Assembly (NCBI GenBank): GCA_035574275.1
Contig: DATLYY010000058.1
Coordinates: 1 to 45,579 of the forward strand
Reading direction: 5' to 3'
DNA: 45,579 nucleotides
Origin: Verrucomicrobiia bacterium
Lineage (GTDB): Bacteria > Zixibacteria > MSB-5A5 > DSPP01
In this document: positions 1 through 45,579 of the stretch, piece by piece
Numbering within the stretch: position 1 is the stretch's first letter
How the letters are laid out: the number at the start of each line of letters is the position of its first letter
Translations under genes and position numbers: made by a program
Notes under the pieces: model-generated
Databases searched by the model: none
What the model saw: only the letters and a program-made list of their open reading frames with translations
What the model was told of the DNA's origin: nothing

Positions 1-142
1 TGAGATGGTGATGCCGGGGGACAACATCCAGATGGAGGTGGAGCTGATCCAGCCGATTGCGATGGAGAAGGAGCTGCGGTTTGCCATCCGGGAGGGGGGC
101 CGCACGGTGGGAGCCGGCGTGGTGGCCCAGGTGATTGAATAG
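1..142 (+). CDS. tuf: Elongation factor Tu, C-terminal end (partial)
   Basis: Only the last 46 codons lie in the window, read in frame from base 2 to the TAG at 140-142. They encode the end of the third beta-barrel domain of EF-Tu, with the conserved segments [25 protein letters not shown] and [10 protein letters not shown]-Tu carries aminoacyl-tRNA to the ribosomal A site as a GTP complex. Its place just before rpsJ is the usual join between the str operon and the S10 operon. The GTPase domain is outside the window. The 75 bases to rpsJ hold no clear terminator, so co-transcription is likely. Confidence 0.95.
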
Positions 143-217
143 GACATAGAGGTTCTTTCCTAAAAAGTCAAACGCAAAAGAGAATAGAAGAAACAGGAGA
201 AAAGACAGGATATTGGT

Positions 218-535
218 ATGGCGTTGCCGCAAGGACAAAAAATACGGATACGGCTGAAAGGGTTCGACCATCACGCTGTGGACAAGTCTGCCAAGGAGAT
301 CGCCCGGACGGCCTTGCGCACGGGGGCGCGGCTGGTGGGGCCCTTTCCCCTCCCAACCAAGCGGACGCTCTACACCGTTTTGCGCTCCCCGCACGTGGAC
401 AAAAAGTCCCGCGAGCAGTTTGAAACCCGCCTTCACAAACGCTTAATCGACATCTTCGACTCCACCGCCCAGACGGTGGATGCTTTGATCAAGCTGGAGC
501 TGCCGGCCGGCGTGGACGTGGAAATCAAAGTATGA
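218..535 (+). CDS. rpsJ: 30S ribosomal protein S10
   Basis: 105 residues, the normal length. The start [10 protein letters not shown] and the motif [29 protein letters not shown] are typical S10, including the exposed loop that holds the head of the 30S subunit and also meets NusB in antitermination complexes. An AGGA seven bases before the ATG serves as ribosome binding site. It opens the S10 operon and overlaps rplC by 4 bases (ATGA). Confidence 0.97.
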
Positions 536-1188
536 AGCAGTTTTTGGGGAAAAAGGTCGGGATGACCCGGATTTTCACCGAGGAGGGGACGGCGGTGCCG
601 GTCACCGTAATCGAAGCCGGCCCCTGCAAAGTTACGCAGGTCAAAACCAAAGAAAAGGACGGCTACCGCGCGCTGCAGGTGGCCTTCGGGGAAAAACGGA
701 AAAATTTGATCAAGAAACCGCTTTCGGGACACTTGAAAAAATCGGGGATGGAGACAACCCGCTGGCTTTCGGAATTGAAGCTGGAAGACGGGGAGAATTT
801 TGAAGTGGGGCAGACCTTGGATGTTTCGATTCTGCATCCCGGCGACATCATCAAAGTCAGCGGCACCGCCAAGGGGCTCGGGTTCCAGGGAGCCGTGCGG
901 CGGCACCATTTCGGCGGCGGGCCGAAAACGCACGGGCAGTCGGATCGCACCCGTGCGCCCGGTTCGGTGGGGGCTTCCTCCTTTCCCTCGCGCACTTTTC
1001 GCGGGCAGCGGATGGCGGGGCGGATGGGGGGACAGACCGTAACGGTTAAAAATTTGAAAGTGGTGGATGTGGACAAGGAACATAACGCCCTTCTCGTCAA
1101 GGGGGCCGTTCCGGGAAAGCCGAACAGTCTGGTGAAAATTGAAATCGTGGAGCCGGCCTCGGCCCGCTTCAAAAAGAAAGCGGAATAG
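532..1188 (+). CDS. rplC: 50S ribosomal protein L3
   Basis: 218 residues. L3 is a primary 23S rRNA binder whose extended loop reaches towards the peptidyl transferase centre. Seen here: start KKVGMTRIF, then the loop [14 protein letters not shown] followed by [13 protein letters not shown] and [10 protein letters not shown], all diagnostic. The ATG overlaps the rpsJ stop by 4 bases. Three bases separate its stop from rplD. The last 6 residues (RFKKKAE) are a short basic tail. Confidence 0.97.
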
Positions 1189-1191
1189 CCC

Positions 1192-1815
1192 ATGGCGGAA
1201 GCAAGAGTATACAGCAAAGAAGGGACGGAGGTCTCGAAGCTTGCCTTGAAAGAGGAGCTTTTCGGCCAGAAGCCGAACGAGGCGGTTCTGCACCAGGCGG
1301 TGGTCACCTATCTTGCGAACCAAAGGCAGGGAACTTCGATGGTGAAAAGCCGGGCGGAGATGTCCGGCGGCGGCATCAAGCCCTGGCGGCAAAAGGGAAC
1401 CGGGCGGGCGCGGGCGGGTTCCAACACCTCCCCCGTTTGGGTCGGCGGCGGCCGGGCCTTCGGGCCGGAGCCCAAGGACTGGCGGATGGCGCTCCCCAAA
1501 AAAATGCGCCGGGCGGCCTTGAAATCGGCCCTCTCCGCCAAGGCGGCGGAAGAGAAATTTTTGGTGGTGCAGGATTTCGATTTGGAGGCGCCTAAAACCA
1601 AAAAAATCGCCGAGCTTTTCGCCAAGTTGGGGGTTGCCCAAAGCAAGGTTTTGTTTTTGTGGGAAGGGAAGAGCAATCTGGAGAAATCAAGCCGGAACAT
1701 CCCCAACGTGGTGACCAAACGGGCGCTTATGGTCAGCCCCTACGACTTGGTCTGGGCGGACTGGGTGGTGGCGACGGAGGCCGGCTATAAGAGCATCGCG
1801 GAGAATTTTGCATGA
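1192..1815 (+). CDS. rplD: 50S ribosomal protein L4
   Basis: 207 residues, usual length. L4 folds early on 23S rRNA and lines the peptide exit tunnel. In many bacteria it also represses its own operon, but no L4-binding leader could be recognised here. The segment RAEMSGGGIKPWRQKGTGRARAG is the conserved tunnel loop. The C-terminal half has the usual Rossmann-like core (LVVQDFD, NVVTKRALMVSPYDLV). It overlaps rplW by 4 bases (ATGA). Confidence 0.96.
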   Translation: MAEARVYSKEGTEVSKLALKEELFGQKPNEAVLHQAVVTYLANQRQGTSMVKSRAEMSGGGIKPWRQKGTGRARAGSNTSPVWVGGGRAFGPEPKDWRMALPKKMRRAALKSALSAKAAEEKFLVVQDFDLEAPKTKKIAELFAKLGVAQSKVLFLWEGKSNLEKSSRNIPNVVTKRALMVSPYDLVWADWVVATEAGYKSIAENFA

Positions 1816-2108
1816 GAGACCCCAAGGAAGTCCTCGTTTCCCGGCTCATTTCCGAAAAAGGGGTCTTGATGAAGGAGCGGGACAACAAGTACCTGTTCCG
1901 GGTGGCGCTGGATGCCAACAAGCATGAAGTGAAGCGGGCCGTGGAACAGCTTTTCAAAGTCCACGTCACGGAAGTCGCCACGATGGTGATGCGGGGGAAG
2001 ACCAAGCGGTTCGGCTTCCGACGCGAGGAGGGAAGAAGGCCGAACTGGAAAAAGGCGGTCGTCACCCTGAAGAAGGATGAAAAAATCGAGGCGTTCGAAA
2101 GTTTGTGA
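1812..2108 (+). CDS. rplW: 50S ribosomal protein L23
   Basis: 98 residues, typical. L23 sits at the tunnel exit and docks trigger factor, SRP and the translocon. Evidence: RDPKEVLVSRLISEKG, YLFRVALDANKHEVKRAVEQLFKV and the basic loop GKTKRFGFRREEGRRPNWKKAVVTL. It starts inside the rplD stop (4-base overlap). 24 bases separate it from rplB. Confidence 0.96.
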   Translation: MRDPKEVLVSRLISEKGVLMKERDNKYLFRVALDANKHEVKRAVEQLFKVHVTEVATMVMRGKTKRFGFRREEGRRPNWKKAVVTLKKDEKIEAFESL

Positions 2109-2132
2109 TGATTAGCCGGAGCATGAGATAAA

Positions 2133-2960
2133 ATGGGTGTAAAGAGCTATAAGCCGACCACGCCGGGGATCCGGTTCAAGACGGCCTACACCTTTGAGGA
2201 ATTGACCAAGGGGCGGCCGGAAAAATCGCTTCTGGAGTCTTTGCGCAAATCGGGCGGCCGGAACAACAGCGGCCGGGTGACTTCTCGCTACTTGGGGGGC
2301 GGACACCGTCAGGCGTACCGGAAAGTGGATTTTCTCCGCCGGGATAAAGCCGGCATTCCGGCGCGGGTATCGGCCATCGAGTATGACCCGAACCGCACCT
2401 GCCGGATTGCGCTTTTGCATTACGCCGACGGGGAGAAGCGTTATATTTTGGCCCCCGATGGATTGAATGTAGGCGGAACGGTGGCCTCCGGCGACGGCGC
2501 GGATATCGCCACCGGCAACGCGCTGCCCCTTTCCCGTCTCCCGCTCGGCACGGTCGTCCACAACGTGGAACTGAAAGCCGGCAAAGGGGGACAGCTGGCG
2601 CGGGCGGCGGGAGCGATGGTGCAATTGGTCGCCAAGGAGGGGGATTTCGCCCACCTGCGGCTTCCTTCCGGTGAAATCCGGCTCGTCCGGCTGGACAATT
2701 ACGCCACCGTGGGGCAGGTCGGCGTTCTGGATCACGAAAACATTTCGCTCGGCAAAGCGGGGAGGAGCCGCTGGCTGGGGCGGCGACCCCACGTGCGCGG
2801 CGTGGCCAGAAACCCGGTCGACCACCCGATGGGCGGCGGGGAGGGAAAATCCTCCGGCGGGCGGCATCCCTGCAGTCCATGGGGGCAGCTCGCCAAAGGA
2901 TACAAAACGAGGAAAAAGAAAAACCCCTCGGACAAATACATTTTGAGAAGGCGCAAGTAA
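2133..2960 (+). CDS. rplB: 50S ribosomal protein L2
   Basis: 275 residues, normal length. L2 is a core 23S rRNA binder required for subunit association and close to the peptidyl transferase centre. Conserved signatures are present: [20 protein letters not shown] near the N-terminus and [16 protein letters not shown] near residue 225, which holds the histidine implicated in peptidyl transferase function. The basic end KYILRRRK is also conserved. rpsS starts 3 bases after the stop. Confidence 0.98.
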
Positions 2961-2963
2961 AAA

Positions 2964-3359
2964 ATGACCCGTTCGCTTAAAAAGGGCCCCTTTGTGGAGC
3001 CGAAGCTTTTTGAAAAGGTGAAAAAGCTGGCGGAGACCAATGTCAAGACCGTCATCAAAACCTGGGCGCGGCGCTCCACCATCCCGCCGGAGTTCGTCGG
3101 TTTCACCTTCGCCGTGCACAACGGCAACAAGTTCATCCCGGTGTACATCACCGAGAACATGGTCGGCCACAAACTGGGGGAATTCGCCCCCACGCGGACC
3201 TTCCGCGGACATTCCGGCAAGCTTTCCAAAGCGGCGGCGGAAGCGGCCGCGACGGCCGCGGCGCCGGCCCCGGGAGGAAAAGGCGGACCGCGGGGCGGCC
3301 CGGGCGCACCGGCTCCCGCCGCACCGGCCGGCGGTGAAACCAAGAAGGGTGGCGCGTAG
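2964..3359 (+). CDS. rpsS: 30S ribosomal protein S19 with Ala/Gly/Pro-rich tail
   Basis: 131 residues, against about 90 for most S19 proteins. Residues 1-88 are ordinary S19 ([49 protein letters not shown]), a head protein next to S13 and the A-site finger bridge. Residues about 89-131 are a low-complexity Ala/Pro/Gly/Lys tail not found in standard S19. The tail is open, in frame, and ends directly at the rplV start (TAG and GTG share one base), so it is not a misread downstream gene. Confidence 0.96.
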
Positions 3360-3865
3360 TGGAAGCGGTTTCGCGCGCCCGGTTTGTACGGATGTCGGCC
3401 CGCAAAGTCCGCCGTGTGGCGGAATTGGTGCGGGGGAAAAACGTGAACGAGGCGATTGAGATTTTGAATTTCGTCCCCAAGGCGGCGGCGGTCCCCTTGC
3501 AGAAAACGATCAAGTCGGCCGCCTCCAATGTCCTGGCGGAAGAGGGAACCGCGAAGATTCACCCGGAGGATTTGCGCATCAAGACCTTGTTTGTGGACGG
3601 CGGCCCCATCTGGAAGCGCTTCCGGGCGGTTGGCATGGGGCGGGCGTACCGCATCCGCAAGCGAACCTGCCATATCACGGTCGTGGTTGAAGGGGAGCCG
3701 AAAGCCGAAGCGTTGAAGTCCGCGGTGACAAAAACCAAGGCGGCGCCGGCCAAAGAAGAACCCAAAAAAGCGCCGAAAGCAAAAGCGGCTGAAAAACCGG
3801 CGGTTGAGGAAAAAAGAAAAGTGGAAAAGAAAGCCAAAAAAACAACCCGAAAGGCGAAGGAATAA
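3359..3865 (+). CDS. rplV: 50S ribosomal protein L22 with Lys/Ala tail
   Basis: 168 residues; standard L22 is about 110. Residues 1-113 carry the family pattern ([49 protein letters not shown]). L22 lines the exit tunnel and surrounds its mouth. Residues about 114-168 are a Lys/Ala/Glu/Pro-rich extension. The start is GTG sharing a base with the rpsS stop (TAGTG); no later start preserves the conserved N-terminus. The stop overlaps the rpsC start by one base (TAATG). Confidence 0.95.
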
Positions 3866-4743
3866 TGGGGCAGAAAACCCATCCAATCGGATTCCGTCTG
3901 GGGGTCATCCGCTCCTGGAGTTCCAAGTGGTTCACCCGAAAGGGGGCCGCCGGGCTTTTGCAGGAAGACAGTTTGATCCGGCGCTACACCCACCGCCGGC
4001 TGGAAAACGCCGGCATCGCCGAAATCGAGATTCTGCGCTACCCGACCAAGGTCACGGTGAACATCCACACCTCCCGCCCCGGCATCGTCATCGGCCGGAA
4101 AGGGGCGGAAGTGGACAAGCTTAAAGAGGAACTGGCGCTTTTGACCAAAAAAGAAATCACCATCAACATTGTCGAGGTTAAGCGGCCGGAGCTTTCCGCC
4201 CGGCTGACCGGCGAGTCGATTGCCCGGCAGTTGGAGGGGCGCGTCTCCTACCGACGGGCGATGAAAAAAGCGATCGCCCTCACGATGAAGATGGGAGGGG
4301 AGGGAATCAAAATCATCTGCGGCGGGCGTCTTGCGGGCGCGGAGATTGCCCGCACCGAAAAATACATGGAAGGGCGGGTTCCCCTGCACACCCTGCGGGC
4401 GGACATCGATTTCGCCAACTCCACCGCGCACACCACCTACGGAACCATCGGCGTCAAATGCTGGATTTGCCGCGGGGAGGTTCTGGACTGGCAGGGAGCC
4501 GAAGAGCATCGGCCGACCATGCGGGCTGAAGAAGACCGGGGGCGGGGCCGGGATCGTCGTGACGACCGGGATCGGGGCGGGCGCCCTGACAGACGAGGCG
4601 GAGGAGGAGGCCGGGGCCGGGATGGCGGACGCCGGGACGGCCGGCCGCACGGACCGAGAGAACGAACGGCCGGGGCAACTCCTGCCAGGCCGGCCATAGA
4701 AAGCCCCAAGGGGCCTTCGAATTCTGAAGGAGAAAAGTCGTAA
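3865..4743 (+). CDS. rpsC: 30S ribosomal protein S3 with Arg/Gly/Asp-rich tail
   Basis: 292 residues, about 70-80 longer than typical. Residues 1-210 are normal S3: [13 protein letters not shown], the KH-domain loop VIGRKG at 75-80, and the C-terminal domain with [14 protein letters not shown]3 shapes the mRNA entry pore and contributes to its helicase activity. Residues about 215-292 form a strongly charged RG/RD/RGG tail ending in a Pro/Ser stretch, resembling disordered RNA-binding RGG regions. Start and stop each overlap the neighbouring genes by one base (TAATG). Confidence 0.95.
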
Positions 4744-5168
4744 TGCTTCTCCCCAAACGGGTAAAATACCGGAAGCAGCAGCGGGGCCGCCGGCGCGGCA
4801 AGTCGTACCGCGGGGCCACCGTCGCCTTCGGCGAGTACGGTCTAAAGGCATTGCAGGCGGCCTGGATTACCAACAAACAGATTGAAGCCGCGCGAGTAGC
4901 TTTGACCCGCTACATCAAACGAGGCGGCAAAGTTTGGATTCGGATTTTTCCGGACAAACCGGTGACGATGAAACCGGCGGAAACAAGAATGGGAAAAGGA
5001 AAAGGAAATCCCGAATACTGGGTCGCCGTGGTGAAGCCCGGACGGGTGCTTTTTGAACTGGAAGGGGTTCCGCTCGATCTGGCCAAGGAGGCGTTGATGC
5101 TGGCCGGGCGAAAACTGCCGATCAAAAGCCGGTTCGTTTCGCGGGCGGAAACCGGGGCGGGAGTGTAG
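4743..5168 (+). CDS. rplP: 50S ribosomal protein L16
   Basis: 141 residues, normal. L16 organises the A-site tRNA pocket of the large subunit. The start [15 protein letters not shown] and the segments [30 protein letters not shown] and [16 protein letters not shown] are diagnostic. rpmC starts at the next base after the stop. Confidence 0.97.
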
Positions 5169-5420
5169 ATGGAAAAGCTGGAGCGGCTGCGGGAGCTTTC
5201 CCGCGAGGAGCTGGAGCAGAAAATCGCCGACCACAAGGAGGAGGTTTTCAATTTGCGGCTTTCGCGCAACACCAAGGAGCTGGACAATCCGATCCGGCTT
5301 CGGATGCTTCGACGGGAGATGGCCCGCATCAAAACGATTTTGAACGAGGACAAATTGGGTGTCCGCAAACTGGCGGAGGCCCGCTCGATCACCGAAAAAA
5401 CGGGCGAAAAGAAAAATTGA
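5169..5420 (+). CDS. rpmC: 50S ribosomal protein L29
   Basis: 83 residues; the core is about 65. L29 is a two-helix protein at the tunnel exit beside L23. Seen: [52 protein letters not shown], the usual antiparallel helices. The last 20 residues are an extra charged segment. It starts immediately after rplP and its TGA overlaps a possible TTG start of rpsQ. Confidence 0.93.
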
Positions 5421-5422
5421 AT

Positions 5423-5695
5423 ATGAAGGGAAAAGTCGAAAAAGCGGAACGGGCCGAGCGGAAAACCCGCGCCGGTGTGGTGCTTTCCGCCCGGATGCAG
5501 AAAACCGTTGTGGTGGGGGTGGACCGCACCTTCCGCCACCCGGAGTATGAAAAAGTGGTTCGGCGGAAAACCAAGCTGTATGCCCGCGATCCGCTGGGAG
5601 CCAAGGAAGGGGACCGTGTCCTGGTCATGGAAACCCGTCCCCTTTCGCGGCTGGTTCGCTGGCGGGTGGTGGAGATTCTGGAGCGCTCGAAATGA
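5423..5695 (+). CDS. rpsQ: 30S ribosomal protein S17
   Basis: 90 residues from the ATG at 5423. An in-frame TTG at 5417, overlapping the rpmC stop, would add two residues. The family core is clear: [38 protein letters not shown] and [25 protein letters not shown]17 is a primary 16S rRNA binder of the 30S body with an OB fold. It overlaps rplN by 4 bases (ATGA). Confidence 0.94.
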
Positions 5696-6060
5696 TTCAG
5701 GAATATTCCCGGCTGACCATCGCCGACAACTCCGGCGCCCGGATGGTGCGCTGCTTCCGCATTCTGGGGCATTCCGGGCAGCGCTACGCCCGGGTGGGGG
5801 ACATCATCGTCGGCACGGTGAAGGAGGCGATTGCCGGCGCCCCGGTCAAAAAATCGGACGTGGTGAAGGCCGTGGTGGTGCGCACGCGGCGGGAAATCAA
5901 GCGGAAGGACGGCTCCTACATCCGCTTTTCGGACAACGCGGCGGTTTTAATCGACGAGCAGAAGGAGCCGCGCGGCACCCGCATCTTCGGGCCGGTGGCC
6001 CGGGAGCTTAGGGACAAGCAGTTCACCAAGATTATATCGCTCGCACCGGAGGTTCTGTAA
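5692..6060 (+). CDS. rplN: 50S ribosomal protein L14
   Basis: 122 residues, exactly the usual length. L14 forms intersubunit bridges and is the docking site of the silencing factor RsfS. Motifs: [55 protein letters not shown] and [26 protein letters not shown]. Start overlaps rpsQ by 4 bases; stop overlaps rplX by one. Confidence 0.98.
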
Positions 6061-6383
6061 TGCGGGTGAAAAAAGGAGACATCGTAAAAGTTTTGACCGG
6101 CGTGGACCGGGGAAAAACGGGGAAGGTCTTGAAGGTTTTTCCGGAGAAGGATCGGGTGGTGGTGGAGGGGACGACCTTGATCAAGCGGCATTCCCGCCCC
6201 AGTCAGAGGAACCCCAAAGGAGGAATCATCCAGCGGGAGCGCTCCATGCACATTTCCAACGTCCGGCTGGTCTGTCCGAAATGTTCCCAGCCGACGGCCG
6301 TCGGCACGCGGGTTTCGGAGTCGGCGGAAATCGGAAAATCGGACCGGGTCAGGATTTGCAAAAAATGCGGAGAAATGATATAG
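6060..6383 (+). CDS. rplX: 50S ribosomal protein L24
   Basis: 107 residues. L24 is an assembly-initiator protein near the exit tunnel. The N-terminal KOW motif (KKGDIVKVLTGVDRGKTGKVLKVFPEKDRVVVEG) and the linker RNPKGGIIQRERSMHISNV are conserved. The C-terminal half has four cysteines in two CxxC pairs (CPKC and CKKC), a zinc-ribbon-like arrangement found in some bacterial L24 lineages. 54 bases separate the stop from the likely rplE start. Confidence 0.96.
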   Translation: MRVKKGDIVKVLTGVDRGKTGKVLKVFPEKDRVVVEGTTLIKRHSRPSQRNPKGGIIQRERSMHISNVRLVCPKCSQPTAVGTRVSESAEIGKSDRVRICKKCGEMI

Positions 6384-6437
6384 CCGGATTCGTCGAACGG
6401 ATTTTTGGATGATTGGAAAAGCATAGAGAAAAGTAAA

Positions 6438-7184
6438 ATGGCGGAAGAGAAGGAAAAGAAAAAACAGCAGCCCCAGCAGCAGGCCAAGGCGCCGAAGGGG
6501 AAACCGGCCAAGGAGCAGAAAGAAGCGCGGGCCGAAGCGCCGAAAGAAAAGGCCCCCCCGCGGGAGCGGGTAATCCCCCGAATTTTGGTGCGTTACCGGG
6601 AACGGGCGATTCCGGCCCTTTCCGCCCGCTTCGGCTACACCAATCCGATGGCGGCGCCCAAACTTTCCAAAATCGTTTTGAACGTGGGGCTGGGGGAGGC
6701 GTTGGCCAACCCGAAAGCGTTGGACACCGCCACGGCGGAGCTTTCCGCCATCACCGGCCGGAAGCCGGCCGTGCGGCGGGCCAAAAAATCGATTTCCAAC
6801 TTCAAACTGCGGGCCGGCGTCCCCATCGGCCTTACCGTCACTTTGCGCGGGGATGCGATGTACGAGTTTTTCGACCGGCTGGTGAACGTGGCGGTTCCCC
6901 GCATCCGGGATTTCCGCGGGCTGCCGCCGGACGGCTTCGACGGCCGGGGGAACTACACGCTCGGCCTGAAAGAGCAAATTATCTTCCCGGAAATCGACTA
7001 CGACAAAATCGAAAAAATCCGGGGGATGAACGTGACGTTGGCCACCACGGCCGCCTCGGACGAAGAGGGATTTGAGCTGCTCAAGGAATTGGGGGTTCCG
7101 TTCGCCGCCCCCGGCGGGCAGCCCAAGACAGTCAGTTACGGCGCGCCGCCGGCCAAACCGGCGGGAGCCAAAAAGGCAAGCTAA
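6438..7184 (+). CDS. rplE: 50S ribosomal protein L5 with extensions at both ends
   Basis: 248 residues from the ATG at 6438; ordinary L5 is about 180. L5 holds 5S rRNA and contacts S13 in bridge B1b. The core begins near residue 46 ([26 protein letters not shown]) and runs through [42 protein letters not shown] to [25 protein letters not shown]. Residues 1-45 are a Lys/Glu/Gln/Ala stretch and the last 20 are Pro/Ala/Lys-rich. No start with a ribosome binding site exists between 6438 and the core, except a TTG/GTG pair inside the conserved helix. An upstream TTG at 6405 is less likely. Confidence 0.93.
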
Positions 7185-7208
7185 GAAAGTAGGAGAGGAA
7201 ACGAGTCG

Positions 7209-7394
7209 ATGGCCCGCACCTGCATGATTGAAAAATCGAAGAAAGCGCCGAAGTTCGCCGTGCGCCAGCACAACCGCTGCTGGCGCTGCGGGCGGGCGCG
7301 CGCGTTTATCCGCAAATTCGGCATCTGCCGCATCTGTTTCCGCCAGATGGCCCTGGCCGGGGAGATTCCCGGCGTGGTGAAAGCAAGCTGGTGA
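7209..7394 (+). CDS. rpsZ: 30S ribosomal protein S14, zinc-binding short form
   Basis: 61 residues, the length of the zinc-containing (C+) S14 type. Two CxxC pairs (CWRC and CRIC) within [25 protein letters not shown] coordinate one zinc ion. S14 sits in the 30S head next to S3 and S10. An AGGAGAGG sequence lies about ten bases upstream of the ATG. It is in the normal place between rplE and rpsH. Confidence 0.97.
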
Positions 7395-7398
7395 TTTT

Positions 7399-7791
7399 AT
7401 GATGACCGACCCGATCGCCGACATGCTCACCCGGCTGCGCAACGCCAACAAGGCGCGGCTGCCGCGGGTGGAGTTTCCCTATTCCCGGCTGAAGGAAAAC
7501 GTCTTGAAGGTGCTTTACGACAACGGCTACATCCGCGGCTACGCCCGGCTCGGGGAGAAAAAACCGGTTTTGCGGGCCGCCTTGCGTTTCGGAAAAAACG
7601 GTGTGCCGATGATTACCGGGCTCAAGCGGGTTTCCAAGCCGGGCCGCCGGATTTACGCCGACCGGGAACGGCTTTCCACCTTCAACCGGCGGCTGGGAAT
7701 GACGGTTGTTTCCACATCCAAAGGGGTTTTGGCCCATTCCGACGCCCTGAAAGGGGGCGTCGGGGGCGAGGTCATGCTGCAGGTCTGGTGA
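7399..7791 (+). CDS. rpsH: 30S ribosomal protein S8
   Basis: 130 residues; it could start at the second ATG (7402). S8 binds helix 21 of 16S rRNA and in enterobacteria represses the spc operon. Motifs: DPIADMLTRLRNANKAR, FPYSRLKENVLKVLYDNGYI, LKRVSKPGRRIYADRERL and the C-terminal RNA-binding segment TVVSTSKGVLAHSDALKGGVGGEVMLQVW. A single base separates it from rplF. Confidence 0.97.
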   Translation: MMTDPIADMLTRLRNANKARLPRVEFPYSRLKENVLKVLYDNGYIRGYARLGEKKPVLRAALRFGKNGVPMITGLKRVSKPGRRIYADRERLSTFNRRLGMTVVSTSKGVLAHSDALKGGVGGEVMLQVW

Positions 7792-7792
7792 G

Positions 7793-8329
7793 ATGTCGCG
7801 CATAGGAAAATTGCCGGTGCCGCTGCCGGCCGGAGTCACGGTGAACATCGCCAGGGGGGTAGTGACGGTCAAGGGCCCCAAGGGGAGCCTGACCCGCGAG
7901 TTCCGTCCCGAAGTCAAGGTGGAGCAATCGGATGGCAAGCTGGTCGTGACGCGCAACGGGGAGTCCCGGCTGCACAAAAGTTTGCACGGGCTTTCGCGGG
8001 CGCTTCTGGCCAACATGGTTACCGGCGTCACCAAGGAATTTTCCAAGGTTTTGATCATTGTCGGGGTCGGCTACCGGGCGGAAGTTTCCGGCAAGCTGGT
8101 CAGTTTTTCGCTCGGCTACTCCCATCCGATTCTCATCCGCCCCCCGGACGGGGTGAAGGTTACCGTGGAAAACCAGACCCGCGTGACCGTTTCCGGCGTG
8201 GACCGGGAATTGGTCGGGGAGATGGCGGCCAAAATCCGCGGTTTGCGCCCGCCAGAACCGTACAAGGGGAAGGGGATTCAGTACGAGGGTGAAAAGCTCC
8301 GCCGCAAGGCCGGCAAAACGGCGGCGTAG
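7793..8329 (+). CDS. rplF: 50S ribosomal protein L6
   Basis: 178 residues, usual. L6 binds the base of the L7/L12 stalk and the sarcin-ricin region. Both duplicated domains are visible. The first begins MSRIGKLPVPLPAGVTVNI with VKGPKGSL; the second contains VEVSG-like segments (VTVSGVDRELVGEMAAKIRGLRPPEPYKGKGIQYEGE), the family signature. Nine bases to rplR. Confidence 0.97.
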   Translation: MSRIGKLPVPLPAGVTVNIARGVVTVKGPKGSLTREFRPEVKVEQSDGKLVVTRNGESRLHKSLHGLSRALLANMVTGVTKEFSKVLIIVGVGYRAEVSGKLVSFSLGYSHPILIRPPDGVKVTVENQTRVTVSGVDRELVGEMAAKIRGLRPPEPYKGKGIQYEGEKLRRKAGKTAA

Positions 8330-8338
8330 GATAAAATT

Positions 8339-8716
8339 ATGGCAGAAGGATCCAGGACCAGACAGAAGAAATCGGAGCGGCGGAAGAAGCGGGTGCGGGC
8401 CAAAATCTACGGCACTCCCGAGCGGCCGCGCTTGTCGGTTTTCCGCAGTTTGAAACAGATGTATGCGCAATTGGTGGATGATCTGAACCGGAAGACCCTG
8501 GCCTCTCTTTCCACCCTTTCCGCCCCCGTAAAGGAGCAGTCGCCGGGCGGCAAACGGACCAAGGGGGACCGGGCCAAATTGCTGGGCAAAGCGCTGGCGG
8601 AATTGGCCCGCTCGAAAGGAATCGAAAAAGTGGTTTTTGACCGCAACCGGTACCGCTACCACGGCCGCGTGAAGGCGTTGGCGGACGGGGCGCGCGAAGG
8701 AGGATTGAAGTTTTGA
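8339..8716 (+). CDS. rplR: 50S ribosomal protein L18
   Basis: 125 residues. L18 binds 5S rRNA in the central protuberance together with L5. Core motifs: [80 protein letters not shown]. The stop TGA overlaps the TTG start of rpsE. Confidence 0.97.
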
Positions 8717-9231
8717 AGACAAGACGGGACCGGGAAGATCAGTTTGAGCAGGCCCCGCTGGAGTTTGAAGAGCGGGTCATCCACGTGAACCGGGTAGCCA
8801 AGGTGGTCAAGGGGGGCCGGCGTTTTTCCTTCACCGCCCTGGTCGCCGTCGGCGACCGGAAGGGGCAGGTTGGCGTGGGGCTCGGCAAGGCCGGCGAAGT
8901 GGCGGACGCCATCCGCAAAGGGCACGAGGCCGCCCGCAAGGAGATGTTCAAAGTTCCCATCACGGAAGGAACCCTGCCGCACCAAGTCATCGGCGCCTTC
9001 GGCTCGGCACGCGTGCTTTTGCGTCCCGCCTCCCCCGGAACCGGGGTGATCGCCGGCGGGCCGGTGCGGGCGGTTCTGGAAGTGGCCGGTGTACAGGATA
9101 TTTTGACCAAGTCGCTCGGCTCGGCCAACCCGCACAATGTGGTGAAGGCGACCCTGGACGGCTTGAAGGTGATGCGCCATTTCGTGGAAAAATCGAAAAT
9201 GAAAGCCACCGAGGAGGCCGCCGGTGCCTAA
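8713..9231 (+). CDS. rpsE: 30S ribosomal protein S5 (TTG start)
   Basis: 172 residues. S5 acts in decoding fidelity and with S3/S4 at the mRNA entry. Motifs: [72 protein letters not shown] and [16 protein letters not shown]. The start is a TTG whose last two bases form the rplR stop (TTGA). No ATG or GTG occurs before the conserved core, so this rare start is well supported. It overlaps rpmD by 8 bases. Confidence 0.96.
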
Positions 9232-9406
9232 GCTGAAAATTACTTTGGCGCGGGGGCTGGCGGGGGAAAAAGAGGCGCACCGCAAAGTGGCATATGCCCT
9301 GGGGCTTAAAAAAACCAACCAAACGGTGCTGCGCGAGGACTCCCCGCAAATCCAAGGGATGGTGTTTGCCGTGCGGCATCTTTTGAAAGTGGAACGGGTC
9401 GGGTAA
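9224..9406 (+). CDS. rpmD: 50S ribosomal protein L30 (GTG start)
   Basis: 60 residues, the standard bacterial length. [56 protein letters not shown] matches the L30 fold that contacts 23S domain II and 5S rRNA. The GTG start lies inside the rpsE reading frame, 8 bases before its end, suggesting translational coupling. rplO starts 2 bases after the stop. Confidence 0.95.
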
Positions 9407-9408
9407 AA

Positions 9409-9855
9409 ATGAAGCTTTCCGAACTCAGGCCGCCCCGCGGGGCGAGGAAAAACCGCAAGCGCGTGGGGCGGGGCCCCGGCTCCGGCCACGGCAAGACCGC
9501 AACCCGCGGGCACAAAGGACAGCTCGCGCGTTCAGGCGGGCGCTCCAAGCCGTACGGCGAGGGGGGGCAGATGCCGATTTACCGGCGGGTTCCCAAGCGG
9601 GGTTTCAAATCGCTCGATAAGAAAGTTTACCAGATTGTCAATCTGTCCGACCTCTCCCGCCTGGAAAAGACCGACGGCGTCGGCCCGGAAACCCTGTTTG
9701 AAGCCGGACTTCTGGCCCGCGCCGACCGGCCGGTGAAAATTTTGGGGGATGGCGAGGCCCCGGCCAACCTTGTCATCAAGGCCCACGCCTTTTCCCGTTC
9801 CGCCAAGGAGAAAATCGAAGCCCGCGGCGGAAAGGCGGAAGTTTTGAATGCTTAG
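9409..9855 (+). CDS. rplO: 50S ribosomal protein L15
   Basis: 148 residues, normal. L15 is a late-assembly protein with a long N-terminal arm reaching into 23S rRNA. Evidence: MKLSELRPPRGARKNRKRVGRGPGSGHGKTATRGHKGQ and GGRSKPYGEGGQMPIYRRVPKRGF, then a C-terminal domain ending KIEARGGKAEVLNA. It overlaps secY by 8 bases. Confidence 0.97.
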   Translation: MKLSELRPPRGARKNRKRVGRGPGSGHGKTATRGHKGQLARSGGRSKPYGEGGQMPIYRRVPKRGFKSLDKKVYQIVNLSDLSRLEKTDGVGPETLFEAGLLARADRPVKILGDGEAPANLVIKAHAFSRSAKEKIEARGGKAEVLNA

Positions 9856-11167
9856 CGCCGTCGGCTCGATTTTCAAAATCAAGGAGCTGCGCGACCGGTT
9901 GCTTTTCACGGTCGCGCTTTTGGTCGTATACCGCATCGGCGGGCACATCCCGGCCCCCGGCATCGACGCACAGGCCCTCTCCCAGTTTTTCGCCACCGGC
10001 GGGGGGGGCGGGCTTTTTGGGCTCTACGATTTGTTCGTCGGGGGGGCCTTCGTCAAGATGTCGATTTTTGCCTTGGGGATCATGCCCTACATTTCCGCTT
10101 CCATCATTATGCAGCTTTTGACCGCCGTCGTGCCTTATTTTCAGCGGCTGCAAAAAGAGGGGGAGGAGGGGCGCAAGAAAATCGTGCAGTACAGCCGTTA
10201 CGGCACCGTGCTTCTGGCGCTGGCCCAGTCGGCGGGGACGGCGCAGTATTTGGCGGCCCAGTCCGCCGGCGGGTTGCCGATCGTTCCCAATCCGGGCGTC
10301 GGCTTCACCCTTTTGACCATGCTCACTTTCACGGCGGGGACCATCTTCATCATGTGGCTGGGGGAGCAGATCACCGACAAGGGGATCGGCAACGGGATTT
10401 CGCTCATCATTTTCATCGGCATCGTCGCCCGTTTCTTCCCGGGCCTCATCCAGGAAGTCGAGGAGCTTTTCGCCGGACGCAGGAATCTTTTTTCCGAACT
10501 GCTTTTAATCGTGATCATGGTCGGCATGATCGCCGCCGTGGTGGCGGTCACCCGCGCCCAGCGCCGGATTCCGGTGCAGTACGCCAAGCGGGTGGTGGGG
10601 CGGAAGATTTACGGCGGGCAGTCCACCCATATTCCCCTTTCAGTCAACACCGCGGGGATCATTCCCATCATTTTTGCCCAGTCAATCATGTTCGCCCCGA
10701 CGACTTTGGCCACGTTCATCCCGATCGAAGGGGTGGTGGATGCCGTCAATACAATTTTTGCGCCGGGCGGTTTCACCTACTCCCTCATCTACGGCCTTTT
10801 GATCGTTTTCTTCGCCTACTTTTACACGGCGATCGTTTTCAACCCGATTGATTTGGCGGACAACATGCGCAAGGGGGGCGGCTTCATCCCCGGCATCCGC
10901 CCCGGCAAAAAGACCTCCGAATACATCGATCGGGTTTTGACCCGCATCACGCTACCCGGGGCGATATTTTTCGCCCTCATCGCCATCATACCGGAAATTT
11001 TAATCCGCCAGTTCGGCATCACCTTCTACTTCGGCGGCACCTCCGTTCTTATCGTTGTCGGCGTCGCCCTGGACACCCTCCAGCAAATTGAGTCCCATCT
11101 TTTGATGCGACACTATGAAGGGTTTATGAAGAAGGGGCGGATTCGCGGCAGGAGCATGGTCGGCTGA
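9848..11167 (+). CDS. secY: Preprotein translocase subunit SecY
   Basis: 439 residues with about ten hydrophobic segments, the channel-forming subunit of the SecYEG translocon in the inner membrane. Markers: LLFTVALLVVYRIGGHIPAPGID in the first helix, FALGIMPYISASIIMQLL, NGISLIIFIGIVARFP-like loop, the cytoplasmic loop with RRIPVQYAKRVVGRKIYGGQSTHIPLSVNTAGIIPIIFAQS, and VGVALDTLQQIESHLLMRHYEGFMKKGRIRGR at the C-terminus. It is embedded in the spc operon as usual, overlapping rplO (8 bases) and adk (TGATG). Confidence 0.98.
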   Translation: MLSAVGSIFKIKELRDRLLFTVALLVVYRIGGHIPAPGIDAQALSQFFATGGGGGLFGLYDLFVGGAFVKMSIFALGIMPYISASIIMQLLTAVVPYFQRLQKEGEEGRKKIVQYSRYGTVLLALAQSAGTAQYLAAQSAGGLPIVPNPGVGFTLLTMLTFTAGTIFIMWLGEQITDKGIGNGISLIIFIGIVARFFPGLIQEVEELFAGRRNLFSELLLIVIMVGMIAAVVAVTRAQRRIPVQYAKRVVGRKIYGGQSTHIPLSVNTAGIIPIIFAQSIMFAPTTLATFIPIEGVVDAVNTIFAPGGFTYSLIYGLLIVFFAYFYTAIVFNPIDLADNMRKGGGFIPGIRPGKKTSEYIDRVLTRITLPGAIFFALIAIIPEILIRQFGITFYFGGTSVLIVVGVALDTLQQIESHLLMRHYEGFMKKGRIRGRSMVG

Positions 11168-11832
11168 TGCAGGCCGTGCTTCTGGGGCCGCCCGGCTCCG
11201 GCAAGGGGACGCAGGCCGCAATGCTCTCCGAACGCTTGGGTTTCCGCCATTTGGCCACCGGCGACATACTGCGGGAAGAAGTCAGAAACAAAACCAAACT
11301 GGGAATCGAGGCCAAGGCCTATATGGACAAAGGGGAATTGGTGCCGGACAAGCTGATTCTGGAGATGGTTTCCTCCCACTTGGAACCGGGGAAGGGATAT
11401 TTGTGGGACGGTTTTCCCCGCACGGAGGCGCAGGCGGTCGGGCTGGACGCCCTTTTGGCGGTGCGGAACTTGTCCGTTGATTTGGCCGTTTTGTTGGAGG
11501 TGCCGGACGAGGTGATCATCCGCCGGATTTCCGGCCGGCTTTTCTGCCCCGGCTGCGGCGCCAACTACCACCGGGAGTCCCTGCCGCCGAAAAAGGCGGA
11601 GGTTTGCGATTCCTGCGGCGGCAAGCTCGAGACCCGGGCCGATGACCGCCCGGAAGTGGTGGCCAGGCGGTTGAAGGTGTACAGGGAACAAACCGCTCCC
11701 GTGACCGGTTATTACGAAGCGCAAAACAAACTCGTCCGCCTGAACGGAAACCAGCCGCCGGACAAAGTTACCGCCGAACTGGCGGCGATTTTGCAAAAGG
11801 CCCAACGCTTTTCATCCAAAATTGATGGTTGA
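11167..11832 (+). CDS. adk: Adenylate kinase, zinc-containing LID
   Basis: 221 residues. It catalyses AMP + ATP = 2 ADP in the cytoplasm. The P-loop GPPGSGKGTQ is at residues 7-16, the AMP site TGDILRE at 31-37 and DGFPRT at 81-86. The LID carries two CxxC pairs (C127, C130, C147, C150), the zinc-binding long form common outside enterobacteria. The start overlaps secY by one base, and it overlaps map by 8 bases. Confidence 0.97.
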   Translation: MQAVLLGPPGSGKGTQAAMLSERLGFRHLATGDILREEVRNKTKLGIEAKAYMDKGELVPDKLILEMVSSHLEPGKGYLWDGFPRTEAQAVGLDALLAVRNLSVDLAVLLEVPDEVIIRRISGRLFCPGCGANYHRESLPPKKAEVCDSCGGKLETRADDRPEVVARRLKVYREQTAPVTGYYEAQNKLVRLNGNQPPDKVTAELAAILQKAQRFSSKIDG

Positions 11833-12571
11833 ATTGAAATCGAAACGGGAAATAGAAAAAATGCGGGAGGCCGGCCGGATCGTGGCGGAGACCCTCGAGT
11901 TGCTCAAAAAAGAAGTGAAACCGGGGGTGAGAACGAAGGAGCTGGACCGGCTGGCAGAGGCGTTCATCCGTTCCCGCGGGGCTGAGCCGGCCTTCAAGGG
12001 ATACAGAGGGTATCCCGCCTCCATTTGCGTTTCCATCGACGACGAAGTGGTGCACGGCATCCCGGGGGAGCGCGCGATCCGGGAGGGACAGGTCGTTTCG
12101 CTGGATGTGGGCTGCGTGAAAGAGGGGTACTATGCGGATGGGGCCTTTTCCCTGGCGGTCGGCAAAGTGCCGGAGAAAGTGATCCGCCTCTTGCAAATCG
12201 CCGAGGAATCGTTATATTGTGCAATTGATTTTTTTCGGGTGGGAAACCGCCTCGGAGACGTGTCTTCCGCGGTTGAGCGGAAGGTGGAGGAGAATAATTT
12301 TTCGGTCGTGCGGGATCTGGTCGGCCACGGCATTGGCCGGCAGATGCACGAGGAACCGGTCGTGCCGAACTTCGGACAGCCCGGCACGGGAATGGAAATC
12401 AAACCGGGGCTGGTCGTGGCCATCGAACCGATGGTGAATTTAGGCGACTGGCCGGTGGAAACCAAAAAAGACGGCTGGACCATCGTCACCAAAGATGGGG
12501 AAGTCTCCGTTCATTTTGAACACACCGTGGCAGCCACCGAAGAGGGTCCTCTGGTTTTGACGAAGTTATAG
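11825..12571 (+). CDS. map: Methionine aminopeptidase, type I
   Basis: 248 residues from the ATG at 11825; a TTG one codon earlier is the only other choice. It removes the initiator methionine from nascent proteins. The five metal ligands are visible: D94 and D105 (SLDVG, YADGAF), H168 (GHGIG), E201 (IEPM) and E232 (HFEHT). H77 of the DEVVHGIPG motif is the usual substrate-contact histidine. There is no N-terminal zinc or SH3 extension, which fits the short type Ia. It overlaps adk; infA starts 1 base after the stop. Confidence 0.97.
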
Positions 12572-12572
12572 G

Positions 12573-12791
12573 ATGGCGAAAGAGGAGACCATTCAAGTTG
12601 AAGGCAAGGTCATCGAACCCTTGCCGAACGCCATGTTTAGAGTGGAACTGGACAACGGACATCAGGTGCTGGCCCATATTTCCGGAAAGATGCGGATGAA
12701 CTACATCCGCATTCTCCCGGGGGACAAGGTAACCGTGGAGCTTTCCCCCTACGATTTGACCCGTGGGCGGATTGTCTACCGCTACAAGTGA
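12573..12791 (+). CDS. infA: Translation initiation factor IF-1
   Basis: 72 residues, the canonical length. A single S1-type OB fold that occupies the 30S A site during initiation. Sequence markers: [69 protein letters not shown]. Position between map and rpmJ is classical. Confidence 0.98.
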
Positions 12792-12798
12792 GCAAAAA

Positions 12799-12912
12799 AT
12801 GAAAGTGCGTTCGTCGATTAAAGTGCGTTGTGATGCCTGCAAAATCATCCGCCGGAAAGGGCATCTTTTGGTGATTTGCAAAAACCCGCGTCACAAGCAG
12901 AGGCAGGGATAG
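12799..12912 (+). CDS. rpmJ: 50S ribosomal protein L36, zinc type
   Basis: A 37-codon gene too small for ordinary length cut-offs: [17 protein letters not shown], then [20 protein letters not shown]. The zinc ligands of the C+ form are all present (C11, C14, C27, H32). L36 is the smallest ribosomal protein and stabilises 23S rRNA near the L7/L12 base. It begins 7 bases after infA and its stop directly abuts the rpsM ATG. Confidence 0.96.
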
Positions 12913-13299
12913 ATGGCCCGCATCGCCGGCGTCGATTTGCCCAAGGATAAACGGGTGGAAATCGGGTTGCGCTATCTGTTCGGCATCGGCCCGACCACCG
13001 CGCGGCAGATTTTGAAAAAAACGGGGGTCAACCCGGACACCCGGGTCAACGCCCTCTCGGAAGAGGAGATTGCCAAGCTTCGCGCGGTCATCGAGTCCGA
13101 ATACAAGGTGGAAGGGGCCTTGCGGGCGGAAATTTCGCAGAACATCAAACGGCTGGTGGACATCGGTTCCTACCGCGGATTGCGCCACCGCCGGGGTCTT
13201 CCCGTGCGCGGACAACGAACCAAGACCAATGCCCGCACCCGCAAAGGGCCGCGCAAAACGGTCGGCGGAATGAAAAAACCGCCTCCGGGACCCACGTAA
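12913..13299 (+). CDS. rpsM: 30S ribosomal protein S13
   Basis: 128 residues. S13 in the 30S head contacts P-site tRNA and forms bridges B1a/B1b with the large subunit. Markers: [24 protein letters not shown] with helix-hairpin-helix [12 protein letters not shown], and [33 protein letters not shown]. The last residues (MKKPPPGPT) replace the usual lysine tail. The first base follows the rpmJ stop. Confidence 0.97.
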
Positions 13300-13309
13300 A
13301 ACGGGGATC

Positions 13310-13335
13310 AGGGATTAGTAGATTAGGGATTAGTA
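13310..13335 (+). repeat. Short GATTAG-type direct repeat between rpsM and rpsK
   Basis: The 68-base gap between rpsM and rpsK contains two copies of AGGGATTAGTA (13310-13320 and 13325-13335), spaced 15 bases. It is the widest gap inside the alpha operon. A related GATTAG-rich stretch, in opposite orientation, follows cusA at 27589-27620. No function is evident. Confidence 0.6.
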
Positions 13336-13367
13336 AAGACAACGACAAGGACAATAGTGGAGTTTAG

Positions 13368-13760
13368 ATGGCGGAAGAGGTAAAAAAGAAACCAAAGAAA
13401 AGGCAGCGCCGGATCGAGGGGATTTGCGTGGCCCACGTGAAGGCGACCTTCAACAACACGATCGTCACCATCACCGACCCCTCCGGGGCGGTTTTGTGCG
13501 CCTCGTCGGCCGGGAAGAACGGCTTCAAGGGGTCCAAAAAATCGACCCCCTTCGCCGCCCAGGTGGCGGCGGAAGCGGCCGCCCGTGAAGCGCTCGAAGT
13601 GGGTGTGAAGAAGGTGGAAGTTTGGGTGAAGGGCCCGGGCGCGGGCCGGGAAGCGGCGATCCGCTCGCTGGCCGCGACCGGTCTGGAAGTCCTGGCCATC
13701 AAGGACGTGAGCCCGCTGCCCCACAACGGCTGCCGGCCGCCGAAACGGAGAAGGGTGTAA
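13368..13760 (+). CDS. rpsK: 30S ribosomal protein S11
   Basis: 130 residues. S11 lies on the 30S platform at the E site beside S18/S21. Markers: [48 protein letters not shown] and [46 protein letters not shown], an almost consensus C-terminus. A GTGGAG about nine bases upstream of the ATG is the probable ribosome binding site. Confidence 0.98.
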
Positions 13761-13784
13761 TTTGAACCGAATGAGGGAATTCCA

Positions 13785-14423
13785 ATGGCGCGTTATGTAG
13801 GACCTTCCTGCCGCTTCTGCCGCCGGGAAGGGGAGAAACTTTTCTTGAAGGGAACCCGCTGTTTTTCGGACAAGTGCGCCTTTGAGCGGCGCGGCTATTC
13901 CCCCGGCGAGCACGGCGCCTCCAAGGGGGGCGGCCGACGCAAGAGTTCGGAATACGGCCAGCAGCTGCGCGAGAAGCAGAAAGTGCGCCGGCTGTACGGC
14001 CTTTTGGAAACCCAGTTTCACAATATGTTCGAGCGGGCCGACCGGATGAAGGGGATCACCGGCGAAAATCTTTTGATGCTTCTGGAATGCCGGCTGGACA
14101 ATGTGGTGTACCGGCTGGGCTTCGCCCCTTCGCGCAAGGCGGCGCGCCAACTGGTGCGCCACCGCCATTTCACCGTCGGCGGAAAGGTGGTGGATATTCC
14201 CTCCTATCAGGTGAAACCGAGAGACGTTATCCGGGTGCGGGAGGAAAGCCGCAATCTGGACATTATCCACCAGGCCCTGAAGGAACAGGGGCGGGAGCTG
14301 GCGCTTCCCTATCTGCGGCTGGACAAAGCCCGGTTGGAAGGGGAGCTTCTGGATAACCCGAAACGCTCCGAGATTCCGACTTTGTGCTCGGAACAAATGA
14401 TCGTCGAGCTGTATTCAAAATAA
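13785..14423 (+). CDS. rpsD: 30S ribosomal protein S4, cysteine-containing form
   Basis: 212 residues. S4 nucleates 30S assembly and in many bacteria controls the alpha operon. The N-terminus has CRFC then CFSDKC (C9, C12, C26, C31 region), the zinc-binding S4 type. The S4 RNA-binding domain is present (LECRLDNVVYRLGFAPSRKAARQLVRHRHFTVGGKVVDIPSYQVKPRDVIRV). Three zinc-type small proteins (S4, S14, L36) occur in this operon, so zinc-independent versions are not used here. Confidence 0.97.
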   Translation: MARYVGPSCRFCRREGEKLFLKGTRCFSDKCAFERRGYSPGEHGASKGGGRRKSSEYGQQLREKQKVRRLYGLLETQFHNMFERADRMKGITGENLLMLLECRLDNVVYRLGFAPSRKAARQLVRHRHFTVGGKVVDIPSYQVKPRDVIRVREESRNLDIIHQALKEQGRELALPYLRLDKARLEGELLDNPKRSEIPTLCSEQMIVELYSK

Positions 14424-14443
14424 AGAAAGAGGAGAAGCCTTTG

Positions 14444-15421
14444 ATGAAGTGGAAAAGCATACAGATGCCCCGGGGCGTGGAGGCCGCCGAGGCCTCCAAG
14501 ACGTACGGCCGTTTCGTTCTGGAGCCGTTGGAGCGGGGATTCGGCATCACGCTCGGGAATGCGCTGCGGCGGGTTTTGCTCTCCTCCATTCAGGGATCGG
14601 CGATCACCGCCGTACGCTTTGAAGGGGTTTTGCACGAATTCTCCACGATTCCGGGCGTATACCAGGACGTGACGGAAATCTGTTTGAACTTGAAGAAAGT
14701 CCGGCTTAAACTGGCGGGCGAAGCGCCCAAAATGATGCATTTGAAAGCGGCTAAAAAAGGGAAACTCACCGCCGCCAACATTGAAACCGGCGGGGACGTC
14801 GAAATTTTGAACCCCGACCAGTTCATCTGTGAACTGACCGAGGAGACCAAGTTTTCCGCCGAGCTGGAAGTCGGCTTCGGCCGCGGCTACCTCCCGGCCG
14901 AGCAGAACAAGCGCCCCGGTGCGCCGGTCGGCACGATTTTTTTGGATTCCCTTTTCTCCCCCGTGTACAAGGTCAATTACCAGATTGAAAACACCCGGCT
15001 GGGACAGCGGGTGGATTACGAGCGTTTGATTATGGAAATCTGGACGGATGGCGGCGTGACGGCGGAGGAGGCCTTGAGCCACGCCGGGCAGATTTTGAAC
15101 GACCACCTTTCGGTTCTGATAAAAACCGACCGTCCCGTCCAAATGGCGGAGGAAAGCGAGCTGGACGAGGAGACCGCGCGGATGCGCAATCTTTTGAAAA
15201 CCCGCGTGGAAGAGCTGGAACTTTCGGTCCGTTCGGCCAACTGCCTGCGGGCGGCCGGCATCGAGACGTTGGGGGATTTGGTGCGCCGTTCCGAGCCGGA
15301 GATGCTGGAGTTCCGCAATTTCGGCCGCAAGTCCTTGACCGAACTGCACGAGGTTTTGGGGGATTTGGGGCTTTCCTTCGGGATGGATATCTCCCGTTAT
15401 TTTCCGGAGGGGAATAATTGA
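14444..15421 (+). CDS. rpoA: RNA polymerase subunit alpha
   Basis: 325 residues from the ATG at 14444, preceded by an AGAGGAGAAG ribosome binding site. The frame is open to 14384 but that start would overlap rpsD and has no site. The N-terminal dimerisation domain is recognisable by LEPLERGFGITLGNALRRVLLSS. The C-terminal domain (from about residue 245) by LELSVRSANCLRAAGIETLGDLVRRSEPEMLEFRNFGRKSLTEL, the helix pair that binds UP elements and activators. Its TGA lies within the TTG start of rplQ. Confidence 0.98.
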   Translation: MKWKSIQMPRGVEAAEASKTYGRFVLEPLERGFGITLGNALRRVLLSSIQGSAITAVRFEGVLHEFSTIPGVYQDVTEICLNLKKVRLKLAGEAPKMMHLKAAKKGKLTAANIETGGDVEILNPDQFICELTEETKFSAELEVGFGRGYLPAEQNKRPGAPVGTIFLDSLFSPVYKVNYQIENTRLGQRVDYERLIMEIWTDGGVTAEEALSHAGQILNDHLSVLIKTDRPVQMAEESELDEETARMRNLLKTRVEELELSVRSANCLRAAGIETLGDLVRRSEPEMLEFRNFGRKSLTELHEVLGDLGLSFGMDISRYFPEGNN

Positions 15422-15939
15422 AGCACGGCAGAAATTTGCCAAAGCTGGGGCGCAAATCAGCCCACCGGGACGCCATGCTTTCGAACATGGCCGCCAGCTT
15501 GATTTTGCATCACCGGATCGTCACCACCAAGCAGAAGGCGCGGGCTTTGGCCCCCTTTGTGGACCGGCTGATTCAAACCGCCAAGAACGGGAAGAAATCC
15601 CTTTCCGCCCGGCGTCTGGTAGCGCGGCAGTTGTACTCCCCGGAGGCGGTCCAGAAACTTTTTGACGACACCGCCCCCAAAATGTCCGACCGGGAGGGGG
15701 GCTACACCCGGATTTACCGTCTCGGGCGCCGGGCTGGCGACGGGGCGGAGACGGCCGTGGTTACCATCGGAATGGCGACGATAAAGGTCGACAAAAAAGA
15801 GAAAAAAGAAGCCAAGAAGCATAAAGGGGAGCGTCCCGCCGGTTACGACCGGACCAAGGACGAAGAAATCTTTTTGGAAAAAGCGGCGGCCAAGTCCAAA
15901 ACCGCCGAAGAGCCGGCCGAAGAAGCCAAGACCTCATAG
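15418..15939 (+). CDS. rplQ: 50S ribosomal protein L17 with charged tail (TTG start)
   Basis: 173 residues; core L17 is about 118-120. The core runs MKHGRNLPKLGRKSAHRDAMLSNMAASLILHHRIVTTKQKARAL to GGYTRIYRLGRRAGDGAETAVVTI. L17 is placed near the exit tunnel on the solvent side. Residues about 121-173 are a Lys/Glu/Ala tail. The start is a TTG overlapping the rpoA stop (TTGA); the family's conserved first residues follow immediately, so it is secure. No terminator follows; the next gene starts 19 bases later. Confidence 0.96.
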   Translation: MKHGRNLPKLGRKSAHRDAMLSNMAASLILHHRIVTTKQKARALAPFVDRLIQTAKNGKKSLSARRLVARQLYSPEAVQKLFDDTAPKMSDREGGYTRIYRLGRRAGDGAETAVVTIGMATIKVDKKEKKEAKKHKGERPAGYDRTKDEEIFLEKAAAKSKTAEEPAEEAKTS

Positions 15940-15958
15940 CACCGAAATTTTCCTTTAA

Positions 15959-16384
15959 ATGAACCAGCTTCCCGAAAGCGGAGCGCCCAAGCCCAAAAAA
16001 GCGCTGCCGAAGGGTTGTTTAATTGCCTTGATTATTGGCGGCATCCTGCTCGTTTTGCTTGTTGCCGCGGTCGCGCTTTTCTACGTGTACCGCGGGGAGA
16101 TTTTGAACTGGGGCATCCTGCAGTCCACGACGCAGATGGAGCGGGTTTTAATCCAGCGGGCCGGGCCCGGTTATGATTCCACCCGTATTCAGTCCCTCTT
16201 TGACGAATACCGCCGGGCCGGGAAGGAGGGGCGGATCTCTTTGGACAGCATGCGCAACTTAAGCTTCTATTTGAGTTGGGTGGCGGACACCTCCAAACCG
16301 CTCGACACGGCCGACGTCTCCCAGATTTTGGCCAACTTCAAAGCTGCTATTCTTTCCGCCCCCGACCCGCGCCTTGAAAAGTAA
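15959..16384 (+). CDS. Hypothetical single-pass membrane protein
   Basis: 141 residues, not recognised. Residues 1-18 are polar with Pro/Lys, residues about 19-44 form one strong transmembrane helix (CLIALIIGGILLVLLVAAVALFYV), and the remaining hundred residues are a soluble, mostly helical region predicted outside the cytoplasm if the Lys-rich start stays inside. It begins 19 bases after rplQ and its TAA overlaps the deoB ATG (TAATG), so it is translated within the same operon. No catalytic motif is visible. Confidence 0.8.
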   Translation: MNQLPESGAPKPKKALPKGCLIALIIGGILLVLLVAAVALFYVYRGEILNWGILQSTTQMERVLIQRAGPGYDSTRIQSLFDEYRRAGKEGRISLDSMRNLSFYLSWVADTSKPLDTADVSQILANFKAAILSAPDPRLEK

Positions 16385-17556
16385 TGCGGGTAGTCACGAT
16401 TGTTCTGGACTCCTGCGGGGTCGGAGAACTCCCGGACGCTAAAGAATACGGCGATGAGGGTTCCAACACGCTCGGGAATTTATCCAAAGCGGTTGGAGGA
16501 TTGCGTCTCCCCAATTTGGAACGTCTGGGGCTTGGCAAGATAATTCCGATTGCGGGTGTTCGCGGCGACGTTGCTGCGCTGGGTGCCTACGGAAAGATGA
16601 GCGCTGTATCGGCAGGGAAGGATTCCACCAACGGGCACTGGGAGCTGATGGGCGTCGCCGTTTCCCAACCCTTACCGCTTTTTCCTGATGGTTTTCCAGC
16701 GGAGATAATGCGAGAGTTCGAACGGGTCTCCGGCCGCGGCTGGCTGGGAAACAAAGCCGCTTCTGGCACCGAAATCATCGAGGAGTTGGGGGAAGAGCAC
16801 GTTGCCACCGGAAAGCCCATCGTTTACACCTCGGCCGATTCCGTTTTTCAAATCGCCGCCCATGAAAAAGTTGTTCTCTTGGATGAACTGTATCGCATCT
16901 GCGCTGAAATGCGTAAGATTTTGACCGGGGCGTGGGGCGTCGGGCGGGTGATTGCCCGCCCGTTCGTTGGAGATTCCCGCGAAAACTTCAAACGCACGGC
17001 CAACCGGAAGGATTTCTCGCTCCCTTGTCCCGAAGAAAACGTTCTGGACTTGCTCCACTCCTCCGGTATTCCCACGGTTGGGATCGGTAAAATCGGTGAC
17101 CTCTTTGCCGAGCGGGGACTTTTCAAAATCGCCCACACCAAAAGCAACCGGGACGGGATGGAAAAGCTGTACGAAGAGCTCGCCGTGACGCGCAACGGCT
17201 TCATTTTCATCAACCTGGTGGATTTCGACACCCTCTGGGGGCACCGCAACGACGCCGCCGGATTCGCCGGCGGACTGGAGGAATTCGACCGGTTGCTTTC
17301 CGGTTTGGATCAGCGCTTCCGCAAAGAGGACGTCGTCTTCATCACCGCCGACCACGGCTGCGACCCGACCACCCCCTCCACCGATCACTCGCGGGAGTAC
17401 GTTCCGCTTTTAATCTATGGCGCAAACGTCAAACCAAACATACATTTGGGGACGCGCCCTTCGATGGCCGATTTGGGCGCGACGATAGCGGAGCTTTTTG
17501 GATTGAAATGGAAAGGAAGGGGAGAAAGCGTTGCCCAAAAAATCCTGGCCCAATGA
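16384..17556 (+). CDS. deoB: Phosphopentomutase
   Basis: 390 residues, the normal length. It interconverts (deoxy)ribose 1-phosphate and 5-phosphate, feeding sugar from nucleosides into central metabolism. The alkaline-phosphatase-type metal sites are visible: VLDSCGVGELPDA at the N-terminus, SAGKDSTNGHWELMG around residue 75, NLVDFDTLWGHRND, and TADHGCDPTTPSTDHSREYVPLL near residue 330. It overlaps the upstream gene by one base and cdd by 26 bases. Confidence 0.97.
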   Translation: MRVVTIVLDSCGVGELPDAKEYGDEGSNTLGNLSKAVGGLRLPNLERLGLGKIIPIAGVRGDVAALGAYGKMSAVSAGKDSTNGHWELMGVAVSQPLPLFPDGFPAEIMREFERVSGRGWLGNKAASGTEIIEELGEEHVATGKPIVYTSADSVFQIAAHEKVVLLDELYRICAEMRKILTGAWGVGRVIARPFVGDSRENFKRTANRKDFSLPCPEENVLDLLHSSGIPTVGIGKIGDLFAERGLFKIAHTKSNRDGMEKLYEELAVTRNGFIFINLVDFDTLWGHRNDAAGFAGGLEEFDRLLSGLDQRFRKEDVVFITADHGCDPTTPSTDHSREYVPLLIYGANVKPNIHLGTRPSMADLGATIAELFGLKWKGRGESVAQKILAQ

Positions 17557-17932
17557 GAAGCTGATTGCCGCCGCAAAAAAAGCCCAGCAAAACTCCTACT
17601 CGCCGTACTCCAAATTTGCCGTCGGCTGCGCCATTCTGGGCGAAGACCGTGCGGTTTATTCCGGAACGAACGTTGAAAACGGTTCCTACGGGCTTGCCAT
17701 CTGCGCCGAGCGCGCGGCGGTCTTTGCCGCCGTATCCGCCGGCTGCCGAAAGTTTGTCGCGGCCGCCGTCGCCGCAAACTCCGAGGGTTTTCCCCAGCCC
17801 TGCGGCGCCTGTTTGCAGGTTTTGTCCGAATTCTCCCTAAAACTCCCCATTGTTCTGGTCAACCGGGAGGGGCTCTTGAAGGAAACTTCCCTCGAAAAGC
17901 TTCTACCTTTACCCTTTCGCCCGGGAAGTTAA
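17531..17932 (+). CDS. cdd: Cytidine deaminase (TTG start)
   Basis: 133 residues, the short homotetrameric type. It deaminates cytidine and deoxycytidine to uridine and deoxyuridine. Zinc site: C58-A-E60 with the catalytic glutamate, and P-C91-G-A-C94. The N-terminal substrate motif SYSPYSKFAVG is intact. The start is the TTG at 17531, 26 bases inside deoB; the following residues fit the family start and no other start preserves them. The stop TAA abuts the deoC GTG. Confidence 0.95.
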   Translation: MPKKSWPNEKLIAAAKKAQQNSYSPYSKFAVGCAILGEDRAVYSGTNVENGSYGLAICAERAAVFAAVSAGCRKFVAAAVAANSEGFPQPCGACLQVLSEFSLKLPIVLVNREGLLKETSLEKLLPLPFRPGS

Positions 17933-18757
17933 GTGGCGGATCTCGAGGTTCTGGAGCCCGGGCGGCTTTCCCGGCTGGTGGGGCATTGCGACGAAGAGTG
18001 GCAATCCGTTCTGCAAACTTTAAAAAAAGAGGAGATTTGGCGGCAAAAACGGAGCGTCCGCCAAAAAGCCAAATCGCCGGAAAGCTACGTTCGCGTGGTG
18101 GAGGAATTGACCAAAGAAACGGCGGCGGAAAAACTGGAATCGACCAATTTGGATTTCAAAGCAACCGGCGCGGAGATAGAAAAGCTTTGCCACGAAGCGG
18201 TGGAAAATAAAATCGGCGCGGTATGCGTTTCCCCCCTTTGGACTTCCTTTGCCGCCGCCCTGGTCGGCACCAAGGCCCGCGTCGTTTCCACCCTCGATTT
18301 TCCTCTGGGTCAAAACAAGCTTTCCGTCAAAATCAAGCAGGCCTTGGAGGCCTGCCAGGATGGCGCTTCCGAAGTGGATATGGTTGCCAACCATTCCTAT
18401 CTTTCCGATGGAAAGTTAGCCGAGTTCTTCTGCGAAATTTTCGAGATAAAAAATGCGCTGTGGGAAGGGGTGGGTCTCAAGGTGATTCTGGAGTTCGCCC
18501 TGCTTTCCACCGAGCAGAAAATCCTCGGTGCCTTGGGCGCTTTTTACGCTGGGGCAGATTGGATTAAAACCTCCACGGGCGTTCTGGCCAAAACCGCCGG
18601 GGAGGACGTCGAGCTGCTTTTCCGTATCTTCGGTCCGTCGTTTCCCATCAAAGCGGCCGGCGGAATCCGCACCCGAAGGGAGTTGGAAACACTCTACGAG
18701 GTGGGAGCAGAGCGCTTCGGCGCCTCAACCGCAGTCGCCATTTTGAAAGAATTCTGA
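17933..18757 (+). CDS. deoC: Deoxyribose-phosphate aldolase (GTG start)
   Basis: 274 residues; the TIM-barrel core is about 220, so there is an extra charged N-terminal region of about 50 residues. It splits 2-deoxyribose 5-phosphate into acetaldehyde and glyceraldehyde 3-phosphate. The Schiff-base lysine is expected at K183 (GLKVILE) and the second active-site lysine at K212 (WIKTSTG). VCVSPLWTS and AAGGIRT are also family motifs. GTG starts right at the cdd stop, and it overlaps pdp by one base (TGATG). Confidence 0.95.
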   Translation: MADLEVLEPGRLSRLVGHCDEEWQSVLQTLKKEEIWRQKRSVRQKAKSPESYVRVVEELTKETAAEKLESTNLDFKATGAEIEKLCHEAVENKIGAVCVSPLWTSFAAALVGTKARVVSTLDFPLGQNKLSVKIKQALEACQDGASEVDMVANHSYLSDGKLAEFFCEIFEIKNALWEGVGLKVILEFALLSTEQKILGALGAFYAGADWIKTSTGVLAKTAGEDVELLFRIFGPSFPIKAAGGIRTRRELETLYEVGAERFGASTAVAILKEF

Positions 18758-20058
18758 TGTTTTTGACCGCCGAAATCATCGCCAAAAAACGGGACGGAAA
18801 GCGTCTGTCCGAGGAGGAAATCTCCTTCCTCGTCTCCGAATTCACCGGCGGCTCCATTCCGGACTATCAAATGGCCGCTTTTTTGATGGCCGCCTTCATC
18901 CGCGGGCTTGATAGGCGCGAAACCTCGTCGTTGACCAAGGCGATGCTGGAATCCGGCCGCCAATTTGATTTGTCCTCGATATCCGCTCCCAAGGTGGACA
19001 AGCACTCCACCGGCGGCGTGGGGGACAAGGTCTCGCTCGTTCTGGCCCCTTGGGTCGCCTCCTGCGGGGTCGCGGTGCCGATGATTTCCGGCCGGGGACT
19101 GGGGCACACGGGGGGAACTTTGGACAAGCTTTCCGCCATTCCCGGTTTCCGCACCGATTTTTCCGTGGAGCAGTTCACCGAGATTTTGCAAGCCAATAAT
19201 TTCTTTATGGCCGGGCAGACCGTGGAAATCGCCCCGGCGGACAAAAAAATCTACGCCCTGCGGGACGTGACCGGCACGGTGCCTTCCATCCCGTTCATCA
19301 CCGCCTCCATTTTGAGCAAAAAACTGGCGGGCGGGGCGGAGGCGATTCTGTTCGATGTCAAAGTCGGGCGCGGCGCCTTTATGCGCACGCCCAAGGAGGC
19401 AAAGGAACTGGCCGCTTGGCTTTGTGCCGTGGCGCGGCAGTTTGGCGTCAAGGCAGAGGCCGTCCTTACCCGGATGGACGAACCGCTCGGCCGCTTTGTC
19501 GGGAATGTTCTGGAAGTGAAGGAAGCGCTCGAATTTCTCTCCGGCCGTTTTGAGGCGGATTTGTATCAGGTCACGGAATATTTGGCCGTGCGGATGCTTG
19601 GTCTGGCTGGAATCGATGTCAAGGAGGCCCGACGGCTGCTCTCCGCCCGGCTTCTGGACGGCTCTGCCCGCCAGCATTTCCGCGAACTCGTCCGCCGGCA
19701 GGGCGGCTTTGTCGGTGCGGTGGAAAACCCCGGTTTATTTGCCCGCGCCGAATACCAAATCCCCGTGCGCGCCCCGCGCGCGGGCTGGATTTGGACTTTG
19801 GACGCCCGGGAAGTGGGACTTTTGGCCATCGAACTGGGGGCCGGGCGCAAAACGGTTCACGATAAAATCGACTACACGGTCGGCTTCGAGTTTTTGAAAA
19901 AAACCGGCGCGCAGGTGGAAAAGGACGAGAATCTGGCCTTTGTCTATTCCAACAGCACCGTCACTGGCAGGGAAGTGGCCCTGGAACTCTCCCAACTCTA
20001 CGACATCCGCCGAGAAAAGAAAAAAGCGCCTGGATTGATTTTAAAGAGCCGAATTTAA
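18757..20058 (+). CDS. pdp: Pyrimidine-nucleoside / thymidine phosphorylase
   Basis: 433 residues. It phosphorolyses thymidine and probably uridine or deoxyuridine to base plus (deoxy)ribose 1-phosphate. Family markers: DYQMAAFLMAAFIRGL near residue 30, the phosphate site KVDKHSTGGVGDKVSLVLAP near 77-96, and SGRGLGHTGGTLDKLSAIPG. The choice between thymidine phosphorylase (deoA) and pyrimidine-nucleoside phosphorylase (pdp) cannot be made from sequence alone; the length fits Pdp. It ends the long plus-strand gene string and converges on the next gene with a 4-base gap, leaving no room for a terminator between them. Confidence 0.93.
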   Translation: MFLTAEIIAKKRDGKRLSEEEISFLVSEFTGGSIPDYQMAAFLMAAFIRGLDRRETSSLTKAMLESGRQFDLSSISAPKVDKHSTGGVGDKVSLVLAPWVASCGVAVPMISGRGLGHTGGTLDKLSAIPGFRTDFSVEQFTEILQANNFFMAGQTVEIAPADKKIYALRDVTGTVPSIPFITASILSKKLAGGAEAILFDVKVGRGAFMRTPKEAKELAAWLCAVARQFGVKAEAVLTRMDEPLGRFVGNVLEVKEALEFLSGRFEADLYQVTEYLAVRMLGLAGIDVKEARRLLSARLLDGSARQHFRELVRRQGGFVGAVENPGLFARAEYQIPVRAPRAGWIWTLDAREVGLLAIELGAGRKTVHDKIDYTVGFEFLKKTGAQVEKDENLAFVYSNSTVTGREVALELSQLYDIRREKKKAPGLILKSRI

Positions 20059-20062
20059 TCCT

Positions 20063-21046
20063 TTACTTTAAAAACTTCATATCAGCAGTAAGCCCAAACT
20101 GTAAATTCAGCTTTGACACCTGCTGGATGCCGTTTACCTTTTGATAAACCGGTATCTGGGCGTAGCTGTAGGCCGAAAGGGTATGGTTGATGTGGAAGCT
20201 CAACCCAGGACTGGCGAATATCCAGTTACCGCCAGTGTTGGAGCGAAGCTCGCCGGTTGTGCCCGCATCCGCAAAATCCTGCCACTTTCCATTCACTTGA
20301 AGTAAAAACGACAGGCGAGAAAGCATTTGATATTCTGTCCCCAAATGCGCCAAAACCTGATTGCCAAATTTGTAGTCGTCGGCTCCTTTGCCATTTAGTC
20401 GATAGCCTATTCCCACATTCAAGGGCAGTTTGCTATGAAGCCCGCCGGACAAACTTGAAACGGTAAACAGCGGGACTTGCAGATTGGCGCCGAAGATTCC
20501 ATCCCAGGAACCGGTGCCGGGCTGAATGGTCACCTCGGCATGTTCTCCCTCGTCGTTTTCCGCACTGGTCAACCCGGTAGGGGTTTTTATTCCAGCAAAA
20601 AAATCGAGCCGGGCGGGGGAAATCACCGAGCCAAAATCGAAGCCATACTGCCCGGTAACGCTCAAATCCCCAAAACCTTCAAAGTTGAAAGTTTCGATCG
20701 TGCTGTCTTCAATATGGCTGTGTTCGCGGATAATGTAGGGAAGCTCGACTTTTATCCCGAAGTTGTTGGAAACCCCGTACTGCGTCTGCAAAAGCGTCCG
20801 CTGGTTTATCGTTTTCACCTCGTCGTGGGGATTGGGCAAAGCCCCCACATACGATTTTTTTGAGCCGATGTAAATCCGGTTTTGGTTTATATATTCGTGG
20901 CTTAAGGTAAGATGCAGCCGCCCGGCATGGACGCTTTTATGCAAATCGAGCGGGCAAATGGACGCCCCGCAACTGGCTTCCAGATTTTCTATAAAAAACA
21001 CGTACGCTACAGATACGGATCCGAGCAGTAGTAACCGTTTTACCAC
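20063..21046 (-). CDS. Secreted outer-membrane beta-barrel protein
   Basis: 327 residues from the GTG at 21046. The start gives a signal peptide (VKRLLLLGSVSVAYVFF). The rest is made of alternating amphipathic strands with frequent Gly and aromatic residues, ends in a phenylalanine-containing strand (FGLTADMKFLK), and resembles transporter-like barrels of the phenol-degradation MetA class, an assignment by style only. The frame is open much further upstream, but those starts would cross the palindrome at 21139 and put the signal peptide inside. It is divergent from the metal efflux operon and may share its control. Confidence 0.75.
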   Translation of the reverse strand: MVKRLLLLGSVSVAYVFFIENLEASCGASICPLDLHKSVHAGRLHLTLSHEYINQNRIYIGSKKSYVGALPNPHDEVKTINQRTLLQTQYGVSNNFGIKVELPYIIREHSHIEDSTIETFNFEGFGDLSVTGQYGFDFGSVISPARLDFFAGIKTPTGLTSAENDEGEHAEVTIQPGTGSWDGIFGANLQVPLFTVSSLSGGLHSKLPLNVGIGYRLNGKGADDYKFGNQVLAHLGTEYQMLSRLSFLLQVNGKWQDFADAGTTGELRSNTGGNWIFASPGLSFHINHTLSAYSYAQIPVYQKVNGIQQVSKLNLQFGLTADMKFLK

Positions 21047-21052
21047 GTTTCT

Positions 21053-21081
21053 TATGTAAGAAATGATAATTTCTTTGTCAA
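21053..21081 (-). promoter_or_regulatory. Predicted promoter of the barrel gene
   Basis: On the minus strand a perfect TTGACA (21081-21076) is followed after 17 bases by TACATA (21058-21053). The expected start point falls at about 21046, which is the GTG of the gene, so the transcript would have almost no leader. Confidence 0.55.
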
Positions 21082-21138
21082 ATTGTTTCCCCAGCGGTTT
21101 GCGGGCGGTGATGACAAGTGCAGGATTTGATTTTTCAC

Positions 21139-21156
21139 TTGTAGCATTTGCTACAA
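21139..21156. promoter_or_regulatory. Perfect 18-bp palindrome, putative operator
   Basis: TTGTAGCATTTGCTACAA: two 8-base arms with a 2-base centre, in the divergent region between the barrel gene and the cusC-like gene. A second, overlapping inverted pair exists: ACAAGTG (21114-21120) and CACTTGT (21136-21142). A TTGACA lies at 21164-21169, but no good -10 follows it at normal spacing; TTGCTA (21148-21153) with GATAGT (21171-21176) is a possible weak promoter covering half of the palindrome. The matching regulator is not encoded nearby. Confidence 0.6.
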
Positions 21157-21239
21157 CGACCACTTGACATGATAGTCGTAACTTATTGTCAGGCAATAAG
21201 AACGCACGTCGGCAAGGGCATTGCTTTAGGGGGTGTGGG

Positions 21240-22517
21240 ATGAAAGGTTTGTTTCTGATGGCCCACTTAACGGTGATTCTCCTCGCGCTTCCTGCAACTG
21301 CCCAAGAGGTATTGACTCTGCAGGATTTTCTGGCCAAGGTTGAAAAAAACAACCCCGAAATTCTGGCCGGGCAAAAGCAGGTGGCCTCCAAAGAAGCGAT
21401 GCGCAAAGCGGCCGGGGCTTGGGAAGACCCGATGGGAATGTTCGGGGTTGAACGGATGCCCACCACCTATCCGGCTCCCGGCTCCTCCAGCATTTTCGTG
21501 GAGGATGAATTGTACGCCAAAAATATCGGCATAAGCCAAAAGCTCCCTTTTTTTGGCACGCTGCGGCAGCGGAAAAAAATTGCCGGGCAGGAAAAGAGGG
21601 AAGCGGAATTCGGCCTATTGGCAACCCGTTTGGGAAAGCAAGCCGAGGCGAAAAAAGCATACTACGAATGGGCTCGGCTTCAAAAAGACCGCCAGCTTCT
21701 GGAGCGGGCCTATCTGGTCTGGGAAAAACTGGTCGCTTTAACCCAAGTCGCCTATGCCAAGGCACAGGGGGAACACCACTCCTACTTGCGGGCGCAGGTG
21801 GAACTGGTAAAAGTGGAGGCGGAAAAGCTGGAAAATACCGAAGCGCTCAAGCAGATTGCCGCCCGGCTCGATTTTTTGGCGGGGGAAGTGCTTGCCGCAG
21901 AAAACTTGGCCGCCGAGCCGCTGTCACCAAACGCCGAGGGGGGCTTGATTCTGGATTCTGCTCTGTGGCTGGCTGCGAAATACAATCCGGAAATCCAGAT
22001 GCTTGCGGCTGCCGAAGAGCGGGTGCGCTTTGAAAAGAATCTCGCCGCCAAAGGATATTTTCCCGATTTGGAGTTGAGCTTGTACCGCGACCAGCAGATT
22101 GACCACGCCATGCCGAGCCGGTTGATGAATGTCTATGGCGGGAGCGTCTCCTTCCGGCTCCCTTTCTTCTTTTGGACAACCCGTTCGAAGGAGGTGCAGG
22201 GGAAAAGTTTGGAAATTCAGCAGACGGCCTCTTTGAAAAAAAACAGAGAAAATCAAATCCGGGCCGAGGTGGAGGCGATTTGGGCCGAAATCGAGCGGTT
22301 GGAAAAACTTGTCCGATTGTACAACAATGAGCTTCTGCCCCGCGCCCAGCTTTTGGTGGAGGAAGGGCAGACCGCCTACACAGTCGGGCGGCTCTCCTTT
22401 CCCGATTTTTCGGAAGCCCAACTGGAGCAAATCGAACTGGAGCGGAAATATTACAGCTTGCTGGCGCAATACTGGACGGCCCGTGCCGAACTGGAAAAAA
22501 CAATCGGTTTGAATTAA
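21240..22517 (+). CDS. Outer-membrane efflux protein, CusC/TolC family
   Basis: 425 residues from the ATG at 21240, which has TAGGGGG eight bases upstream; the open frame to 21186 lacks such a site. A signal peptide covers residues 1-20 (cut near LPATAQ). Two repeats of the outer membrane efflux domain follow, starting LTLQDFLAKVEKNNPEILAGQKQV and ending in long coiled-coil helices, the shape of the periplasmic tunnel. Together with the CusB- and CusA-like products it would complete a pump from periplasm or cytoplasm to the outside. Confidence 0.9.
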   Translation: MKGLFLMAHLTVILLALPATAQEVLTLQDFLAKVEKNNPEILAGQKQVASKEAMRKAAGAWEDPMGMFGVERMPTTYPAPGSSSIFVEDELYAKNIGISQKLPFFGTLRQRKKIAGQEKREAEFGLLATRLGKQAEAKKAYYEWARLQKDRQLLERAYLVWEKLVALTQVAYAKAQGEHHSYLRAQVELVKVEAEKLENTEALKQIAARLDFLAGEVLAAENLAAEPLSPNAEGGLILDSALWLAAKYNPEIQMLAAAEERVRFEKNLAAKGYFPDLELSLYRDQQIDHAMPSRLMNVYGGSVSFRLPFFFWTTRSKEVQGKSLEIQQTASLKKNRENQIRAEVEAIWAEIERLEKLVRLYNNELLPRAQLLVEEGQTAYTVGRLSFPDFSEAQLEQIELERKYYSLLAQYWTARAELEKTIGLN

Positions 22518-22532
22518 ACGAAAGGAGAAGCA

Positions 22533-22982
22533 ATGAAGAAAGCAACAATTATCCTCATCGTGTTGGCTTTGGGGGCATTTGCACTGGCGGGCTGTGGCAA
22601 GAAGAATGAAAGCCCGCCGCAGACGGAATCTTCCGGTACGGAAATGGTGAATGCCGCGGCCTACACCTGCTCCATGCATCCGGAGGTGATTTCCGCCGGG
22701 CCGGGCAAATGCAATATCTGCGGAATGAATCTGGAGGAGAAGAACGCCGCCGAGTTGAGCGGCGTAAAATACGCCTATGTCTGTCCGATGAATGACCAGA
22801 CCGGACTGCCTGCCGCGCCCGGAAAATGCGACAAATGCGGGATGGACTTGGTGAAAACCGGTTTGGCGACGAACTTTGTTTGCCCCATGCATCCGGAGCA
22901 GGTCGGTTCCACAGCCGGAAAATGCGCCGTCTGCGGGATGGAGATGAAGGCGGATACGGCCTTTCTGGAAAACAAAAGTTAG
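22533..22982 (+). CDS. Lipoprotein with three heavy-metal-binding domains
   Basis: 149 residues. The signal ends in the lipobox LAGC (C21). Three heavy-metal-binding (HMBD) modules follow, each with the pattern Y/F-x-C-x-M-H-P then G-K-C-x-x-C-G-M: about residues 44-68, 82-106 and 115-140. The second has CPMND in place of CSMHP, losing the histidine. Cys, Met and His are soft-metal ligands, so a role in capturing or handing over Cu(I)/Ag(I) to the pump, like CusF in other bacteria, is inferred. A strong AAAGGAGAAG lies upstream. Confidence 0.88.
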   Translation: MKKATIILIVLALGAFALAGCGKKNESPPQTESSGTEMVNAAAYTCSMHPEVISAGPGKCNICGMNLEEKNAAELSGVKYAYVCPMNDQTGLPAAPGKCDKCGMDLVKTGLATNFVCPMHPEQVGSTAGKCAVCGMEMKADTAFLENKS

Positions 22983-22991
22983 GAAGAATGG

Positions 22992-24377
22992 ATGAGGTAT
23001 TTTCTTAAAATCGCGCCGTTTTTATTCCTGTTCGCTTCCGGTTTCCTTATTGGTTTTAACGGATGCAAAGGGAAGAAGGCACCGCCCGTTGGTGAAGTCC
23101 GCACCAAGGAAATCTACACCTGCCCGATGCATCCGGAAATCGTGCGGGATAAGCCGGGGAACTGTCCCATTTGCGGTATGAACTTGGAGAAAAAGACGAT
23201 TGCCGAAACGCTTTCAGTCGTCTCTCCATCCGCCGGACAGAAGGATGACTACACCTGTTCCATGCACCCGGCCGTTTCTTCCGACAAGCCGGGGGCCTGC
23301 CCGGTCTGCGGCATGGTTCTGGAAAAGCGGAGCGGGCTTTTTGCCAGCTCGGCCCAGGCCGCCGAAGAGAAATTCAAGCTCGCCCTCCCGGCGGACAAGC
23401 AGGTGCTGGCTAACGTCGCCACGACCAAGGCGGGAGTGCGCCGGCTGGAACGCTCCATTCTAACCGTCGGCACCGTGGAAGCGAGCGAACAAAGGCTCTA
23501 CCGCGTCCCCAGCCGGGTGCCGGGACGAATCGAGAAGCTTTTTGTCGATTACACGGGGGCTTTCGTCAACAAGGGGGATCCCCTTTTCATCATCTACTCC
23601 CCCGAGCTGGTGACCGCCCAAAAGGAGTATTTGCTGCACGTTCCGAAGGGTGGAATGCCGGGAATGGGGGAATCCCCTCTGGACACCGGGTTTCTGGCCG
23701 CCGCGCGGGAGCGGCTGTTGCTCTGGGGGCTTACGCCGGACCAGCTGGCCGCGATCGAAAGCGGCGACACCATCTACACCCGGTTGACCATCTACTCCCC
23801 CCGGGCCGGGATTGTCGCCGCCAAAAACAAGCTGGCGGGGAGCTATGTGACGGAAGGGGAGATCGTGTATGACATCGCCGACTTGTCGGCGGTCTGGGTT
23901 TGGGCGGAGATTTATGAGTACGAAATCGCGGGCGTTACGGTCGGCACACCGGTTTCGGTGAGTACTCCCGCCTATCCGGGAAAGAGGTTTTCAGGCCGCG
24001 TCTCGTTTGTTTCGCCGGAGGTGAACAAGGAATCCCGCACCATCCGGGTACGCGCCGAGCTGGAAAATCCCGATTTGCATTTGAAGCCGGGGATGTACGT
24101 AGACGTGGACATCAAAGTGCAAACCGGCAAGCCGGTTTTGGCCGTTCCGGCATCCGCCGTTCTGCAGACCGGCAATCGGCAAATCATCTGGGTCAAAGTC
24201 GGGCCGACTGTTTTTGAGCCGCGCGCTGTTGCACTCGGCGTCCGGGGCGGGGACTGGTGGGAAGTGCTCTCCGGCGTTCACGAAGGGGAGGAGGTGGTCT
24301 CCTCCGGAGGATATTTGCTTGACTCGGAGGCGCAGTTCCGGCTGGGAAAACCGGCCTCCGGGCACGGGGGGCATTAG
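22992..24377 (+). CDS. cusB: RND membrane-fusion protein, CusB type, with two HMBDs
   Basis: 461 residues. A hydrophobic N-terminal segment (8-24) precedes C25; the lipobox is imperfect (FNGC), so either a lipoprotein or an anchored protein. Two heavy-metal-binding modules occupy about 42-66 and 87-111 (CPMHP...CPICGM and CSMHP...CPVCGM). Then comes the adaptor: beta-barrel and lipoyl halves (VPGRIEKLFVDYTGAFVNKGDPLF, SPRAGIVAAKNKLAGSYVTEGE) and the YEYEIAGVTVGTPVSVSTPAYPGKRFSGRVSFV segment. It links the inner-membrane pump to the outer-membrane channel. Confidence 0.92.
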   Translation: MRYFLKIAPFLFLFASGFLIGFNGCKGKKAPPVGEVRTKEIYTCPMHPEIVRDKPGNCPICGMNLEKKTIAETLSVVSPSAGQKDDYTCSMHPAVSSDKPGACPVCGMVLEKRSGLFASSAQAAEEKFKLALPADKQVLANVATTKAGVRRLERSILTVGTVEASEQRLYRVPSRVPGRIEKLFVDYTGAFVNKGDPLFIIYSPELVTAQKEYLLHVPKGGMPGMGESPLDTGFLAAARERLLLWGLTPDQLAAIESGDTIYTRLTIYSPRAGIVAAKNKLAGSYVTEGEIVYDIADLSAVWVWAEIYEYEIAGVTVGTPVSVSTPAYPGKRFSGRVSFVSPEVNKESRTIRVRAELENPDLHLKPGMYVDVDIKVQTGKPVLAVPASAVLQTGNRQIIWVKVGPTVFEPRAVALGVRGGDWWEVLSGVHEGEEVVSSGGYLLDSEAQFRLGKPASGHGGH

Positions 24378-24414
24378 CAGTTTCAATAATTCAATTGACG
24401 ATTGAAAAACCTTT

Positions 24415-27400
24415 ATGATTGAAAAAATCATCAATTGGTCGGTGGAAAACCGCTACATTGTTATGCTCGCCGCCGTTGCGATGCTTCTGTGGGGCGTCTG
24501 GGCGCTCAACAATACGGCGGTGGATGCCATCCCGGATTTGTCCGACAACCAGGTCATCGTTTTCACCGAATGGCCCGGGCGCTCCCCGCAAATCATCGAG
24601 GACCAGATAACCTATCCTTTAACCTCCAATCTTTTGGGCTTGCCGCACGTCAAGGCGGTGCGCGGAACTTCGATGTTCGGCTTTTCCTGGATTTACATCA
24701 TTTTCGAGGACGACGTCGATTTGTACTGGGCGCGTACACGGGTTTTGGAACGGCTGAACTATCTGGCTGGAACTTTGCCCTCCGGTGTTTCGCCTGTCCT
24801 TGGCCCAGACGGCACCGGAGTGGGGCATGTTTTCTGGTACACGGTGGAGGGGAAGAAGCAGGATTTGGCGGAGCTGCGCGCGCTGCAGGATTGGTACATC
24901 CGCTACCAGTTGAACGCCGTTCCTGGTGTGGCGGAAGTCGCCTCAATGGGCGGCTTCGTACGTCAGTACGAAGTGGAACTGGACCCACGCAAACTTTTTG
25001 CCTACGGTCTTTCGGTCGGCGATGTAATGGAGAAAGTCAAGGCCTCCAATAACGAAGTCGGCGGGAGTTTGCTCAATGAAAACGATGTTGAGTTTCAGAT
25101 TCGCGGTAGAGGTTATGTGCAGTCGGTCGCCGATTTGGAGAACATCGTTTTGAAAACCGGCCCCGGCGGCGTGCCGGTCTATTTGAAAAATGTTGCCGCC
25201 ATCCAGTTGGGGGGGGCCGAGCGGCGAGGGGTAATCGAGAAAAACGGCAATGGCGAGGTCGTCGGCGGCATCATTGTGATGCGCTTTGGCGAAAATGCCA
25301 AGGCAGTGATAGACCGGGTCAAAGAGAAAATAAAAGAGCTCAAGCGGGGCCTGCCGCCCGGAGTGGAAATCAAGACCGCCTACGACCGCTCCATTCTAAT
25401 TTCCGAAGCGGTTCGCTCACTCCGCCAGTCGTTGGTGGAGGAGATGGTCATCGTTTGTCTGGTCATCATGCTCTTCTTGTTTCACATGCGCTCGTCGTTG
25501 ATTGTGATTTTGACCATTCCGCTGGCCGTCTTGGGCTCCTTCATCGCCATGCGCTACTTCGGCATCACCTCCAATCTGATGTCTTTGGGGGGGATTGCCG
25601 TTGCCATCGGCGTTCTGGATGACTCCGGCATCGTAATGGTGGAAAACGCCCACCGGCATTTGACCGACAATCCCGGTGTTTCGCGCATAAAGGTCATTTT
25701 GAAAGCCGCCAAGCAGGTTGGGCGCCCGATTTTCTTCTCGATGGCTATCATTGTGCTTTCCTTTGTGCCGGTCTTTATGCTGGAAGGGCCGGATAAAAAG
25801 CTCTTTTTCCCCTTGGCCTTTACCAAAACGGCGGCGATGGCCGTGGTGGCGGTTTTGGCCATTACCCTCGTTCCGGTTCTGACCATTTTCTTCCTCACAG
25901 GAAACATCAAGCCGGAGGAAAAAAACGTTATCACCCGGACATTGGCCCGGCTCTATGTGCCGGTATTGGACCTTTGTCTGCGCAATCCCTGGAAGGTTTT
26001 GGGGATTAATCTTTTGGCCCTGGTTTTTACGCTTGTTCTCTTTTTCCGTTTGGGGCGAGAGTGGATGCCTCCATTATACGAGGGCTCACTTTTGTATATG
26101 CCGGTCACTCTGCCGAACATCACCGTCACGGAAGCCAAGCGGGTACTGCAAGCCCAAGACGAAATTCTGACGCAATTCCCGGAGGTGGATACCGTCTTGG
26201 GGATTTTGGGAAAGGTGGGGCGGGCGGAGACCGCGACCGACCCGGCGCCGGTTTCGATGATTGAGACCATAGTCAACTTGAAGCCGAAAGACGAGTGGCG
26301 GCCGGGAATGGACAAGGACAAGTTAATCGCCGAAATGAACGAAAAGACCAAAATCCCCGGCGTGGTGAACGCCTGGACGATGCCGATTATCAACCGCATC
26401 AACATGCTGGCGACCGGCGTGCGCACGGAGCTCGGCTTGAAAATAATGGGGGATAATCTCGACACCCTCGAGCGGCTGGCCATCAAAGCGGAGGAAATTC
26501 TGCACACCGTCCCCGGCGCCACCGACTTGTTCGCCGAGCGAACCGTCGGGGGTTCCTATCTTGAAATCGTGCCAAACCGGGAAAAGCTGGCCCGCTACGG
26601 CCTTTCGGTCAAGGAGGTACAGGATGTCATCGAAGTGGCTTTGGGCGGGATGATTGCCTCCCGCACGGTGGAAGGACGCCGCCGCTTCCCCATTCGGGTG
26701 CGCTATGCCCGGGCCTTCCGCGACAATCTGGAAGCCATCAAGCGGACTTTGGTAATGACTTCTTCCGGCGCTCAAATCCCTTTGGAGCAGCTGGCCGATA
26801 TTCGTCTCGCCTCCGGCCCCCCGATGATAAACTCCGAGGCCTCGCTTTTACGTTCGCTCGTGCTTCTGAACGTCCGTGGCCGGGATGTCGGCGGTTTCGT
26901 GGAGGAGGCGGACGCCAAACTGAAACAGAACCTGCGCCTGCCCCCCAGCTACTACTACACTTGGAGCGGGCAGTACGAAAATCAGCTTCGCACAAAAAAA
27001 CGGCTGCAGTTGGTGATGCCTTTGGTCATCGCCGTGATATTTGTCCTGCTTTATTTCACCTTCCATTCTTTTTTGGAAGCGCTTATGGTCATGCTCTCGG
27101 TCCCATTCGCGATGGTTGGGGGGATGTTCATCATCTGGCTTTTGGGATACAACCTCTCGGTCGCCGTCTGGGTGGGGCTCATCGCTCTCTTTGGCGTGGC
27201 CGTGGAGACCGGCGTGGTGATGGTGATTTATCTGCACGAGGCGCTGGACAAAAAGCTGGCAGCCGGCTCTGTTACGGCGCAAGGGATTCTGGAAGCCACG
27301 CGCGAAGGGGCGATTCTACGGCTGCGTCCCAAGCTGATGACCGTCTGTTCCACCTTTCTCGGCCTTGTCCCGATTATGTGGTCGGGCGACATCGGATCGG

Positions 27401-27561
27401 ACGTGATGAAACCGATTGCCGCCCCTATGATCGGGGGAATGATAACCTCCACCATCCACGTCCTTTTAGTCACCCCCATCATTTTTCGCTTGATGAAGGA
27501 ACGGGCCTTGAAAACCGGCACGCTCCGGACTTCCGACGTTAAGTATTCCGAAGGTTTGTAG
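24415..27561 (+). CDS. cusA: Heavy-metal RND efflux pump, CusA type
   Basis: 1048 residues, usual size, with twelve predicted membrane helices and two large periplasmic loops. Start MIEKIINWSVENRYIV is typical. The TM4 motif GVLDDSGIVMVENAHRHL contains the proton-relay aspartate plus a second Asp. The later relay residues are seen as E in GVAVETGVV and K in RPKLMTV. Methionines placed like the Cu/Ag-binding ones of E. coli CusA are present in LLYMPVTLP and NMLATGVR, which supports monovalent copper or silver as substrate. The gap to cusB is 37 bases and the ribosome binding site is weak. Confidence 0.95.
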   Translation: MIEKIINWSVENRYIVMLAAVAMLLWGVWALNNTAVDAIPDLSDNQVIVFTEWPGRSPQIIEDQITYPLTSNLLGLPHVKAVRGTSMFGFSWIYIIFEDDVDLYWARTRVLERLNYLAGTLPSGVSPVLGPDGTGVGHVFWYTVEGKKQDLAELRALQDWYIRYQLNAVPGVAEVASMGGFVRQYEVELDPRKLFAYGLSVGDVMEKVKASNNEVGGSLLNENDVEFQIRGRGYVQSVADLENIVLKTGPGGVPVYLKNVAAIQLGGAERRGVIEKNGNGEVVGGIIVMRFGENAKAVIDRVKEKIKELKRGLPPGVEIKTAYDRSILISEAVRSLRQSLVEEMVIVCLVIMLFLFHMRSSLIVILTIPLAVLGSFIAMRYFGITSNLMSLGGIAVAIGVLDDSGIVMVENAHRHLTDNPGVSRIKVILKAAKQVGRPIFFSMAIIVLSFVPVFMLEGPDKKLFFPLAFTKTAAMAVVAVLAITLVPVLTIFFLTGNIKPEEKNVITRTLARLYVPVLDLCLRNPWKVLGINLLALVFTLVLFFRLGREWMPPLYEGSLLYMPVTLPNITVTEAKRVLQAQDEILTQFPEVDTVLGILGKVGRAETATDPAPVSMIETIVNLKPKDEWRPGMDKDKLIAEMNEKTKIPGVVNAWTMPIINRINMLATGVRTELGLKIMGDNLDTLERLAIKAEEILHTVPGATDLFAERTVGGSYLEIVPNREKLARYGLSVKEVQDVIEVALGGMIASRTVEGRRRFPIRVRYARAFRDNLEAIKRTLVMTSSGAQIPLEQLADIRLASGPPMINSEASLLRSLVLLNVRGRDVGGFVEEADAKLKQNLRLPPSYYYTWSGQYENQLRTKKRLQLVMPLVIAVIFVLLYFTFHSFLEALMVMLSVPFAMVGGMFIIWLLGYNLSVAVWVGLIALFGVAVETGVVMVIYLHEALDKKLAAGSVTAQGILEATREGAILRLRPKLMTVCSTFLGLVPIMWSGDIGSDVMKPIAAPMIGGMITSTIHVLLVTPIIFRLMKERALKTGTLRTSDVKYSEGL

Positions 27562-27588
27562 TTTTTATTTAAGGGGGGAAGGGTAGGG

Positions 27589-27620
27589 TCTAATCTCTAA
27601 TCACCAATCTCTAATCCCTG
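27589..27620. repeat. GATTAG-type microrepeat after cusA
   Basis: The non-coding stretch between cusA and tRNA-Arg contains TCTAATC / CTAATC units in tandem (TAATCTCTAATC, then ACCAATCTCTAATCCC). Read on the minus strand it is a GGGATTAGAGATT series resembling the pair at 13310-13335. No hairpin suitable for terminating cusA was found. Confidence 0.5.
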
Positions 27621-27629
27621 TTTTTAAAG

Positions 27630-27701
27630 CACCCCCGTCCAGAATCGAACTGGAACCGCCAGCTCCGGAGGCTGGTGCGCTATCCTTTACGCTACGGGGG
27701 C
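27630..27701 (-). tRNA. tRNA-Arg (anticodon CCG)
   Basis: A complete cloverleaf on the minus strand: acceptor GCCCCCG with CGGGGGT (G1-U72 wobble), anticodon stem CCAGC/GCUGG around the loop CUCCGGA giving anticodon CCG, and T arm CCAG-UUCGAUU-CUGG. CCA is not encoded. It reads CGG codons and faces away from the neighbouring tRNA-Ser. Confidence 0.95.
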
Positions 27702-27709
27702 GTATTCTC

Positions 27710-27738
27710 ATATTAGAAGTTTTTGGAAATTTTGTCAA
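27710..27738 (-). promoter_or_regulatory. Predicted promoter of tRNA-Arg
   Basis: Minus strand TTGACA (27738-27733), 17-base spacer, TAATAT (27715-27710). The expected start is about 27703, two bases before the mature 5' end. Confidence 0.7.
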
Positions 27739-27756
27739 CGCACAGTCAAATTCGGT

Positions 27757-27785
27757 TTGCCGGAAGTCCAGAGAGGAATTATTAT
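27757..27785 (+). promoter_or_regulatory. Predicted promoter of tRNA-Ser(GCU)
   Basis: TTGCCG (27757-27762), 17-base spacer, TATTAT (27780-27785). The expected start near 27792 lies five bases before the tRNA. The following GIY-YIG gene could be read from the same promoter. Confidence 0.65.
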
Positions 27786-27796
27786 ACCCGAACCAA

Positions 27797-27887
27797 GGAG
27801 AGGTGGCCGAGTTGGCTTAAGGCGGTGGTTTGCTAAACCACTGTACGGTCAAAAGCCGTACCCTGGGTTCGAATCCCAGCCTCTCCG
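27797..27887 (+). tRNA. tRNA-Ser (anticodon GCU)
   Basis: A class II tRNA of 91 bases with acceptor GGAGAGG/CCTCTCC, anticodon loop UUGCUAA between GUGGU and ACCAC (anticodon GCU), the long variable arm TACGG...CCGTA typical of serine tRNAs, and T arm CUGGG-UUCGAAU-CCCAG. CCA is not encoded. Its last 18 bases (from the T loop to the discriminator G) are repeated exactly at 28233-28250. Confidence 0.96.
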
Positions 27888-27902
27888 CTTGTTCCGAGCG
27901 AA

Positions 27903-27918
27903 CCCCGCCATAGCGGGG
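27903..27918 (+). repeat. Left-end stem-loop of the mini-element
   Basis: CCCCGC-CATA-GCGGGG forms a 6-bp perfect hairpin. TTCC (27892-27895) and GGAA (27927-27930), with CGA/TCG inside them, extend it into a longer imperfect hairpin. No T run follows, so it is unlikely to be a terminator. Confidence 0.7.
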
Positions 27919-27935
27919 TAAGTCGAGGAATTGAA

Positions 27936-28208
27936 ATGACAAATAATTTTTGGTTCGTATATATACTCCGCTGTTCGGATGGGTCCTTCTACACCGGGAT
28001 TACCAATAACGTTGAGGAACGGGTAAAAGAGCATGATACCGGTAACGGAGCAAAGTACACAAGAGGAAGAAGGCCGGTCACCTTGGTATATCGGGAAACG
28101 CATCCCAATCAGTCTGCTGCCCGGCGGAGGGAGGAAGAAATAAAGAAATGGAGAAAACGAAAGAAGGAGAAACTTGTGCTGGGTTTCCCTCGACGGCACC
28201 CGAAATAA
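27936..28208 (+). CDS. GIY-YIG nuclease superfamily protein (UPF0213-like)
   Basis: 90 residues, a stand-alone GIY-YIG domain. The GIY strand is VYI (8-10), the YIG strand is YTG (19-21), the catalytic arginine is R29 (NVEERVKEH), and the metal-binding glutamate is expected at E66 in ARRREEEIKKW. A basic tail follows (RKRKKEKLVLGFPRRHPK). Related enzymes cut DNA as part of repair (UvrC), homing or restriction. Here the gene sits between tRNA-Ser and a copy of the tRNA 3' end, suggesting a homing-type role. Its last codons overlap the right-end inverted motif. Confidence 0.88.
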   Translation: MTNNFWFVYILRCSDGSFYTGITNNVEERVKEHDTGNGAKYTRGRRPVTLVYRETHPNQSAARRREEEIKKWRKRKKEKLVLGFPRRHPK

Positions 28209-28220
28209 ATTTCTGGCGCC
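28195..28220 (+). repeat. Right-end stem-loop of the mini-element
   Basis: GGCACC (28195-28200) pairs with GGCGCC (28215-28220) using one G-T pair; the loop contains a nested GAAAT/ATTTC pair. It is flanked by CCTCGAC and CGCTCGG, mirroring the left end. Confidence 0.6.
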
Positions 28221-28232
28221 GCTCGGGATAAA

Positions 28233-28250
28233 CGAATCCCAGCCTCTCCG
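28233..28250 (+). repeat. Displaced copy of tRNA-Ser 3' end
   Basis: An exact 18-base match to 27870-27887, running from the T-loop C56 equivalent to the discriminator G. It has no matching 5' tRNA part beside it. The bases just before it (GGGAT then AAACGA) can still form a short stem with ATCCC, so a T-arm-like hairpin is retained. Confidence 0.9.
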
Positions 28251-28293
28251 TTGAAAACCCCAAGCGAAATCGAAGGGTTAAGATGGTTCGGCT

Positions 28294-29160
28294 ATGAACG
28301 AAATAAGAAGGGTTGTTTTAACTTTATCCACGGCGGCATGCCTGCTTGCAACCTCTCTCGCCTTACCCCAAGCCCCCAAAAAAGGGGACAATCTCTATAA
28401 ATTTGTTAGAGCGGCTGATTCCATTGCCGTTTGGTACAACGCCAAGGTCTCGGATTGGATTGAAGGGAAGGGAATAATTCTCAAACACAATCCCGATATG
28501 GAATTGATGGCTACCTTGAAGGAAGAGTTTTATATGGCGCATTCTGTCGCTGGCGAGCCGGGCGAATATCTTATCGATACCGATGGGGATTCCATACTGG
28601 ACACTCAATCCGAAGTATTATGGTTGCCCTTTTGGGTCGTCAAAAGGAATTCATCGATATCCGCGTCGGACAAATCCATAATTGTTTTGTTTGACCGGAT
28701 GTATGATATGGGTCTTCAGTCGGACGATGGCGGTCCCTTGGATACGAACCTGGTCCATAAACTTAGGCAGTATCGAACCGATTTCTCGCTTCCGAACAGG
28801 CATATTGCTTATTTGTTTGATTCCTACGACCAGATCATTCATTTGTTGAATGAAGAGGGCAAAAAACTCCCCTCGGAATTGTGCATCCGCATCACGGACC
28901 ATCTTGCGTCCGAATGTCGAAAATTATTTGGTCTGGTGCCGGTTGTGGTTCGTATCTATCAAGGCGAAGCCCTGCTTAATGCGCGAATGATTGATAAAGC
29001 GCGAGAACATTTCAGATTTTCATTACAGGAATTTCCCCATTCCGTGCCGCTTCGGGTTTATGATTGTCAATTAGACGCAAATCCCGGCAGGAGGGAGAAG
29101 AAGCTGAAAAAACTCAGACAGGACCATCCCAACCATTGGATGGTGCGGGATTTGCGTTAG
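28294..29160 (+). CDS. Secreted protein of unknown function
   Basis: 288 residues, not recognised. A signal peptide is clear (residues 1-24: VVLTLSTAACLLATSLALP). Next comes a region with GEYLIDTDGDSILDTQSEVLWLPFWVV; the DTDGDSILD piece looks like a calcium-binding dockerin or thrombospondin-type loop. The C-terminal 80 residues include ALLNARMIDKAREHFRFSLQEFP, which resembles a single TPR hairpin. The gene is visibly less GC-rich than the ribosomal block and follows the displaced tRNA repeat by 43 bases. No good promoter was seen. Confidence 0.72.
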   Translation: MNEIRRVVLTLSTAACLLATSLALPQAPKKGDNLYKFVRAADSIAVWYNAKVSDWIEGKGIILKHNPDMELMATLKEEFYMAHSVAGEPGEYLIDTDGDSILDTQSEVLWLPFWVVKRNSSISASDKSIIVLFDRMYDMGLQSDDGGPLDTNLVHKLRQYRTDFSLPNRHIAYLFDSYDQIIHLLNEEGKKLPSELCIRITDHLASECRKLFGLVPVVVRIYQGEALLNARMIDKAREHFRFSLQEFPHSVPLRVYDCQLDANPGRREKKLKKLRQDHPNHWMVRDLR

Positions 29161-29256
29161 CGGAGGTTTTCTATGGGTTGATGGGAGAATCCTATTCTGA
29201 AAAAAGAGCTTTTAATGACAGCCAAACTCGCTCTTGCGAAGAACAACTTCGCTCAT

Positions 29257-29285
29257 TTGACTTGCTCCTAACCCTTTAGTAAACT
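29257..29285 (+). promoter_or_regulatory. Predicted promoter of the kinase gene
   Basis: TTGACT (29257-29262), 17-base spacer, TAAACT (29280-29285), giving a start near 29292 and a leader of about 31 bases. The 162-base gap 29161-29322 shows nothing else. Confidence 0.5.
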
Positions 29286-29322
29286 TCGCTATGCCATTGA
29301 TGCCGATTGTCGTGAGATAAAT

Positions 29323-31566
29323 ATGATAGGGCAAACCATTTCCCATTTCAAAATTCTGGAAAAAATAGGGGAGGGAGGGATGGGCGTGGTGTACAAGGCC
29401 AAGGACGTCCATTTGGACCGCCTCGTGGCGCTCAAATTCCTGCCCCGCGGACTGGCTTCCAATCTCCCTGAACGGGAACGCTTCGTTCACGAGGCAAAAG
29501 CCGCCTCGGCTTTGAATCATTCCAACATAACCACGGTGTATGAAATCGGCGAACACGACGGCCAGCTTTTCATCGCAATGGAGCTGGTGGAAGGAAAAAC
29601 CTTAAAGCAACTGGCTGGCGAGGAAGCTCCTTCCTTGGACCGCATCTTGGACATTAGTATTCAGCTCTGTGAGGCGTTGTCCGCCGCCCATGAAAAAGAG
29701 ATTGTCCACCGGGATATCAAAGGGGACAACATCATGCTGACCTCCAAAAGCCAGACCAAAATAATGGATTTTGGGTTGGCCAAATTGAAGGGAGCTTCCA
29801 AGCTCACCAAAACCGGCTCCACCCTCGGCACGGTGGGATATATGTCCCCTGAACAGGCGCAGGGAAAAGAAGTGGACCGCCGCACGGACATTTTTTCCTT
29901 TGGTGTGGTTCTGTACGAATTGATAACCGGAAAACTTCCTTTTAGTGGGGAGCATCAGGCCGCCGTCATTTATTCCATCATAAACGACGACCCGGAACCC
30001 CTTTCCCGTTTCCGCAGCGGCGTGCCGGAGAGTCTGCAAAGGATAATCGACAAGGTTCTGGCCAAAAATGTGGAAGAACGCTACCAGAACATCTCCGATT
30101 TGCAGGTGGATTTAAGGCGGACGAGACGGGAGTTGGCTTCCGGTATGAAGGAGGGTGTGAAAAGCGACAAGAAGGCGGTCGCCGTCCTCTACTTTGAAAA
30201 CTTAAGTCCGGACCCGGACAGCGACTACTTTGCGGCGGGAATAACCGAGGACATCATCACCGATATTTCCAAAATCGAAAACATCCGCGTTGCCTCCCGC
30301 AACGCCGTTTTGCCCTACAAGGGGAAGCCGGTGGATATTCCCCAATTGGGAAAGAAGATGAACGTGGACGCCATTCTCGAGGGGAGCATCCGCAAAGCCG
30401 GCAACCGGCTGCGCATCACCGCCCAATTGATTGACACCAAGGAGGGCTTTCATCTCTGGGCGGAGCGCTATGACCGCGAAGCCACCGAAATATTCGCGCT
30501 TCAGGAGGAAATCGCCAAGAGCATTGCCGTTGCTCTCAAGGTGCGGTTATCGCCAAAAGAGGAACAACAGCTTGGCTTAAAGTACAAGGGGAATCTGGAT
30601 GCCTACGAGTATTACCTGAAGGGCCGAAACCACTACTCCAAATACACTAAGGCGGATATGTTGGCGGCGATGCAAATGTTCAAGAAGGCCCTGGAGATTG
30701 ACCCGAACTATGCCTTGGCTTATGCCGGTCTGGGGGACAGCTACTACCAGATGCTGGACAAGCACTTCGATACGGATAATTCCTGGCTCGTAAAATCTGA
30801 AGAGGCTTCCCGGAGGGCCTTGAGCATCGACCCCTTGTGTGCAGAGGCGTACAAATCCTTGGCAAATGTCCTGGCCTGGCAGAACAAATTTAATAGCGCC
30901 AAACGCTGCCTCGAAAGAGCCCTGGAAATTAACCCGAATTTTTTGCCCGCCCATATGAACTTATCAATAGCGTATGCCGCCTTGGGGGACTTTAAAGAGG
31001 CGGAAAGACGATTATCTTTGGCCTGGCAAAAAGACCCCTCGCTGCTTTTCAGTTTGTTCAAATTAGCGGCCCTCCACTTAATTGTTGGCAACTTGGAAAA
31101 AGCCGAATCTTTTGCCAATCAGCTTTTAAAAACGGCGGAGTCAACTTTCTACCTTGTCGTGGGGCACCAGATTCTTTCAGACGCCTATTTTTTCCGGGGT
31201 GATTACCAAAGGGCCTTGCAGCATTTGCAGAAGGCCTTGGAATTAGACGCGAGTGATGCATATGGAAAGGCCGCTTTGGCCGTCATTTATGCCGCACAAG
31301 GAAAGCGGGAGGAAGCCTTGGAAAAAGCCAAAGAGGTTCAATCGGAGGAGCTCCTGAACGAATACGTGCTTCAAAAAATGGCCGAGCTGTATGCCCTTTT
31401 GGATGAGCGCGAGGAGGTCTATCGATTGGCCAGAAAAAGTGTTGAGATAAGCCCGCGGGATTGGTACGGCTTGGAATACAATCCCATTCTTGAGAAGTTC
31501 CGTCGGGAGCCTGAGTTTCAAAAGCTTTTGGAGGAGACAAAAAAACTAATACGAAATTCGGAATGA
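29323..31566 (+). CDS. Soluble Ser/Thr protein kinase with TolB-like and TPR regions
   Basis: 747 residues in three parts. Residues about 8-265 are a Hanks-type kinase with every key element: glycine loop GEGGMG, K38 (VALKF), catalytic H129-R130-D131 with KGDN, DFG, and GTVGYMSPEQ as activation/substrate loop. Residues about 283-420 resemble the TolB/FlgO-like N-terminal domain seen in adenylate-cyclase and transcription-regulator fusions (AVLYFENLSPDPDSDYFAAGITEDI, GSIRKAGNRLRITAQLID). Residues about 423-740 contain a run of TPRs (KALEIDPNYALAYAGLGDSYY, ALEINPNFLPAHMNLSIAYAALGDFKEA). There is no membrane helix, unlike PknB, so it should act in the cytoplasm on protein partners bound by the TPRs. 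Confidence 0.93.
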   Translation: MIGQTISHFKILEKIGEGGMGVVYKAKDVHLDRLVALKFLPRGLASNLPERERFVHEAKAASALNHSNITTVYEIGEHDGQLFIAMELVEGKTLKQLAGEEAPSLDRILDISIQLCEALSAAHEKEIVHRDIKGDNIMLTSKSQTKIMDFGLAKLKGASKLTKTGSTLGTVGYMSPEQAQGKEVDRRTDIFSFGVVLYELITGKLPFSGEHQAAVIYSIINDDPEPLSRFRSGVPESLQRIIDKVLAKNVEERYQNISDLQVDLRRTRRELASGMKEGVKSDKKAVAVLYFENLSPDPDSDYFAAGITEDIITDISKIENIRVASRNAVLPYKGKPVDIPQLGKKMNVDAILEGSIRKAGNRLRITAQLIDTKEGFHLWAERYDREATEIFALQEEIAKSIAVALKVRLSPKEEQQLGLKYKGNLDAYEYYLKGRNHYSKYTKADMLAAMQMFKKALEIDPNYALAYAGLGDSYYQMLDKHFDTDNSWLVKSEEASRRALSIDPLCAEAYKSLANVLAWQNKFNSAKRCLERALEINPNFLPAHMNLSIAYAALGDFKEAERRLSLAWQKDPSLLFSLFKLAALHLIVGNLEKAESFANQLLKTAESTFYLVVGHQILSDAYFFRGDYQRALQHLQKALELDASDAYGKAALAVIYAAQGKREEALEKAKEVQSEELLNEYVLQKMAELYALLDEREEVYRLARKSVEISPRDWYGLEYNPILEKFRREPEFQKLLEETKKLIRNSE

Positions 31567-31585
31567 TGAAAAGGAGGTCTTTTTA

Positions 31586-31816
31586 ATGCCGACCAAAATC
31601 ACCGTAAACAGAAACGGTTCGCTGCGGGTGGAAGGGGATTTTGTAATCGTCGACCCGGAAGGAAGGCCTTATGGCTTGGCTGGCCGGACGGTGGTCTCCC
31701 TCTGCCGTTGTGGTCAGTCAAAAAACAAGCCCTTTTGCGACAGCACCCACAAAACCTGCGGCTTTTCCCACGAACCGGCCGCCTTCGAACTGCCACCGCC
31801 TGCCGTGAAAATGTAG
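31586..31816 (+). CDS. CDGSH-type iron-sulfur protein
   Basis: 76 residues. The cluster motif is CRCGQSKNKPFCDSTH: three cysteines and one histidine that bind a [2Fe-2S] cluster, followed by KTCGF. The Gly of CDGSH is replaced by Ser-Thr (CDSTH), a common bacterial variant. Such proteins take part in redox or cluster transfer. A strong AAAGGAGGTC precedes the ATG, 19 bases after the kinase stop, so the two are probably co-transcribed; a functional link to the kinase is not shown. Confidence 0.9.
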   Translation: MPTKITVNRNGSLRVEGDFVIVDPEGRPYGLAGRTVVSLCRCGQSKNKPFCDSTHKTCGFSHEPAAFELPPPAVKM

Positions 31817-31825
31817 AGTCGATAC

Positions 31826-31864
31826 AAAAAAGCCCCGCCGGCTTCAAACCGACGGGGCTTTTTA
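31826..31864. terminator. Bidirectional intrinsic terminator
   Basis: AAAAAAGCCCCG-CCGG then CTTCAAA then CCG-ACGGGGCTTTTT: a GC-rich stem with an A run on one side and a T run on the other. It separates the CDGSH gene and the convergent vWA lipoprotein gene and can serve both. Confidence 0.85.
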
Positions 31865-31880
31865 TATCGGATTTGGAGAA

Positions 31881-32654
31881 TCAGTCCACCCGGCGGGCGC
31901 GAACGCCAAAGTCGACGTTGTCAGCCACCCAGCCGAAAAACTTCTCCTGCTCCTCCAAGGGTTTTTCTGGCAGCATAATCTTGGGGTCTTTCCAGGAGGT
32001 CATCACCTCGGCGTCCTGCGTCCAGATTTTAACCCTTGTGCGCCGTACCTGGGTCTGCCAGTTTTTCCCCACCACGGCGTCGGTGTAAAGCACCCGCACG
32101 GTGATGTTGCGCGCCAGCCGCTCCAAGGGCTTCAACTCCAAACTCTTGAAGTCGGTTTTCCCCTTCACCTTGGCGTCCGGAATCCCGTCGCTGGTCATCA
32201 CGATGGAAATCGGCCGGAGCACGAGATTCTTGTTTTTGACCGTCAGGGCCACCTGCTCGAAAAAGGCGTTGTAATCGGTGAAGTCGTTCGGCTTGTCCTT
32301 GGGAAAAATCTCCGTCAGCTTGTCGTGAATCTCGTCCACCGATTTTCCCTCAAACATCTGGATGGGATAAAAGGTCTTCGGCTCGTTCGGTTTGGCGCCG
32401 CCGATGGAACTGACAAAAAGCACGGAGGGGCGTTCCAGTCCGCCCAGCCCGTTCAAATGGGCGTAGAGGTAGTGGGACAGAAACTCCATCGCGTCGTCAA
32501 AATCCTCCTCGCGGGTTTTCATAAACGAGCCGCTGATATCCACCCCGACGAACATCACCAGCCGGGGTTTGACGGCGGCGTCGTTCGTGCCGCAGCCCAG
32601 AGAAAGCGTCAGGAGCAAAAGCAGAACCGGATACAGGAATTTGAGTTTGGACAT
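31881..32654 (-). CDS. vWA-domain lipoprotein
   Basis: 257 residues from the ATG at 32654, which has GGGAG nine bases upstream; an ATG at 32663 would overlap that site. The signal ends in the lipobox LSLGC. A von Willebrand factor A-type fold follows, with the MIDAS motif DISGS in FVGVDISGSF and a later threonine/aspartate part (VMTSDGIPD). It should bind a protein ligand through Mg2+ in the periplasm. It lies 19 bases after the membrane protein gene at 32674, and the pair is probably one unit. Specific function unknown. Confidence 0.82.
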   Translation of the reverse strand: MSKLKFLYPVLLLLLTLSLGCGTNDAAVKPRLVMFVGVDISGSFMKTREEDFDDAMEFLSHYLYAHLNGLGGLERPSVLFVSSIGGAKPNEPKTFYPIQMFEGKSVDEIHDKLTEIFPKDKPNDFTDYNAFFEQVALTVKNKNLVLRPISIVMTSDGIPDAKVKGKTDFKSLELKPLERLARNITVRVLYTDAVVGKNWQTQVRRTRVKIWTQDAEVMTSWKDPKIMLPEKPLEEQEKFFGWVADNVDFGVRARRVD

Positions 32655-32673
32655 TGTCGTCATCTCCCAAAAG

Positions 32674-33936
32674 TTAAACCAGCTCTTTTTGTGGCGTGTA
32701 CTCGGTTTCCTTTTCCGTCACCTTTTCGGCCGGCTTCCGCCGGTAGCCCCGTTTGGAGAAATTCTCCAATAGTGAGCGGGTGTTGGTAATTGCTTCCATA
32801 TTGGTGAAGGGAAGCTCGAAGAGATGATTGCCGGCCAAAAAGAGGGTACAGAAGTTGATGCCGGAGGCGACCACTTGCAAGGGGGGCATAATCGCCGCGG
32901 CCAAAAGCTCTTCCCCCTTGGTGGCGAACCAGACCGACTCTTCCTTGATTTTGTTCACGAACTCCGGCGAAATGGCGGAAAGGCGGGTTTTGGGCATTTC
33001 ACTTTTGGCGAAAACCTCGGCCCCCTTGCCTTGGATAATCTGCATCAGAACCGGCGTGCCATGGGAGGCGAAAAGGAACCAGGACAAGCTGCGGATGCCG
33101 AACCAGACGAAGGTGGCAATCGCCAAAGTACCGGTCACGCCTAGCTCAAAATTGGCCGAATACTGGGCGAACCAGGGCACCAGCGCGTCCACAAACTCCC
33201 GATAAAGGAACATTACTTCAACGAAAAGCACCACCGCCTCGATGGCGCCGATGCCGAGTATGGAAGCGACGTTTTTGCTTTTGACCGAGTTGACCAAGGT
33301 TGAAAGCACGGCGTAGCTCCCCATCACCACGAAGAGCAGAAAGACGAAAAGCGGTATGCGGACTAAATAAGGGTGCAGATTTTCACCGGTGATGTTGGAA
33401 AAAACGTCCATCACCAAAGGCGTGGTCACGTAGGAAAAGATTACCGCCTCAATCAAGCACCAGAAAACGGTCAAATAGACGGCCACCCAAGCGACCTGCG
33501 AGCTGACCAGATTGCGGGTGGCACCGAAAATCAGCCGGAAGGGGGCGAAAACGAGTTCCTGCAGAATCGAAAGCGTGGCAAAAAATAGAATCTTGACCAG
33601 CCCCGCCAAGGAAGCCAGAAAGCTCAAGACGAATTTGGCAATTCCGCCCCAAAAGTAGGCGATGGCCTTGCCCACGTCCCACCAGGTGACCAAAAGAAGG
33701 GTCAAAAACTCGATTCTTTTCTGGCGCACGACCACGGTCGGCAGGCAGGCGATGGTTCCCCAGCAGCCGAGGATGATGGCACAGACCGGCAGCAAGAGGA
33801 AAAGCCGCTTGGTCATCATAAGCCAAGTCGGGTCAGTAGCTCCCCAGGCGAAGTTGATGAACGCCTCTTGAAAGAGTGTGGGGAACAAGATTACCGATAA
33901 AACGATATCGACGAAACTGCCGTTTCCGTTTATCAT
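32674..33936 (-). CDS. Multi-pass membrane protein of unknown function
   Basis: 420 residues with about eight to nine hydrophobic segments in the first 290, then a soluble C-terminal region ending in a charged tail (RRKPAEKVTEKETEYTPQKELV). AGGAGG eight bases before the ATG is a strong ribosome binding site. No known motif was recognised. Co-location with a vWA lipoprotein suggests a membrane partner for it, as in other vWA/membrane pairs, but this is inference. Confidence 0.82.
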   Translation of the reverse strand: MINGNGSFVDIVLSVILFPTLFQEAFINFAWGATDPTWLMMTKRLFLLLPVCAIILGCWGTIACLPTVVVRQKRIEFLTLLLVTWWDVGKAIAYFWGGIAKFVLSFLASLAGLVKILFFATLSILQELVFAPFRLIFGATRNLVSSQVAWVAVYLTVFWCLIEAVIFSYVTTPLVMDVFSNITGENLHPYLVRIPLFVFLLFVVMGSYAVLSTLVNSVKSKNVASILGIGAIEAVVLFVEVMFLYREFVDALVPWFAQYSANFELGVTGTLAIATFVWFGIRSLSWFLFASHGTPVLMQIIQGKGAEVFAKSEMPKTRLSAISPEFVNKIKEESVWFATKGEELLAAAIMPPLQVVASGINFCTLFLAGNHLFELPFTNMEAITNTRSLLENFSKRGYRRKPAEKVTEKETEYTPQKELV

Positions 33937-34005
33937 AAATGAACCCTCCTCGCAATACGGGTGCTGCGTCCTGCAATTAACTTTTACCGCTGTTGTCCGC
34001 TTACT

Positions 34006-34021
34006 TTAATTATCGGCAAAG
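34006..34021 (-). promoter_or_regulatory. 16-bp motif shared with the aspS promoter region
   Basis: CTTTGCCGATAATTAA on the minus strand, about 70 bases upstream of the membrane protein gene. The identical 16 bases occur at 45110-45125 upstream of aspS. Here GCCGATAA is preceded, after 11 bases, by TTAATTTT (34036-34029), which resembles the sigma-28 pattern TAAAGTTT-N11-GCCGATAA. Confidence 0.5.
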
Positions 34022-34060
34022 AGCGGGGAAAATTAAGCCGGTTTGAAGCCGTCTAACCCC

Positions 34061-34088
34061 TTGATTTATCACTGAAATAGCGTATATT
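34061..34088 (+). promoter_or_regulatory. Predicted promoter of typA/bipA
   Basis: TTGATT (34061-34066), 16-base spacer, TATATT (34083-34088). The start would be near 34095, 44 bases before the ATG. Confidence 0.6.
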
Positions 34089-34098
34089 TCTTCCACTT

Positions 34099-34125
34099 CG
34101 CGCCTGACGAGGGCGCGTTTTTTTT
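34099..34125 (+). terminator. Intrinsic terminator in the typA leader (possible attenuator)
   Basis: CGCGCC (34099-34104), loop TGACGAG, GGCGCG (34112-34117), then eight T. It lies 13 bases before the typA ATG and begins only about 4 bases after the predicted start of transcription. No upstream plus-strand gene needs a terminator: the nearest plus-strand gene ends at 31816 and already has one. Confidence 0.75.
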
Positions 34126-34138
34126 ACCGGATAAAACA

Positions 34139-35971
34139 ATGGAAAGACGAAAAAACATACGGAATATCGCCATCATTGCCCACGTGGACCACGGCAAAAC
34201 CACCCTCGTGGACGCCATGTTAAAGCAAACCCAGGCGGCCCGCAATCTGGAGCAGATGGGGGAGCGGATTATGGACTCGATGGATCTGGAGCGGGAGCGG
34301 GGGATAACCATCCGGGCCAAAAATGCCAGCGTCGTCTATAAAGGGGTTAAAATCAACATCGTGGACACCCCCGGCCACGCCGATTTCGGCGGGGAAGTGG
34401 AGCGCACGTTGCGGATGGCAGACGGCGTCCTGCTCTTGGTGGATGCCAAGGAAGGGCCAATGCCCCAGACCAAGTTCGTTCTGCGCAAGGCCTTGGAGCT
34501 GGGATTGAAAGCAGTGGTTGTGGTCAACAAAATCGACCGGCAGGATGCCGAGCCGGACAACGCCATCAATAAAACGTTTGATTTGTTCGTCCATCTGAAT
34601 GCCGACCACGAAATTCTGGATTTCCCCATCGTCTATACCTCCGCCACTGCCGGCACCGCCACTTTGGATTTGAAAAAACCGGGGGTCGATTTAAAGCCGT
34701 TATTCGAGACGATCCTGCACAAAATCCCCGCGCCCAAGGTGAATGCCAAGGAACCCTTGCAAATGCTCGTTTTGGCTCTGGCCTACGACACCTACAAAGG
34801 GAAAATGGGAATCGGCAAAATCACCTCCGGAAAAATCTCCCCGGGGCAGAAGGTGGCGCAAATACGCACGGATGAAAGCATTGTGCCGGGGGAAGTGAGC
34901 GAGATTCTAATCTACAAGGGGTTGAAGCAGGAATCTGCCGAAAAAGCAGAAGCGGGGGAAATCGTGGCCGTCGCCGGCCTGCCGGAAATCGCCATCGGCG
35001 AAACGATAGCCGACTTCGAAAACCCCAGGGCATTGCCGCCGGTGGAAGTTGACCAGCCCACCGTGCAGATGACTTTCAGCGTCAACACTTCACCTTTTTG
35101 CGGCAAGGAGGGAAATCTGGTCACCTCCCGCCAGATTCGGGAGCGTTTGAACCGGGAACTGGAAACCAACGTCGCTTTGCGCGTGGAAGAAACCGACTCC
35201 CCGGATTCGTTTTTGGTCTCCGGCCGCGGGGAGTTGCATTTGGCTATTCTCATCGAGCAGATGAGAAGAGAAGGTTTTGAGCTTCTGGTTTCCCAGCCGA
35301 TGGTAATTCTGCACGAGGAAAACGGCCAAAAACTGGAGCCGTACGAGCTGGTGACCATCGACGTTCCGATGGAGTATCAAGGGGCGGTGATTGCCGAATG
35401 CGGGGCGCGCAAGGGAACTCTGCTTTCGGTCGAAGGGACGCCATCCGGCGACCAGCATCTGGAATACGATATGCCCACCCGCGGCGTCATCGGCCTCAAA
35501 TCCGCCCTGATGACCAAAACCCGCGGCACAGCGGTTACCAATCACGTCTTCAACAAGTACGAGCCGTTCCAGCCAGAATTGGTCAGAATTAACGTCCATG
35601 GCTCCCTCATCTCCTACGAGCCGGGTGTGAGCACCGCCTACGCCCTCGATATGGCGCAGGAGCGGGGGACGCTTTTTATCGGCCCCGGCGTGCCGGTTTA
35701 TGCCGGGATGGTGGTGGGGCAGAACGCGCGGGATGAGGATATCGAAGTGAACGTCTGCCGGGAAAAGAAGCTCACCAACATGCGCAGCAAGGCCGCGGAC
35801 GAAGCGATTATGCTTACGCCCCCAATGAAGATGACTTTGGAATTAGCCCTCGAATACATCGGCGCGGATGAGCAGGTGGAAGTGACCCCCAAATCGATCC
35901 GCATCCGCAAGCGGATTCTGGACTCCAACGACCGCCGCCGCTTCAAAAAATCAACCGGAAGCGCCGTTTAA
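34139..35971 (+). CDS. typA: Translational GTPase TypA/BipA
   Basis: 610 residues, full length. A ribosome-binding GTPase related to EF-G, involved in 50S assembly and growth at low temperature or stress. G1 loop AHVDHGKTT (14-22), switch region RERGITI, G3 DTPGHADF, G4 NKID. EF-G-like domains follow, and the BipA-specific C-terminal domain carries MTKTRGTAVTNHVFNKYEPF and the end RIRKRILDSNDRRR. Its TAA lies within TTTAAA, whose other strand gives the stop of the convergent gene. Confidence 0.98.
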   Translation: MERRKNIRNIAIIAHVDHGKTTLVDAMLKQTQAARNLEQMGERIMDSMDLERERGITIRAKNASVVYKGVKINIVDTPGHADFGGEVERTLRMADGVLLLVDAKEGPMPQTKFVLRKALELGLKAVVVVNKIDRQDAEPDNAINKTFDLFVHLNADHEILDFPIVYTSATAGTATLDLKKPGVDLKPLFETILHKIPAPKVNAKEPLQMLVLALAYDTYKGKMGIGKITSGKISPGQKVAQIRTDESIVPGEVSEILIYKGLKQESAEKAEAGEIVAVAGLPEIAIGETIADFENPRALPPVEVDQPTVQMTFSVNTSPFCGKEGNLVTSRQIRERLNRELETNVALRVEETDSPDSFLVSGRGELHLAILIEQMRREGFELLVSQPMVILHEENGQKLEPYELVTIDVPMEYQGAVIAECGARKGTLLSVEGTPSGDQHLEYDMPTRGVIGLKSALMTKTRGTAVTNHVFNKYEPFQPELVRINVHGSLISYEPGVSTAYALDMAQERGTLFIGPGVPVYAGMVVGQNARDEDIEVNVCREKKLTNMRSKAADEAIMLTPPMKMTLELALEYIGADEQVEVTPKSIRIRKRILDSNDRRRFKKSTGSAV

Positions 35972-36426
35972 AGCCCGAACAAAACCCCCAGCATTACCTT
36001 CAAATCCGGGATGTCCCCGATGCCGAAGCGGGCTTCGACGTTGTAGCGTCCGGTTCCCTTCATCGGAATTTTCGCCCCGGCGATCAAGCTCAAACCGATT
36101 TCGCTATTGCTGTTGACGAAAACCGCCGTGGGGCCGGCGGCGGCGTAGAACTGAATGCCGGTCTGGGGCAGGGGAAAAAGATACCAGCGCAAATCGACAT
36201 TGGCGGCGGTCAAATCGGAGTTGTCCCCAAATCCCAAATCGATGCTGGGGGCAATCGTAGCCAGTCCGAGCGAGCCGACTTCCGCCTGCGCGCCAACTAC
36301 AAACTGATCCGGGTTCCAACTGGCCCCCGCCCGCAGCCCCAAAGCAGCTTTGATGGGGGCCGTTTTGGCCTCAAAGGGGAAAAAGATTCCAAAAGCAAGC
36401 AAAACTCCCCAAATGCTTTTCTTCAT
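35968..36426 (-). CDS. Small secreted outer-membrane barrel-like protein
   Basis: 152 residues. Signal peptide at 1-22 (GVLLAFGIFFPFEAKTA). The rest is a series of short amphipathic strands with Gly and aromatic residues, enough for about eight strands (LGLRAGASWN, VDLRWYLFP, GIQFYAAAGPTAVFVN, VMLGVLFGL). AAAGGAGAACGG precedes the ATG. Family not recognised. It overlaps the typA stop by four bases tail to tail. Confidence 0.75.
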   Translation of the reverse strand: MKKSIWGVLLAFGIFFPFEAKTAPIKAALGLRAGASWNPDQFVVGAQAEVGSLGLATIAPSIDLGFGDNSDLTAANVDLRWYLFPLPQTGIQFYAAAGPTAVFVNSNSEIGLSLIAGAKIPMKGTGRYNVEARFGIGDIPDLKVMLGVLFGL

Positions 36427-36508
36427 CGCCGTTCTCCTTTCATCTGCAAGTATGGATACTACCGGAACACCAACCGTCTGTCAAGTTATCGGTCGAAACT
36501 CCCTTCAC

Positions 36509-36526
36509 ACTTGATATATATCAAGT
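36509..36526. promoter_or_regulatory. FNR/CRP-family binding site (perfect palindrome)
   Basis: ACTTGATATATATCAAGT is an exact 18-bp palindrome containing TTGAT-N4-ATCAA, the consensus of FNR and related Dnr/NnrR regulators. Its centre (36517.5) is exactly 41.5 bases upstream of the start predicted from the -10 box TATCAT at 36547-36552, the geometry of a class II activated promoter for the gene at 36587. It could also serve the divergent barrel gene, whose -10 at matching distance is weak. Confidence 0.75.
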
Positions 36527-36546
36527 CCGCCCCAATTCCTGACAAA

Positions 36547-36552
36547 TATCAT
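36547..36552 (+). promoter_or_regulatory. Predicted -10 box of the TolB-like gene
   Basis: TATCAT, five of six to the consensus; start near 36559. No -35 hexamer stands at the normal distance, which fits dependence on an activator. A TTGACA further down (36556-36561) has no good -10. Confidence 0.5.
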
Positions 36553-36586
36553 CTTTTGACACCTTCTATTTATTATTATTGATACC

Positions 36587-37663
36587 ATGAAAACGAAAAC
36601 TGCTTACTCGAAAATGCTGAAAGCCGGAGCCGGGCTTTTGCTTCTGACTTTAGCGATGACGCGCACTTCCGCCCAAAACGGCCCCGTTGACCCCCTGCGG
36701 CTGCCGGAAGAAAAACACTTGAAAAACATCCGCCAGCTCACCTTCGGCGGGGAAAACGCCGAGGCGTATTTTTCCATTGATGATTCCAAGCTGATTTTCC
36801 AGTACCATCAGGGGAACGATTCCTGCGACCAGATTTATACGATGAACGCAGACGGCTCGGACAAGCGGCTGGTCTCCACCGGCAAAGGGCGCTGCACCTG
36901 CGGCTACTATTTCCCGGATGGCAAAAGGATTCTGTTCTCCTCGACTCACCTAACGGATTCCGCCTGCCCTCCGAAACCGGACTATTCCAAAGGTTACGTC
37001 TGGCAGCTGCACCCCACCTACGAGATATACACGGCCAACCCGGACGGCTCAAGCCTCAAGCAATTGACCGATTCGGAGGGATACGATGCTGAAGCCACGA
37101 TTTCCCGCGACGGCAAAAGAATCGTCTTCACATCCTCACGCGGCGGGGATTTGAACATCTACACGATGAACGCCGACGGTTCGGACTTGAAGCAATTGAC
37201 GGATGAAATCGGCTATGACGGCGGCCCATTTTTCTCCTACGACGGCAAAAAAATCTGCTTCCGCGCCCATCATCCGGCCGATTCGGCATCGAAGGCGGAT
37301 TATCTCGCCTTACTAAAGGATGGGCTGATTCGCCCCCGGGCTTTGGAAATTTTTGTGATGGATGCGGATGGTAAAAAAAAGAAGCAAGTGACTTCCAACG
37401 GCGCCGCCAATTTTGGCCCTTATTTTTTCCCGGACGGCAAACGGGTGATTTTTTCTTCCAACATGGAAAATCCCAAGGGGCGCAACTTTGATTTGTATAT
37501 GGTCGGAACGGACGGCAAGGGGCTGGAGCGGATCACCTTCAACGAAACCTTTGACGGCTTTCCGATGTTCACTTCCGACGGAAAAAAGCTGGTTTTCGCC
37601 TCCAACCGCAACGCCAAGGTTCAGGGAGAGACCAACATCTTCATCGCCGACTGGGTGGAATAG
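36587..37663 (+). CDS. Secreted TolB-like (PD40) beta-propeller protein
   Basis: 358 residues. Signal peptide at 1-30 (AGAGLLLLTLAMTRTSAQ). About six blades follow, each with a WD40-like PD40 pattern of aspartate-Gly-Lys and IxFxS: FPDGKRILFSS, SRDGKRIVFTS, SYDGKKICFRA, FPDGKRVIFSS, TSDGKKLVFAS, alternating with YTMNADGSDLKQLT units. Related to the propeller of TolB; likely periplasmic protein binding. There is no Pal/Tol gene nearby. Predicted to be controlled by an FNR-type regulator. Confidence 0.88.
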   Translation: MKTKTAYSKMLKAGAGLLLLTLAMTRTSAQNGPVDPLRLPEEKHLKNIRQLTFGGENAEAYFSIDDSKLIFQYHQGNDSCDQIYTMNADGSDKRLVSTGKGRCTCGYYFPDGKRILFSSTHLTDSACPPKPDYSKGYVWQLHPTYEIYTANPDGSSLKQLTDSEGYDAEATISRDGKRIVFTSSRGGDLNIYTMNADGSDLKQLTDEIGYDGGPFFSYDGKKICFRAHHPADSASKADYLALLKDGLIRPRALEIFVMDADGKKKKQVTSNGAANFGPYFFPDGKRVIFSSNMENPKGRNFDLYMVGTDGKGLERITFNETFDGFPMFTSDGKKLVFASNRNAKVQGETNIFIADWVE

Positions 37664-37683
37664 GAAAAAGACCTTGTATTCGT

Positions 37684-37710
37684 AAGCCGGATTTCAATTC
37701 GGCTTTTCTT
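37684..37710 (+). terminator. Probable intrinsic terminator after the TolB-like gene
   Basis: AAGCCG (37684-37689), 10-base loop, CGGCTT (37700-37705) and a short T-rich tail TTCTT. Stem of six pairs; moderate strength. Confidence 0.55.
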
Positions 37711-37738
37711 GGCGCCTCGATTTCAGCTGGGGGATAAC

Positions 37739-38416
37739 CTAAATTCTATACAAAACCCCCGTGCTGATTTGAAAGAAACGAAGAGCGGATAGGTTGCTCT
37801 GAACACCAATATCATCCCCTCTGCGCAGAAAAACGACGTTGTAGCTAAAGGATGTTTCAACTGCCCAGCAATGCAGAAGAGACAATTCGCTTCCCAGTTC
37901 AAAATCGACGCCGAGACGTGTATAATTTCGTTCTAGAATTTGAGAAAAGGAGGAGCGAGGATTATATCCCACATTCGCATATGAATAAAAATAAGTTCCA
38001 ATGCCGAGACCCAAAAAGGGTTTAATATTGAAATTAATGGGAAAGGGGGAATATTGGATGGCCACTGATACGGGTATAACCCTAAACTTGAAGTCCGTTC
38101 TGCCGAGAGTATCCCCGTTTTCTGCAATGCTTACGTATTCACCCGACATGTCATCCATTTGTAAATACTCAATTCTGCCCCGAACAGCCACGGTTTTGGA
38201 AAGAAAAGGTGGTCGGTACTTAACAATGCTTCCAAAGCCGAAAGCCGGACGGGCGGCTTTCTGGCCGGCAATAATGTAGGGCTCACCGACTTCGGAAAAT
38301 TTGCCCAAGGGAATACCGTAGGTTCCTTTGAGTCCAACAGAAAATCCGGTTTCGGCCTCAGTTATTTCTTCAATACCCAGGATGCCAAGCAGCAAAAGAA
38401 AGCAAATCTTTTTCAT
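37739..38416 (-). CDS. Outer-membrane beta-barrel protein
   Basis: 225 residues from the ATG at 38416, which has GGGGGAGG nearby; the frame is open 13 codons further but without such a site. Signal peptide at 1-21 (ICFLLLLGILGIEEITEAE). The remainder reads as eight or more amphipathic strands (FSVGLKGTYGIPLG, TVAVRGRIEYLQMDD, FKFRVIPVSVAIQYSPF, FELGSELSLLHCWAVETSFSYNVVFLRR), like outer-membrane proteins of the OmpW/OprF-barrel style. The last residue is Ile after YR. Function unknown. Confidence 0.75.
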   Translation of the reverse strand: MKKICFLLLLGILGIEEITEAETGFSVGLKGTYGIPLGKFSEVGEPYIIAGQKAARPAFGFGSIVKYRPPFLSKTVAVRGRIEYLQMDDMSGEYVSIAENGDTLGRTDFKFRVIPVSVAIQYSPFPINFNIKPFLGLGIGTYFYSYANVGYNPRSSFSQILERNYTRLGVDFELGSELSLLHCWAVETSFSYNVVFLRRGDDIGVQSNLSALRFFQISTGVLYRI

Positions 38417-38464
38417 CAGTCCTCCCCCGCTCGAAAATGGTTCACAGTGTCTCAAGCATTTGTG

Positions 38465-38902
38465 TTACACACTTGCCTGCTCCATCGCCTGCCGCCCCTT
38501 TTTGACCGCCTTGTGATGATAGAGGTATAACGGCAGGCAGACCAGAACCACAACGAACCAAAGCATGATCATCCGCAGCCCCTCCCGCCGTTCATCGTCC
38601 AAGACATTCACTTGGGCCGATTTCCACTTTGCTTCCACCTGTTCCCGGGTCAAAGCCGCCGTGGTGTCTTCCTTTTCAAATTTGGGATAGAAGAGGCCGT
38701 TTTTTTCCTGGTACTTGTCTTCGATGTAACGGTCGAACGTAGCGACGCGTTTCCATTCGTATTCCTCAGTCAGTTTTGGAAGCCCAATTTTGACCAGTCC
38801 CCAAAGCCCCGAGATGGAAAACCCAACCAGTACCAAAAGCAAAATCACGCTGGCCAATTGGTAATACAAAAGCGCTCCGCGTTTAGGTTTCTCTTCGTTC
38901 AT
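38465..38902 (-). CDS. Two-helix membrane protein of unknown function
   Basis: 145 residues from the ATG at 38902 (ribosome binding site AAGGAGGG). A first transmembrane helix at about 15-38 (QLASVILLLVLVGFSISGLWGLV), a soluble charged loop of about 75 residues, and a second helix at about 110-130 (MIMLWFVVVLVCLPLYLYHH). The open frame upstream is inside the Cdd1 gene and is not used. Last gene of a three-gene unit; its start overlaps the Cdd1 stop by four bases. Confidence 0.78.
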   Translation of the reverse strand: MNEEKPKRGALLYYQLASVILLLVLVGFSISGLWGLVKIGLPKLTEEYEWKRVATFDRYIEDKYQEKNGLFYPKFEKEDTTAALTREQVEAKWKSAQVNVLDDERREGLRMIMLWFVVVLVCLPLYLYHHKAVKKGRQAMEQASV

Positions 38903-39183
38903 CTTACCCTCCTTGGTTGTTTTGAGTCCTTCCAGTTCCACCAAAGCAGCTTGCTTGCATTCGGCTTCTTCGTGGAGGCATAATACACGGCGCAGCGGAA
39001 AACGTACAGCATGCACCGGTCGATATGCTGCCCCCGCTTCCGGCATAAATCGAAATACATCTTTTCCGGGTTTTTCTTTTTCAGATCGGATACTTTGTGG
39101 AAACCGAGGTCGTAGAGGTCCTGGGCGATGCTTTTGCCTACGCCCGGAATTTCCTGCAGGTTTTTTAACACCGTTTTTTTCAT
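38899..39183 (-). CDS. Cdd1-family helix-hairpin-helix protein
   Basis: 94 residues. LQEIPGVGKSIAQDLYDLGFHKVSDLKKKNPEKMYFDLCRKRGQHIDRCMLYVFRCAVYYA matches the small Cdd1 family (named from a pathogenicity locus neighbour), with a helix-hairpin-helix (PGVGKSIAQDL) that usually binds DNA. Two cysteines in CRKRG and DRCM are typical. The last 20 residues are basic. Begins 4 bases after the protease gene; role unknown. Confidence 0.85.
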   Translation of the reverse strand: MKKTVLKNLQEIPGVGKSIAQDLYDLGFHKVSDLKKKNPEKMYFDLCRKRGQHIDRCMLYVFRCAVYYASTKKPNASKLLWWNWKDSKQPRRVR

Positions 39184-39187
39184 CGAC

Positions 39188-40066
39188 CTATTCTCCGCGT
39201 GACAGTTTTCTGGCGGTGTCTATTTGAAAATATCCGGTAACTAATGCAACGACTGCAACAATAAACCAAAGCGTAATAGTAAATAATCCACTATAGAAAA
39301 GGAAGGAAATACCTGTTGTCGGAGGCGCAAGGACGAAGAGCGTACTGGCTATGTAACTTGAATGCATGAGTATTGCCACCAACAGGCTTTTTGTATTGTC
39401 GTAAACCCAAACCATAAGCACCCGGTAGGCCGTCAGTTGCGCTATCGCAAAGAGGAAGTATAAAGTCAGGAAAAAAAACGGAGGAAGCGCCTCAGCGGAA
39501 GTTCCTCCTACCCACCACATTTGAAGCATGTGCCAAATTCCCCAGAAGACGCCTACAATTAAACCCGTAGAAAGAATGCTGAAACGTGTTCTAAGCTGGG
39601 GAATGACAAACCCAGTCCAACCCAATTCCTCCATAAACCCGCCCACGAACCCTATCGCAATACCGGAAAGCAAGAGAGAAACCTTGTCGGCTACGGTAAC
39701 AATTTTAGGAAGAAATACCGAGGAAATTTGCGAGAGCGAAAAGAGAACCACAGCCTCAACAATGGGGGCAATAAGTAATGCCGTCGCATACCAGCGCCCG
39801 CCAACCTGCCATTTGAACAACCGGGAAAGTAGTTCGCACAGTCCCGCTTTTTGGGAAATAAAAATAACTGATAGAAGACCCGCAGCAGGAGGGCCCAAGA
39901 GCATTGCCGAGATTGCAGGTAGAAACGTCGTGTCGGTTTGCCAACTTGTGCCGGCGAGGAATCCGCGTCCGCCAACCACAAGGAAGCTGCCCCAAGAGAC
40001 CAAAAACACCAAGACGTAGTAGGTAAGTATGGGATGCCCCTTTATGAATGCTTTAATCATTGTCAT
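39188..40066 (-). CDS. CPBP-family (CAAX) intramembrane metalloprotease, atypical
   Basis: 292 residues, about eight hydrophobic helices. The three metal-site motifs are visible: E146-E147 in FMEELGWTGF, H179 in FWGIWHM, and H235 in LMHSSYI. The usual arginine of EExxWRG is a threonine (T151). Members act in prenyl-protein processing, bacteriocin immunity or membrane-signal proteolysis; which applies here is unknown. The start could also be the ATG two codons later. First gene of a unit with Cdd1 and a two-helix protein. Confidence 0.87.
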   Translation of the reverse strand: MTMIKAFIKGHPILTYYVLVFLVSWGSFLVVGGRGFLAGTSWQTDTTFLPAISAMLLGPPAAGLLSVIFISQKAGLCELLSRLFKWQVGGRWYATALLIAPIVEAVVLFSLSQISSVFLPKIVTVADKVSLLLSGIAIGFVGGFMEELGWTGFVIPQLRTRFSILSTGLIVGVFWGIWHMLQMWWVGGTSAEALPPFFFLTLYFLFAIAQLTAYRVLMVWVYDNTKSLLVAILMHSSYIASTLFVLAPPTTGISFLFYSGLFTITLWFIVAVVALVTGYFQIDTARKLSRGE

Positions 40067-40080
40067 GATGCCTTCTTATT

Positions 40081-40179
40081 TCAGCCACCCGTATTTTGGA
40101 GCGATCGTTGCGAGAATTGCCAGCGGTTGATCATCGCCACTACCGCAACGACGACCCACCGCCATCCTTTCCTATTCAC
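40081..40179 (-). pseudogene. Possible C-terminal remnant of a second CPBP protease
   Basis: A 32-codon open stretch directly upstream of the intact protease gene translates to MNRKGWRWVVVAVVAM then INRWQFSQRSLQNTGG. Its core W-x-x-VAVVA with the following aromatic residues resembles the end of the intact protein (LWFIVAVVALVTGYF). It is closed at the 5' side by a TAG. The similarity is short, so this is a suggestion only; it may also be a tiny membrane peptide. Confidence 0.25.
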
Positions 40180-40282
40180 CTATGTTGATGAAAATGTGTC
40201 GCTGTCCGCCCATGATTGACTCTGCCATAAATTTTTCGTTTTTCAATATTTTTTCTCCAAGACTACGTTCAGCTATGTTCAT
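40172..40282 (-). CDS. Possible 36-codon ORF
   Basis: MNIAERSLGEKILKNEKF then MAESIMGGQRHIFINIGE, starting 23 bases downstream of the encoded CCA end of tRNA-Ser(UGA), with GGAGAG five bases before the ATG. It is AT-richer than its surroundings. No family recognised; the only support is the ribosome binding site and an intact frame. Confidence 0.25.
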   Translation of the reverse strand: MNIAERSLGEKILKNEKFMAESIMGGQRHIFINIGE

Positions 40283-40304
40283 TTGCTCTCCGATTGGAGT
40301 TTTT

Positions 40305-40397
40305 TGGCGGAGGGTGAAGGATTCGAACCTTCGGGCTCCTTTGCGGGAGCCAACGGTTTTCAAGACCGCCGCATTAAACCAGCTCTGCCAACCCTCC
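40305..40397 (-). tRNA. tRNA-Ser (anticodon UGA)
   Basis: Minus-strand class II tRNA: acceptor GGAGGGT/ACCCTCC, anticodon loop CUUGAAA (anticodon UGA), long variable arm GGCTCCCGCAAAGGAGCC, T arm GAAGG-UUCGAAU-CCUUC. Unlike the other two tRNA genes here, it encodes its own CCA (40307-40305). A TTGACA lies upstream on the minus strand (40440-40435) with a poor -10. Confidence 0.95.
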
Positions 40398-40458
40398 TTG
40401 TTCATAAAGGCAAGATTTGCTTTGATGCAAGAAGTGTCAAGCTGAAAGGAATCGACGA

Positions 40459-41733
40459 CTACGCTGATGACTTCGGCTGGGGCAAAACCTTGGTGACCCG
40501 CACGAGCTGAATACGCTGGCCGGAGACCTTTTCCACCGTGAATTCCAGCCCGTTGGAGCTAACCTTTTGCCCGACGGTCGGTAGCGTGCCGACCAATGCG
40601 TATATCAGACCGCCGACCGTGTCAAATTCCTCTTCCGGCAACCGGGAGGAGATGGCCTCCGCCAGGTTGGCCAGGGAAACCGTTGGCAAAACCAAGTATT
40701 CGAGTTCGGAGATTTTTTCGATTTCCTTCTTCTCCGGTGTTTCCGCCTCCTGCCGAATGTCGCCGACGATGGCCTCCAGTATGTCCTCCAGACAAATCAT
40801 TCCGGCCGTGCCGCCGTACTGATCCACTACGACGGCCAGATGATTTTTCATGTTTTTGAGTTCCAGCAAAAGCTCGTCCAACATCTTGGTTTCCGGCACA
40901 AAGTAGGCCGGGCGGGCGATTTTTTCCAAATCCGGTTTTTCACCGAGTGTAAGGGAGGCCAGCAGATCCTTGGCATAGAGAATGCCGGTCACCTCGTCGA
41001 TGGTTTTGCGGCAGAGCGGAAAGCGGGCGTGGCCGGTTTCCTTGATTTTCTTTTTGATTTCCTCCAGCCCTTCGTCCACCTCCACCCAGGTGATGTTGAT
41101 GCGCGGCACCATTACTTCCTTCACCTCTGTGGTGTCCAGCCGAAAGATTTTCTGAATCATTTCCTTCTCTTCCCTTTCAACCACCAATTCCCCCATCCCG
41201 GCCGATTCCGCCAAGGACTCGATCGCCCGCTCTACCAGCTCCTCTTTTTTCTCCTCCAGCTCCTCCGGTGTGGACTTGAGCCGCGCCTGGTACGGTTTGA
41301 GCAGAATCAGAAAAGGGGAGAAGAGCACGCGCAAAAACCAGACCAGCCACAGATAGCGCAAAAGCGGGCTTTTTCCCGGCTCCTCCGGCAAATAACGGGG
41401 CAGGGCCTCGCCGAAGAAAACGAAGCCCAAAAAAGTGATGGATAAAAGAATGGCCAAGGTCAAAACCGGCTGGGCCGGTTGGGCCGAGGCGGTTATCCCG
41501 AAGGCAAAAACGGTCGCCAAAACCAAGGCGAGCGAACGGGCCAAGGTAAGCACGAACAAAGTCGCCTGCGGGTTTTTCAAAATCGTTTCCAGCCGGGCTT
41601 TGCGGAAAGGGGAGAGGGGAGCGGCCGCTTCCTTCAACTCCTCCGAATCCCGGAAAAGCTCCAAACTGGCGCGCGAAATTACGTAGGCAAGCCCCCAAAG
41701 GAAAAACCAAAGCAAAGCGGCCCAAATCAGCAT
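40459..41733 (-). CDS. CNNM/CorC-type transporter-associated protein (hemolysin C family)
   Basis: 424 residues. Residues about 1-180 form the membrane DUF21/CNNM part with three or four helices. Residues about 205-330 are a CBS pair (VKEVMVPRINITWVEVDE, GHARFPLCRKTIDEVTGILYAKDLL, HLAVVVDQYGGTAGMICLEDILEAIVGDI). Residues about 340-420 are the CorC/HlyC domain (PTVSLANLAEAISSRLPEEEFDTVGGLIYALVGTLPTVGQKV). The family is linked to Mg2+ or other cation homeostasis. It overlaps ybeY by 7 bases, the standard phoH-ybeY-corC neighbourhood. Confidence 0.93.
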   Translation of the reverse strand: MLIWAALLWFFLWGLAYVISRASLELFRDSEELKEAAAPLSPFRKARLETILKNPQATLFVLTLARSLALVLATVFAFGITASAQPAQPVLTLAILLSITFLGFVFFGEALPRYLPEEPGKSPLLRYLWLVWFLRVLFSPFLILLKPYQARLKSTPEELEEKKEELVERAIESLAESAGMGELVVEREEKEMIQKIFRLDTTEVKEVMVPRINITWVEVDEGLEEIKKKIKETGHARFPLCRKTIDEVTGILYAKDLLASLTLGEKPDLEKIARPAYFVPETKMLDELLLELKNMKNHLAVVVDQYGGTAGMICLEDILEAIVGDIRQEAETPEKKEIEKISELEYLVLPTVSLANLAEAISSRLPEEEFDTVGGLIYALVGTLPTVGQKVSSNGLEFTVEKVSGQRIQLVRVTKVLPQPKSSA

Positions 41734-42174
41734 TTTCCCCCCCGGCTGGAGGCCGCTCCAAATCCCTTCAGGTATTTTTCTTCCCGGGCAAACATTTCGT
41801 TTCTCTCTTCAACGGTTTGGTGGCCGTATCCCAAGAGATGCAAAAATCCGTGCGCGGCAAGACGCAAGATTTCCCCCCCGGCCTTGTTGCCAAAAAGCGG
41901 CGCCTGCCGCTTGGCTTGGGGAACGGAAATGTAAATTTCCCCCTCCATTTTTTTGCCGTTCGCTTCGATGGGAAAGGAGAGCACATCTGTAGTTTTGTCC
42001 TTTCCCCGATAGCGCCGGTTCAATTGCCTCATCCTCGCATCGCCGATGAAAATCAAATTTGCATTCAAACTTTTTCTCTCGCTTTTGATGATTCGGTTGG
42101 ATAGCGCGAGGATATTCTTTTTCAAGCCGGCTGAAAGACGGTAACGCCCGCTGAAAATCGAAACGGGCGGGCGC

Positions 42175-42203
<29 letters not shown>
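41727..42203 (-). CDS. ybeY: Endoribonuclease YbeY (rRNA maturation)
   Basis: 158 residues. YbeY processes the 16S rRNA 3' end and takes part in ribosome quality control. The metal motif is HGFLHLLGYGH: H118, H122 and H128 are kept, but the usual aspartate of GYDH is G127. Earlier signatures LNRRYRGKDKTTDVLSFP are intact. The start overlaps phoH by 29 bases; a second ATG three codons later is possible. Confidence 0.94.
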
Positions 42204-43136
<933 letters not shown>

Positions 43137-43137
<1 letters not shown>

Positions 43138-45008
43138 TATTTCTTGCCCTTCGAGTTCTCCTCGTCCAAAAGCCGGATGCCCAATTCTTCCAACTGCCGC
43201 GGGTCCACTTCCGCCGGCGAGCCGTCCATCAGGGATTGTCCCGCGGAGGTTTTGGGGAAGGCAATCACGTCCCGGATGTTGTCCGAGCCGACCAGCAAGG
43301 CGACAATCCGGTCAAACCCCGGCGCAATGCCGCCGTGGGGCGGCGCGCCGTATTCCAACGCCCGGAGCAGAAACCCGAACATCCGCTCGGCCCGTTCCTT
43401 GTTGATGCCCAAAATCGCCAGCACTTTTTCCTGAATGCTGCGCTTGTGGATTCGGATGCCGCCGGAGGCGATTTCCGAACCATTCAAAACCAAATCATAC
43501 TGGTATCCCCGGATGTGTCCCCAAGGATGGGCCGGGTCGCCAAGTGGGAGGGGGGTTGTGAACCCTTCGTCCAGCTTGGCTAAATCCTCCTCATACGGGC
43601 AGGTGACAATGTTGTGCATGGCGTCAAAGCGGTTTTCACCCGCGTTGTATTCAAAAACCGGAAACTCGTACACCCAGAGATGGTTCCACTTGTTTTCAGG
43701 AATCACTTTAAACTTTTTGGCCAAGTCGTTGCGCAACCGGCCCAAAACGGTGCAGGCGGTCTCCCAGCGGTCGGCCACGATGAAAGAAATATGGCCTTCC
43801 TTAAGTCCAAGCAGAGAAACCAATTCCTTCTTTTCCTCCTCCTTGAAAAACTTGAGGAGGGGGGACTTCAATTCGCCTGCTTCATTAATGAAATTCGCCA
43901 ACCCCTTGGCTCCATACTGCTTGGCCTGGTCTTCCAACAAATCGAGTTGGCTCCGCGTAAACTCCGGCGGCTTGGGAATCGTCAACGCCTTGATGGCGCC
44001 GCCCTTTTTTGCAGTTTCGGAAAAGACCTTGAAGCCCGTTTTGGCGCCGAAGGCAGTCAAATCCACCAGTTCCCAGTCAAAACGGGTGTCCGGTTTGTCC
44101 GTCCCATAGCGGTTCATCGCCTCGCGATAAGTCAAACGGGGAAAGGGGAGGGTTATTCCCAACTTCAAGGTATCCTTGAAAACGGCGGCCATCATCCCCT
44201 CGATCACCTCCCAGACGTCCTCCTGCGTCACAAAGGCCATCTCCATATCAATCTGGGTGAATTCCGGCTGGCGGTCGGCGCGCAGGTCCTCATCCCGCAA
44301 ACAGCGGGCAAGCTGAAAATAGCGGTCGAAGCCGGAAATCATCAAAATCTGCTTCAGAAGCTGCGGCGACTGGGGCAGGGCGTAAAATTTCCCCCGGTTG
44401 GTCCGCGAAGGCACGATGTAATCCCGGGCCCCTTCCGGCGTGGAGCGCATCAGAAGCGGCGTTTCGATTTCGTAAAACCCGCGGGAATGCAGGTAATTCC
44501 GCACGGACAAGGCGGCGATGTGGCGCACCCGGAATTTTTCCTGCATCGTGGGGCGGCGCAAATCCAAAAAGCGATAAAAAAGCCGCACATCCTCGGAAGC
44601 GCCGGTCTCGTCTGAAATCTCAAACGGCGGGGTTTTGGATTCGTTCAAAATCTCCACCCCCTCGGCCAGCACCTCGATTTCGCCGGTCGAGAGTTTGGGA
44701 TTCTCCATCCCCTTCGGCCTTGCTTCAACCTTTCCTTTAACCGACACCACCCATTCGCTTCTTAGGGAATGCGCTTTTGCCATAATCTCGGCGCTGACGA
44801 CATCCGGCTTAAAGACCACCTGCGTCACCCCATACCGATCGCGCAAATCGATAAAAATCACACCGCCGTGGTCGCGCGCCACGGAGACCCAGCCGTTCAA
44901 AATCGCGGTCTGTCCGATATTGTTTTTGGCCAGCTCGCCGCAGGTGTGGGTGCGTTTCAATTCCCGAAAGAGCTTGATTTTTAACTGTTCCGCCGTTGCT
45001 GTCTCCAT
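43137..45008 (-). CDS. aspS: Aspartyl-tRNA synthetase, bacterial type
   Basis: 623 residues, full bacterial size. Anticodon-binding OB domain (HTCGELAKNNIGQTAILNGWVSVARDHGGVIFIDLRDRYG), class II core with motif 2 LRDEDLRADRQPEFTQIDME and motif 3 GGIAPGFDRIVALL, and an inserted GAD domain near residues 310-420 that marks bacterial AspRS. It charges tRNA-Asp; whether it also charges tRNA-Asn cannot be judged here, as no Gat genes are in view. First gene of aspS-phoH-ybeY-corC. Confidence 0.97.
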
Positions 45009-45080
45009 ACGCTCCGAGTCGTTAAATGGTTAAATGGCCGTGGGGGGTTAATTAAGGCGCCCCAAGGCGCAAAGATTTAC

Positions 45081-45108
45081 ATTATCGCGAGAACTCATTC
45101 CCCCTCAA
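45081..45108 (-). promoter_or_regulatory. Predicted promoter of aspS operon
   Basis: Minus strand TTGAGG (45108-45103), 16-base spacer, GATAAT (45086-45081). The start would be near 45074, about 65 bases before the ATG; a small GCGCC-TTGG-GGCGC hairpin lies in this leader without a T run. Confidence 0.5.
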
Positions 45109-45109
45109 C

Positions 45110-45125
45110 TTAATTATCGGCAAAG
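45110..45125 (-). promoter_or_regulatory. 16-bp motif next to the aspS promoter
   Basis: CTTTGCCGATAATTAA, identical to 34021-34006 and here directly before the predicted -35 box. Its position would suit an activator site or an AT-rich upstream element. Confidence 0.5.
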
Positions 45126-45271
45126 GAAAGGTCAAACGCCAACGGGGCAATGTGGGGAAATGGGGATTGCAAAAACGGTGGGAATTTTGTTGTGAATTTG
45201 GAAAAATGGGCAAAAAAAGGGGGTGTAATTTTTGAACGCCTGCAAATTCGGGGGGATTTTGCAGGGGAAAA

Positions 45272-45306
45272 TGCAACCTCCCCTTAATCCCCTCCTTCGT
45301 AAGGAG
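45272..45306 (+). repeat. 35-bp intergenic repeat, copy 1
   Basis: Begins TGCAACCTCCCCTTAATCCC and ends in CTCCTTCGTAAGGAG. The right part is a hairpin CCCCTCCTT-CGT-AAGGAGGGG (45289-45309). Copy 2 is at 45545-45579. Confidence 0.85.
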
Positions 45307-45316
45307 GGGACAGGAT

Positions 45317-45338
45317 GGGCAGACACATGGGTCTGCCC
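45317..45338. repeat. Inverted repeat GGGCAGAC/GTCTGCCC
   Basis: Eight perfect base pairs around ACATGG. It lies just after copy 1 of the 35-bp repeat and belongs to the same hairpin cluster. Confidence 0.75.
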
Positions 45339-45358
45339 CTACGAATTCAGGGAAGGGA

Positions 45359-45388
45359 GGGGCGGAGCGTACGCCTCCGCCCCTTTTT
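45359..45388 (+). terminator. Strong intrinsic-terminator-like hairpin
   Basis: GGGGCGGAG (45359-45367), loop CGTACGC, CTCCGCCCC (45375-45383), then five T. No plus-strand gene precedes it within the window, so it may be part of the repeat cluster rather than a working terminator. Confidence 0.6.
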
Positions 45389-45544
45389 CCTTTCCTTTGT
45401 GTCCTCTTTGGCTACCCGAGGTCGGGGGCTCTGGGTCGGCGGGATTTGGGCGGCATGTGAAGGGGAGGCGCCACCTTCCCTTCAGCTCTATTGGGTTGGC
45501 TGCCTTCAAAGAGGCAGCTGCCCTTGTGCTACATTCCGGCTTAG
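45389..45544. other. Non-coding stretch inside the repeat cluster
   Basis: No convincing gene. It has two further imperfect hairpins, TGAAGGGGAGG/CCTTCCCTTCA around 45458-45483 and GGCTGCC/GGCAGC around 45498-45520. The open frame through it (45315-45560) has no ribosome binding site and reads through the repeats. Confidence 0.5.
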
Positions 45545-45579
45545 TGCAACCTCCCCTTAATCCCCTCCTTCGTAAGGAG
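45545..45579 (+). repeat. 35-bp intergenic repeat, copy 2 (cut by window end)
   Basis: Exact match to 45272-45306 up to the last base of the window; the match probably continues beyond. Confidence 0.85.

Follow-up and report, generated by a model that had tools for sequence, protein, structure and literature searches.

The window, i.e. the whole stretch of 45,579 nucleotides that was analysed, comes from a genome that named relatives place in the Zixiibacteriota, and carries on its plus strand the genes rpoA and rplQ, followed by the gene of a single-helix membrane protein (here called TMp) and by deoB, cdd, deoC and pdp (Table 1). The six genes from rplQ to pdp are adjacent on one strand, and their identities, as well as the gaps and overlaps that the first-pass annotation had read between them, were borne out by the coordinates of the open reading frames and by family cut-offs. 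The TTG start of rplQ lies within the stop of rpoA, for which an ATG start at 14441 is more likely than the GTG at 14384. Further downstream, TMp and deoB are joined in a TAATG, cdd overlaps deoB by 26 bases, deoC directly abuts cdd and pdp follows deoC in a TGATG, after which a minus-strand gene ends at 20063, four bases past pdp. DeoB, Cdd, DeoC and Pdp each score above the curated equivalog or subfamily cut-off and their nearest solved structures (PDB entries 3m8w, at 387 bits, 1jtk, 3r12 and 7m7k, respectively) carry the same names. DeoC is extended at its N-terminus by about 56 residues, and the C-terminal tail of L17 is charged. The names PBP1A, plsY, gpsA, MerR and EngB were assigned by eye.

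Table 1. Features from rpoA to pdp in the window
Feature	Positions	Strand	Basis and remarks
rpoA, RNA polymerase alpha	14384..15421	+	NCBIfam, 418 bits; GTG start
rplQ, ribosomal protein L17	15418..15939	+	TIGR00059, 116 bits (cut-off 70)
rplQ/TMp gap, 19 bases	15940..15958	+	without terminator
TMp, single-helix membrane protein, 141 aa	15959..16384	+	family following rplQ in the phylum
deoB, phosphopentomutase	16384..17556	+	506 bits (cut-off 256)
cdd, cytidine deaminase	17531..17932	+	TIGR01354, 137 bits (cut-off 114); TTG start
deoC, deoxyribose-phosphate aldolase	17933..18757	+	TIGR00126, 166 bits (cut-off 117); GTG start
pdp, pyrimidine-nucleoside phosphorylase	18757..20058	+	TIGR02644, 532 bits (cut-off 409)

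Conservation of the gene order in Zixiibacteriota

The first-pass annotation had suggested a comparison of the gene order in related genomes, and there the order indeed recurs: of the 83 phylum genomes that hold both genes, 24, from 9 of 15 families, have deoB directly behind rplQ, a count in which contig ends may hide some linkages. Among the linked relatives cdd, deoC and pdp follow deoB in varying sets. One locus (L075), whose contig equals G053:C274 in length (21484), is probably the same record as another (L050) and does not represent an independent case. The source of the window is a draft assembly in 79 contigs, which could raise the suspicion of a chance adjacency or an assembly artefact, but this explanation is refuted by the recurrence and retains a negligible probability, as the same order is found in the second genome of the window's genus (locus L032 of the sister genome G001) and across the nine families, including the single-contig genomes G002 and G018. 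The rplQ-deoB order is more than chance. In the literature searches, no title or abstract opening dealt with nucleoside genes behind rplQ.

The protein encoded between rplQ and deoB had no match in Pfam or NCBIfam at E 0.001, and a search of 17 members against Pfam at E up to 0.1 yielded scattered, mostly single matches and no family name. Within the phylum 79 genomes were matched at E 0.001, and after four with weak matches only (G008, G033, G045 and G125) had been dropped, the family was found behind rplQ in 68 of the 75 genomes with a strong match. Judging from these genomes, TMp is an old neighbour of rplQ, and the comparison thus brings to light an uncharacterised family of small membrane proteins that stays behind rplQ.

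The history of the linkage was approached by means of two trees. In the RpoA+RplQ tree (which left out L040, L159, L167 and L168) the linked families f3 and f15 are deepest, f1 is basal in a clade whose other members are unlinked, and a third clade is mixed. L072 is labelled unlinked there, though its contig stops 77 bases past rplQ; this contig is as long (7428) as that of G037, a genome in which deoB was not found above cut-off. In the DeoB tree (which left out L039) the families stay together, with linked and unlinked members mixed within f10, f11 and f14. Because of this layout, the simplest reading would be that the rplQ-deoB linkage is ancestral in the phylum and was lost several times. 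The number of losses versus gains is not fixed by the trees, because support for the deep branches is moderate in the RpoA+RplQ tree (89/88 and 90/79), because the same tree separates f1 from f2, though f2 (G002) is listed as belonging to the same order, and because the DeoB tree is arranged differently at depth (f12 groups with f11 and f14, and f19 stands apart from f9 and f18).

Transcription signals behind rplQ

The first-pass annotation had seen no terminator between rplQ and deoB, and had pointed to an internal terminator or promoter as the feature that would separate the two. Inspection of the sequence agrees with it on the first point and yielded no convincing example of the second. A strict terminator search of the plus strand returned nothing in 15880-16409 and, over 15881-20300, one weak best match at about 18847-18879, inside pdp; the RNA fold at the rplQ/TMp junction is no better than that of shuffles (z -0.19). 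Neither did we find a terminator behind pdp (20040-20200). A simple pattern scan of both strands over 12000-24000 gave 26 terminator-like matches, some of them on the plus strand, versus 22.2 in shuffles, i.e. chance level, and Rfam gave no match in 14000-21500 at E up to 1. A looser terminator rule had flagged both f1 genomes; since these matches sat within the coding region of TMp and had weak T-runs, and since 8 of 20 shuffles passed as well for each sequence, the strict rule was adopted. As for promoters, none that convinces was seen in the rplQ tail, the gap or TMp (for the best promoter-like site in TMp, 15% of shuffles score as high or higher), and one inside rplQ or TMp could still be present.

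Under the strict rule (hairpin plus T-run) a terminator stands behind rplQ in 43 of the 53 loci scanned, namely 17 of 24 linked loci (shuffle expectation 0.35) and 26 of 29 unlinked loci (0.7), the latter being a selection in which families lacking deoB are also represented; the loose rule was positive for 22/24 and 27/29, respectively, with 6.6 and 5.0 expected. At the other genes the strict rule detected nothing behind rpoA (0/24), deoB (0/23), deoC (0/12) or pdp (0/13) and two terminators behind cdd (2/17; L032 and L034). There is no strict terminator behind rplQ in the window's genome (G000) or its sister; elsewhere G000 has terminators of the strict type, which stand at 13 of 62 convergent 3' ends where 1.7 would be expected. 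In f5, two linked loci (L045 and L046) are also without a detected terminator, and f1 is thus not the only such case. A search for sigma-70-like promoters in the rplQ-deoB gap of the 13 linked loci without TMp remained on average at shuffle level (mean rank 0.41). A few gaps contain good-looking sites, such as TTTACA-17-TAGATT in L033 and TTTACA-17-TAAATT in L047, for which we make no claim.

The proposal that the deo genes are attached to the ribosomal superoperon consequently stands in part: the order is conserved and the window has no intrinsic terminator, but most linked relatives have a strong terminator behind rplQ, so that joint transcription is no precondition of the neighbourhood, nor does it extend to the relatives. 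In the window's genus the rplQ/TMp gap measures 18-19 bases in both genomes and is poorly conserved between them. Short gaps are general there, the median co-directional gap being 16 and 15 bases, and 59, 58 and 37 bases in three other genomes. The narrow gap and the missing terminator make read-through plausible in this genus.

We therefore consider it fairly probable that the deo genes are an ancestral neighbour of the ribosomal 3' end, usually separated from it by a terminator that was lost in the window's genus, with likely read-through as a result. Following this reading, Zixiibacteriota would have inherited deoB-cdd-deoC-pdp, with the membrane-protein gene in front, from their ancestor as a neighbour of the 3' end of the S10-spc-alpha cluster. 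For most lineages the ribosomal transcript would stop at an intrinsic terminator behind rplQ, and the deo genes, set apart by the observed terminator and presumably served by a promoter of their own, would form a separate unit. In the window's genus the terminator-free spacer, the short gaps and the overlapping stops and starts would chain rpoA to pdp, and ribosomal transcripts would likely run on into the deo genes; if codon usage can be relied on, the level there would be lower than over the ribosomal genes. Relative to 237 background ORFs, for which length was the sole calling criterion, deoB, cdd, deoC and pdp are at the 43rd, 43rd, 50th and 72nd percentile; TMp is ordinary (deoB, cdd, deoC and TMp together span the 43rd-51st), whereas rplQ, rpoA, secY and adk reach the 89th-93rd. 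The near-median values of deoB, cdd and deoC thus do not indicate expression equal to that of ribosomal proteins.

The same codon usage, unlike that of most ribosomal genes, would also fit a deo cluster that is a separate, independently regulated unit here too, with an internal promoter in rplQ or TMp, a weak or Rho-dependent stop (a Rho-type stop leaves no hairpin behind) and nothing but an inherited position. Most relatives examined retain the terminator, and the intact cluster at other genomic sites in G010, G031 and G036 implies that it can work alone. Set against this, the window's genus has no intrinsic terminator, convincing promoter or conserved spacer, the overlapping genes leave little room, and synonymous change across rplQ and TMp, compared between G000 and G001, has no clear drop that would mark a hidden site. 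We regard such independence as possible though rather unlikely, and joint expression of the ribosomal and deo genes in the window's genome as plausible but unproven.

Nucleoside catabolism and comparison with known systems

The enzyme set converts cytidine and uridine to uracil and ribose-5-phosphate, and deoxynucleosides to base, glyceraldehyde-3-phosphate and acetaldehyde. In G000 (99.9% complete) the importer families PF07662, PF02608 and PF03825 have no match, uridine kinase (Udk) was not found and the best hit for uracil phosphoribosyltransferase (Upp) reaches 21.7 bits over 64 positions, versus a cut-off of 208. The term salvage, used in the first-pass annotation, hence fits poorly, and because of these negative results the deo genes look more like pentose-recovering catabolism. 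With none of the three importer families found, the substrate would be mostly internal, from RNA and DNA turnover.

The first-pass annotation had gone further and proposed a coupling to growth rate, in which nucleoside turnover would be tied to ribosome synthesis and perhaps recycle nucleosides from RNA decay. That both genomes of the genus lack a terminator and have the genes tightly coupled would agree with selection for such a coupling, as would the failure to find the three importer families and Udk and the sub-threshold Upp. We nonetheless hold selected coupling to be improbable: most linked relatives keep the order with a terminator in between, codon usage is ordinary, and the genus-wide short gaps could explain the loss of the terminator without selection for co-expression. 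A related idea that may be entertained tentatively is that the loss of an ancient terminator made the deo unit part of the main ribosomal transcript; the recovery of pentose from decaying RNA and DNA of the cell itself would then follow ribosome synthesis, in a cell seemingly without the three importer families, Udk and Upp. Fusion by read-through, our preferred reading, would offer a traceable example of possible operon growth, in which a phylum-wide neighbourhood with a terminator was apparently fused in one genus upon loss of the spacer; if transcripts confirm it, central nucleoside catabolism would be under ribosomal control.

As in the S10-spc-alpha cluster, the ribosomal genes of the window (those other than rpoA and rplQ named by eye) run on one strand to rpoA-rplQ; different is that TMp and four nucleoside-catabolic genes follow without an intrinsic terminator, whereas most scanned loci have one behind rplQ. 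Known deo operons, i.e. deoCABD in E. coli and dra-nupC-pdp and drm in B. subtilis, encode the same kinds of enzymes (phosphopentomutase, aldolase, pyrimidine phosphorylase and cytidine deaminase), but the cluster in the window has no purine phosphorylase or importer gene and sits behind rplQ. A further comparison is offered by three named loci of Ignavibacteriota, with the order rplQ, EngB-like GTPase, large membrane protein, deoB. There deoB is also on the rplQ strand, about 2.6 kb behind rplQ, but two other genes separate them, the three loci yielded no cdd, deoC or pdp, and a terminator stands behind rplQ in all three.

Gene order behind rplQ in the window and in the phylum

In the window, rplQ, TMp (a gene for a one-helix membrane protein), deoB, cdd, deoC and pdp follow one another on one strand with the gaps and overlaps described in the first-pass annotation, behind S10-spc-alpha genes that occupy the same strand from the window start (gene names by eye from translations). 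rpoA and rplQ overlap by 4 bases, TMp starts 19 bases past rplQ and meets deoB at TAATG, cdd overlaps deoB by 26 bases and directly abuts deoC, deoC and pdp join at TGATG, and an opposite-strand gene lies 4 bases past pdp. DeoB, Cdd, DeoC and Pdp each score above the curated cut-off, and their nearest solved structures bear the same names. The frame of the N-terminal extension of DeoC (see table) shows synonymous changes relative to the sister genome, as in coding sequence; a small separate ORF lies ahead of deoC in some loci of f3 and f11 (f1 to f19 denote families of the Zixiibacteriota). The window's own genome (G000), 99.9% complete, is a draft assembly whose 79 contigs total 2.51 Mb. When named genomes were scanned by means of an RpoA alignment, the four top hits were Zixibacteria / Candidatus Zixiibacteriota records (L072-L075).

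The order is conserved in relatives, which the first-pass annotation had named as a check. The search covered 132 genomes of the phylum: deoB scores above cut-off in 86, and in 83 of them rplQ was detected as well. In 24 of these 83, deoB follows the L17 match on the same strand at a distance of 139-698 bases, and this linked arrangement occurs in 9 of the 15 families holding both genes. The fetched loci of f2, f4, f5, f11 and f14 read rplQ-deoB-cdd-(deoC)-pdp (cdd was not called in the f4 locus L042), those of f1, the window's family, show this order with TMp added behind rplQ, those of f3 read rplQ-TMp-deoB-(cdd)-deoC with no pdp detected, and f15 has rplQ-TMp-deoB without the remaining deo genes; the f10 locus is cut by a contig end. 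Among 19 linked loci from f2, f3, f4, f5, f11 and f14, the cluster ends at a convergent ORF of 687-731 residues in 14, and three of these ORFs resemble, by eye, class A penicillin-binding proteins. Linkage was found in 0 of 56 genomes of f9, f12, f13, f16, f18 and f19, and three genomes (G010, G031, G036) carry the four deo genes together elsewhere.

Features with their positions in the window or in the fetched locus named
Sequence	Positions	Feature
Window	15959-16384	TMp, 141 residues, one membrane helix; no Pfam family above cut-off
Window	17933-18100	DeoC, ~56 additional N-terminal residues ahead of the aldolase domain
Window	20063-24400	Past the cluster: convergent possible outer-membrane protein, then metal-efflux-like set (TolC-like, heavy-metal-binding repeats, CusB-like; by eye)
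L032, L062, L063, L065, L073, L152, L155-L157, L162-L167, L169, L171		TMp family members
L062 (f9)	2139-4660	Past rplQ and TMp: plsY, gpsA, MerR-type regulator (by eye); different housekeeping set, same place
L063 (f18), L065 (f19)		ORFs of similar sizes following TMp
L082 (Ignavibacteriota)	2057-5737	deoB behind rplQ, one strand
L111 (Ignavibacteriota)	11560-15290	deoB behind rplQ, one strand
L134 (Ignavibacteriota)	11567-15297	deoB behind rplQ, one strand

Terminators behind rplQ

In linked relatives the gap past rplQ contains compact GC hairpins with T-runs. Under a strict rule (a single hairpin of at most 34 bases with a folding energy of -9 kcal/mol or lower, followed by 6 bases of which 5 or more are T, no farther than 120 bases from the rplQ stop), a terminator is present behind rplQ in 17 of 24 linked loci, against a shuffle expectation of 0.35, and in 26 of 29 unlinked loci, against 0.7. 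The rule gave 0/24 behind rpoA and 0/23 behind deoB and therefore does not fire everywhere. Strict hits are absent from the window, from the sister-species locus L032 and from L035, L041, L042, L045, L046, L069, L158 and L169; a looser rule finds a good hairpin in L035, L041, L042 and L169. No terminator is detectable behind rplQ in L045 and L046 (f5), where deoB follows rplQ directly, or in L069 and L158 (f13). Over the named loci such a terminator is found in 51 of 74, a count in which L075 probably duplicates the record L050; the three Ignavibacteriota loci that have deoB downstream are among the 51. An end behind rplQ is therefore the common state, and the conserved rplQ-deo neighbourhood does not imply a common transcript.

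The two genomes of the window's genus, which represent one event, both lack a strict terminator behind rplQ, and the rplQ/TMp gap (19 and 18 bases) is poorly conserved between them. The genus does use intrinsic terminators, which were found at 13/62 convergent 3' ends in G000 (1.7 expected) and at 5/44 in its sister G001 (0.7 expected); the same count gave 0/22, 3/42 and 1/36 in G002, G018 and G003, and the rule thus detects just part of all gene ends. Co-directional gaps have medians of 16 and 15 bases in the two f1 genomes versus 59, 58 and 37 in G002, G018 and G003, so genus-wide compaction may have removed the rplQ terminator. At L073, a locus of basal Zixiibacteriota, TMp overlaps rplQ by 4 bases with no terminator there, and deo genes were not found.

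The TMp family and the history of the neighbourhood

A profile built from the window TMp collected relatives that lie almost always behind rplQ. This fast-evolving family with one membrane helix has matches at E 0.001 in 79 genomes of the phylum and strong matches (E below 1e-14) in 75; in 68 of the latter TMp lies on the same strand at most 2.5 kb behind rplQ, the remainder being 2 genomes without a detected rplQ and 5 with TMp elsewhere. The small membrane ORFs that follow rplQ in f3 and f15 match the same family when profiles are compared (probability 93%, E 3.6e-7), and rplQ-TMp-deoB, as seen in f1, f3 and f15, is therefore probably the ancestral order. TMp was probably lost in f2, f4, f5, f11 and f14; in f9, f18 and f19 it is the deo part that was probably lost or relocated.

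A tree of RpoA and RplQ (59 rows) has f3 and f15, both linked, as the deepest branch of the class; f1 joins the base of an otherwise unlinked clade through an open fork, and a third clade is mixed; f1 and f2 are separated, yet they are listed as one order. Families stay together in the DeoB tree, where f10, f11 and f14 mix linked and unlinked members. The linked label requires 7 changes on either tree, versus shuffled means of 18.3 (RpoA and RplQ) and 16.6 (DeoB), counts that cannot separate gain from loss. The simplest reading is one gain of the linkage followed by several losses; deep branches have moderate support and their order differs between the two trees.

Expression and function of the deo genes

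Codon adaptation to the ribosomal set, ranked among 237 background ORFs, places rplQ at percentile 90, rpoA at 93, secY at 89, adk at 90 and map at 79, and TMp at 51, deoB at 43, cdd at 43, deoC at 50 and pdp at 72; individual ribosomal genes spread between percentiles 64 and 100. A second measure gives 87 for rplQ, 47 for TMp and 35, 30, 35 and 65 for deoB, cdd, deoC and pdp. Since map and adk, passengers inside the ribosomal cluster, look adapted and most deo genes do not, weak or recent read-through fits this indirect measure better than full co-expression.

Cdd converts cytidine to uridine, and Pdp breaks either uridine or thymidine down to a base plus (deoxy)ribose-1-phosphate. DeoB then relocates the phosphate, and deoxyribose-5-phosphate is the substrate that DeoC cleaves; all these activities are established for the respective families. 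In G000 nothing matched the three importer families tested (PF07662, PF02608, PF03825) or uridine kinase, and the model for uracil phosphoribosyltransferase gave at best a partial match of 21.7 bits; of 14 control genomes, 4, 6 and 4 were positive for the three importer families, 12 for uridine kinase and 14 for uracil phosphoribosyltransferase. On this pattern the deo genes most likely serve to recover pentose from nucleosides released inside the cell.

What the first-pass annotation observed of the genes is confirmed, and its proposed mechanism, in which attachment to the ribosomal superoperon would make the deo genes follow growth rate and ribosome synthesis, is supported only in part: judged from genome comparison, this is probably an ancestral neighbourhood that may have become fused in one genus. 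In the three Ignavibacteriota loci (see table) deoB likewise lies past rplQ on one strand, but behind a terminator, an EngB-like GTPase gene and a large membrane-protein gene (names by eye), which the tabulated positions include.
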